Positions 1 to 64,000 of a stretch of DNA of 64,000 nt are shown here, piece by piece. The notes beneath the pieces were generated by a model. It saw only the letters and a list, made by a program, of their open reading frames with translations. It was not told where the DNA came from and did not search any database. The stretch comes from Chrysomallon squamiferum. Lineage: Eukaryota; Mollusca; Gastropoda; Neomphalida; Peltospiridae. The stretch covers positions 11,171,904 to 11,235,903 of the forward strand of contig CM022672.1 in NCBI GenBank assembly GCA_012295275.1, written 5' to 3'. How positions within the stretch are numbered: the first letter of the stretch is position 1; each line of letters opens with the position of its first letter. The position numbers were made by a program, and so were the translations under genes.

Positions 1-499
1 GAGAAAGTGTTACGAGAATTAATGACATGGCCTATGAACGACATAATGGATTTAAAGAATTATCTTACATTAATGAAATTAGAAGTGTACAGTACATTCA
101 ATGATTCATGATCCAGTTTATACTCAGTTTTCCAAGTATTTATGAGGTTAATAATATTATGCAGTTAACAGATAATTTCAAACACCTTTACTGTTGGCAA
201 GCTCTGTTTATCAATATATCTTTATATGACAAACATTTAGGCAGAAGTGTCATTTGTGGTTAGAAGTAAAAACTGATGATGTGAAGTTTCAGAATCATTC
301 CTCTGCATTGCTGTTGACAGTGTTGCAGAATATCTTTCCTGTCTGTAACACATCTTTAGTCAAAATGCCTTGTATGTATGTTTATAAAATTATTCTGCAG
401 TACTCAGTAGTTTAATTTATTATTAATATTTGCATTTCTTTATTTCAGATTTATGTGCAACAGTTAAAACGCAAATCTGGCTTTTCTTCTGGATGGAAG
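1..499. other. Upstream flank or intron of R3HCC1L
   Basis: No convincing coding exon is seen here. A pyrimidine tract and AG at about 440-448 could be an acceptor. The frame that continues into the R3H exon has a TAA at 465-467, so coding in that frame can start only after it. Upstream exons of R3HCC1L, if any, probably lie left of the window. Confidence 0.5.
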
Positions 500-7227
<6,728 letters not shown>

Positions 7228-9773
7228 CATGACAAATTTTTAAAATGGATAATAAGAATCAAATATGTTTAAAGAATTACGCAAAAATATCCCGTTATTT
7301 TTAAATTTCTTACCTTGGAAACTTTTGCATATAAATAATGTTGAAGTTGATTTTTACAAGTGTAATTGTTTGAAAGAGATGGATTTTTGTTACAGAAAGG
7401 AATAGAGAAATTATAAATGTTATTCGTTTCCTTTTTTATCATTCCATAAATTATTTTTCTTACTTTATACTTTTTAATTTAATTCACATATTACTATATA
7501 TGTTATAGATATAGTGCTGTTGTATATTACCATTTCTTTTTAAAAATTCTCTGTATGTCAGAATTTGTTGAAAGAGTTATTGTTCATGACCCAAACAAAA
7601 AATCTTCATAAAATTATTGTTTCAGCTTATTTTATTTATGACTTATAACATAGTGACATGTATGTAAACATTTCTTTAAAAATATTTTTAGAATATTTGT
7701 TAGTAATTGTAGTTAAAATAAATTCAGTCATTACATAATGTTTTATTCTTATTACTACTTACAAAAGTAGTATTGAATTTAATTTTCGTGGTAGTATCAA
7801 AATATTTAGCTAAGAAGAATGGTTATATCTCCAGAACCAGAATAATTGATAATGTTTTTAGATATTACATGAACAAAATGAACAGTTCAAATTGTTAAAG
7901 TAAAAATGTTTTTCAGTTATCTGAAAAAAAGTGTCATGCATTAAAATCTTTCATAACAGGTGTTTTCCCTTCTTTTTTCTTTTTTTAATCATTTTTTCCT
8001 CATTATTACTGTATATTTATATTTTTAATTAAAAAATTCAAGAAAATAATTTTCTTGTATTGTCACACTGAGAAGTCTCATATTTCAGAAAAGATAAAAG
8101 ATATAAATACAAATATATGTAACTTTTTTTTTTTTATATTTCAATTTGTAAAAGATGGAATTTCATCCAAGCCCAAAAAAAATTTTTGACATTTAATCTT
8201 AATCATTTCAGATATATAAATCCTTTTACTTTACACTGTTCTTAGTGCTTTCAGAAATAATGTTAACACATTATAATTATTAAGTTGAGAATGTTTTGCC
8301 AGATTATTTACTGATAAACATTTTTACTCTTAATGCATAATATTTATATTATAAGATAATACATTAACAGAAAAATTAACTGAGATTATCTGACTGCTTT
8401 TATTGATGACATTTTCTGCAAAATTTATTTTTTATTGTTTTTATAGATATAGCCAAATTTTTAATAAACTACAAAATATATGCTGTCTACATTTTCCAAA
8501 AGGGTAGACTAATGTATTTTTGGTGATCAAATTGGTTGAAGAAAACTCATTAGTTCATTCAACTTGGAAACTTGTAATTATTGAATCTGGGGGCCCCTGT
8601 TTGGGCTTAGTGGGTAATAGTTTTGCACCCAAGCTCACAATGTAAATTTTCTTTGTCAGTTGTTTTTGATCAAGATTATCGAAAATGTGATTGTACTTCA
8701 GCAATTTTCATATTTTTTTTTTATAATTCATTTTATTTATTATCTTAAAGTATTTGGAAGATCTTGAACATGACTTGGCATCCCATGTGACTGCCTGGCC
8801 TTATTGTTTTTATTTTTAAAATCTACATGATTATTCAGCATTATTCATTGTATTTTACTTCATTTTGGAAACTTAATTAACTGTTTTAAAAACCTGTACA
8901 ACATTTCTTAAAGTGCCTTGCAAGCTTTATTTAAAATTGTCATTTTTTTTTTCAAACTACAGGTATCAATTATATTGGCTTCAGTTTTAAAATAAGTGTT
9001 CAAGATTATTTTTACTTGTTGTTTTGTTACATTTATAGCAATCAGTTTGGTTTTCTTTTTATTAAATTGTGTATTATTTTTCTTCTTTAAATTCATGATG
9101 TTTGAATGAAGTAGATTAAACAAATACTGATTGGAATGTTTTTTGTTTTTATTTATTTGGATGTTAACTACATCACTCTGCTCATGTACAGTATTTAAGA
9201 ACAGAAGGCTAGTTATATGTAATATTCAATACTAATTAAAAAAACATGTTTAATAACTAACAAATTGTTCCCTGTAATAACTTAGTGCCAAATTATAAAA
9301 TCTACTCTCAGCATAAATAATATAACTTTTATACATAAATGTATTTGTGAGATCTGGGTGGATTAGTGTACAAGTATCAACAAAAAAAACCTCAAACAAC
9401 AAATCAAAATGCAGTAATCATTTCCAAGAAATTATTTTTTATTAATAATAGTTCAGATAAATTCACGATCCAGTATATCCTGAGTATGGATAAAATTATC
9501 TATAAAATATTTTTTATTAAAGTAGATACTGTTCTACAAAAAAGCATTTGGTAAATTGGTTATATGTATGGTTTAAATAAATATTATTAAATATAAAATT
9601 AATTACATCCTGAGACAGTAGGTTAATGATCTATCCAGCCATTACACCAGCATCACTTATTTATTTTTATATTTAAACTTTCAAATAAAAATACAATTCT
9701 TGAAAACCACTTTAATAAACTTATTTGAGGACTGACTCCATTAATGTATTCATTACTAGTAACTTGTATTAAA
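7228..9773. other. Convergent intergenic region: 3' UTRs of R3HCC1L and DUSP11
   Basis: AT-rich non-coding sequence between two tail-to-tail genes. A possible R3HCC1L poly(A) signal AATAAA lies at 7717-7722. Small open frames here are AT-rich, lack recognisable domains and are not called. Confidence 0.7.
9660..9665 (-). terminator. Candidate poly(A) signal of DUSP11
   Basis: AATAAA on the minus strand about 110 bp beyond the DUSP11 stop codon. Other AATAAA copies occur nearby because the region is AT-rich. Confidence 0.5.
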
Positions 9774-11523
9774 TTATCGTTTACTGCCTGTTGGTCTTGG
9801 CAAATGACTTTTATTTCTGTGGTAAGGTGTTTCATTCATCCTCTGTGGCATGTAACATGAATTGTCTTTATTTTGAACCCTTCTGTGATGTAAACCTCTC
9901 CCTCTTCCTTGATGCTCAACACCATATGATCCATTATATTTTGGTCTATAAGGAGAATCTGAATAACAATTAACTACACTTCTCTGCTGCATGTTGTTGT
10001 AAGAATTATCACCCCAGTCTCTACCTCCAGGCTCTCTGCAACTGTGTGATCTTCTGTACGGAACATTATAAGGTGGCACAGCAACACCACCGTAACTGCA
10101 AGATACATTACGTGAATGTTGGTTATATCCTTGATTGTAATTTGGATTAAACCAGGTATTACACTTGTAATTTTTTGAACTGTTTCTGTGTTCTGGAGAA
10201 CGATGATGATGAACTGCAGATTTTGTTGGAGATGTTCTATTTCTGTGTCTTGTTTTCCATTTACCTGCTAACTTTTCAGTTTCATGGCTGACACTAAGTT
10301 CAAATGATTTCTTTTTAACATTGCTGTATTTCTTTTCATCCTTAACAAAACCTTTTGGGTGTGGTGTGATTTTTCCTCTAAAATGTAAGAGAAAGTTAAA
10401 TGTATTTTTTTTACATTTTTTATTGAAATATTTTTATCGTAAAAATTGTTTTCTGGATCTTCTTTTGCTAATAAAGTATGATGATAAATCATGTTCTTAT
10501 GGAATCACATAAACACCACCATTTTTATTTTTTGTTACCAATTGCAGACTGATTAATAAATGTTTCTCTTGAAAATTGGCAAATCTATTGGCAAATCTAT
10601 ACTATTCATCATTAATTTTCATAACAATAAATATCTGGTACTTCATTTTCAGCTTAATATTATTTGTACTAAATTTCAAAAATGTTTCTAAATTATCTGC
10701 TTACGCTGTTCTTTTCTTCAGATCGTCTAAATAATTCTCACGTTCTATAGAATGACCTCTGGCAGTTCCAAAAGCTGTCAAAAATGAGAAATTGGATAAA
10801 AGTAACCATTTATAAAAATAAAGTTTAATATATTCTTGACTACTGCTATCTTAAAGCCGTTAAATCAACTGGAAAACAAAAATGTAAAACTTTAAGGATG
10901 ATCTGAGTAATATGAAGTACACTCACCTGCTATTGCATCTTCAGGCTCAAAATTTAAATTCTCAATCATGTACCTTAATAGAAAAAAATAATTCTTTTTT
11001 AAAATTGTTCACTGTTATGAAATATTTTTTCTCACTCTGATGTTGTAGTATTTATATGCATATAATGCAGTTTTCTATAAAATATTACTGATTTCTTTAT
11101 ATCTTACCTGCACAAAAAATAACCTGTTCTGTTAACTCCATGAGTACAGTGCACTCCAACTACAGTGTCTGAAAAATGTAAACTTTAATGTTGAAATAAA
11201 TGTCTTAAATGTATTTAGGTCATCCTAAATGTTATACACATATGATATGTATGTATGTAAATTGCTTATAATTTTAATGCTGAAATACTGTAATATAAAT
11301 AGACTGTCCTAAATGCCACGTGCAAATATATGTATAATTGCTTACAACTTTAATGTATCATAAAATTAAAAAGGCCACACATAGACACATATACACACAC
11401 AAACATATGTACATTAAATTGCTTATAATTTTAATACTGAAATATCATAATATACTTAGGTAATCCTAAATGTCATACTGTAAGTATATAATTATATGCA
11501 ACTGCTTTAAAGTGTCATGCCAC

Positions 11524-11566
<43 letters not shown>

Positions 11567-13643
11567 ATTGCTTATAACTTTAATGTTGAAAAATCATAAA
11601 ATGCAAATGGTCTGTCCTAACTGACATATGTATGTAATTGCTTGCACAATTAGTAAAATTTAACTGTCTGCATGCTGGTGTATTTATGATCAAATAATTA
11701 AACAATTCAATCTTACTAGTGTGTTCAGGATTATCTATAAAATCACTAACGGAATCAGCAAATCTGCAAAATAAATAAATAAATTAACAATAAAAATAAA
11801 TAACAGACTCAATCATACCTAATGTATTTACAGAGAACTTGTAGATTATATTTATTTTAATTTGTTATTATTAATGATCTTTATTAAGCAATATAAATAC
11901 TTTATTATTACTAATGGTCTTTATTAAGAGGTAATTTTTTTAAAATATATATATATATTAATTAACATTCTAACATATATTACCTTAGAGTCAGACATAA
12001 CTCTTCTCAAAACTTTTTACAACAGTTATCAAAATAAGAAATAAAACACCTTCAGTAATGAGTTTAACAGAAATTCTTCCTCTATAGGCTCAATACTTTA
12101 TTATTAGCAAAGGCTGATGTCCTTAAAAATTTATAATTTTATAACTAGTAATATTATCTCAGCCATTTTATAGCACAAAATGTTGGTCTCTAGAATTAAA
12201 TCTAAATTATTAAAGATTAAGGTAAACAAATAAATAAATATATATATTCAGTGATTAAATCTGAAATTTAAAATATTTACCAAGAATAGAAACAGTTCTT
12301 ACGTGCAGTACACATCATCATTTGGAATGATGTGACCAGCAGTCATTATCTTCAAATACTTTATAGAATGTTTCTCAAATATCTGCAAAGAAGAAGTAAA
12401 AAAAAAAATGGTTTAATACAATCTGCAGCATTAATGTTTTATTTCTATGCTATGGCATTTAAGATTTTGTGTATGAATGCATAACATTTAAATTTAAAAT
12501 AGCATTGCTGTTACAATTAAGGATTAACAAAACTGGTTAAGCAGTTAAGTACTCAACACCCTTCTTAAAAAAAAAAAAAAAAAAAAAAACTAAAAGAAAA
12601 CATTCAACATTTGAAATTTTAAAATATTTTTATCTCATTCACAATGTACTGAGGAAATGAGGAATAAAAATAAAATGATTACCCTAAAAAATAAGAATCA
12701 GTAAATTGAAAAGAATTCACTGAAGTTATTAAATTAACTTACTTGACCATCATAATATTTATTAGTGTATGTCAGATCGATAACCATACCAAGTTTCTGT
12801 CCCTTTTTTGCCACCATTGACATTAAGATCCTAGGGGTGAATCTGAAAAAATGCAGTCAGTTGCTAACCATACTGAAATACTGATTATAAATTATACAGA
12901 TGTATTAAAAACAACTTATTAACCGAAAAGAAATTATTTGTCATTAACATAGATCAATAAAGGACAATGTTAACAAATATTGATTGCAAATATATAATAA
13001 TATATTAAAGTTTGGTTTTGAATGAAAACAAATTAGCAATTAAGATACAAAAAAACAACAACAACAACAAAAAAATAAACACCTTTGAATTTGGAATTTT
13101 AACAAATAATATTATTAACATATACAGAAAAGATATTTTAAAAAAAAATTTTTTAAAAAGAAACTCAAACAAAAACAATAATTCTCATGAATAAATTAAA
13201 GATTGTTGAAGAAAAAAAAAATTTAAAAATTTAAAATTAAAATAATAATATTAATACTAAATAAATAAATACAGAACAAATTTAAAATAAAAACAAACAA
13301 AAACTAACCTCTGAGGTTTTTGGAGACTCTCACACAGTTCCTAGAAAAAGATTATGTTATCTTACATTACATTATTTTATACTTTTGTTTTGTTTTACAA
13401 GCCTACTAGTGATGATAGCAAAAAGATACAAACATACAAATGAGATAAATATAAATATATTACACTTAAGAGTCAACCATTCTAATCATATTTAAACCTT
13501 CCATTAAATACTGCACTTACATCTTTTAAAGGCACTTTACAGGCAAACAATCTGGTTCCCTCTATGATTTTTCCTAATGGTGTATATATTTCCCATCTGA
13601 AAAATATGGTATACCAATCTGTACAAATAATAACTATTATTAT

Positions 13644-13680
<37 letters not shown>

Positions 13681-14108
13681 CACCGTCCTCTCTTAGTACA
13701 AAATTGGGCACGGTAACTAGAAATAAAATTAGCGTAAGCCAGGTTTCTCATTATTTATACAATAAAAAAATTTGATTAAATTATTAATATTACTATTAGT
13801 ATTAATAGTATTATATTTATACTTTTATAACATTAGTATTACTAGAGCCTCCATTCACAGAACAACATAAATCTGTAAATTTATTATAAGTTTATGTCAA
13901 ATAGTGGCGATGTAAAAACGCACTGAACACTTATTATGAACATTCTGTTGATATTAATTGCTGATACTACAAGAATTTACTGTTTTGTCTACAAGTACAA
14001 ACGTTGAATTTTGAATGAGCTATCAATCGAAAACTAATCATGTTGTTGAATGTAATAACTAATACTGAGAAATGAAATGAATAAAACATACCGATCAGGC
14101 GGGGGCAT
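9774..14108 (-). CDS. DUSP11: RNA 5'-triphosphatase/dual-specificity phosphatase DUSP11 (PIR1)
   Basis: Ten exons on the minus strand: 14092-14108, 13521-13596, 13309-13340, 12743-12842, 12303-12382, 11717-11763, 11108-11168, 10927-10973, 10705-10774 and 9774-10377. All phases agree, giving 377 residues. The catalytic loop is HCTHGVNRTG with Cys at about residue 125, matching the CX5R signature of cysteine phosphatases and the DUSP11/capping-triphosphatase form with Asn before Arg. Flanking family blocks are visible: RWEIYTPLGKIIEGTR at the start, GMVIDLTYTNKYY, and ARGHSIERENYL after the loop. Known DUSP11 proteins remove gamma and beta phosphates from 5'-triphosphate RNA, mainly in the nucleus. 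The last exon adds about 200 residues rich in Asn, Arg, Gly and Tyr, with an RGRG stretch, likely disordered and RNA-binding. The gene is head-to-head with REC8 copy A. Confidence 0.95.
11528..11563. repeat. (AT)n microsatellite in a DUSP11 intron
   Basis: About 18 AT units. The surrounding intron also holds several diverged copies of a short motif containing 'cttataattttaat' between 11260 and 11590, a weak local tandem repeat. Confidence 0.85.
13646..13680. repeat. Poly(T) tract in a DUSP11 intron
   Basis: About 35 consecutive T on the plus strand, equivalent to poly(A) in the DUSP11 sense direction. It may be the tail of a retro-inserted fragment, but no body was recognised. Confidence 0.9.
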
Positions 14109-14327
14109 TTTTAAAACTGAATAATGAACCACACTTCACAGATCGAAAACGTACAACAACTTCCTTTCGGAGTTCACGATAACATTTTATTTCCAGTCCA
14201 ATCGTAACACTTCGACTATTTCCGCATATTCACGACAATTCTCGAAGATGTTCTTTTAGCGGGAAAACTTAAAGATTTTCACCAAAAAAGAAAAGAAAAG
14301 GAAAAAGCCTTTTGCATCAATTTTAAG
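14109..14327. promoter_or_regulatory. Shared head-to-head promoter of DUSP11 and REC8 copy A, with an E2F-like site
   Basis: Only about 200 bp separate the DUSP11 start codon (14108, minus strand) from the inferred 5' UTR exon of REC8 (plus strand, donor after 14327). The motif TTAGCGGGAAAA at 14256-14267 contains GCGGGAAA, the half-site recognised by E2F/DP factors in animals. It is kept in the second REC8 copy (33389-33400) although the surroundings have changed. Promoter function is inferred from position; no TATA box is claimed. Confidence 0.55.
14225..14327 (+). other. Inferred non-coding 5' UTR exon of REC8 copy A
   Basis: A donor site (TTTTAAG followed by GTGAGAGG) follows 14327 and is preserved in the second copy after 33459. 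The next acceptor, about 25 bp upstream of the start codon, precedes GTTTTGCTGAAG in copy A. The exon's 5' end is not defined by the sequence. Confidence 0.55.
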
Positions 14328-15121
14328 GTGAGAGGAACCAACTAGATTAATTATCTAAAACGTACAACATTCCTATGTATTTTTTTTCTTAAAATTCATA
14401 TAATAGGATGCAGACTGCAGTAATTTACGTAGATATTTAAATTGGTGATAGTGTCAAAAAACCTGTCCCAAATTTGATGAGTCTAAGTTAAGAACCTAAC
14501 GTATTTAAAATAGATTTAAAAAGTAATATATTGTTACTAAAATTTATTTTTTAAGTAACATATGCATGCAGTTTATTTTAGAAATGAGATAAAAAAAAAA
14601 AAAAAAAAAAATGATAATATTAAAATAACCCAAATATTAAGTGATTATAGCAGTGCAGACGGACATACAGAGTAAGTGGCTACATCGAATGGCCAATGTC
14701 TGGAGTTGATCTTCACCTCGTTGTTTATTATCCGAATTCTCATTATAAAATTAACTAGGATATAATGTGCGTGTTGTCGCAGTTGCAAATTCACGAAATA
14801 TGCTTATCAGATTTAATAGCACAATAATATACGTTTACTTATTATTTTTCATGTGAACATATTTAACTGGCAGATGGATGGACCAGTTTTGATTTGTGTA
14901 ATATTGGTATCATTGAATAATCAGACGAGTTATTATTAATTAACTAATTTATTTTTATTTTATTTTTTATTTTCAATAAAGCTCTAATATAACTGGTTGA
15001 AATGTTGATTAAAATAATCCATCAGAAGTTTTTAGTTCAGTATAAAATACTTGTTCTATAATATTACTGAAACTATAAAATTACATATTTCAGGTTTTGC
15101 TGAAGCCCTTAATTGAAAATC

Positions 15122-15305
15122 ATGTTTTATAGTCAGGATATTTTACAGAAAAGAGGTGGTAAATTTGGAATAATATGGTAAGTTGTAACAGGGAAGTATT
15201 GCATATTGAAAATTAAAAACATTTTTTTATTTTTTATTTTCCTTTTTTATAGTATTATTACTAATGCCACTACCACTGCTGTGGTTCATACCACAACTAT
15301 TACTA

Positions 15306-15337
<32 letters not shown>

Positions 15338-18300
15338 GTTTTTTAGTAATCATAAAATAAATTGCTTTGAAATGCCAACTGCATCTAGTGTGTATTTAAT
15401 ATTTGAGGTTATGTAAAATAAAAAAAAAAAAAAAAACCTGCACAAAATTGTTTTTTTTTATGAATTTGTTTTCTTTTTGGGTCATTCCGTGTCAAATCAC
15501 CCCCCCAAAAAAAAGAAATTTAAACCTGACTGTCTCAGATTTTTATAAAACTTGGTATACTTGTTGACTGGGATCCCACAGCACCAAATCTGAAATATTA
15601 GCCCAATTGGATCAGTGGTGTGGGAGATATGGCCCACCAAATTTTGAGATTTTTGGCAAAAATGGGTGTGACCACCAACCTTAGAACCCTCATATCTCAG
15701 GAACTACTGGGCCAAACTTCATAAAATTGGTATTGTTGAAAAGGTAATATGACAAGGATTCCAAATATGCCATTTTTGTTCAGTTTGGAAAATACTGGAG
15801 TACATTGACCTATTGACCTTTGCTATGACCTTGAAATTGAACGTGTGGATCACGTGACCTTGAGATGACCTTTATTGAAATTTAATCTCCCACATGTTAA
15901 TTAAAACATATAAAAGTTTCCTGGGTGTAATGTTTCTTGTTTAGCCACAATATAGATTTAAAAAATGCACATACATGAAAATAACACCTTTTCAGCCATT
16001 AACATCTGATTAACTAAAACGTGAATGATCAATACTGGATGCTAGGAATCACCATCTTTCTTGGTCATCGAGTAAGACATTGTAGGCCTACATGTATGCA
16101 TAAAGTTCACATTATAAGTTTTATAAAAATCTGAGACGGTCGGGTTTAACCCATTGGGTGATTTGACACGGAATGACCCTTTTTTTTTTTTTTCTATTAA
16201 TCTGTTGCTTAAATGACATATTCTTTAAAATCTATTTATCTACATATTTAAGATCAGTATCGAAAGTACCTTTTTAATATAATTTGAGTTCTACAAATAA
16301 ACAATAAGAAACTAATTTATTTGTTTGATTTTTTGTTGATTTAGGATTGCTGCAACTCAGCCAAAAAAATTAACTCGACGGGATTATGCCAGAGTCAATG
16401 TGAAAAAAACAAGGTATTACTGATTATCATGAACAATTTGTTTTAACTTCTTATTTTCAAAAGTAAAAATTAACTTATTTTAATATTATATTTTATCTCA
16501 TTTCACATTATCTTTACTGTCTTTATCAGTAAAATGAACCATCAAAATAAAACATGCAACAAACATTTTGTACCAGTTTATTAAAAATGTTAAGAATTTA
16601 ACAATAATTAAAAAAAATTATGATTCATAAATTGTTTTTTTATTTCTTTTAATGATGTTTAGGATTTTATAAATCTGTTTACATTATGTAAAGAAAGCAT
16701 TTTTGAAACTGTACAAAAAATTCTCAAAAAGAACAGTAACAAAGAAAATGATTCATGAAAATATAGATTTGAATGTAAGTATTGGTATATAACTGACTTT
16801 CCAGTGAGGCCATTTTGAATTGTATACAAATTCCCCCCACAAAACGAGGAAGCTTTGAAACTCGACTTTCTCTGTATTTGTCTTCTCAACTTATGTTTGG
16901 AGTTGTTCGCTGTCTTAATAAACAGGTGGACTTTTTGCTAGGTTTGTATCACCTTACATTTATTTTAAAATATTTTCAAGTTAAAATAATTTTTATTATT
17001 AAGAACTGTGAAAAGCTGGTTATAAGAAAATTACAAATTAATTTCTTTCAGATAAAATTTTTTCATATTTGATAACTTTATTATTTTTAAAAGAGAGTAT
17101 TTATCAGATGACAGATGGTTAATTTTGATAATTATATGATTATGAGTTAGTTCCCTTTGAAAAGACTGCACATAATTCTGTGTAGAGAATTTCTTTTCGT
17201 CAACACAGTCTAAGTGTTGAAAACCTTTCTAAATGCTACCAAGTCTTTCACTGAAATTATTTATTTTATTATTACTTTATTTTTCGTGAAAAGGTGATGT
17301 TCGTGGTTTCCTTGGACAAATTAGAAGTACTACAGCTCATTCTTCAACAGCTGACATAGATCTAAAAGTAATGCCTAGGTAAATTATTTGTGATATATTA
17401 AAACTTGTATAAAAGCTGTGTACTTTGTTTTCAGAGGACATTTTTACTTTTCTTGAAACAATGTATTTTTAACAATTGCAAATAAGATATTTGATTTAGA
17501 TACATAAAATATAATTTAACCTGAAGTTTTCCTCATCAGTCTAAAAACAGTTTTCTGCTAAAAAATATTTCATTAGTTTTGAAAAAGCTGTTTTGCTTAT
17601 TTATTTTTATTTAAATGAAAGAAAAAAAGGAAATAATATGTCCTATAAACTTAAAAAAAAAAAAAAAAAATAAATAAAAGCAAAAAAATACAAAATAAAA
17701 AAAAAATGTATTTTTTTTAAACAACAATAAAAAAAATAAAAAAATATAAATAAAATATTTTTAACATGACTCCAGATATAGTTCTTTCTTGCTTATTATA
17801 TTTAATGTCTGTTCCACAATTAAATAATAGAATGGATTTAGAATTTGTAAAAGTTTATTCATAAAAGTATATAGAGAAAAATAATTAGCATGTTTTAATC
17901 ATTTACATATTTTATTAAAAAGACTGCTTTTCTTAGAATAAGGACAAAGTTAAAAAAGTGATGAAGTAATGAAAAATTCCTAAAGTACTCTGTTCAACAA
18001 TTATCCTTGTTTTATAAGTTTTATTAAAGTAGTCTAATATTAATGTGAGTCTTTCTGTATGAATGTAAATGTGTTTATTTGTATGTTTGTATGTATTTAT
18101 GCATGTATGTATATATGTATATGTTTGTACTATTTAATAAATTGTAATTCCAGAGCTGAACAGGTTACTCTGATGGACATGGCTGCTGCATCTGACATAC
18201 GAGGTCCTTTCTGTGACCCATTTTTTGGAAAATTTGACAGGGAAGACATGATGAAGCAATTAGCTATATTGGTTTGTTCTTTATAAATCTTGTTTTGACT

Positions 18301-20675
18301 GTTATTATTTATTATTGTTATTGTTGTTGTTGTTTTTGTTGTTAATTTGAATACTGAATTTGGTAAATTTAAAAAATGAAAAGGAAAGAAAGAAGAAAAT
18401 AAAGATTTCGTATTCATACTGTTGTAATATTTTTTTTTCTTTCTATTGTGGCTTTTTCCTGTAATAGAAAAACTGACCACATATATATTATGAAAATACT
18501 GACCAGTTATAGAACAAGCAAATATTGTTTATAAATTGTAGATGTACTATCCATGTGTTTGGTACTAAATACAGTATGTTATGATTCTGAAACTTTGAAC
18601 ATTCAAAAGCTGGTGATAAATTTAACATACACATTTCTTGTTGGTACAAATAAGTGTTAATAATTTTACAGGATGAATGGAGGATGCAGATGTCAGTGGA
18701 ACCTTCTGGAAGTCCATCCATGACGCATCCAACAACACCCAGAATGAAGAAAGATATAAAAGAGAAACCATTCAAACCAGGTTTGTTTACATTAAATATG
18801 ACCTTAGTGGTTTGTATAGTTGGCTTAAATACATGTTCTGTACTTAGGGGTGATTGTTTTTACACTCAGTCTTTGCTGTCAATTATATAAAAGAAATTTA
18901 TAAATAATGTTGGAGACCTGCATTTTATCTTAGGTATCATTTAAGATAGATAATTGTTAAAAATAAAATAATGTAGTATCTGAACATAGTGTACCTATAG
19001 TTCATCAGCACAGTCTTTTTAAGCCATTTTCACCTTTCTGTAATATTCTCTTTATTTAGGAAGGTAACATAATATTATTGTTACATACAACTTTCAGTTG
19101 TTACAGTTTTATCATTATCATTGTCATTGTCATTGTCATTATCATTATCATTATCATTATCATTTTTTTTTTTTTTTTTTTTTTTAATTTATTTGGCAAA
19201 GATCTAGTTGTACAATGGAGAGGTCAAAGTTATTTAGTATTGTGATATTTTATTATTAACAAAGATAGTTCAGATGTGACAAATCAACAGGGACTTCAAA
19301 GTAGGCCAAATGTATTTAGACATATTTTGCAACTTAGAACTGTTGCCTAACGTCTCATGAAACATAACAAAAATAAAATGTTAGAGCAAATAAAGAATTA
19401 TTTTCTCTTTTTTTTTTTTTTTTTTTAAGTTGTTGGAGATCCACATACAGTGTCTGATCCAAAAGACATAAAACTTAAAGAAATATCTGACCAACTAGAT
19501 TCAATAGAGGTTTGGTATTGTAAAATTTACTAATGTTTTAGACCTGAATAATAGTTGGATTTAAGAGAATATTAAGACTTTATTTTATTTCACCAGAATT
19601 ATTAATAAGATGGTTTTTCTTGTCTTTTAAAATGCAAATGTTCAGAACAATTATAATAATAAATAATAATAACAAAGAACCAAAATAAAAATAAATAAAT
19701 AAAAAATAAAATAAATAGTAATGACGAGTCTAATGAAGAAATTATGCAATTGTGTATTGTTAATTAATTCTATTTTTAATTATAGTAACAATGGTGCATA
19801 AAAATACTGAACCTGACCAAAACATGCCAGATCAGATAGATAATAAATGAATCTGACTGAAAAGGACTTTAAAATGAATATACTTGCACTTTTTCAGTTT
19901 CAGTTTCAGTTAATTTCTGATGCATACATCCAGTGTATTAAAATGATTTCAGATTCCTGGTGTAAAAGAACTTCCTGGATTGTTTGGTGAAGATCTGGAT
20001 TTAGCCGATGATTCTCCTGAAGCAGATACCATGGTTGAAGAGTTGTTGTCTCCAAGAACAATGCCAATAATAACTGAAATGTAGGTACTGTTCAACTCTG
20101 ATAGCATCATGGCCATCAATATACCATTAAATGACTGCATTAGATAAAAAATCCTGCCAAATTTCACTGATTAATTCAGTCGAGAATGTCAGCAAAACAT
20201 GGATTTATATAATTGACCACCTAAGTTTCTGTGGTGTCAAAAAACCCCAGAAAGTGTGGATGATTCTAGGGATAATACTTTATTTCACTATATATTAAAA
20301 GAGTCTGGCTGTTTAATACAAATATTTCCATTAACAGCTGTATTTCTGAAAATTACATTTTTATTTAACTGTTAATTAAAATGAATCGAATGGATTATGT
20401 CTTTTAAACATCATACTCAATTTTAGTTCTGTTTAACAGTTTTTAATTTGAATATTTAAAATAATTTTGTATCTTCCATTGAAAGTTTATATATTTTCAT
20501 TCTATTATTTTAATTTTATTCCCAGTGAATCTCTGACGCCTGAGGAAAAAACACCTGCAGTTAGACCTGTTCAAAGGAGAGCACCTCCTTCACCCGGTGT
20601 GACTCCTGCACCTCCTACAAAGGCTAGAACTATAAAGGTGTGTGGATATTGTTATCTTTATATTCTTCTGATTAG

Positions 20676-20709
<34 letters not shown>

Positions 20710-23700
20710 TAAAAAACCCAGAAATTTTAGTTCTAGTAGTAGTAATAATATAAACAAGATGACACAGTTAATACAATGCCATGTTTAAATATTGCATATA
20801 TTAATGAATAAACATTCATAAAACTACAGCTACTTGCATCCCAAAATCAGTGTTTATTTTATTTTATTTTATAAATTAGATTGTTTATTGTTTTCATAAA
20901 TAAATCCATTGCTTGATTTTTTAACCTGATTTTTCTGTATGATTTTCACTGGTTTTTATACAACACTTGAAATATCACCTACTATCTTTTCTTAACAAGG
21001 TAACTTGTAGCAACATATAGTAACTGTAGGCATGAAACATTTTTATTTTGTCTTTTTTCATATATATATATATATATTTGTTTGGCAGAGACCTAATTTT
21101 ACAATGGAGTTGACTCCAGTTACTCCTAGTCCTATAAGGAGAAAACGAAGGAGGCAGCATCTCTTAGTTGACAGAGAAACCCAGATTCCAAAGAAAAGAA
21201 TGAGAGAACTGCTGCTTTCTGGATCTGATACTTGTATTCCTTTAGTAAGTTAAAATGGAATCCGTTAAAGAGGACATTTAGTAGTACATACTAATAGCCT
21301 ATTCATTTTTGGATGAAGAACATTCACCAGTGATAATCTAAAGAATTTATTATTACTGAAAACAAGTTTTAATAATGATATTGCTCTTGGTATTATTTTG
21401 ATTTATATCTATTTCAGAGATTAATATGTTTTAAAAGACTTTCCTAAAAGACTAAAGAATATAAATTTTGGTATAAATTACCAATATATACATGTCACTG
21501 AATATTAAGATTTAAAATAAAAATATTTGCCATGATTTAATCTTTTGTTAGATTCGACCTGATCCACATCCATCCACTGTTGATGAACTCTTTAATTATC
21601 CTGGAAGAAAAAGTAATTAACTGTATATTCTAACTTTTTTGCTTTACCTGAAATTCTTTGAAACTACAGTAGTAGTAATTATACTTTAATTTTAAGTCTT
21701 TCTTTTTTATGTTTTCATATATTCAGTCCAGCAATCATGAAAAGACTGATCGTTAACAATGTTGTGTACTATATGCCTATCTGTGATGAGATAAGAGTTT
21801 ATTTTTGTTGGTTTGTCTCATATTAATTTATGTCGAAAGCTTAAAATTATAATGCTAGCTTTGAGTAGAGATATACACCTCCTTTGTAGATGAGATCAAG
21901 ATGAGCTTAACTAAACTTTATAGATTTGGTAATTACGTATTCTAGGTTTGTCTCCTAAAGTAACTATCAATCTTATTAAAAACTAATTTGTAAAATAAAT
22001 ATGTCGAAGGATTTTTTAAAGTTCTGTATTTGTTTTGTATTTTAGCATTAAGGCATCCAAAGTTGTTTCCACTATGGAGGCGGAATGCTGAAATTGGAGA
22101 TACTTCAGAAACCGAATCTGAGAAAAATACTCCAATATGGACAGTTCCAGAACTAGGTAATAATTTTATTTTAATCAGATATTGTTATCAGTTAATTGAT
22201 ATCATGGTAAATGTGATGTACTGAATTAAATGAAATAGTGCGTTAGATTCACTTAATTTTTCTGGTTTCTTTTAAATAAATCTTTAATTTTATATATATG
22301 TGTGTGTGTGTGTGTGCGTGCGATTTTTTGTTGCTAGTTTTTCTTTTTGTACGCATCTGAGTTTAATTTCAGGTACTCATAAATCTGTAAGAGACACTGA
22401 ATTACTGAGTTCACCAAGATCAGAGGAAGAGCTTCCTAAGCAGGCTTTGGAACGTCCTTTTGAAACAACTTGGGCTTCAGAGGTATTTAATCATCTATAT
22501 TTCACAAATCTCTGCAGGTAGACATATTGTATAGTCTATATTTAACAGGTTTTAGTAGAGAGAGGTATTTTATAGTCTACATTTCAAAGACCTAAGTAGA
22601 CAGTTTATATTGCATAAACCTAGATGGAGATTGTATTTCTAATAAAGAGATGTCAATACAGCAAATAATTATCAGTGGTTGTTTCAGACTTTTAATAATT
22701 ATAAAGATACAAAAAGTAATTTAATACAGTGTTTTGTGTTTGTTTACAAACATTAGCAAAGGTATATATGAATGTAATATATATATATATTTACATTTAT
22801 GTATATTTATTTTCAGATTTTTTTTGCTGCTTCTTTTTTCTTTTCAGTAACTAGGTTTCAAAAAAACAACACATTGGTTTGATTTGTTGAAGTCAGGATC
22901 AACAAACTGATGCTATGAGAGGAATATAGCTAATATTATATATTTTAGATTTCAGATATTGAAATAAAAACGGGCTTGCCATATACTTCTCTAGAAGAGA
23001 TGCGTCAAGGTGGAGAGACACCTATTTCCATGGAAAGGACCATCTCTATGAGTCATGAAAAAAGCTTGGGTGATCAAAGTCTTGACAAAATTGAAGAAAC
23101 TCTCCAAGCTCAACGTCTGTATGTTTCAAAATTTCTTTTGTCTAAAATTTAAATATTGTAAAAGATTGTGTTACGTTTCTTGTGAAGGATGATATATAAA
23201 AGGTAACAGTTATGGAATAACTGTGTGTGTGACTGTTTAATGATACTTCAATATGTTTTACTGTTAATACTTGTTATGTATTAGAAAGTCTTTTTTTGCT
23301 ACCATGGGTTATTTCTGTCAGATGGCAGCAAAAGATCTTTTATTTGCATTGTCACAAAAGCCATCAATAACATTTTAGTATTTGGTCCTATACTCTTTTT
23401 TTTTGCATAATGATAACTAAATAAAAAACTTTCTGTTATACTTCATGGATATAAAACACATATTATGACCTTTCAATAAACCAGTTATGGAGCATAAAAA
23501 GTTGGGTAAATTACATCTGTACCAGCAAATTAAAACCCACTAATAATGTTTATGGCAATACTAACAGCACCATAATTTTATATATGCAGCTTTAGTAGTT
23601 GTTAGCCTACAGTAAGTCTAGATTATTTGCAAAGAAATAAATCTGTCTGTACTTAAATAATTCCCACATCTGCTCTTCGCTTTTTACTGATTTTAAAAAT

Positions 23701-25313
23701 ATTATGTAATTATTTTCTTTCAAATAGAGGTAGGGAAATGTCTATTCCTGAAGATGAGATGTATGCAGAGGCTCAAACTAGAGAAAGTACATCTGTCAGA
23801 GATCTTGGCAGTCTTTTTGTTGTACCTGAGGAGAAAGAAGATGTTGTAAGTCCGTTAGTTTCACCTGCTCTTGAAATACCCCATCATGTTTCATCTATAG
23901 AGGTCCTAAGGTAACCCATATTTGTTATTTCTCACCTAGTAAATATAGCATTCTTTTATAAGTAAAAGTTGCAAAATAGTCTCTTTTTGACTAGTAAAGA
24001 GCTGATTAAAGCTAATTTGTATTGCATTAGTTTTCTACAAATTCTTTTTCTTTGTTCTTTTTTTGGTTATTAATAGTGAACCAAAGGACAGGTATATAGT
24101 AGTCTAGATTTATTTTGTTAGTTTTTACTGAAATTTATCCATAAATTTTATTATTAAAAATTTATAGAAAGATAAAATATATTTCTGGACTAATGCAGTA
24201 TTTTATCATTTGTATTTGAATTCATTTTTAAATATAGAATGTGTAAATCTTTTTATTTTGTTTTATTGTTTAGGAACTTCATATAGAGTTATTTAATAAT
24301 GAAAAATAAAGATTAAAATATATTTTAATAATTACATTTAAGAAACAAATAATAACAATTAAATGAGAATTATCTAATTTTAACAGCTGCATCAACTCTC
24401 AGTTGAAATCAAAAGAAGAGACAACTTTCAGAGATATCTGCCCAACAAGCAAAACAAGACCCTATGCAGCTCAGATGTTTTCTGAATTTCTTCGTATGTA
24501 TATAGAAGTGTCTTTTCTTTTCTTTTATAAAATCTTCTTCAAACTGGAAGTCTATAATATCCTGATTTTAAAACTGTAAAGTTAGTGCATTATATTTTAA
24601 TGGTTTTGTGTTTTAAAGATGTGACAGACAAAAATAAGAATCCACATCTAAGATTTCTAAATTACAGAATATGAAATGAAATCTGCAGATTTATATATAT
24701 TTAAAATGAAAGGAATTGTAATGAATGAATTAACAACAGGTATTCACAATATCTCAGCACATTTTATTATCTTCAAAATCTCAAGAATGTGCATACCACA
24801 AAACCTTTGTAAACAAGCCATGGGCCATTGTTGGAACAGGAAATGATAATGATACGCCCTATAATTGTTTAGGCCTGCAATATAACAAACTGAGCTAGAG
24901 CTATTCTGATTTGTATGAAATGTACAAAGCTTAAATGATGTATTTGAATGTAAGAAAATTTATTGTTATCAGTCAGCATCAGTATTTAACCGTAATAATC
25001 AAGGTGACATTTTAAAAAATAACTTAATATCAAATCGTCTGTAAATAATGAAAATAAATATCTGTATACTAATTATCCTAAAACCCATCCATAATAGAAA
25101 TATAAATTTAATTTTTTTATATTTTTAATTATATCAGTATGTGCATTAGGTAATTTAATTATCTCAACTTTTACACTGGTTAGGGCATATCAGTTTTGTG
25201 TCACTAGTTATTTTTATTTCTTTCATTCATTAGAATTATGTAAAACTGGTCAAGTATCTGCACGACAAGAAGAACCATATGGAGATATTTACATTACTCG
25301 TGGTGCAAACTGA
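15122..25313 (+). CDS. REC8: Meiotic cohesin kleisin REC8, copy A
   Basis: Seventeen exons: 15122-15177, 16345-16413, 16805-16941, 17294-17378, 18154-18271, 18672-18780, 19430-19509, 19953-20080, 20526-20637, 21089-21244, 21552-21612, 22046-22156, 22373-22482, 22949-23118, 23728-23910, 24387-24493 and 25234-25313. All phases agree, giving 623 residues. The N-terminus has the kleisin motif MFY, then IIWIAA and LTRRDYARVNV, the region that binds SMC3. The middle holds the basic REC8 block (RRKRRRQHLLVDRETQIP). The C-terminus has RPYAAQMFSEFL and QEEPYGDIYI, the winged-helix that binds SMC1. REC8 replaces RAD21 in meiotic cohesin, holding sister chromatids and organising chromosome axes. The middle is rich in Glu, Pro and Ser and should contain separase sites; none was assigned. 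An intronic transposon at 15479-16179 does not disturb the exons. Confidence 0.94.
15479..16179. mobile_element. Non-autonomous DNA transposon, 701 bp, in intron 1 of REC8 copy A
   Basis: Begins GGGTCATTCCGTGTC and ends with its reverse complement. It is flanked by TTTT on both sides, a probable 4 bp target duplication. Most of its length matches one inverted arm of the 2851 bp element at 36427-39277, followed by only about 80 bp of the opposite arm, so it looks like an internal-deletion derivative. The REC8 copy B intron lacks it. Superfamily not determined. Confidence 0.85.
19136..19186. repeat. (TTATCA)n/(TCATTG)n plus poly(T) in REC8 copy A intron 6
   Basis: Imperfect hexamer repeats followed by about 24 T. 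A shorter version sits at 40485-40550 in copy B, so the tract predates the duplication and has changed length since. Confidence 0.85.
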
Positions 25314-27000
25314 CAACAAGAATCAATTCGTAGAATTCCTCAACCATTCTCATAAATCCCTTATTGTTGTTATTGTTTTATAAAATTTATTTATATATTT
25401 TAAATTTTAGATGTTTTTGCATAACAGTATTTAAGATTTATAGTTTGTTCTGACAAGAGTATATGATTTTTGTTTAAGTAATCATGAATTGCATCGCCTA
25501 ATTATGCATGAAAATTAAAAATACATATGCATTCTGCTGATCATGGCATAAAATGAATAATTCATTATACATTTTTTCTGCATGACAACATGATGAAATT
25601 TTCACTAATAATGTTATTGTATTATTAAAATCTTTACTAATTGATCAATTTTAAATTGAGTGGATATATATAACATCTTAGACAAAAACGAATTATTTAT
25701 TAAAAAAAAAAAAAAAAACAAATGTTTCAGACAAAAGAGTTAATTCTCTTGTTAATTCATTATTTTAATTTTTGGGGGGAAATAAAGTTGATATTTTATT
25801 TTTGCTGAACAGATCTTAATTACAAAATATATTTGTACCAGAATAATTTTATTTTGAATGAAAGCATTACATTATAGCAAGAATTTTAGAATATCGTATG
25901 TCTAATTCTAATGATGTTATTAAGCATGTTTATTTTAATTATTTCAGTGATATTGGCCAGATAAAACCAATGTGAATAATTCATTGGCAATCAAGTAGTT
26001 TAAACATTTTGAAGCCAACTTAACACTGTATTAAATCATGTATTTGTTTTAAGGAAGGATGGATTAATTGTGACTTTTAACTTTGAATATTTAGACATGG
26101 TTTTCTTGTGTACACCAATGCATATTCATTATTAAATGATAAAATATTTTCTCTTTTGATGATTTGAAATGAAATTTGTATTTAATCATGTTGTTATTTA
26201 TTGTTGTTTGAAACATTGTTATTGTTTTAAATATTTGTTACATTGTTGAATTTTCAAGGTTTGTGAAACTGGAAAAACAAATGTTTAAAATATTTGTTAA
26301 AAATATCTGAATAGTTATGACTGATTTTTTCAAACATTATGTGGTTTCACACAAAAACTATTATATTGTTGTTATGCTTATTTATTAAAAATAATATAAC
26401 TTTACATAATGAAGAGGTATCCTAAATTTCAAGGCCTAGTTTATATGGAATAAATGTTTGTCCCATTTGTTCATGTGAACATGTATGTATATTACATTTA
26501 AGTATGTACATAAATACTGGTTGTAATTTAAATAATGAATCGCATTCCAAATTGAAGTTTATTTAGAATAAATGCATTTCTTCCATTCATTTATGTGAAA
26601 AAGGTAAAATGACATACATTATATCTAAGTATATGTGTGAATCCTGAGATTATTCATTTAATAATACATTGTTTCAAATTAAACAGTTGTGCCAAATTGT
26701 TTTATTTTGTTAGTATAAGAAATATATTCTACATTTTTCGTTATGGCAGTTTAGCCATTTAAACATATACACCTTGGTGCTTTCGTATCACTTCAAATAT
26801 TCAGATTTTTTAATCTGCACTGGTATTGCCCTCTCTTTCCAATGTGCAATATTGAGGTTTACTGAATTACTATCATACTTGTTTCAGTGATTTTTTTTGT
26901 TTTTGTTTAATGTTGTCTGGAAAAATATCTTGTTAATCATGTTACGATTTATTACCTTTGTTATTTGTAAGTTATTTGTTTTTTGAATGAATTGGTTTCA

Positions 27001-27006
27001 AATAAA
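27001..27006 (+). terminator. Probable poly(A) signal of REC8 copy A
   Basis: AATAAA about 1.7 kb after the stop codon, conserved at the same place in copy B (48573-48578). Homology between the copies stays high up to this point, consistent with a long shared 3' UTR (25314 to about 27025). Earlier AATAAA motifs could also be used. Confidence 0.5.
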
Positions 27007-27123
27007 ATATTTAAATTTTATTTTATTTACTTTTTATTTAATTATTTTCATTCATTCTTTCTTTGGTATTTCACTGCCTGGAATTACTGGATTTCATTGC
27101 GTGATTTTAGTTTTGTTCTATAT

Positions 27124-27508
27124 GATTGGTGAATAGTCCCCCAAAACTCAATTTTCAAGAATGAGTTCCAAAATATTCACACTTCAAGCGGGGGTATCAG
27201 TACGTCGCGATGGAGTAATGTTTTGTCATTGAAATATTTATCACCGTGACTATATTATATATCTGCATCTGCTTTTATGATACGGCCGTCTGCACAGACA
27301 CATACACACATTTATTTTATCGGTAAAATATTATATATATATATATATACTAGCTGCAGAATGACAATAAATCACGATCTAAAGTTGTTTGTGTTAAAAT
27401 ATAATTTAAAATCAATTATATTTTTATGGTTTATACATCACTAAACAACAGCGAATATATACCGTATGCAAACCAGCACAACCATTATATCCAGTTTATA
27501 TATAAACA

Positions 27509-27557
<49 letters not shown>

Positions 27558-28090
27558 TAATTATTTTAAAAAATAAATAATGTAAACGAGATTCTAAATA
27601 AATAAATTTATCACTTTTTCTTTATTGCTATCATTACTATTTTACAAAAATATTATCTTTATAAAAGCATGACATTATGCGAAAATAATTTACTTTATTA
27701 ACGTTTTATTTTGTTAATACAGGTAAAAAAAAAAAACACCAAAAAACAACCATATACACTTTTGAATCAAAACTGTAGAAAATATATTAAAATTTATTTC
27801 AGTACAGAATATATAAATATAATTATAAGATTGAGAATAATTGCAGTGACGAATATTCACGTTGTGCTTGCTGAGGGGAATTCAGCAACACAAGATATTG
27901 TATCACTTACTTTTTTTATTTAGTTTTAGATTCTTATTTATATTATTTGTAGCTTTTTGTCTTTTACTTTCCGGTATCTTAAATAACAAATACACCTTTC
28001 ATCTTTATCTCGGTCTCAAAGTAAGTTACGATAGCTTTAGATTTTTAAAAATTAATATAGTCTTGTCTATATATTTAAAATCGAACTGTT
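27124..28090. other. Spacer between the REC8 units
   Basis: AT-rich, no gene seen. Contains a short (TA)n at about 27332-27349 and an (AAT)n run at 27506-27554. The open frames at 27711-28107 are low-complexity and show no domain. Confidence 0.6.
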
Positions 28091-29560
28091 TTGTTTGTTT
28101 TTTTTAAAGGGGGAAAAAAACAATTACACTACAAACAACACCCAATGGCAACCAAACATACGAAAACATAGGGAACCGTCACTGATGACTCGGATATGGA
28201 AACTATAGTTCCCAGACGACCGAGTGACAGGAGCCCTAACTCAGAAGAAAAAAACAAATGTAACAGGAGACAAAAAAAAAAAAAAGAAAAAAAAGAAACG
28301 AACAACACATCCACACACACCCATACATTCTGACTCGGAGGAAACAGCGGAACAAAAAATCATAAATCGAAACCTACACATATTAGCAAGCCTTAGCGAC
28401 ACCGAAAACGAAAGCGATGCAAACATTTGGGAAACAACGAAAAAAAACAACACATAAAAATAACATATTGAACGCCGAGATACCATCGCGATACAAAAAA
28501 AAAAAAAAAAAAAAAAAAAAAAACAGGCAGATATCGAAAAAAGTTGCGATATTTGTTAGAAGCGCAAATACATATCATCGATAAAACAACTGAAGTAAAC
28601 AAAATCATTAAAAGCTATAGGTCCCAGCATAACTATCTGGGAAGGAGTATTTATTACCAAAAATAATCCCTGACAGCAGACAAACAAAGAAAATACCCAT
28701 ACCACAACCCAGAAAAACACTACTCACGCAACAGCAGCCAAAGCAAACATTAATTACACAGCAACAAAACAACCCAAACAAACAACAAAGAAACAACAAA
28801 TTCACAAAAACATCTCCAAAGATTTGGGTTTTTACTACCCGTACGCGGACAAGCATGATTTCTTTGAGATGTTTAACAAAGAAATAATACAACAAACAAT
28901 CAACTAAACAGCGACCATCACCCAATACTCACCAACTACAACAGCAAGAACACTTTCTCGGATAGATCCATTTCCACACCCAAATGGAACTTCAACAAAG
29001 CGGACTGGGAAGGCTTCTACAAAGCATGCAGAAATATCACCACATAAAACCCAACGACATCGACACCTTCTGCGCATCGCTCACCAACACGATACACTCC
29101 ATTGCTAACAAATTCATACCCAAAACCAGACAATGCACCGGCAAAATATCCACTCCCTGGTGAACGGAACGCATAGAAAAGAAATGCAAAAAAAGAAACA
29201 TCTTCAAAAGACAATACAAAAAAGACCGAAATCATTCCACACACGAAAAATACAAAATACCAAAAAAAAAAAAAGAAGTTTCCAACCTAATTCTCATCGC
29301 AAAACAAGAACACTGGGAACTCTTTTGCAACAACATCGACCACAAAACATCAGTCAAAGACATATGGGCCAAAGTGAAAAACATCCAAGGCAAAAAACCC
29401 CACAGAATCAACACTCTCGGCAAAAACAACATCGCATTCACAGACCTACTCAGCGTAACTTTCGCCAAGTCCAGCAGCAGTTTCGAACTTCCCACTGAAA
29501 TTCACAAAGAAACTACTGGACAACCCAACAAATGACGAACATTCCGCAGACACAGAACAC

Positions 29561-30300
29561 ATGAAATACAATCAACTCTTCAACATCAGCGAATTAAAAC
29601 ATGCCCTCAAAAACAAGAAAAGTACAGCCACGGGGCCAGACAAAATAAGCTACACAATACTACAACACCTTCCAGATGAAACACTACTAATCTTATTTGA
29701 TCTCTACAACACAATATGGACCATAGGCAAGATTCCAACAAACTGGAAACACGCCGAATGTTTCAGCTTGCCCAAACCACACAAAGATCACTTACTACCC
29801 AACAGCTGCAGACCGATCACGCTGACGTCACACATGTGCAAAACACTGGAAACGATGATCAACACACGCCTGAACCAGCATCTAAACGACAACAATTTAA
29901 TTAGCAAATATCAAAGCGGCTTCAAGAAGAAACACAGCACAAACGACCAGATCACCCGTCTGCAAACATCAATCAACCAATCTTTTAGGAAATCGAAAAA
30001 AAGTCATCGCAATATTCATAGACATTGAAAAAGCCTTCGACATGGTTTGGAGGGAAGGACTGCTCGTCAAATTAATCAACAACAACATCAAAGGCAACAT
30101 GTTCAACTTCATTAAAGACTTCATCAACAACAGATCCACAGCCGTCAATGTGAACGGTCACACCTCCGAAAAAAAAAAACGACAATCGACAACGGCATCC
30201 CACAAGGATCCGTGATCTCGCCTACACTCTTCAACGTTTACATCAACGACATCGTCACAGCACTCGACAAACAAGATAACGTCAAAAATCCACCAACCGA
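29561..30300 (+). pseudogene. LINE reverse transcriptase, first part (frameshifted)
   Basis: The frame starting at 29561 has the RT entry region (ATGPDKISY, WKHAECFSLPKPHKD, NSCRPITLTSHMCKTLE, YQSGFKKKHSTNDQ). The frame breaks near 30000. RT continues in another frame with motif A (IDIEKAFDMVW, about 30015-30050) and, after a further shift, motif B (NGIPQGSVISP, about 30190-30225). The ORF then runs into the inserted sequence beyond about 30315. Multiple frameshifts show it cannot make a working enzyme. Confidence 0.88.
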
Positions 30301-30317
30301 ACCAATAAACACAGCGC

Positions 30318-32128
30318 CTTACTCCCATCTGGTAGAATTCCCATTTCGTCGAAATGCTAAATGTGGTTCAGTGGTCTTAATGACATGTATGTCTTTACCT
30401 CAGTCATTATAATGAACTGTTCCATATTATTTGGAAAGCGATTATTATTGTATAAATACAGTAATATTTCGCTTAACGATATCCTGCTTTAATGATCTTT
30501 TTTCTTTACAAATTATATAAACAGAAATTTAATAGTTAATTGCTCGAAATAAATGATACAAATGCATACAATGCATGTTTTTAAGTCCATATCGTTCGGT
30601 TTTCGTTCATTCACGAGCTTCTCTCAGCTGTGTTGATCAGTTGACACGTCATACGTGCATCTAATATTCTGATTCTCTTTTGTCTTCTGCTTCGATTTAG
30701 ACTTAAACTCGTTTGTAATTTACCCTTCCAATATCTCAAAACGGATAACTGTATACTGGCAAATGCTGATGATAAAAAGAAACAGAAGACAATAACTTTA
30801 GAAACAAAATACATTATCTTAAATGAAACCAAAACCCACAAAAACGAACCCACAATGAGCGGCATATAATTATTTCTTAATGTATTTGTATAAATTGATT
30901 TGTAATGATTTACTGTTTACTTAATATCTATAATCTATTAAATCATTTACGTCTAAACTGCTGTTTTATTTCTCCTTATTTCACCTTTTTTTTTTTTTGG
31001 TCAGATTTCATCAGGGAGAAAGTAACCACTGCCTTTAATCTCAATTCTATGTAAATTAGTCTCCCGCTTACCTCACTTAACCTTCGGAAATTTGGAACCA
31101 GTTACATCTTTAACCTGAGGTATTACTGTAGTATGGATATCGCTTATCGCATAAAGTATGCAAATATGACAAATATCGAAATAATCTATGTATCGAATGT
31201 AGTGAATGTAAATAATTAAAAAAGAAGGTATTCATCTAAAAGTATTCCCAATGATTTGGTCTAGAATAAACTTTTTCAGTCATAGCCAAAGTATTTGCAG
31301 GTCATAATATCTTTAGTGTACATATTATTAATATACTATATCACATATATTGTATAATAATATGTGCACAATGTGAATATGTATGTGTGCATAACGTAAA
31401 TATGCTCGAAACATATATCTTGAACATGTTTGAGCTTAATATGGTTTAATTCGAACAGTTAATGATAAATGTAACGTTCACATATTCTATTTACTGAATA
31501 TAAGTGAATTACTCGTATGTAAAATATGTTTTTTTTTTTAATTATATTGCTGAATAAAATTAGTTATTTATAATATTTTTGTTGTTTTCTTTTATAGAAG
31601 CAAACCATGAGAATTAACAAAAAACACATCGTGCCGCTTTTTTCTTTTATTCTTTTTTTTTTTTTTTTTTAATAAATAGATGAAATTGATGTAAAATTGT
31701 TTATTATTGCTTGTTTTGTAACGGAAAGGAAATGTTTATGAATTAGAAATTTAAATAATAATAATAATACGAATAAAAATAAGAAGAATACGAATAATAA
31801 AAATAATAACAACAACAACAACAATAATATTAATAATAGTATAATAATAATAATGTTGATGATGATGATGATAATGAGAAGGTAGAAGAAGATGATGATA
31901 ATAATGAAAAAGTAAAAAATCTACAACAAATGAATAGTGAACGCTTATTCTGCTTTCGGTTGATGTTACGTAATCGATTTAGGAACAATGCGCTCCGCCT
32001 CTGAATGTTAGAAAGAAACAAGATGTATGTACAGGCCAAGTTCATTATATACAGAGGTAATCAGGTATTGCGGTAGACGAGTTTTTTTCTACGAAATGGG
32101 AATTATACGACCTGGGAATTCTACCAGA
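30318..32128. mobile_element. Insertion (about 1.8 kb) that splits the LINE reverse transcriptase, with short inverted ends
   Basis: The LINE is interrupted between RT motif B (left) and the motif C Asp-Asp (right, DDCSFW near 32135). The left edge contains 'ctggtagaattccc' and 'atttcgtcg' (30329-30351). The reverse complement of that stretch, with a 16 bp gap, recurs at the right edge (about 32089-32130). The interior holds a Tigger-like MITE and AAT/GAT-rich sequence (31750-31915). No transposase was recognised. Exact ends and target duplication are uncertain. Confidence 0.6.
30460..31128. mobile_element. Tigger/pogo-like MITE, about 669 bp
   Basis: The left end reads CAGTAATATTTCGCTTAACG, preceded by TA. 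The right end, reverse-complemented, reads CAGTAATACCTCAGGTTAAA and is followed by TA. The CAGT-A-CTC-rich inverted ends, TA target duplication and the subterminal 'ctggttccaaat' stretch are typical of Tigger-type Tc1/mariner elements. No transposase is visible. Confidence 0.65.
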
Positions 32129-32129
32129 C

Positions 32130-33040
32130 GGGAAGACTCCAACAGACGACTGCTCCTTTTGGCGTGCAGGCAGATCGACCGCAGCAATACAGAAACAAAT
32201 ACAAAAAGACCTAAACAACGTAAACGACTGGGCGTTGAAATGGGGCATAAAGATTTCTCTTTCCAAAACGACATGCCTCCTTTTCAACAAAAAAACCCAG
32301 ACAACAACAAAATCGCACTAAACATCGACAACAACGTCATAACACAAACCAAAACATTCAAATTTCTACGTGTGACATTCAACAGTCAACTCAACTTCGG
32401 ATGCCATATACGCAACATAATTGCATCCTGCAAAAAAACACCCAATCTTTCAAAACTAATTTCCGGCACCAGTTGGAGAGCAAACGAGTCAACGCTAATT
32501 TTGATACACAAAGCATGTATTCTCTCCAGGCTCGACTACGGAGCCACGGCTTACTCGAATGCTCCCGAATACTCTTTACAAAAACTAGACGTAATACAAT
32601 CCAGCGCCCTCAGAGTGATCCAAACACAACACCATCCGACAGCCTCCTGTCGGAATACAGCATCCAACCACTAAAATACAGAAGAAAGCTGCAGCTACTG
32701 AAATACCACCGAAAAATACACGCCCTCAGCACAGACCACCCCGTCAAGGATCTGGTCCCCGACCAACAAAGAATAGGACAACTCTTTAAATCGCATAGTC
32801 TACTACTATCGAATTTCCCGACAAAAGTAAGCGAAATCGAAAGGGAAATAGGAATAGGGAAAATGTCACTGCCGGAATACAACAAAGAAACAAAACCAGC
32901 AATAAACACACCTTTACTGATAAAAACAGAAACAGACGAAAGAGAGTTCCCACCCTTCAAAAAAGCTATATTTCTAGCAGCAGCAAACAACCACTACAAA
33001 CAACACTCGCACATCTACACCGACGGATCCAAAAACCTAG
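32130..33040 (+). pseudogene. LINE reverse transcriptase end and RNase H start (frameshifted)
   Basis: After the insertion the RT resumes with the Asp-Asp of motif C (TDDCSFWRAG). It continues with WALKWGIKISLSKT, then the thumb/connection (LDYGATAYSNAPEY, KLDVIQSSALRVI). Another frame carries the linker and HIYTDGSK, the first catalytic block of RNase H. Downstream of about 33040 the similarity is lost. Confidence 0.8.
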
Positions 33041-33331
33041 ACAACGTTGACGAATACGAGACCTTCTACGAGCAAGACAAATGCCGGAAACCACAAGGAG
33101 CGGAAAACATCGCAACCGATTCGTTACGATCCGATATGCTGGACACTCCCTTGTGTCCTGCAATCGTAACGAGAACCCACTCTCTTTCCTTACACAAAAC
33201 TCTTTTCTGCGACGGACACGCCCGCTGACCTGTCAGAAAGCGTGCCCGTCGTAGACGTGCTTCACAACAGTTTGCTCTCATTAGCACGTTAATTTTTTTC
33301 AAGGTTCAAGATATTCAAAGGCTGGTTCTTG
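33041..33331. other. Short GC-richer stretch between the LINE remnant and REC8 unit B
   Basis: No gene recognised. The bases around 33219-33252 can form a hairpin: 'cgacggacacgc' and 'gcgtgcccgtcg' are near-perfect reverse complements about 18 bp apart. The motif 'tgcaatcgtaac' occurs here (about 33160) and again at the start of REC8 unit B. Confidence 0.5.
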
Positions 33332-33459
33332 CAATCGTAATACTTCGAGCATTTGCGCATATTTACGACAATTCTGGAAGAAGTTCTTTTAGCGGGAAAG
33401 CTTGAAGATTTTCTCCAGAAAAGAAAAGAAAAAATATAGCCTTTTGCATCAGTTTTAAG
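33332..33459 (+). promoter_or_regulatory. Promoter/5' UTR remnant of REC8 copy B with conserved E2F-like site
   Basis: Matches 14199-14327, including TTAGCGGGAAAG at 33389-33400 and the splice donor after 33459. Everything upstream differs: DUSP11 is absent and a LINE remnant lies there instead. Copy B therefore lacks the head-to-head partner. Whether it is transcribed is unknown. Confidence 0.5.
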
Positions 33460-33753
33460 GTGAGAGGAAGGAACTAGAGTAATTATCTAAAACGGACAAC
33501 ATTCCTATGTATTTTTTTCTCAAAATTTGTATTATAGGATGCAGCCTGTAGTAATTTACATAGGTATTTAAAGTGGTGATAGTGTCAGAAAACCTGACCC
33601 AAATTTAATTGAGTCTAAGTTAAAAACCTCACATATCTAAAATAGATTTAAAATGTATTGTATTGTTACTGAAATTAAGCGAATCCATAAAAATAAGGGC
33701 GTCAAATGATTCTAAATTCATTATACATTATTATTTCGTACTTAAAAAAATAA

Positions 33754-33775
33754 AATTTTTATTTATTTATTTATT

Positions 33776-33850
<75 letters not shown>
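33754..33850. repeat. Compound microsatellite (TTTA)n(TTA)n(TAG)n
   Basis: Three adjoining simple repeats in copy B intron 1. Copy A has no equivalent at this place. Confidence 0.93.
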
Positions 33851-33851
<1 letters not shown>

Positions 33852-34094
33852 AACTCATAAATCTTAAATAATAATAATAATAAAAACATTTGTAACAACA
33901 GCACATCACAGGAGATTGGATTGAGTTGAAATGACGTCATTTTATTTAATGTGCTTTGACGTGGCAGTAATGCAATCGTAACACTTCGACCATTTCTAGT
34001 GCAGTATTGTCTTCAGTACAAAATAATTAAGTCTAGAATATTACAGAAACTGTATAATTACTAATTTCAGGGTTTGCTGAAATCCTTAATTAAA

Positions 34095-34282
34095 ATGATA
34101 TCGAATATTGAGGATATTTTAAAGAAAAAAGATGGTAAATTTTCAGTAGTAAGGTAAGTTGTAATAGTGAAATATTGCATATTGAAAATTAAAAACATTT
34201 TTTTAAATTTTATTTTCCTTTTTTTATAGTATTATTACTAATGCTACTACTATAGCTGTGGTTCATACCTCAACTATTACTA

Positions 34283-34345
<63 letters not shown>

Positions 34346-37300
34346 TAGTTTTTAGTAATCATAAATTAAATAGCTTTGAAATGCCAACTGCATCTAGTGT
34401 ATATTTAATATTTGAAGTTATGTAAAAAAAAAAAAAAATACAATTAAAAGAAAACATTTTAATTTTTTTATATATATTAATTTGTATCTTAAATGACATG
34501 TACTATAAAATCTATTTAATATTTAAGATCGGTATCGAAAGTACCTTTTTAATATAATTCGAGTTCTACAAATAAACAATCAGAAACTGTAATTTATTTT
34601 ATTTGCTTTATTGATTTAGGACAGCTGCGAAACATCCCGAAAAATTAACTCGACGGGATTATGCCAAAGTGAATGTAAGAAAAACCAGGTATAACTGATT
34701 ATCAAGAAAAATTTCTTTTAACTTTTTATTTTCAAAAGCAAAAATTTATTTTAATATTATATTTTATTTCATTTCACATCACCTTTACTGTCTTTATCGG
34801 TAAAATGAACCATCAAATTAAAACATGCAACAAACATTTTGTACAAGTTTATTAAAAATGTTAAGAATTTAACAATAACTTGAAAAAAAAAAAAAAAATA
34901 ATAATAATAATGATTCGTAAGTTGTTTTTTTCCTTTTAATGATGTACAGGATTATATAAATCTGTTTACATTATGTAAAGAAAACGTTTCTGAAACTGTA
35001 CAAAGAAGTCTCAAAAAACAACAGTAACAAAGAAAATGATTCCTTAAAATATAAAGCTGCTTGTAAGTACTGGTATATAACTGACTTTCCAGTGAAGAAA
35101 TTTTGGATTGTATACAAGTTCCCCCCTCAGAGGCAGGAAGCTATGAAACTCGACGTTCTCTGTATTTGTCTTCTCAACTTCTGGTCGGTGCAGTTCGCTG
35201 TCTTGATAAACAGGCGGACTATTTACTAGGTTTGTATCACCTTAAGTGTTACTAAGGAATGTGAAAAGCTGGTTATAAGAAAGTTACAACTTAATTTGAT
35301 TCAGATATTATTCTTTCATGTTCGTTAACTTTATCGTTTTTAAAGAAGACTATTTAACAAATGACAGAGATGGGTAATTTTGGTAATTAGACAATTGTGA
35401 GTTAGTTACCATTGAACAAGATTGCACATAATTCTGTGTAGAGATTTCTTTTGGTCAACACAGTCTAAGTGTTGAAAACCTTTCTAAATGCTGCCAACTC
35501 TTTCACTGAATCCCAATTTCTCTCCTTTAGACTTTAGGTTACTTTTTAGAATTTGTCATTTTGTATATGGCCTAAGATCAGATCAAGTAGATTAATTGTT
35601 TTACATATTATTTACAGGAGAACAGCAAGTTCTGTGGTAAGTTAAAATAAGGGAAACATTAGAAATTTCTTTTAATCTATGACCGTGTGCTGGGCAATCG
35701 TCTTAGGAATGATTTTTCTATTTGAAATTGCTGTCGTGATCTGTTAAAATACTGCTAAATTATCAATTCCTGTTTTCTGACATCTCTCCACTGTCTTAAG
35801 TTTCTTTCTACACTTCTTCTTTCGACTTGCTATTTCAGGACTGATTTAGTGAGAGTAAATTATTTATTTTATTATTACTTTATTTTTCATGAAAAGGTGA
35901 TCTTCGTGATTTAGCTGGACAAATTAAAAGTACTGAAACTCGTTCTTCAATACCTGACATAGATCTAAAAGTAACGCCTAGGTAAATTATGTGTGATATG
36001 TTAAAACTTGTATAAAAACTGGGTACTTTGTTTTCAGAGGTTATTTTACATTTCTTGAAACAATGTAGTTTTAACATTTGCAAATAAGATATTTGATTTA
36101 GATACGTAAAATATAATTTAACCTGAAGTTTTCCTCAGCGGTCTAAAAACAGTCTTCTGATAAAAAATATTTCATCTGTTTTGAAAAAATTGTTTTACTT
36201 TTTTATTTTTATTTAACTGAAAGAAAAGGACAAAGATATGTCCTATAAACTTTAAAAAAAAAAGAAAAAATTTTACTCAGAGCATAAACAACAACAACAA
36301 AAAAAAAAAAAGAAAAAAAAAAAAAGAAGATAAATAAAACATATTTTTAAAAGGAATCCAGATATAGTTCTCTCTTTCTTATTATATTTAATATCTGTGT
36401 CAGAATTAGATAATAGAATTTGTAAAGGGTCATTCCGTGTCAAATCACCCAATGGTTTAAACCCGACCGTCTCAGATTTTTATGAAACTTGGTATACTTG
36501 TTGACTGGGATCCCACAGCACCAAATCTGAAATTTTAGCTCAATCAGACCAGTGGTGTGGGAGATACGGCCCACCGAATTTTGAGATTTTTGCCAAAAAT
36601 GGGTGTGGCCACCAACCTTAGAACCCTCACATCTCAGGAACTACTGGGCCAATCTTCATAAAATTGGTATTGTTAGAAAGGCAAAATGACAAGGATACCA
36701 AATCTGCCATTTTTGTTTAGTTTGGAAAATACTGGAGTACCTTGACCTTTTGACCTTTGCTATGACCTTGAAACTGACCATGTGGATCACGTGATCTTGA
36801 GATGACCTTTGTTGAAATTTAATCTCCCACATGTTAACTAAAACATATAAAAGTTTCCTGGGTGTAATATTTTTTGTTTAGCCACAATATAGATTTAAAA
36901 AATGCACATACATGAAAATAACACCTTTTCAGCCATTAACATCTGATTAACTAAAACCTGAATGATCAATTCTGGATGCTAGGGATCACCATCTTTCTTG
37001 ATCATCAAGTAAGACATTGTAGGCCTACATGTATGCATAAAGTTCACATAAATTTGAGAGAACTAGGTGTTTCTGATGCTTAACCTTCTCACTATGTTTG
37101 TTTCAAATGCTCACTGTATCCTTCATTCCCAGACACATTCTACTGTTCTCATCACTTTCATAAAATTGGATTATTTCCTCCTTCAATTCATTGTCCTTTC
37201 AATGGTAAAGGGTGACAAAATCAAGATTTGCACACACTCTGGGTAGGATTCAGACATTAAGATGTCATTTTAATGTTACTGTAGCTGATGCTAGTTTTTT

Positions 37301-40300
37301 TCTGTCCTTTCATTCATTTACTGGAATTTGCTAGTGAATGGAGTTTGAAGAGGAGTTTCACCTAAACTCGACAGAATAGAATTCAAATCAAAGTCCTTTT
37401 CTGGGGAAACAACAACCAGTGGTTTGTCTGGCAAGTTATCACCAAATTCTCCCATTGTAATACCACCCATACTAAAGCCATCCTCTGCAGGACCTTTGAT
37501 TTCTGAAGGGTAATCAGACAGTCACAGCACAACTTGTCTCCTGGCACTAGTGTCTTTGGAGGATTTACTAAGCATTTGTAAGTGCCCATGCTAACAATTC
37601 TTAAAGATCTAGTGCGTGCTTGCTCAGGGTGGCGATTAAGGGGATCACAACAGTTTTTCTGCAATGTTGAAAATTTGATGAAAAGTTCTTGTTCGTGATA
37701 CTCTTGATGTCCCGTGTTTTGATCCCACTTCAAAGAGTGAGGAGTTCAACTTCCTCAGTTTTCCATACACTTCGCAACAACTCCTTTTTGATATGATGGT
37801 GTTGATAACACACATTTTCAGGAGAGTTAAAGCTGCAGTTAGCCCTGGAAGAAATAAGGATTTTCAGTATTGGCCTGCACCTTCAATTCAATAGAACAAA
37901 GTCAGTGCTTTCCTAAATATTAAATCAAATCCTGAAACCCTTTCAGTAAAGTTAAGCAGGTCATAAAATGGCAGCAGAGTACATGTGTTATTGCCAAAGG
38001 CCCACAAGTCTTGGGCATTTATGTCAATCTTCTCAAGTATAAATCACAGTTTATTAAGGTGAAGTAGACCTTGTTCATACTCTGTGCCGAAGACTGGGTG
38101 TACAAATACATTATGCAGTACATCACTCGATGACGTCTGATTTCAGACTGGGTTGTACTGTTGTTGACTGAAACCTTGTTCAAAACCAATGGCACGGCCC
38201 ACATGACATGATAAAATTACTTAATAGGTTTTATGAAATAAAAATATTGTTTATATATCAACATCTGACATTGTGTCCAACTTAAAAAGCTTCAGATTGT
38301 CAAAGAAATGCAGATGAAGAAACTTCTTTGTCTTAAACTTCTAATTGCCATGTGTTCAATGGGGATTGCACCAGGGAATCTAAAGGAGTTCCTGACCTGC
38401 CTGAAGCATCACTTCCTGTTAACCCTTTCAGCCTGATTGTGTACAACATGTCATGCCATTTGGCATCTTTTCATATCCTTCAGGCATTCCTTCAGACATG
38501 TCAGATGGGTTTTAACTCCAAAGATGAGTTTTTAGTCTCAGAAAAAATGTACATTGTAATGCATAGTATCAATCATCCATGCAGGTATGCATTTTTTAAA
38601 TCTATTATGGCTAAACAAAAAATATTATACCCAGAAAACCTTTATATGTGAACTTTATGCATACATGTAGGCCTACAATGTCTTACTTGATGATCAAGAG
38701 AGATGGTGATCCCTAGCATCCAGAATTGATCATTCAGGTTTTAGTTAATCAGATGTTAATGGCTGAAAAGGTGTTATTTTCATGTATGTGCATTTTTTAA
38801 ATCTATATTGTGGCTAAACAAAAAATATTACACCCAGGAAACTTTTATATGTTTTAGTTAACATGTGGGAGATTAAATTTCAACAAAGGTCATCTCAAGA
38901 TCACGTGATCCACATGGTCAGTTTCAAGGTCATAGCAAAGGTCAAAAGGTCAAGGTACTCCAATATTTTCCAAACTAAACAAAAATGGCAGATTTGGTAT
39001 CCTTGTCATTTTGCCTTTCTAACAATACCAATTTTATGAAGATTGGCCCAGTAGTTCCTGAGATGTGAGGGTTCTAAGGTTGGTGGCCACACCCATTTTT
39101 GGCAAAAATCTCAAAATTCGGTGGGCCGTATCTCCCACACCACTGGTCTGATTGAGCTAAAATTTCAGATTTGGTGCTGTGGGATCCCAGTCAACAAGTA
39201 TACCAAGTTTTATAAAAATCTGAGACGGTCGGGTTTAAATTTCTTTTTTTTTTAGGTGATTTGACACGGAATGACCCTAAAAGTTTATTCATAAATATTA
39301 TATAAAGAAAAATAATTAGCATTTTTAATCATTTACATATTTTATTAGAAATACAGCTTTTCTTAGAATAAGGACAGTTAAATAAGGTGATCAAATAATG
39401 AAAAATTCCTAAAGTACTCTGATCAACAATTATCCTTGTTTTTCTAGTTTTATTAACTTTAATAAAAGTAGTCTAATATTAATGTGTGTCTTTCTGTATG
39501 AATATAAATGTATGTATGTATGTATGTATGTAACCTTAGTTTGTACTATTTAAAAAATTGTAATTCCAGAGCTGAACAGGTTACTCTGATGGACATGACT
39601 GATGCATCTGACATACGTAACCCAGCAAATGACCCTACTTTTGGAAAATTCGACAAGGAAGAAATGACAAAGGAACTGGCTATGTTGGTTTGTTCAGTTA
39701 TTGTTATTGTTGGTTTTGTTGTTAATTTGAATACTGAAATTGGAAAATTCAAAAAAATATGAAAAGGAAAGAATGAAGAAAATAAAGATTTCCTATTCAT
39801 ATTGTTATAATTTTTTTTTCTTCTATTTTTTCTTTTTCCTGTAACAGAAAATCTGACCACGTATACATTATGAAAATACTGACCAGTTATTGAACTAGCA
39901 AACATTGTTTATAAATTGTAGATGTACTATCCATGTGTTTGGCACTAAATATAGTGTGTTATGATTCTGAAACTTTGAACATTCAAAAGCTGGTGATAAA
40001 TTTAACATATTCATTTCTTGTTGGTAGAAATAAGTGATAATAATTTTACAGGAGGAATGGAGGATGCGGATGTCAGTGGTACCTTCTGGAAGTCCATCCA
40101 TATCGCACTTGCCAACAACACCCAGAATGAAGAAAGATATAAAAGAGAAACCATTCAAACCAGGTTTGTTTATATTAAATACGACCTTAGTGGTTTGTAT
40201 AGTTGGCTTAAATACATGTTCTGTACTCAGGGGTGACTGTTTTACTATCAGTGTTTGATATCAGTTATATAAAATAAATTTATAAATAATGCTGGAGACC

Positions 40301-41029
40301 TGCATTTTATGTTAAACAATATTTAAGATAGATAATTGCTAAAAATAAAATAATATCTGAACATACTGTAGCTGTAGTTCATCAGCACAGTCTTTGTACC
40401 CATTTGCACCTTTCTGTAATATTCTGTTTATTTTAGAAAGGTAACAATATTATTGTTATGTACAAATTTCAGGGGTTCCAGTTTTATCATTATCATTATC
40501 ATCATTGTCATTATCATTATCATAATAATAATTATTTATTTATTTATTTATTTTTATTTGGCAAAGATCTAGTTGTTCAATGGAGAGGGCAAAGTTATTT
40601 AGTATTGTGGTATTTTATTATTAACAAAGATTGTTTAGACGTGACAAATCAGCAGGGACTTCAGAGTAGGCAAAATGTGTTTAAAGCATAAAGACATACT
40701 TTACAACTTAGAACTGTTGCCTAACTTCTCATAGAACAAAATAAAAATAAAATGTTAAAGCAAATAAAGAATTCTTTTCTCTTTGTTTTTTCTTTTTTTA
40801 AGTTGCTGGAGGTCCACATATGGTGTCTAATCCTGAAGACATTAAACTTAAAGAAATATGTACCCGAATACAGTCAATAGAGGTTTGGTATTATTTGTAA
40901 TAATTTACTAATGTTTTAGACCTGAATAATAGTTGGATTTAAGAGAATATTAAAACTAGATTTTATTTCACCAGAATTATTAATAAGATGGTTTTTCTTT
41001 TCTTCTAAAATGCAAATGTTCAGAACAAT

Positions 41030-41089
<60 letters not shown>

Positions 41090-43698
41090 AAGAATAAAAA
41101 GAAAAGAAAAAAATGAAAATAAATAAATAAAAAATAAAATAAATAATAATGATGATTATAATAATGAAATTATGCAATTGTGTATTCTTAATTAATTCTG
41201 TTTTTAATTATAGTAACATGTGGTACATAAAAATACTGAACCTGACCAAAACATGCCAGATCAGATAGATAATAACTGAATCTGACTGAAAAGGACTTTA
41301 AAATGAATATACTTGCACTTTTTCAGTTTCAGTTTCAGTTAATTTCTGATGCATACATCCAGTGTATTAAAATGATTTCAGATTCCTGGTGAAAAAGAAC
41401 GTCCTGGATTGTTTGATGAAGATCTGCATTTAGCCAAGGATTCTCCTGAAGCAGATATCTTGGTTGAAGAGTTGTTGTCTCCAACAACAAAGTCAAGAAT
41501 AACTGAAATGTAGGTACTTTTCAACTCTGATAGCATCATGGCCATCAATATACCATTAAATGACTGCATTAGATATAAAATCCTGCCAGATTTCACTGAT
41601 TAATTCAGCTGAGAATGTCGGCAAAACACCCTACAAAGATTGGATCTATTAAAAGAGTCTAGCTGTTTAATAAAAAAAAATTTCATTAACAGTTGTATTT
41701 CTGAAATTTTCATTTTTTATTTAACTGTTAATTAAAATGAATCAATTGAATTATGTTTTTTAAACATCTTAGGCAGTTTTATTTCTGCGTAACAGTTTTT
41801 AATTTGAATATTTAAAATAATTTTGTATCTTCCATTGAAAGTTTATATATTTTCGTTCTATTATTTTAATTTTTTTCCCAGTGAATCTCTAACACCTGAG
41901 GAAAAAACACCCGCAGTTAGACCTGTTCAAAGGAGAGCACCTCCTTCACCCGGTGTGACTCCTGCACCTCCTACAAAGGTGTGTGGAAAAAGTGATAATA
42001 TAAAAAAGATGACACAGTTAATACAATGCCATGTTTAAATATTGTTTAAATAATAATTAATAAACATTCATAAAACTACAGCTATTTGCATCTCAAAAAT
42101 AGTGTCTCTGATTTTCTTTTTGTTTTGTAAATTAGATTGTTTATTGTCACCAACTAATTTCTTAAATCTCGCTGGTTCATAAATAAACCCATTACTTGAT
42201 TCTTGAAACTGATTTTTCTCTAAGATTTTAATTGTTTTTTATAAAACATTTGAAATATCACCTACTATCTTTTCTTAATAAGCTGCTCTATACTAAGCTG
42301 TAGGCATGAAATATTTTTATTTTGTCTTTTTTTTTTATATATATATATATATTTATTTGTTTGTTTGTTTGAGACCTAACCTTACAATGGAGTTGAATCC
42401 AATTACTTCTGATCCTGTAAGAAGACAAAGGGAGCAACATCTCTTAGTCGACAGAGAAAACAAGATTCCTTTTAAAAGAATGAGAGAACAGCTGCTTACT
42501 AGATCTCATACTTGTATTTCTTTAGTAAGTTAAAATGGAGTCTGTTAAAGAGGACGTTTAGAAGTACATACTAATGGCCTAAAAAAAAAAATTACTTTAT
42601 GTTTTGGGTAATTTTTGTTAGGTTTCATTCATCCAAAAATACATTTATTCACTTTTGGATGAAGAACATTCACCAGTGGTAACTGTAATAATTTATTGTG
42701 ATTAAAAACAAGTTTTATTGATGATATTGCTCTTGTATTATTTTGATTTATATCTATTTCAGACTGTTTAAAAAGACTATTTCTGTTTTAAAAGACTGCT
42801 AAAAGACTAAAGAGTATAAATTTTGGTATAAATTACCAATATATACATGTCACTGAATATTAGGATTTAAAGAAAGAATATTTGTCATGATTTAATCTTT
42901 TCTTAGATTCGACCTGATCCACATCCATCCACTGTTGATGAACTCTTTAATTATCCTGGAAGAAAAAGTAATTAACTGTATATTCTTATGTTTTTGCTTT
43001 GCCAGTAATTCTTTGAAACTTCAGTAGTAGTAATTCTTCTTTAATTTTAAGTCTTTCTTTTTACTTTTTTATATATACAATCCAGTGATCATGAAAAGAC
43101 TGATCATTAACAATGTTGTGTATCATATGCCTATCTGTGATGAGAACAGAGTTTATTTATGTTGGTTTGTCACATATTAATTTATGTCAAAAAGAGTTGA
43201 GTTAAAATCATAATGCTAGCATTGAGTAGAGATATACACCTCCTTTGAAGATAAATTTCATTAAAAAATACCCAAAACAACTGACTAAGCATCAAGATGA
43301 GTTTAACTAAACTTTGCTAGATTCTGGTAATTACGTATTCTAGACACTATTCTGAATAAAAAGTAATTTGACTGAAAGTAACTATCAACTCTTATTAAAA
43401 ATAATTAGTAAAATAAATATGTCGAAGGATTTTTAAAGTTCTGTTTTGTATTTTAGCATTAAGGCATCCAAAGTTGTTTCCACTATGGAAGCAGAATGCT
43501 GAAATTGGAGATACTCCAGAAACCAAATCTGAGAAAAATACTCCAATATGGACAGTTTCAGAACTAGGTAATAATTTTATTTTAATCAGATATTGTTATC
43601 AGTTAATTGATACCATGATAAATATGATGTACTGAAATAAACTGAGTTTTTTTATCAGTTAAAAATTCTCATCAAAATAAAGTTTCTTGCTTTCATTT

Positions 43699-43731
<33 letters not shown>

Positions 43732-46700
43732 TATATCTATAAATTAAATGAAACAATAGATTCACTTAATTTTTCTGGTTTGTTATAAATAAATCTTTAA
43801 ATATAAATATATATATATATAAAAATCTTTAAATAAATCTTTAAATAAATAATATATATATATATATATAGATCTTTAAATAAATCTTTTAAATAAATCT
43901 TTAAATTTATATATATATATATCTGTGTGTGTGTGTCCTGTATAATTTTTGGTGCTAATTTTTCTGTTTGTACTGCATCTGAGTTTAATTTCAGGTACTC
44001 ATAAATCTCTAAAAGACACTGAATTACTGAGTTCACGAAGATCAAGAAAAGAGCTTCCTCCTCAGGCTTTGGAAGGCCCTTTGGAAACAGCTAGGGCTGC
44101 AGAGGTATTTAATCATCTATATTTCACCTACCTCACCAGATAGAAGTATCTTATAGTCTATATTTCACAGGATTCAGTAAAGAGAGGTATTTTATAATCT
44201 GTATTTCATTGATATCATAGATGTATTTTATAATCTATCACAGATGTCAGTTGATAGATGTATTTTAAGTCTACATTTCAAAGACCTAAGTAGACAGTTT
44301 ATATTCAACAGACCTAGATGGAGATTGTATTTCTAATAAAGAGATATCAATAAAGAAAATAATTATTGTTATTTCAGACTTTTAATAATTATAAAGATAC
44401 AAAAAGTAATTAAATACAGTGCTTTGTGTTTGTTTACAAACATTAGCAAAGGTATATATGAATGTAATATATATATATTTACATTCACATATATTTATTT
44501 TAAGAATTTGTTTGCTGCTTTTTTTTTTTTTTCAGTAACTAGGTTTCAAAAAGCAACACTCTGGTTTGATTTGTTGAAGTCAAGATCAAAATAGCTAATA
44601 TTATATATTTTAGATTTCAGAGAGTGAAATAACAAGGACCCAGTCTCTGGAAGGGACCCTTCAGGGTAGAGCAACATCTGTTTCCATGGAAAGAACCATT
44701 TCTTTCAATCGAGAAAAAAGCTTGGATGATCAAAGTACTGACAAAATTGAAGAGACTCTCCAAGCTCAACCTGTGTATGTTTATAAAAATTCTTTTGTCT
44801 AAAATTTAAATATTGTTAAAGATTGTGTTACGTTTCTTGTGAAGGATGATATATAACAGTTATGGAATAAGTGTGTGACTGTTTAACGATGTTTCAGCAT
44901 GTTTTACTATTAATACTTGTTATGTATTAGACAGACTTTTGGGGGTTATTTCTGTCAGTTGGCAGCAAAATACCTTTTATTTGCATTGTCACAAAAGCCA
45001 TCAATAACATTTTAGTATTAGGTATTATACTTTTTTTTGCGTAATGATAACAAGAAAAAAAAGCTTTCTGTTGTACTTCATGGATATAAAACACATATTA
45101 TGACCTTTCAATAAACCAGTTATGGAGCATAAAAAGTTCTGTAAATTACATCTGTACCAGCAAATTAAAACCCACTAATAATGTTTATGGTGATACTAAC
45201 AGCAAAGAAATAAATATGTCTGTACTTAAATAATTCCCACATCTGCTCTTCTCTTTTTACTGATTTTAAAAATATTATGTAATTATTTTGTTTCAAACAG
45301 TCTTAGGGAAATACCTATTCCTGAAGATGAGATGTATGCAGAGGCTCAAACTAGAGAAAGTACATCTGTCAGAGATCTTGGCAGTCTTTTTGTTGTACCT
45401 GAGGAGAAAGAAGATGGTGTAAGTCCGTTAGTTCCACCTGCTCTTGAAATACCCCATCATGTTTCATCTATAGAGGTCCTAAGGTAACCCATATTTGTTA
45501 TTTCTCACCTAGTAAATATAGCATTCTTTTATAAGTAAAAGTTGCAAAATAATCTCTTTTTGACTAGTAAACAGCTGATTAAAGCTTATTTGTATTGTAT
45601 TAATTTTCTACAAATCCTTTTTCTTTCTTCTTTTTTTGGTTATTAATTGTGAACCAAAGGACATGTATATAGTAGTCAAGATTTATTTATTAGATAAAAT
45701 ATATTTCTAGACTAATGCAGTATTTTACAATTTGTATTTGAATTCATTTTTAAATTTAGAATGTGGAAATCTATTGATTTTGTTTTATTTTTTAGGAAAT
45801 TCATATAGAGTTGTTTAACAATAAAAATAAAGATTAAAATATATTTCAATATAAACATTTAAGAAACAACTAAATAATAACAATTAAATGGTGTTTCAAA
45901 TATATTTGAGAATTATCTAATTTTAACAGCTGCATCAACTCTCAATTGAAATCAAAAGAAGAGACAACTTTCAGAGATATCTGCCCAACAAACAAAACAA
46001 GACCCTATGCAGCTCAGATGTTTTCTGAATTTCTTCGTATGTATATAGAAGTGTATTTTCTTTTCTTTTTTAAAATCTTCTTCAAACTGGAAATCTATAA
46101 TATCCTGATTTTAAAACTGTAAAGTTACTGCATTATATTTTAATGGTTTTGTGTTTTAAAGATGTGATAGACAAAAAATAAGAATGCACATCTAAGATTT
46201 CTAAATTACTGAATATGAAATGAAATCTGCAGATTTATATATATTTAAAAATAAAGGGATTGTAATGAATGAATTAATAACTGGTGTTCACAATATCTCA
46301 TCACATTTTATTATCTTCAAAATCTCAAGAATGTGCATACCATAAACCTTTTGTAAACAAGTTGGAACAGAAAAAGATAATGATAAGCCCTATAACTGTT
46401 TAGGCCTGCAATATAAACTGAGCTAGAGCTATTCTTATTTGTATGAAATGTACAAAGCTTAAATGAGGTATTTGAATGTAAGAAAAATTATTGTTGATAT
46501 CAATCAGCATCACTATTTAACAGTAATAGTCAACATAACATTTTAAAAAATAACTTAATATCAAACCATCTGTAAATAATGAAAATAAATATCTGTATAT
46601 TAATTTTCCTAAAACCGATCCATAATAGAAATATAAATTTAATTTTTTTATAGTTTTAATTATATCAGTATGTGCATTAGGTAATTTAATTATCTTAACT

Positions 46701-46844
46701 TTTACAATGGTTAGGGTATATCAGTTTTATTTCACTAGTTATTTTTATTTCTTTCATTCATTAGAATTATGTAAAACCGGTCAAGTATCTGCACGACAAG
46801 AAGAACCATATGGAGATATTTACATTACTCGTGGTGCAAACTGA
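34095..46844 (+). CDS. REC8: REC8-like kleisin, copy B (diverged; exon 10 acceptor damaged)
   Basis: Exons: 34095-34153, 34620-34688, 35093-35229, 35897-35981, 39570-39687, 40052-40163, 40803-40882, 41382-41509, 41882-41978, (42372-42524), 42907-42967, 43457-43567, 43995-44104, 44614-44774, 45301-45483, 45930-46036 and 46765-46844. Every exon is open: 616 residues with exon 10, 565 without. The ancestral ATG is ATA here and the ATG one codon upstream is used. MFY becomes MIS and the Trp of IIWIAA becomes Arg. The CAG before exon 10 is missing; the only AG there gives an immediate TAA, while skipping exon 10 keeps frame. The C-terminal SMC1-binding exons 16-17 differ from copy A by one residue. 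It could be a specialised paralogue or an early pseudogene. Confidence 0.8.
34281..34345. repeat. (TTA)n microsatellite, REC8 copy B intron 1
   Basis: About 21 TTA units. The matching tract in copy A (15302-15337) is about half as long. Confidence 0.93.
36427..39277. mobile_element. 2851 bp DNA transposon with inverted arms of about 630 bp, in REC8 copy B intron 4
   Basis: Begins GGGTCATTCCGTGTC and ends with its reverse complement. Left arm 36427-37050 and right arm 38645-39277 are near-identical inverted copies. Flanks are TAAA on both sides; copy A has the uninterrupted site (TTTGTAAAAGTTT near 17848), so the target duplication is TAAA, 4 bp. The 1.6 kb centre carries a broken ORF on the minus strand. 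Next to the right arm, inside it, a 60 bp piece of the arm is repeated (about 38585-38645). The superfamily is unassigned: the long arms resemble foldback elements, and the 4 bp A/T duplication fits several superfamilies. Confidence 0.9.
37318..37733 (-). pseudogene. Frameshifted ORF remnant inside the long-arm transposon
   Basis: The minus-strand frame from 37733 encodes a Cys-rich stretch with CCDPLNRH, SLRIVS, and LVPGDKLCCDC. It then continues in a shifted frame with a Gly/Asp/Pro-rich stretch (GGITMGEFGDN, PLVVVSPEKDFDLN), ending at a stop at 37318-37320. The change of frame lies near 37500. It is probably a piece of a protein encoded by the autonomous element, but no transposase catalytic motif was seen. 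The paired CC and CxxC cysteines may bind metal (inference). Confidence 0.5.
41030..41084. repeat. (AAT)n microsatellite, REC8 copy B intron 7
   Basis: About 17 units. The same intron in copy A has only a short, interrupted version (about 19648-19670). Confidence 0.93.
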
Positions 46845-48585
46845 CAACAAGAATCAATTCGTAGAATTCCTCAACCATTCTCATAAATCCCTTATTGTTG
46901 TTATTGTTTTAAAAATTTATTTATATATTTTAAATTTTAGATGTTTTTGCATAACAGTATTTAAGGTTTATAGCTTGTTCTGACAAGAATATATGATTTT
47001 TGTTTATGTAATCATGAATTGCATTTCCTAATTATGCATGAAAATTAAAAATACATATCCATTCTGCTGATCATGGCATAAAATGAATAATTCATTCTAA
47101 ACCATTATAAATTTCTGCTGCATGATATGATGAAATTTCCACTAATTTGTTATTGCATTCTTAAAATCTTTACTAAGTGATCAATTTTAAATTGAATAGA
47201 TATATATAACATCTTTGTTTGACAAAAACGAATGATTTATAAAACAAAGAGAAAAAGTGTTTCAGACAAAAGAGTTAATTCTCTTGTTAATTCGTTATTT
47301 TAATTTTTATTGGGAAATAAAGTTGATATTATATTTTTGCTGAACAGATCTTAATTACTAAATATATTTGTACCAGAATAATTTTATTTTGAATGAAAGC
47401 ATTACATTATGGCAAGAATTTTAGAATATCGTATGTCTAATTCTAATGATGTTATTAAGCATGTTTATTTTAATTATTTCAGTGATATTGGCCAGATCTT
47501 CAATTAAATAAAACCAATATGAATAATTCATTGCCAATCAAGTAGTTTAAAAAATTTGAAGCCAACTTAACACTGTATTAAATCATGTATTTGTTTTAAG
47601 GAAGGATGGATTAATTGTGACTTTTAACTTTGAATATTTAGACATGGTTTTCTTGTGTACACCAATGCATATTCATTATTAAATGATAAAATATTTTCTT
47701 TTGATGATTTGAAATGAAATTTGTATTTTTATCATGTTGTTATTTATTGTTGTTTGAAACATTGTTATTGTTTTAAATATTTGTTACATTGTTGAATTTT
47801 CAAGGTTTGTGAAACTGGAAAAACAAATTTTAAAATATTTGTTAAAAATAACTGAATAGTTATGACTGATTTTTTCAAACATTATGTGGTTTCACACAAA
47901 AACTATTATATTGTTGTTATGCTTATTTATTAAAAATAATATAACTTTACATAATGAAGAGGTATCCTAAATTTCAAGGCCTAGTTTATATGGAATAAAT
48001 GTTTGTCCCATTTGTTCATGTGAACATGTATGTATATTACATTTAAGTATGTACATAAATACTGGTTGTTATTTAAATAATGAATCGCATTCCAAATTGA
48101 AGTTTATTTAGAATAAATACATTTCTTCCATTCATTTATGTGAAAAAGGTAAAATGACATACATTATATCTAAGTACATGTGTGAATCCTGAGATTATTC
48201 ATTTAACAATACATTGTTTCACATTAAACATTTGTGCCAAATCGTTTTATTTTGTTAGTATAAGAAATATATTCTACATTTTTTGTTATGGCAGTTTAGC
48301 CATTTAAACATATACACCTTGGTGTATTTACCATACTGTGCTTTCGTATCACTTCAAATAGATTTTTTACATTATGTCACTTAATCTGCAGTGGCACTGC
48401 CTTCTCTTTCCAGTGTGCAGTTCATTGAGGTTTACTGAATTAATATCATACTTGTTTTAGTGATTTTTTTTTTTGTTTGTTTAATGTTGTCTGGAAAAAT
48501 ATCTTGTTAATCATGTTATTTTATTACCTTTGTTATTTGTAAGTTATTTTTTTTTTGAATGAATTGGTTTCAAATAAAATATTCA
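46845..48585 (+). other. 3' UTR of REC8 copy B, including poly(A) signal at 48573-48578
   Basis: Nearly identical to 25314-27010 over its whole length, with scattered substitutions and small indels. The AATAAA at 48573-48578 matches the one at 27001. No coding sequence recognised. Confidence 0.65.
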
Positions 48586-49110
48586 AAATGAGTTCTTTTT
48601 CTTTTCGTTGAAGTATTAGTCTTTTAACCATCAACTGATTTTAGGTGTCACATATCCTATATAATTAGTATTAATAATAACTGGATATAAATAAAAATAA
48701 TCATATAAAATAAAAATAAGCTATGTAAATCAAAACAATGAACTATATGTTACCCCCAAGAAATTCCGATTTTATTCAAAATTATGAAAATGCACTTAAA
48801 AAGTTATTGAGTACTGATCAGTTTATTGCAAGAAGATTCAAATATTTATTTTCGAAGATCAAAACCGAGATATTCCAAGCCTTTCTATGTTAATCATCTC
48901 GAAGAATGTTTGGATGTGTCTGCTTATTGGAAAAATTTACTGTCTTTGATTTGTTTGATAATGAATGAATGAATGAAAAGAGAATTAAATAAATCATCAT
49001 ATTTACCACAACCATTTTGAATATAAGACTGATTTGTTTTATCCTCTATTTATAGTATATTGTATTGTGTTGTATTATTTTATTTAACTGATTATGAATT
49101 TTAATAGTTA
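48586..49110. other. Segment present only in copy B (about 525 bp)
   Basis: Homology with copy A stops just after the AATAAA (48586) and resumes with 'tttattttatttactt' at about 49111. Copy A is continuous there (about 27010-27030). Either copy B gained this AT-rich segment or copy A lost it. No repeat ends or target duplication were recognised. Confidence 0.6.
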
Positions 49111-49207
49111 TTTATTTTATTTACTTTTTATTTAATTATTTTAATTCATTCTTTCTTTGGGATTTCACTGCCTGATTTCATTGTGTGATTGTAGTTTTGT
49201 TCTATAT

Positions 49208-49701
49208 CAAATAGATTATTATTGTTATTATTTAGAAGATTAATTTTGAACATTTATAAACTAACAGTAAAAGTCCAAGTTAACTGAGGGTATTTGATAA
49301 AATTATGGAAAACTAAAACATTACAGTATCATATCATTTTGTGTATCCTAATTCGGACTGAATTTTTATTGTCCAATTAATAAAGTATTTGGCATAAAGG
49401 AGATTTTTAATAATTACTTTTAAAATGTTTACCATAATAAACATATCTATAAAACAGAGAAACCAAAGTAGAATATTAATAATAAAGAAAAAAGCAGACC
49501 CCCAACAAATACACCAACAAGTGCACACGTGATTACACACTTGCACACAAAATATATTATATCCTGCATAAAGTTAATTTGTAGATTTTTGACGAGAATT
49601 TTAAATCTCATGCATTTTTGATACTTCAGTGAAAAAGGTCTTCTGGAGATAATCTATTATAATTGTTATTATGAGTAGTATTTGTAATAACTGCACATGA
49701 C
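49208..49701. other. Intergenic region and 3' UTR of the zinc-finger gene
   Basis: AT-rich, tail-to-tail between REC8 copy B and the minus-strand zinc-finger gene. No gene or structured element seen. Confidence 0.6.
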
Positions 49702-52128
49702 TCAAAGATACTGATTGTCTTTTTCTAGCAGATGACTATGTGATTCTTGTGACAATAGTTGAACATGGTGAGCAGAGCCAGGGATGTGGTCAATCATGCC
49801 GCTGTACTGCACAGACGTGGATGTCAAATGAATCTGGCTTGATAAGGAGGTACTTTGCTGTAATGAATTCTGTGACTGTCCTGAAGGCAGAGTGGATGGA
49901 TGAGTTAGACAATGAAGAGACGTCAGGTCAGTTTGGTTTGCTGAAGGATTCTGAAGATGTCTCTGACTTGGAAGGTCTGTCACAACTTGCCTCATTGTAG
50001 CCATGTTGGAGTGACGATTACTGGTATGACGGGGAGTTGGATCGTTCATATTCTCTGTTACAGATGGCAGAAAATGCTGCTGAGACAATGTTGGGGAATG
50101 ATCTCGTAGTGGCATTGGATTCTGTGCAACATATTTCATCACAGAAGATTCTGGTTTCATTACCGCATTAAAGTTCAAAGCCGAATTAATTGTCATACGT
50201 GTTGAAATACATTCCTCTACCGGTTCATTTATAGACACTTCAGTTATACAATTCTGGAGCTCTTCTGGAGTCAGGATCTTACCATGACTCTTTATGTGTG
50301 TCCTCATATTATCTGCTCTGGTTCCTGTCTTTCCACAAAACTTACAGACGAACTGGCGTGCTGGAGCATGGATAGTTCTGACGTGTTTGCTTAAACCACC
50401 TTTATCTGGAAAACAGCTTCCACAAGTATGGCATACAAAGGTCCTTTCAGGATTATGGCGTTTTTCGTGAGCTTTGCAACAGTTTTTAGTTTTGAATGTT
50501 TTCGAACAAATGCGACACTGAAATGGAGTGTCACTTTTGTGAGTGTACTGGTGAGTATATAATGAGGACATACATTTGAACGTCTTTCCACAAAGTTTAC
50601 AAGAAAAAGGACGGGCATCCATATGGACGAAAACGTGAGCATCTAAATTACTCTTGAACATGAACTGGCGGCCACAAATGTCACACATAAATCGATTGAC
50701 ATCATCAGTATGACGACGTCGATGCACGTTTCTTAAATGCTCGGACTTATAGTATTTCAAACATATATCACACTGGTAGTTCTTTTCAGAAACATGAAAT
50801 GATTCTTCATGTGCTTTGAGTGCTTGGCGAGTCACAAACCCTTTGTTGCACATTGAACATTTATGTGGTCTTTCGTTCATATGTATCATCATGTGCGTTT
50901 TTAAGCTGTTGTTGTAATTAAATTCCTTGCCACAGCAGCTGCATGCAAATTTTCGCTTCTCCCCACAGTGATGGATAGCTTGTTTGTGAGCTTTCAAATG
51001 AGTGCCTGTTAGATATGACTTGTCACAGAGGTCACACTGGTAAGGTCGCTCGCCCCGATGTTTTCGCATATGTAATTTATAACTGTGATGGAAGTTGAAG
51101 AACTGACCACATTCTTCACATGAATACGGTTTGACTTTACTGTGCAGACCTCTTTGATGATGAGATAAAGAATCAATGGAAGAAAAGTTTTTCCCGCACT
51201 GGTCACACTGAAACTTTGACCAGTGACGATTTGTATGACGTCTGAAGGCTCTTTTAGTTTCAAAGGTTTTGTTGCACAGCAAGCAAGCTAAATTAGTTAT
51301 GTCAACTGATGATTCTAATTGTCTACATTTCTCTTTAACTTCGATGCTTTCTTCCTTAGTTTGATGTACAGGTCTTTCAATTTGGCTTTTGTCCTATTCA
51401 ACTGTTTCATTTTGATTTTCAATGCTAATTTCGCTACTGTCCTTCGACCTTTATTAGAAACTGTCCTATTTCTCTGCGATTCTTTTCGAATTCGAGTAGA
51501 CCTCCTGTTTTTCGTTGGTGTTTTACAACCACCATCACTTTCAGATTTTCTTTTCTGTTTTCTTTTAGTAGTTGTCTGTGAATCATCACTTTCCTCACCT
51601 GTTAAATCTGGTTGATAATCATCATCTGATATATGTTCATTCTTTATCTTCTTACTCTTCTGAAAGTTAGAAGCGTCGCCATAGCTACTGTCATCACTGT
51701 CGATTCCATTACTATCATTCTCATTTGAAACCACTCGAACAACCTGGTAATGCATACTGTTATCAGTTCGGTTTGATTGAGCAGCTGCATTACTGTTATC
51801 TCCTTTTACAGTCTTTTTCAGAGGTATGATTGAGGCTGTAGGCAGACCATTTTGAGATTCTGTACTATCTTCATCTTTTACTTTCGTAATATCATCTGAA
51901 TGAACGTTTGGTGAGGCATTAACTTCTTTACCGAATGATGTTTCTACTGATATTTGCATGGTGGTAGCAGGATTCTGCTTGATGTGATTTTCTGCAATAA
52001 ATGAAGGAAATGTTCTTATTATAGAAGTCTGAAAGACAGTAACGAAGAAAAAAATAATAACACCATAAATATTAAAAATATATATTATAAAATACTTTTT
52101 TATGCTTTGGACATAGCAAACATTTTAT

Positions 52129-52164
<36 letters not shown>

Positions 52165-55100
52165 TATTATTATCATCATCCAGTGTATGGTAGTATGGAA
52201 TAACATCTATTGATTTCCATAAAGTGTTAATTGTAATTAATAATGTGAAAAAATAGCTTCAAAAAATAAACAAAATGGAATTTACCCAAAACACTTTTTA
52301 TTATTTCCAAATCAGTTGTCATTATCAAGGTTCAGAACAATTCATATGAAAAATGCGTAGGAAAAAGTATCCAAATTATTGTACTTGTTGATCAAGTGAT
52401 ATATGAATAAAAAGAAAATGTAGGAAAGGTATCATTAATCTGAAATAGAGAAAATAATATTAAAAAAAAAAAAAAACATCATGATTAATTTTCAAAGTTT
52501 CTACAACTGAATCCAAATCCATTAAATGTAAAACTTTGTAAAATCTGTAACTCTTTTCTTTCGTTTGTTTTGCATCTTAAATCATATCTGTTCTGGTTAT
52601 TGTATTTTATTAATATAAAACTGGTGCACTGAGGATAACGGTGGAAAATACCTTTATAACTTAAAAGGAAAAGAAAAAATGGCGGAACTGATTTTAGGTT
52701 TGGTGCCGTTTGTTTTGGATTTCTTAGATTTAGATGTTGAAGAATTAATAAAATCAGGATTTTTGTCAGACGAAACTTTTGATGAAGCTACCCTCGCTGT
52801 TATTATGCACTATGCAAAAGAACACCGGAAAAGGGCTTCAGTTCCTGTTGTCGAATGGGTTCCTACGGTAAGTCCCAAATTCGCAACTTGAAGTTCGTGT
52901 AACTTACAGAGTTACTCCTGAAATAAACTGTTTTTATTTTATGTACAGCCACAGTGATAAACATGAAAAGAAAGCCAGATTGACCTGACTTGATATTTAT
53001 TTAATTAATATTCAGCCCTCGAGGCATAGTTCTAGACTAAAGAACAACTGTGACTGCCATTAGATGATCATTAAAAAATTATATAACTTGTAAGCGAACA
53101 ACTATTGTCCAAAAAAGAAAGAAAGAAAAAAAAGATCTTTTGGGTTAGAATTTGAATAGAAATTTATTAACCTTTGTATATTATTCAGTTAAATAAATTA
53201 ATATTTTCATTTTTTTTTTTCTTTGTCATCCGGTGTGTGGATGCATGCAATAATAATTACTGATTTCTTAAGTATTGATTATATATTTTTACAAGTGAAT
53301 AACTCAATAAGCATTATTTAATATTGTATTTGTATGTGAACCTTCTTAACATTTTCTTAATATGTAGTTTAGTTTAATAGGGGAAAAATATATTATATAT
53401 ACTAGAACACAAAGTGAAGTATTATATATTTAATTATAATTGTTTTCTTTGACTTTTTAAAATTTAATGCAGGCACAGCAGCCTCCACCCAAAAGAGTTC
53501 GACGAAAGGAACCAGTACCTGACAAGTTTCTAGTTATTGCCCCCAGAGCTCGAAATGAACCAACTGATGAAGAATTTCGTTTAACATACAGAATGACTCG
53601 CACTTTGTTTGAAGACCTACTAAAAATGTTAGGAGAACTCACAGATATGCAGATGAAAAGGAAGTATGTTGGAGGCAAGCATGAAATACCTGTTGACTTA
53701 GCACTGTTAATGTCTTTGGAGTATTTAGGAAGCAGAAAAACAGTCAAAGACTTAGCTGTAAAATATGATGTTAGCACTTCATCTTCAATAGGCTGTTTCA
53801 AGAGATGTTTACCTGGGCTCTACCAACTGGTTAAACATCTAATCAAGTGGCCAGATAAAAATGGCATAGCATCAACCATGTTGGAATTTTCCCAGACCTA
53901 TGGACTTCCAGGACTTATTGGCGTCATTGATGTGGCCCACGTAAGAGTGAAAGCTTCTCAGTGTCATCATGATTACTACATGAATCCAAGTGGGGTACTT
54001 TCAGTTGTGCTGCAAGCAGTTTGCAATCATAAGTTTCAGTTTCTTCACTGCTGTACAGGGTGGCCAGGTTCTGTTGATGATTTCAGTGTCCTCAATGATT
54101 CTGATCTATATCAGGATGTCCAAAAAAACCAAGATGACTTTTTCCCAAATGGTAGCTTTGTGGTTGGTGATTCATCATATCCGCTATTTGACTGGCTTTT
54201 AACTCCAATCACTGACACTGAAGCTCTTTCTGGAGCCCAACAGACCTATAATTACACTCACAGTCTTGCTAGAAAATTATCGTTGAGAACGTTTACCCAT
54301 CTCAGATCCAGATTTCCAAGACTGAAATATGTTGATTTACATGACATGGAAGAAATTGTTAAAGTTATACTTGTTTGTTGTGCACTTCACAACTTCTGTC
54401 ATTCTAGAGGTGATACAGAACTGTTTGTGACTGAAGATGGAGAGCATGAAGAACTTAATTCAGGACCTTCCACTCATGCCACAGTTGAAGGTTTTCTCAA
54501 AAGACAGAATGTTGTTGAAATAATGCAGCAGACAATGACAAATACAGTATAAATAACATCTCAATTACTGATTTTATGAAATAAACTTATTTTTATACTG
54601 ACATCTGTCTCAAATTGTCATGGGAATTAACTTTGTTGTACCATTTTTTCAAATTTATTTATTTATTTCGTTTTTAAATAACAAAATAAATCTGTTAATT
54701 TATACAAAGCATCCCCCCCCAAAAAAAAATACAGAAAAAACCCAACCAAATACCGACAATAAATCAACCTGTTTTAATTGTTAAAATTAATACCTATTTT
54801 GTATAATCCTTCAAACGGAATTTAAAAGTCTTGGCTAACAGCAATACTAATATTAATAATAATATTACATTATTAGAACTATTAACTCTTTTTGTAGTCT
54901 TGTAAATGATACTATAGCAATGCTAGAAATAAGAAAATAATACGTGAAGAAAATATATTATAGTTAAGTTTGTTCATTCCAGATTTTGGATTAAAAAAAA
55001 TGTAGTATTATAGCATTTTCTTCAAATCATTCTTGCTTCTAGATCAGATAAAAATACAAAATGTTTTAAAAGTTGTAGCAGATATGATATGACTTGTTCA

Positions 55101-56656
55101 TTTTGATTAATATCTGGGGCTTCTTCAAACCAAAGGAACATGCAAACCAAAATGGAAGGTGTTTGTTAATTTTCATCTTGCAGTAAAAACTTCTTGAGGA
55201 ATACTAGCACATATTCTGCGTAATGACCTTTGAAGAAGAATGTTAACTGCTGTTATAAATTAATGTAATAACAATAATAGCTGAACATCTAATATAGGAA
55301 ATAATTACCATCTGACTCAGGAACTGGATGACAAGGTGCATATTTTCTCATCAGTTCTAGCTGTCCTAATGAGGTTACATGATCAAACAATTGTCGATCA
55401 TTAGCCTGTGCAGAAGAACTTGTAGGCATTACTGAAGTTGACACATTGGCTTGTACATGGCACTCTGATATTTTGGAACATGCTTCCATATCTTTTTTTT
55501 TGTTACATTCATTTACATGTATTATTACTGTCTGTTTCTCATCACAGTTGCAAGTGAGCGACAAAACACCTTTAAGGTCCAGGGTGTGTATGTCGCTTGT
55601 TTCTTGATATATGTGATGGGCTTCTTTGATGAAATGTTCTTGTATCATTTCATTTAGATGATCAGCTGAAACCTGAACAACAGACTGTACCTGTAATTCC
55701 TTGTTTGTCTGATAGTTTCTGAAATGTATAAATTACTAATATTAACTGTAAAATAATTTATGTACAGGAATAAATTTAGATTAAAAACAAAAGACTGCTA
55801 ATATGCCAACTCATGACAGATGGGAAAAAAAAAAAAAAAAATGTAAAAGGGATTGTAAAGGCTAAAATAATTATTGTAAAATTCAGGTACGAATTGCCAG
55901 TTTTAACAACCTGTTATGTGTGTAACAGAAGAAATAAGTATTAATATGTGTATGTGCTATCTCTTGTATCTTAAAAAGATGATATCATTTCTATGCTTTT
56001 TATTATTATTTTTTATTGTTGGGGGGGGTTGGGTAAAAGTAATTAGTTTCTTGATTTTTTAAAGCCAGTGTTAATAAAGATATATTACAAATTTATTATT
56101 AATGTAATAATAAATGTCACATTTATCAATAAATTTTATGTATGTGTGCTGTTGGTAATATTTAATAATATACGCTTGTTTTGTTTTAAATAAATATGCT
56201 GAGTAACTGAGTATGGAAACGAACATACCCGTTACAGATAAAACAACAAGAGTTATCGCCGACGGTTATCTCCGAGTTTTATAGGAAGTCCCCGTTTTAA
56301 AAATAAAGCTGGCTGGAAATATTAATATTAATAATCTTCATGGGAAAAAAAATCGTTTTACATAAAATAGTGGTTAATAAGCCAATAATATGTTATGACA
56401 TAAAAATTCAAAGCAATAAAAAGAATTACCGGAATGTCGTAATTTCAAGGCCACGACAAAACAGATCGTGGCTTTTCATGGTTATTGATCGTTCGCTATA
56501 AATTCATTGCGATAAGATATTTGATTTTTTTTTTTTATGATTATACAGTTGGAATAGAACAAATATAAATTATAACCTTTTATTATTTTTGATTAAATGT
56601 CATCCTTGCACAATAATGACTTTGTTCTGGCCTAAAACTTACCTTTCAGACGCCAT
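49702..56656 (-). CDS. C2H2 zinc-finger protein with about 12 fingers
   Basis: Minus strand. Exon 1 is 56643-56656 (MASER), exon 2 is 55309-55718, exon 3 runs from 51991 to the stop at 49702; phases join cleanly. The first 150 residues hold no known domain. Residues after about 150 are acidic/Ser-rich, then basic (RKQKRKS, a likely nuclear signal). Between about 51240 and 50270 lie about 12 C2H2 fingers (C-x2-C-x12-H-x3/5-H), for example YQCDLCDKSYLTGTHLKAH and FMCDICGRQFMFKSNLDAH. The tail is Ser/Thr/His/Gln-rich. It is probably a DNA-binding nuclear regulator, ortholog not identified. Within 51318-51393 the frame of the acidic/basic part must change by -1 to reach the fingers; either a base is missing in the assembly, a tiny intron exists, or the gene is broken. 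The 3.3 kb intron 51992-55308 contains a HARBI1-like gene on the other strand. Confidence 0.82.
51992..52678. other. Zinc-finger gene intron and region upstream of the HARBI1-like gene
   Basis: AT-rich sequence with a poly(A) run at about 52131-52159. It presumably contains the promoter of the HARBI1-like gene; no distinct promoter motif was identified. Confidence 0.5.
52679..54552 (+). CDS. Domesticated PIF/Harbinger nuclease-like protein (HARBI1-like), third catalytic residue missing
   Basis: Two exons, 52679-52867 and 53473-54552, 422 residues; the first ATG sits in AAAATGGCG. The C-terminal two thirds is the DDE nuclease fold of PIF/Harbinger transposases and HARBI1. Family blocks seen: EEFRLTYRMTRTLFEDLL, GLIGVIDVAHV (Asp about 216), GWPGSVDDFSVL, VVGDSSYPL (Asp about 296), SRFPRLKY and CCALHNFC. 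The acidic residue normally found in the V-V-E-R-T-F block is Leu (about 334, in KLSLRTF), so cleavage activity is probably lost. No inverted repeats flank it, and the poly(A) signal follows 28 bp after the stop, as in an ordinary host gene. It lies within an intron of the zinc-finger gene on the opposite strand. Known HARBI1 partners with a Myb-like protein; none is seen here. Confidence 0.88.
54580..54585 (+). terminator. Poly(A) signal of the HARBI1-like gene
   Basis: AATAAA 28 bp after the TAA stop. No competing coding sequence follows. Confidence 0.6.
54586..55308. other. Remainder of the zinc-finger gene intron
   Basis: AT-rich; nothing recognised apart from short C and A homopolymers near 54713-54729. 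Confidence 0.6.
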
Positions 56657-56940
56657 TGTGAGAGGGCGCTATCTGCGTAAAAACACTTTGGCTTGGCCTA
56701 GTTTATAATCTACTCATGAATATTCAAATTTTTATATTATTATTTTATTATTAATATAATTTTTTTTTATTATTTTTTTTTTCTTCGGGATCTAGATATC
56801 CTCAGAAATAGTTAATATTTTGTCACACGTGAATATCTTTTAATTATTTCTGTCTGATAGTGAAATACATGTAATATTTAATACTTACAGTTTGTATTTC
56901 TATTTTTCTTCTTTCCACCATTTTTTAAAAATTATTATTA

Positions 56941-56992
<52 letters not shown>

Positions 56993-58540
56993 ACTATATC
57001 ACAGTTGCAGTTTAAATGTAGATCTACAAGGGCATAATAGTTCGTCGGATCTTCTATACTCTGAAAGCAAAATCTTTCATTTAATTATAATTATTAATTA
57101 CAATACATAAGTCAGAGGGAGGGGGAACATTGTTATACCTAAAGGACCATTCCATGTTTTTCTTTTGAAAGTTTTCATCAAGACGAGCACTAACTGCGCG
57201 CACACACATAGACACTTTATTAGCAGAAGGAATATTGAAATTACCTTTTACCTTGTACTGCTACTTTATGCAGCAAAATCATTTAACGTCATGTTGTTAA
57301 TCTTTAAAGTAATTTGTTAGCATGTATAAGGTATTATGCTAATACATATAGAATACCTTTGTAATAATTTGTGACTGGTTAATTTTATTAAAACGTGTTT
57401 GAATTTTTCCTTCATTGTTTTATTAACAAGAATGGTGAGAAAACATATGATGAGAAAGTGGATTATATTATAATTATTATCGCCAAACTTATCGTAACTT
57501 GAAACTGTTTAACAGTAAAGGAAATGTAAATAATAAAATTATCAGTAATTCAGAGAAAGATGGTTCGGCTCTACGTGCAATTTAATTAAAACCTTTGATC
57601 ATATCAGCTATGTTTGAAATAAAAGAACTGCGGACTTATAACTGTTAATGTAAGTTTTAAATACTAATAAATGACTTTCTGCACAGATTAGTCACTAATT
57701 TTTTGTTCCCGACATTGAAACGTATTTCATAAACCTGTGTTGTGATAGAAACATCTTATTATTAACATTATAATACAAATTATTTTCTATATTTGTCGGG
57801 TACCATCAATAAGCAAGTTGCTGCCCTTTTTCGCAACGTTTGGGTTGTCAAGATAAACAACAGAAATTACTGACGTTTGGCTTCAGTCGAGGGTCAGTCT
57901 ATTTTATTATAGATCCGGTATTTCTTTGATGTGGTGAAATAATGTAACTACATTTTAGGTAAAATATAGATATCTTAGTTCGCGATAGCATATTTGTTTA
58001 CAGGTCACAGGTAAAACATTAATATCTGGTGAAAACAAAATTAAATTCATCACTATACTAAGCACAATTTATTACGATGATTATCAGCAGAAGGCTTTAA
58101 AAAGTCGGAGTAAATCAGTAAATTCAGCAATGATTGTCATTATTTTTGATCGTTTTAATGTTTATTACATTATATTCAGTGTATAGCAATTAATTTCAGT
58201 TTACATGTAAATATTGTGCAATCCGATAATAAAAATTAAAATACAGGTCAGCTGAAATCTGATGTTTTTTTATTGGTAAATGCAACTAAACATGGTCAAA
58301 TAAAGTTTTGGGGTGGCGGGGGCGGTTTGGAATGAGGAAAGAATAATTGCTTTTATCAGAAAAATGGAACTTTAGCCAGATTTCTTAAATTGCTCGTAGT
58401 CCATTTAATAAATAAACAAACAAATATTACTACTACTACTACTACTTATTATTATTATTATTTAAATTTATTGATTTATTTGTTTTTATTTTCCAGTGTT
58501 GACAAGGGTTGATAAAGTTAAATATTAAATATTTGCCATC
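56657..58540. promoter_or_regulatory. Divergent intergenic region between the zinc-finger gene and TEP1
   Basis: The two genes point away from each other, so both promoters should lie in this 1.9 kb. A CGCC-containing stretch at 56650-56690 surrounds the zinc-finger start. An acceptor-like CAG at about 58497 precedes the TEP1 start, suggesting an untranslated TEP1 exon begins there and another lies upstream. A (TTA)n repeat fills 56929-56990. No protein-coding exon recognised. Confidence 0.5.
56929..56990. repeat. (TTA)n microsatellite
   Basis: About 20 TTA units in the divergent intergenic region. Confidence 0.93.
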
Positions 58541-61500
58541 ATGACTGAAAAAGGTAATCTGTCAGTGACATCAAACTCATTGTTGGAAAAATGGTCATTG
58601 CAGACAGGAACAATGAGTACAGGTGAATGCATTTGAATTATTTAATTTTGTTTCAGAAAGAAAAAAATTCAAAACTAAATAAAAAGTAATAGATTTTTTT
58701 TTCTCTTTCAAAAATGCACACTTGCTTTGTTTAATTTTATTTATTAATTGCATTCAAATTTTTTTTTTTTTTTTTTTTTTAATCATAGATTAACTATATC
58801 AGTAAAAAAAAAAAAGTTTAGTTACATGTATTATGATAAAATAATATAGAAATTGTCATTACTGTTATTTTCTAAAATTAATGATAGATGATTATATTGA
58901 AAAATGAATTGTTTTAAATTTTTATTTTAAAAAGAAATAAATGATTTGTTTTGTGAAACATTTGTTTTGAGTATAAATTACAATAATAAATTTTGTTTTT
59001 ATTATTTAATGCCATCTGATTTATTTTATATGATATTTTATATCATAAATGATATTGCAAAGCAGTTACATTTTGCTGTGACTTTTCATTTACTAATATT
59101 TATTTTATTTTTGTTTTTCCTTTTATTTATTAACTTTTTTGCTTTGTTTTTGTTTTTGTAATTATAGGTTTAACAACACATTTACAAACAGGATTAACAA
59201 CAAAATTAACAACAGGTTTTACAACAAGCTCTTTAAGTTCATCACTTTTAGGAGGTACTGGTAAAAAAACTAATGACAAAAAGAGGAAAGGAACTCTGCA
59301 TTCAGTGTTAGAAATAAAGAAAACTAAAGTTTCAAGTGCACTGGATGTGAATATTGTTTCTCAGAAATTTGGAACATCGCTGAGTTTGTTATCTGGGAAT
59401 TTACTGAACACAAACTTGCACACCAGTTTAAAATTATCTTCAACACCACTGTCTTCAAACTTGTCTCTCAAATCATCTTTGTTATCTTCATCATCATTGT
59501 CCAAAAAATCACAGCATGTTGTTGGCTATAAATCCAGTTTCTTAACAGACAGCAGTAGCAGCAGCTCCATTTTGGAAAAAATTGATGACAAAGGTGTTAT
59601 AAAAAGACATTCAGAATTGAGCCATAAACTGCTAAAAACAGCAAAAACAAAAAAAGAAACATGTCCCAAGAAGCAAAAACTGCAAAAAATAAAGTTGTCA
59701 TATAAAGCTTTTGAAATTCCAATTCCTAAATACAGTCTACAGCATGAGTTCAAGAAAGAGACTGGTTTGGAAGTTGAGCCTTTTCTGGCACCAGACAAAG
59801 ACTTTACTGTCAGCAGACGTCTCATGAAACCATTACATGATATTAATGGAATGAAGGTTAGTATGAAAAAAAAAATGTTTAAATCTTGAAATTGCTGTTA
59901 TTTTGAGAAAGATAAAATAAATAGGATAGCTAAGTGTTTAAGACTAATTTGTTTTAAAGAGATAAAGTTATTGTGGGGCAACAGATATAAAAGTTTTGAT
60001 GAATAGCACAGCTTAATTATTTAATTAATCATTTTAGATGTTTTAAACTGAAGAATTAAACATCATAAATACTTGAGCATTCTCAGATGTATTTTTATTT
60101 TGTTTTATCTTTATTTAAACATAAATAAATGAATAATTTAATGAATAAAAATTTTAACCGAAAAATGACTATTTTTTGAATTTGTATATAAAAATAAAAA
60201 AAGATTTAAATAAAGTTGTGAATTTTAATTACATTACCTGTTACCATTTTCTTTTTAAATTATAGCTTGCCTTAATTAATGCAGTCAGTGCATCACTCAT
60301 TTGTCAACCAGACTTTAAGAATGCCAAAGATTCTGCAAGAATTGGTCTTATATCTCTGTCAGAAAATGTAGCTCTGTATGATTCTGAGTTCCTCTTGAAG
60401 GTTTGTTTGCTTTGTTAGCTAAAATTACATCACTCACTGTCCCAGAACAGTCTTTAAAAATAAATACTGTCATACAGAACAGGTACATTTGTAAAATGAT
60501 ACACATATTTGTTCCATAATGGTCTTTCAAAATAAGTAGTCATACAAAATAGATGGCTTTGTCTTTGCAGACATTCAAAGTGGTAAGAATTAAAAAAAAA
60601 GAAAAAAAGATTCTCCAAATGGTCATTGAGTCAATAACATATTTAACTACTGTTGATTCCAGTCATTATTTTTATTTATAAGCACACTGATATTTTGTTA
60701 TTTCTCCAAACTGTCATCAGGTCAAACAAATATTAAACTGCTGTTGATATCAATAATTATTTTTGATGATGTGCACACTGATTTGTTTTGATAATTTTTT
60801 CCTAATTGTCACCAAGTCAAAAAACAAAATTTAACTTTTGTTGAACTAAATAATTATTTTTGATAATATGCACACTGGTTATATAATCTTAATACTCAGT
60901 AGATGAGCAAATTACTAAGAACCTGCACTGATTCCACCTTACTTGGCATCAAATAAACTGTATTTTCATGGTTAATTATTAATATATCTTCCAATGAAAA
61001 TGAACTTTATTTGGGGTAAACAAAATTAATGTTGTTGTTTGACCAAAAAGGTGGCATTTTTAAACAATGACATAAAATAATTCCATTTGAAAATAAAGCC
61101 GAACTTTTCATTTTTAATCTATAATTCAAGTCTTATTGGACATAATGTAGTATTTGCTTTTTTGATTTAAAGACTTTGTGTGATGTGATGAAGAAATATT
61201 ATATTTTTTTTACTTCACAAAATTACTGGAGTTTTTTTAAATTCTTTTTACCATACTTTATTAATTATAAAATTGGTAATTATGTAATGTGACATAGTTT
61301 AATATCACTGATTAAAAATAATAAAAATAATAATAACATTATATTCTTCAAAAAATATTTAGGTGGCTTTGTACACTAGAAAGCAGCTGAACATTCGAAC
61401 TACAGCTAATTTCATTCTTGCTTTGGCTGCCAATATGGTTCAGTGTCGACCTTACTTGAAGAAATATTTTTCTGTTTCTGTCAGTCTTCCTTCTGACTGG

Positions 61501-61549
61501 ATTGAAGTTGCTGAAATCTACCAGGTTTGAATAATAAAAAAAGTATATA

Positions 61550-61602
<53 letters not shown>

Positions 61603-62963
61603 AACGTTTCAGAAAATCTCCATTAATATTGCTGCTGTGAATGAATTATCAATTTATATTTTGAGAGAATTTTAAAACAATATTATTTTTTTCTAAGTCT
61701 GTAAAATGTGGATGGTAATTTCTAATTTTGATATTTATTTCTAAATTAAAAAATATTCTAAAAATTTACTTTTAGGCTTTTCATGACCAAAATCTTAAAT
61801 TTGGGTCTCTACCATCAGCATTAAGGAGAGCTATGATTGCAAAATTTCCAGATTTTGACAAATACCAGCTTGGTGAGTAATATTTGTGTGTGTGTGTGGT
61901 ATGGTGTGTGGTTTGGTGAGATGTGTAGTGTGGTGTGGTGTGTGTGGTGTAGTATGATCTGTGGTGTATGGCGTGGTTTGGTATGGTGAGGTATGGTATG
62001 GTATGGTATGGTATGGCATGGCATGGCATGTGTGTGTGTGGTGTATGTTATATGTATTGTGGATATGTGTGCTTTCTGTCTCATATATGTTTTGATGTGT
62101 TTTTTGCATGTTTGTGTTTGCATTTATATATATATATGTCTTCCGTGTTTATATGTTGTGTAGGAAATAAATTGTTAAAATTTAATTGTTATGTTAATAT
62201 TACATAATAAATTTAATTTATTATTATTACATGTTTTCATAATACTGTACATGTACATATAAAGACAAAAACAATAATTATATTAGATATTTGTTTATTC
62301 ACAATTTTGTCATAAAAACATAATGAATTGTGATAAAGCATAATGAATTAAGTGCTCAAATATTGCTACCATCTTCACCTTATTATTATTTAATTTCATA
62401 ATATTTAAAATGGCTTATTGTATCCAGGCTTGAAATTATTGTTTAAACTATTCTGTATCTTGACATTGATGAAACATTTTTTCATTTCTGTGTTAAGCCA
62501 AGTACAACAAAGAAAGTTCAAAAAAGAAAAAGAACAAAAAATCAAAGAAGAAAGATGAAAAAATAGACACAGGCAAGAAATGGAGGAAAACAGACAGACT
62601 GTTAGACAGTGACTCAAGTGATGGAGATGATGATGAAGAAGATGAAGAAGATGATGAAGCTGAAATGACATCAAAGCATAAGGTTTGTAACTTGATTCTG
62701 GAAATGTATAATAAAAAAAACAACAACAAAAAAACAAACAAATGATGCTTCCATTTTTTGTTTAATAAATAATCACATACAGTCAACTCACGTTTTCCAT
62801 GGTTTGGACTTCATGTTATTAACCAGTTGTTGTTTGAAAATACAAAAACAAAATTCTGTACAATAAATTGTATTCTTATGGCAGCATACAGTATCCATGA
62901 ATATTTTAGTTAGTATGATTGACACATTTTAGCAGTTGTTGTTAATACCTATAGGTAGGGTTT

Positions 62964-63003
<40 letters not shown>

Positions 63004-64000
63004 ATCATGTCATTTGTGGTGTGTCCTCAGCACCCATGGCATTTACAAAATTGCACAGTATTACTATTAGACAGTGAGTGAGTACTTAGTAAATTAAAGC
63101 AATTACAAAAGAAATAATATATATATATATATATTATATATTTATAAAATTGATGAAATTGACTATGACTCTTTGTTTTAAATTTTGTATATATGTTGGT
63201 TTTTGTTTTTGGTTTTTCAGGAATCTGATGTACATTATGAAGAAAGCAGTGATTTTGAAGAAGATTTGGAACAGAAAACTTTTACACTGAAGCAGCTAAT
63301 AAGAAAACTTCACATCAGAGAACCAGTTGAACATGTCATGTGTTTGATAGGAAAGAAGTCAGTAGCCTTCATTTTTCCATGTGCCAGAAGTTATAGTTTA
63401 ATTTTATTATTTTTATAGACAGAATATTTATGTTTATTTTTTTTTAAATTATTATTTTAAATCCACACACTCACACACACACACATCCATATATATGTAT
63501 ATATATATATATTTTGTAATCATATGGTATTTTGAAATTTATCTCTGTTTGTGGTTTTTTTTTTTACACAATTTGAAAAGAAAAAAAATAGATTTTAGCA
63601 TAAATCCTTTTTAGGATACAGGAAGAGTTAACCATTCTTCTTCCTGTTTATTATATAACTATGACTTTAAAAAAATATTTATTCCACATAATTTTTGATT
63701 ACTTGTGATTTGATTTAAGCAAATCCTATCATGTTCACATCCTTATGAAAAACTAAACAACATGACCATTCCTTAAATTACTATCATTCACTCACTCTGT
63801 TATGACTTTGTACTGCTGAGAACATTTGATCTAATGTTTAATTCCAGCAAGAGCCTATTGCTAACAATTAGAAACTACATGTCAGAGATAATAAAGATTG
63901 AGAATTTCATACCCAAAATTTGTGTTTAAAAAAACAACTTTCAGCATTTCTGATGACATATATAATGTATTTTTTCAGATATCCAAACACTCCAGAAGAG
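58541..64000 (+). CDS. TEP1: Telomerase-associated protein 1 (TEP1), N-terminal part, cut by the window edge
   Basis: Exons in the window: 58541-58622, 59168-59856, 60266-60400, 61363-61524, 61776-61872, 62498-62682, 63221-63357 and 63979-64000 (continuing). All phases agree; 503 residues are visible. The first 257 are Ser/Thr/Leu/Lys-rich, with an LTT-rich stretch (GLTT, KLTT, GFTT) and no domain. The TROVE region starts near residue 260: LYDSEFLLKVALYTRKQLN, NFILALAANMVQCRPYLKKY, LPSDWIEVAEIYQ, then FDKYQLAKYN and FTLKQLIRKLHI. These match TEP1 more closely than Ro60. TEP1 binds telomerase RNA and vault RNA and belongs to the vault particle and telomerase complexes in animals. Exon 62498-62682 inserts a Lys-rich then Asp/Glu-rich segment inside the domain. 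The NACHT-type ATPase and WD40 parts would lie beyond 64000. Confidence 0.93.
61547..61595. repeat. (TG)n(TA)n microsatellite in a TEP1 intron
   Basis: TG dinucleotides followed by TA dinucleotides directly after exon 61363-61524. Confidence 0.9.
61886..62040. repeat. G/T-rich degenerate repeat with (GGTAT)n and (GGCAT)n core
   Basis: Irregular TGTGG/TGGTG units, then five to six GGTAT units and three GGCAT units, just after exon 61776-61872. All G is on the plus strand. Long minus-strand open frames here (repeating H, T, P, Y) are artefacts of the repeat. Confidence 0.9.
62968..62998. repeat. (TA)n microsatellite in a TEP1 intron
   Basis: About 15 TA units; a second short (AT)n lies at 63118-63134. 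Confidence 0.9.

Follow-up and report, generated by a model that had tools for sequence, protein, structure and literature searches.

A tandem REC8 duplicate in Chrysomallon squamiferum keeps an open reading frame but has lost conserved N-terminal residues

A 64,000-nucleotide stretch of the Chrysomallon squamiferum genome (contig CM022672.1; hereafter, the window) contains two tandem REC8 genes, copy A (15122-25313) and copy B (34095-46844), with 17 coding exons each. The protein encoded by copy B has changed much faster than that of copy A, and part of this change, though only part, looks driven by selection. The reading that we prefer, to which we give slightly less than even confidence, is that copy B is a REC8 paralogue that still codes, that constraint on it has altered and some of its change has been directional, and that divergence between the copies is a mosaic shaped by gene conversion.

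RESULTS

Two REC8 genes in tandem

The gene models are as follows, in positions of the window.

Copy A, whole gene: 15122..25313, plus strand; REC8, 623 amino acids, GT-AG borders, open frame
Copy A, exons 1-6: 15122-15177, 16345-16413, 16805-16941, 17294-17378, 18154-18271, 18672-18780, plus strand; GT-AG, open frame
Copy A, exons 7-12: 19430-19509, 19953-20080, 20526-20637, 21089-21244, 21552-21612, 22046-22156, plus strand; GT-AG, open frame
Copy A, exons 13-17: 22373-22482, 22949-23118, 23728-23910, 24387-24493, 25234-25313, plus strand; GT-AG, open frame
Copy B, exon 1: 34095..34153, plus strand; the ATG of copy A is ATA here, with a new ATG one codon upstream
Copy B, exon 2: 34620..34688, plus strand
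Copy B, exon 3: 35093..35229, plus strand
Copy B, exon 4: 35897..35981, plus strand; 13 replacement and 0 synonymous differences from copy A, flanks 5.7% diverged
Copy B, intron 4 insertion: 36426..39278, no strand assigned; about 2.85 kb, inverted ends of about 630 bp that are 97.6% alike
Copy B, exon 5: 39570..39687, plus strand
Copy B, exon 6: 40052..40163, plus strand; exon 6 of copy A is 3 bp shorter
Copy B, exon 7: 40803..40882, plus strand; replacement excess over local flanks
Copy B, exon 8: 41382..41509, plus strand; 12 replacement and 0 synonymous differences, flanks 2.6% diverged
Copy B, exon 9: 41882..41978, plus strand; 15 bp shorter than in copy A, 0 replacement and 3 synonymous differences
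Copy B, lost exon-10 splice acceptor: 42367..42371, plus strand; position matching the CAG of copy A
Copy B, exon 10: 42393..42524, plus strand; assumes splicing at an in-frame cryptic GAG acceptor whose last base is 42392
Copy B, exon 11: 42907..42967, plus strand; identical to copy A
Copy B, exon 12: 43457..43567, plus strand; 5 replacement and 0 synonymous differences, flanks 11.9% diverged
Copy B, exon 13: 43995..44104, plus strand
Copy B, exon 14: 44614..44774, plus strand; 9 bp shorter than in copy A, replacement excess over local flanks
Copy B, exon 15: 45301..45483, plus strand
Copy B, exon 16: 45930..46036, plus strand; SMC1-end domain
Copy B, exon 17: 46765..46844, plus strand; SMC1-end domain, stop codon included

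Both proteins score above the Pfam cut-offs for Rad21_Rec8_N (23.1 bits) and Rad21_Rec8 (22.7 bits), with 79.4 and 44.5 bits for copy A and 50.7 and 46.8 bits for copy B. When 7996 candidates were scored against copy A, 16 of the 25 matches listed were named REC8, and none of those shown was named RAD21. A separate kleisin gene on C14 of the same genome is probably RAD21, and there is a weak 22.4-bit kleisin match on C5, where the first 600 bases of the locus were looked at. The 25 homologues supplied nine sequences for polarising changes, 14 for a structure alignment and five codon-model outgroups, used one at a time. One mollusc match, Gigantopelta aegis REC8 (P0001), is 60% identical to copy A and 54% to copy B, and the domains are common to all three. 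Its AlphaFold model, the only one made and used for marking ordered parts, has these at residues 4-108 and 569-642.

The N-terminal residues F2, G16, W19 and T23 are invariant in all 14 aligned homologues, and are I, S, R and K in copy B. Copy B is missing conserved N-terminal residues that are kept by Gigantopelta REC8 and copy A. Judged by sequence, copy B would be classed as a REC8 paralogue by descent, but by motif not as a canonical REC8.

Start, splice site and open frame of copy B

In the alignment used, 11 of the 19 codons of exon 1 are changed in copy B, none of them synonymously, and the motif MFY...IW is lost. A search of the forward frames of the window with one pattern found no alternative first exon that restores this motif. 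One of 16 acceptors in copy B is broken, that of exon 10, which encodes the first half of the stromalin-binding segment. The nearby AGs are both GAG, a context found in none of the 31 other acceptors, and one of the two leads to an immediate stop. If exon 10 starts from the in-frame cryptic acceptor, copy B has an open frame of 609 amino acids; skipping exon 10 would also preserve the frame.

This frame contains no stop codon, whereas a single neutral branch would be expected to gather 5.0 (probability of having none, 0.007). It also contains no frameshift: all four indels in the alignment of exons 2-17 are multiples of 3, and introns outside simple sequence have 31 frame-breaking indels in 6624 bp. 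The lack of stops and frameshifts disfavours a long-standing neutral pseudogene, and to that extent supports the preliminary description of this locus, which had preferred positive selection to simple decay; as a judgement against early decay, that preference is not supported (see below).

Replacement-only exons are a local pattern

The preliminary description rested on exons 4, 8 and 12, with 13, 12 and 5 nucleotide differences, all 30 of which change the amino acid. Our recount agrees exactly, as it does on the identity of exon 11. However, its statement that the copies differ almost only by replacements is not true of the gene, where we count approximately 163 replacement and 46 synonymous differences in 607 aligned codons, which is the neutral ratio. 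Purely synonymous codons are 30 of the 168 that differ (0.179), with a neutral expectation of 0.191 (0.141-0.250) under the mutation pattern of the introns. (A second alignment of the copies gives 166 differing codons.) The mix is nevertheless uneven across exons beyond chance (P 0.00015): in exons 1, 4, 8, 12, 13 and 15 together, replacement codons number 54 and purely synonymous ones zero (P 0.00035), and exons 2, 5 and 14 have five purely synonymous codons each.

A full-length pairwise codon model fitted by maximum likelihood, by which plain positive selection had been proposed to stand or fall, gives an omega (dN/dS) of 0.89 (0.66-1.21), not above 1, so plain positive selection fails by that rule; exons 4-14 give 1.11 (0.73-1.64). 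Pairwise omega is 0.71 without exons 4, 8 and 12, 0.49 in exons 1-3, and 1.04 (0.77-1.48) for the gene by the Nei-Gojobori method. With values near 1, we dropped pairwise dN/dS as proof of selection.

Exons compared with their flanks and introns

Exon 8 is 9.4% diverged, and the 150 bp on either side differ at 7 of 268 sites (2.6%), so the earlier observation that sequence beside this exon is the more similar is borne out. Exon 12, in contrast, is 4.5% diverged and thus less than its flanks (11.9%), so it lends no support to the claim. Among the 16 exons 2-17, replacements exceed the prediction from the exon's own flanks in exons 4, 7, 8 and 14 (FDR < 0.05), whether or not a composition factor set by hand is applied; after correction, no exon falls significantly short of the prediction. 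The total excess is modest (150 replacements versus 134 predicted), and a Wilcoxon comparison of exon with flank over the 16 exons is not significant (p 0.23). When the exon mask was shifted along the alignment, 1.8% of shifts gave a value as high as that of exons 2-14 (13.1%, versus 9.9% for noncoding sequence), and 5.5% did so for all exons 2-17.

Intron rates come from 5752 alignment columns clear of gaps and simple repeats; the raw rate is approximately 1.17 times higher (introns 3-14). CpG mutation was rejected as the source of the exon excess, since the non-CpG rate is still 12.4% in exons 1-14 versus 9.4% in introns 2-13. Silent changes are also more frequent than expected from introns, both in exons 1-3 (14.5 versus 5.6) and in exons 1-14 (44 versus 30-31), a silent excess that protein-level selection by itself leaves unexplained.

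Change is concentrated on copy B

Polarised with Gigantopelta REC8, 66 replacements are derived in copy B and 26 in copy A, while 45 could not be assigned (606 sites; chi2 17.4). The imbalance is strongest in residues 1-110 (27 versus 3, p 8e-6), weaker in the disordered middle (38 versus 23, p 0.07), and the C-terminal domain has one B-derived and no A-derived change. Residues conserved in copy A and at least seven of nine outgroups have been lost in copy B 21 times, with three cases of the reverse.

A three-sequence codon model with Gigantopelta as outgroup gives an omega of 0.60 for copy A and 1.41 for copy B, and rejects equality (LRT 17.2); four other mollusc outgroups give the same direction (LRT 5.4 to 9.7). 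The whole-gene pairwise omega is near 1 because it averages an ordinary and a fast copy. With an outgroup, copy B is thus faster than copy A, but an omega above 1 for copy B is borderline when exonic synonymous sites are the reference (LRT 3.4; bootstrap range 0.97-2.06). It is clear with introns as reference and all exons included (1.49-1.75, LRT 12.9 to 23.8). Much of this signal comes from exons 1 and 10: without them, omega is 1.14 (LRT 0.4) against synonymous sites, and 1.18 and 1.38 (LRT 1.6 and 6.0) against introns. For exons 1-3, the region of the lost N-terminal motif, omega of copy B is 1.19 (LRT 0.2). Point estimates for copy B exceed 1 in every valid fit, whether of the whole gene or of exons 1-14. 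A branch-site-type mixture for copy B (LRT 25.7, or 13.2 without exons 1 and 10) was set aside, since its signal comes from a few multi-hit codons (3-4% of codons, omega near 48) and a weaker one is also present on copy A (LRT 8.2).

Probable gene conversion and the C-terminal end

Noncoding divergence between the copies is uneven (chi2 130, 32 df). Stretches of 218, 174 and 154 bp are identical in both, longer than the 95% limit of 113 obtained by shuffling. The C-terminal, SMC1-end domain of copy B is almost the same as that of copy A. It lies in the 3′ third of the gene, where the introns are alike as well, and either constraint or gene conversion could account for it, as far as the sequences indicate. 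Exons 9, 11, 12, 16 and 17 together have 6 replacements versus 16 predicted for a neutral copy B alone (P 0.006). However, these exons were chosen after the fact and no single exon's deficit is significant after correction, so the result is no proof of constraint on copy B.

DISCUSSION

How copy B came to differ

These results suggest both selection on copy B and gene conversion between the copies. On our preferred reading, REC8 would have been duplicated in tandem, with copy A retaining the ancestral protein and copy B remaining coding but entering a state of altered constraint. The SMC3-binding domain at the N-terminus of copy B, together with several of the exons for the disordered middle, would then have evolved at the neutral rate or faster, probably in part by directional selection, while the C-terminal, SMC1-binding end would have been kept nearly constant. 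Conversion between the copies probably kept parts alike, chiefly in the 3′ third, giving mosaic divergence. Our working model of copy B is a kleisin whose SMC3 gate may be weakened and which may still hold SMC1.

A close rival, and a serious possibility, is that copy B is in early decay, having lost constraint so that replacement is approximately neutral, with the frame surviving by chance, recency and conversion from copy A. The lost exon-10 acceptor fits this explanation, as do the loss of MFY, W19 and the 21 conserved residues, the full-length omega of about 1, the neutral ratio of replacement to synonymous differences, the divergence of exon 10 at the level of its flanks (16.3% versus 14.5%) and the lack of any corrected per-exon deficit. 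On the other hand, early decay does not readily account for a frame without stop or frameshift, for the four exons with more replacements than their flanks predict, or for point estimates of omega above 1 in all those valid fits, since partial relaxation predicts at most 1.

It is unlikely, although conceivable, that copy B is already a neofunctional meiotic kleisin, with its N-terminal SMC3 gate remade by selection and its SMC1 end kept by selection and conversion. Recurrent positive selection on copy B through meiotic conflict, the reading offered in the preliminary description, seems to us rather improbable. Mammalian meiotic cohesin genes, REC8 among them, are under positive selection, for which intragenomic conflict has been proposed (PMC11431564, in the part available), and the exons with replacement changes only and the intron-referenced omega of 1.49-1.75 would agree with it; however, omega is not significant against synonymous sites, and the branch-site signal has the weaknesses given above.

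It is very improbable that the two genes are allelic or the product of misassembly: the scaly-foot snail genome is indeed highly heterozygous (1.38%; PMC7142155, in the part available), but introns are 9.3% diverged, both copies lie on a single contig with different flanks and insertions (the 2.85-kb insertion is absent from intron 4 of copy A), and replacement limited to exons is unlike sequencing error. We can scarcely credit a third REC8-like gene as donor of the divergent exon pieces, even though in some exons silent sites, too, are more diverged than the flanks; we rejected it when a search of the 404.6-Mb genome with REC8 A found no donor. All 30 matches at an E of up to 0.1 fell within copies A and B, and the other kleisin matches were the C14 gene, taken as RAD21, and the weak C5 match.

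Comparison with other kleisins and duplicated genes

The comparisons here draw on parts of the cited papers. Daphnia pulex also has several recent REC8 copies, REC8A, B and C, with approximately 90% to more than 98% DNA identity, two of which adjoin (PMC2680839); however, REC8B and C face each other head to head, with more than 98% identity, whereas the snail copies are in tandem, and copy-specific loss of the SMC3-end motif, as in copy B, is not described in the portion consulted. Mammalian REC8 and RAD21L1, which are under positive selection, resemble copy B as fast-evolving meiotic kleisins, REC8 having a dN/dS of 0.267 and selected sites mostly in disordered parts (PMC11431564), but those are orthologues across species, and copy B is a paralogue in which the folded N-terminal domain is the most altered. 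Drosophila UNO is a kleisin derivative that lost its SMC3-binding domain, as copy B lost conserved SMC3-end residues, but in UNO the SMC1-binding domain is gone as well and the stromalin segment is retained (PMC9767379). In copy B the SMC1 end is retained, and it is the start of the stromalin segment that is damaged. In the human red/green opsins, duplicated genes under gene conversion, exons likewise peak in divergence above introns that are more alike (PMC3924837); the opsin peak has a known functional basis, while that of REC8 is only statistical.

Implications

Three replacement-only exons hinted at strong selection, and yet the whole-gene omega near 1 mixes a constrained and an accelerated copy, which calls for caution. 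Kleisins close the cohesin ring, and the conserved N-terminal end lost in copy B should be the part that grips it. If copy B were neofunctional, it could form a second meiotic cohesin, easily opened or differently partnered, for use, for example, in one sex, sperm type or meiotic stage. A REC8 paralogue with the SMC1 end but without the conserved SMC3 end would be a natural test of gate uncoupling in meiosis.

REC8 copies and other features of the window

The window spans positions 11171904-11235903 of contig C8, and its features are as follows.

15122-25313, plus strand: REC8 copy A, 17 coding exons, 623 aa
29459-30028, between A and B: reverse-transcriptase-like open frame (RVT_1)
34095-46844, plus strand: REC8 copy B, 17 coding exons, 609 aa
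36426-39278, B intron 4: inverted-end element, about 2.85 kb, ends about 630 bp
49702-51393, minus strand, 3′ of copy B: C2H2 zinc-finger open frame
53461-54552: DDE_Tnp_4 open frame, 363 aa

A domain search found N-terminal and C-terminal kleisin domains in both copies, and among the matches listed the nearest REC8, at 60% identity, comes from Gigantopelta aegis, a deep-sea snail. Across the 404.6-Mb assembly (22 contigs), each of the 30 REC8 matches lies inside A or B, and a whole-genome search found an additional kleisin gene on contig C14, taken as RAD21. A weak Rad21_Rec8 match on contig C5 (11472565-11472642; 26 residues, one stop, 22.4 bits) is possibly a chance similarity. The start-codon site reads ATC-ATG in A (15122-15177) and ATG-ATA in B (34095-34153); the start of B seems to have shifted one codon upstream, the former ATG now being ATA. 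A donor-like site, AAG|GTGAGAGGAA, is conserved 5′ of exon 1 in both copies (14328 and 33460), which suggests a noncoding first exon common to both.

The RVT_1 frame is probably a LINE-like remnant, and the DDE_Tnp_4 frame is presumably a Harbinger-type transposase. Among the frames listed inside the intron-4 element, no stop-to-stop frame exceeds 120 aa. A single piece 92-93% similar to this element lies in A intron 1 (15473-16122).

Replacement and synonymous differences

Exons 4, 8 and 12 differ between the copies at 13, 12 and 5 positions, every one a replacement, and exon 11 is identical, as the preliminary description had counted. These three exons are atypical of the whole gene, however, and the description's extension of 'almost only replacement' to the gene fails: about 163 replacement and 46 synonymous differences occur overall, a replacement share of 0.779 compared with 0.777 predicted from the introns' mutation pattern. 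Under F3x4, maximum-likelihood omega (dN/dS) is 0.89 (0.66-1.21) for the full length, which is not above 1, 1.11 (0.73-1.64) for exons 4-14, 0.49 (0.27-0.99) for exons 1-3, and 0.71 when exons 4, 8 and 12 are left out (likelihood-ratio test, LRT, against 1, 3.2). With simpler frequency models the whole-gene estimates were 1.09 and 1.33, and neither exceeded 1 significantly, but equal codon frequencies gave 1.63 for exons 4-14 (LRT 5.1).

The mix of silent and replacement changes is heterogeneous among exons beyond chance (P 0.00015). Replacement exceeds the prediction from an exon's own flanks in exons 4, 7, 8 and 14, and falls below it in exons 9, 11, 12, 16 and 17, where no shortfall is significant once corrected (lowest q 0.05); summed over 16 exons, 150 replacements were observed and 134 predicted.

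Noncoding divergence is itself uneven: stretches of 250 aligned bases contain between 1 and 37 differences, with values dropping toward the 3′ end and rising again in the last window, and identical runs are longer than chance allows. Gene conversion would produce both patterns, but regional mutation or constraint could do so too. The duplication's most similar stretch is noncoding, 3′ of the stop codon (25948-26700 and about 47483-48245), where the copies are nearly identical and each 250 bases hold between 1 and 7 differences. According to excerpts of a study of opsins, selected exons under conversion form divergence peaks above more similar introns (PMC3924837), a pattern that exons 4 and 8 match. 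Such peaks may also explain why exons 2, 5 and 14 have too many silent changes, but exons 2-14 taken together show only a small silent excess over local flanks, about 43 changes where about 36 are predicted.

Polarised codon models

With the Gigantopelta protein as outgroup (606 sites), the excess of change falls on B: 66 replacements are B-derived and 26 A-derived, with 45 assigned to neither. A three-sequence codon model, with an intron-derived mutation matrix, a mutation rate common to A and B, and the outgroup as protein only, gave omega of 0.60 for A and 1.41 for B. Equality of the two was rejected (LRT 17.2), but omega B = 1 was retained at 5% two-sided (LRT 3.4; bootstrap 0.97-2.06). 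Alternative outgroups gave omega B of 1.32-1.43, and codons with at most one difference gave 1.44 (LRT 2.6). Fixing the mutation rate at the intron value raised omega B to 1.75, and at 1.17 times that value, which equals raw intron divergence, it was 1.49 (1.23-1.92). With exons 1 and 10 removed, it was 1.14 at a free rate, 1.18 (0.91-1.45) at rate 1.17 and 1.38 (1.07-1.70) at rate 1. The acceleration of B is therefore firm, and positive selection on B, proposed in the preliminary description, is no more than plausible.

Distribution of changes along the protein

Kleisins contact the SMC3 neck through their N-terminal domain and the SMC1 head through their C-terminal domain. In the predicted Gigantopelta REC8 structure, residues 4-108 and 569-642 are ordered, and most of the stretch that separates them is disordered (mean pLDDT 51.9). 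B-derived and A-derived changes number 27 and 3 in A residues 1-110, 38 and 23 in the disordered middle, and 1 and 0 in the C-terminal domain. F2, G16, W19 and T23, invariant across 14 homologues, are absent from B, as are the nearly invariant Y3, R11 and G12. Within residues 1-110, omega B reaches 2.99 when the whole-gene rate is applied (LRT 26.7) but only 1.58 when the rate is left free (LRT 1.9), because silent sites there are also in excess (exons 1-3, 14.5 observed and 5.6 expected).

Exons 10-12 lie within the part aligning to the RAD21 fragments 4pk7 and 4pju, which we take to be stromalin complexes. The exon-10 splice acceptor is lost in B, and two neighbouring AGs are poor; skipping of this exon would preserve the frame.

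Possible decay of copy B

Neutral evolution would have left 5.0 stops (P of none 0.007) and about 4 frameshifts in B, the latter scaled to one branch from the 31 indels that break the frame in 6624 bp of intron. Neither stops nor frameshifts occur, so B has been coding through most of its history; decay of recent onset is possible. Direct signals of constraint on B are weak. The five low exons, chosen post hoc, carry 6 replacements where neutrality of B predicts 16 (P 0.006). In the C-terminal domain, omega B is 0.10 if the whole-gene rate is applied (LRT 13.3) but 0.29 if the rate is left free (LRT 1.1), and introns in this part of the locus are also similar between the copies.

In excerpts of the respective papers, Daphnia carries REC8 duplicates (PMC2680839) and mammalian meiotic cohesins are under positive selection (PMC11431564); among papers on REC8, gastropods and duplication, excerpts of PMC12360503 (silkworm sperm) and the search entry for PMC11110935 (Potamopyrgus genomes) contain nothing on snail REC8 copies. 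The divergence of A and B stands as lopsided and mosaic, with the SMC3 end remodelled or decaying in a still-open REC8 paralogue.
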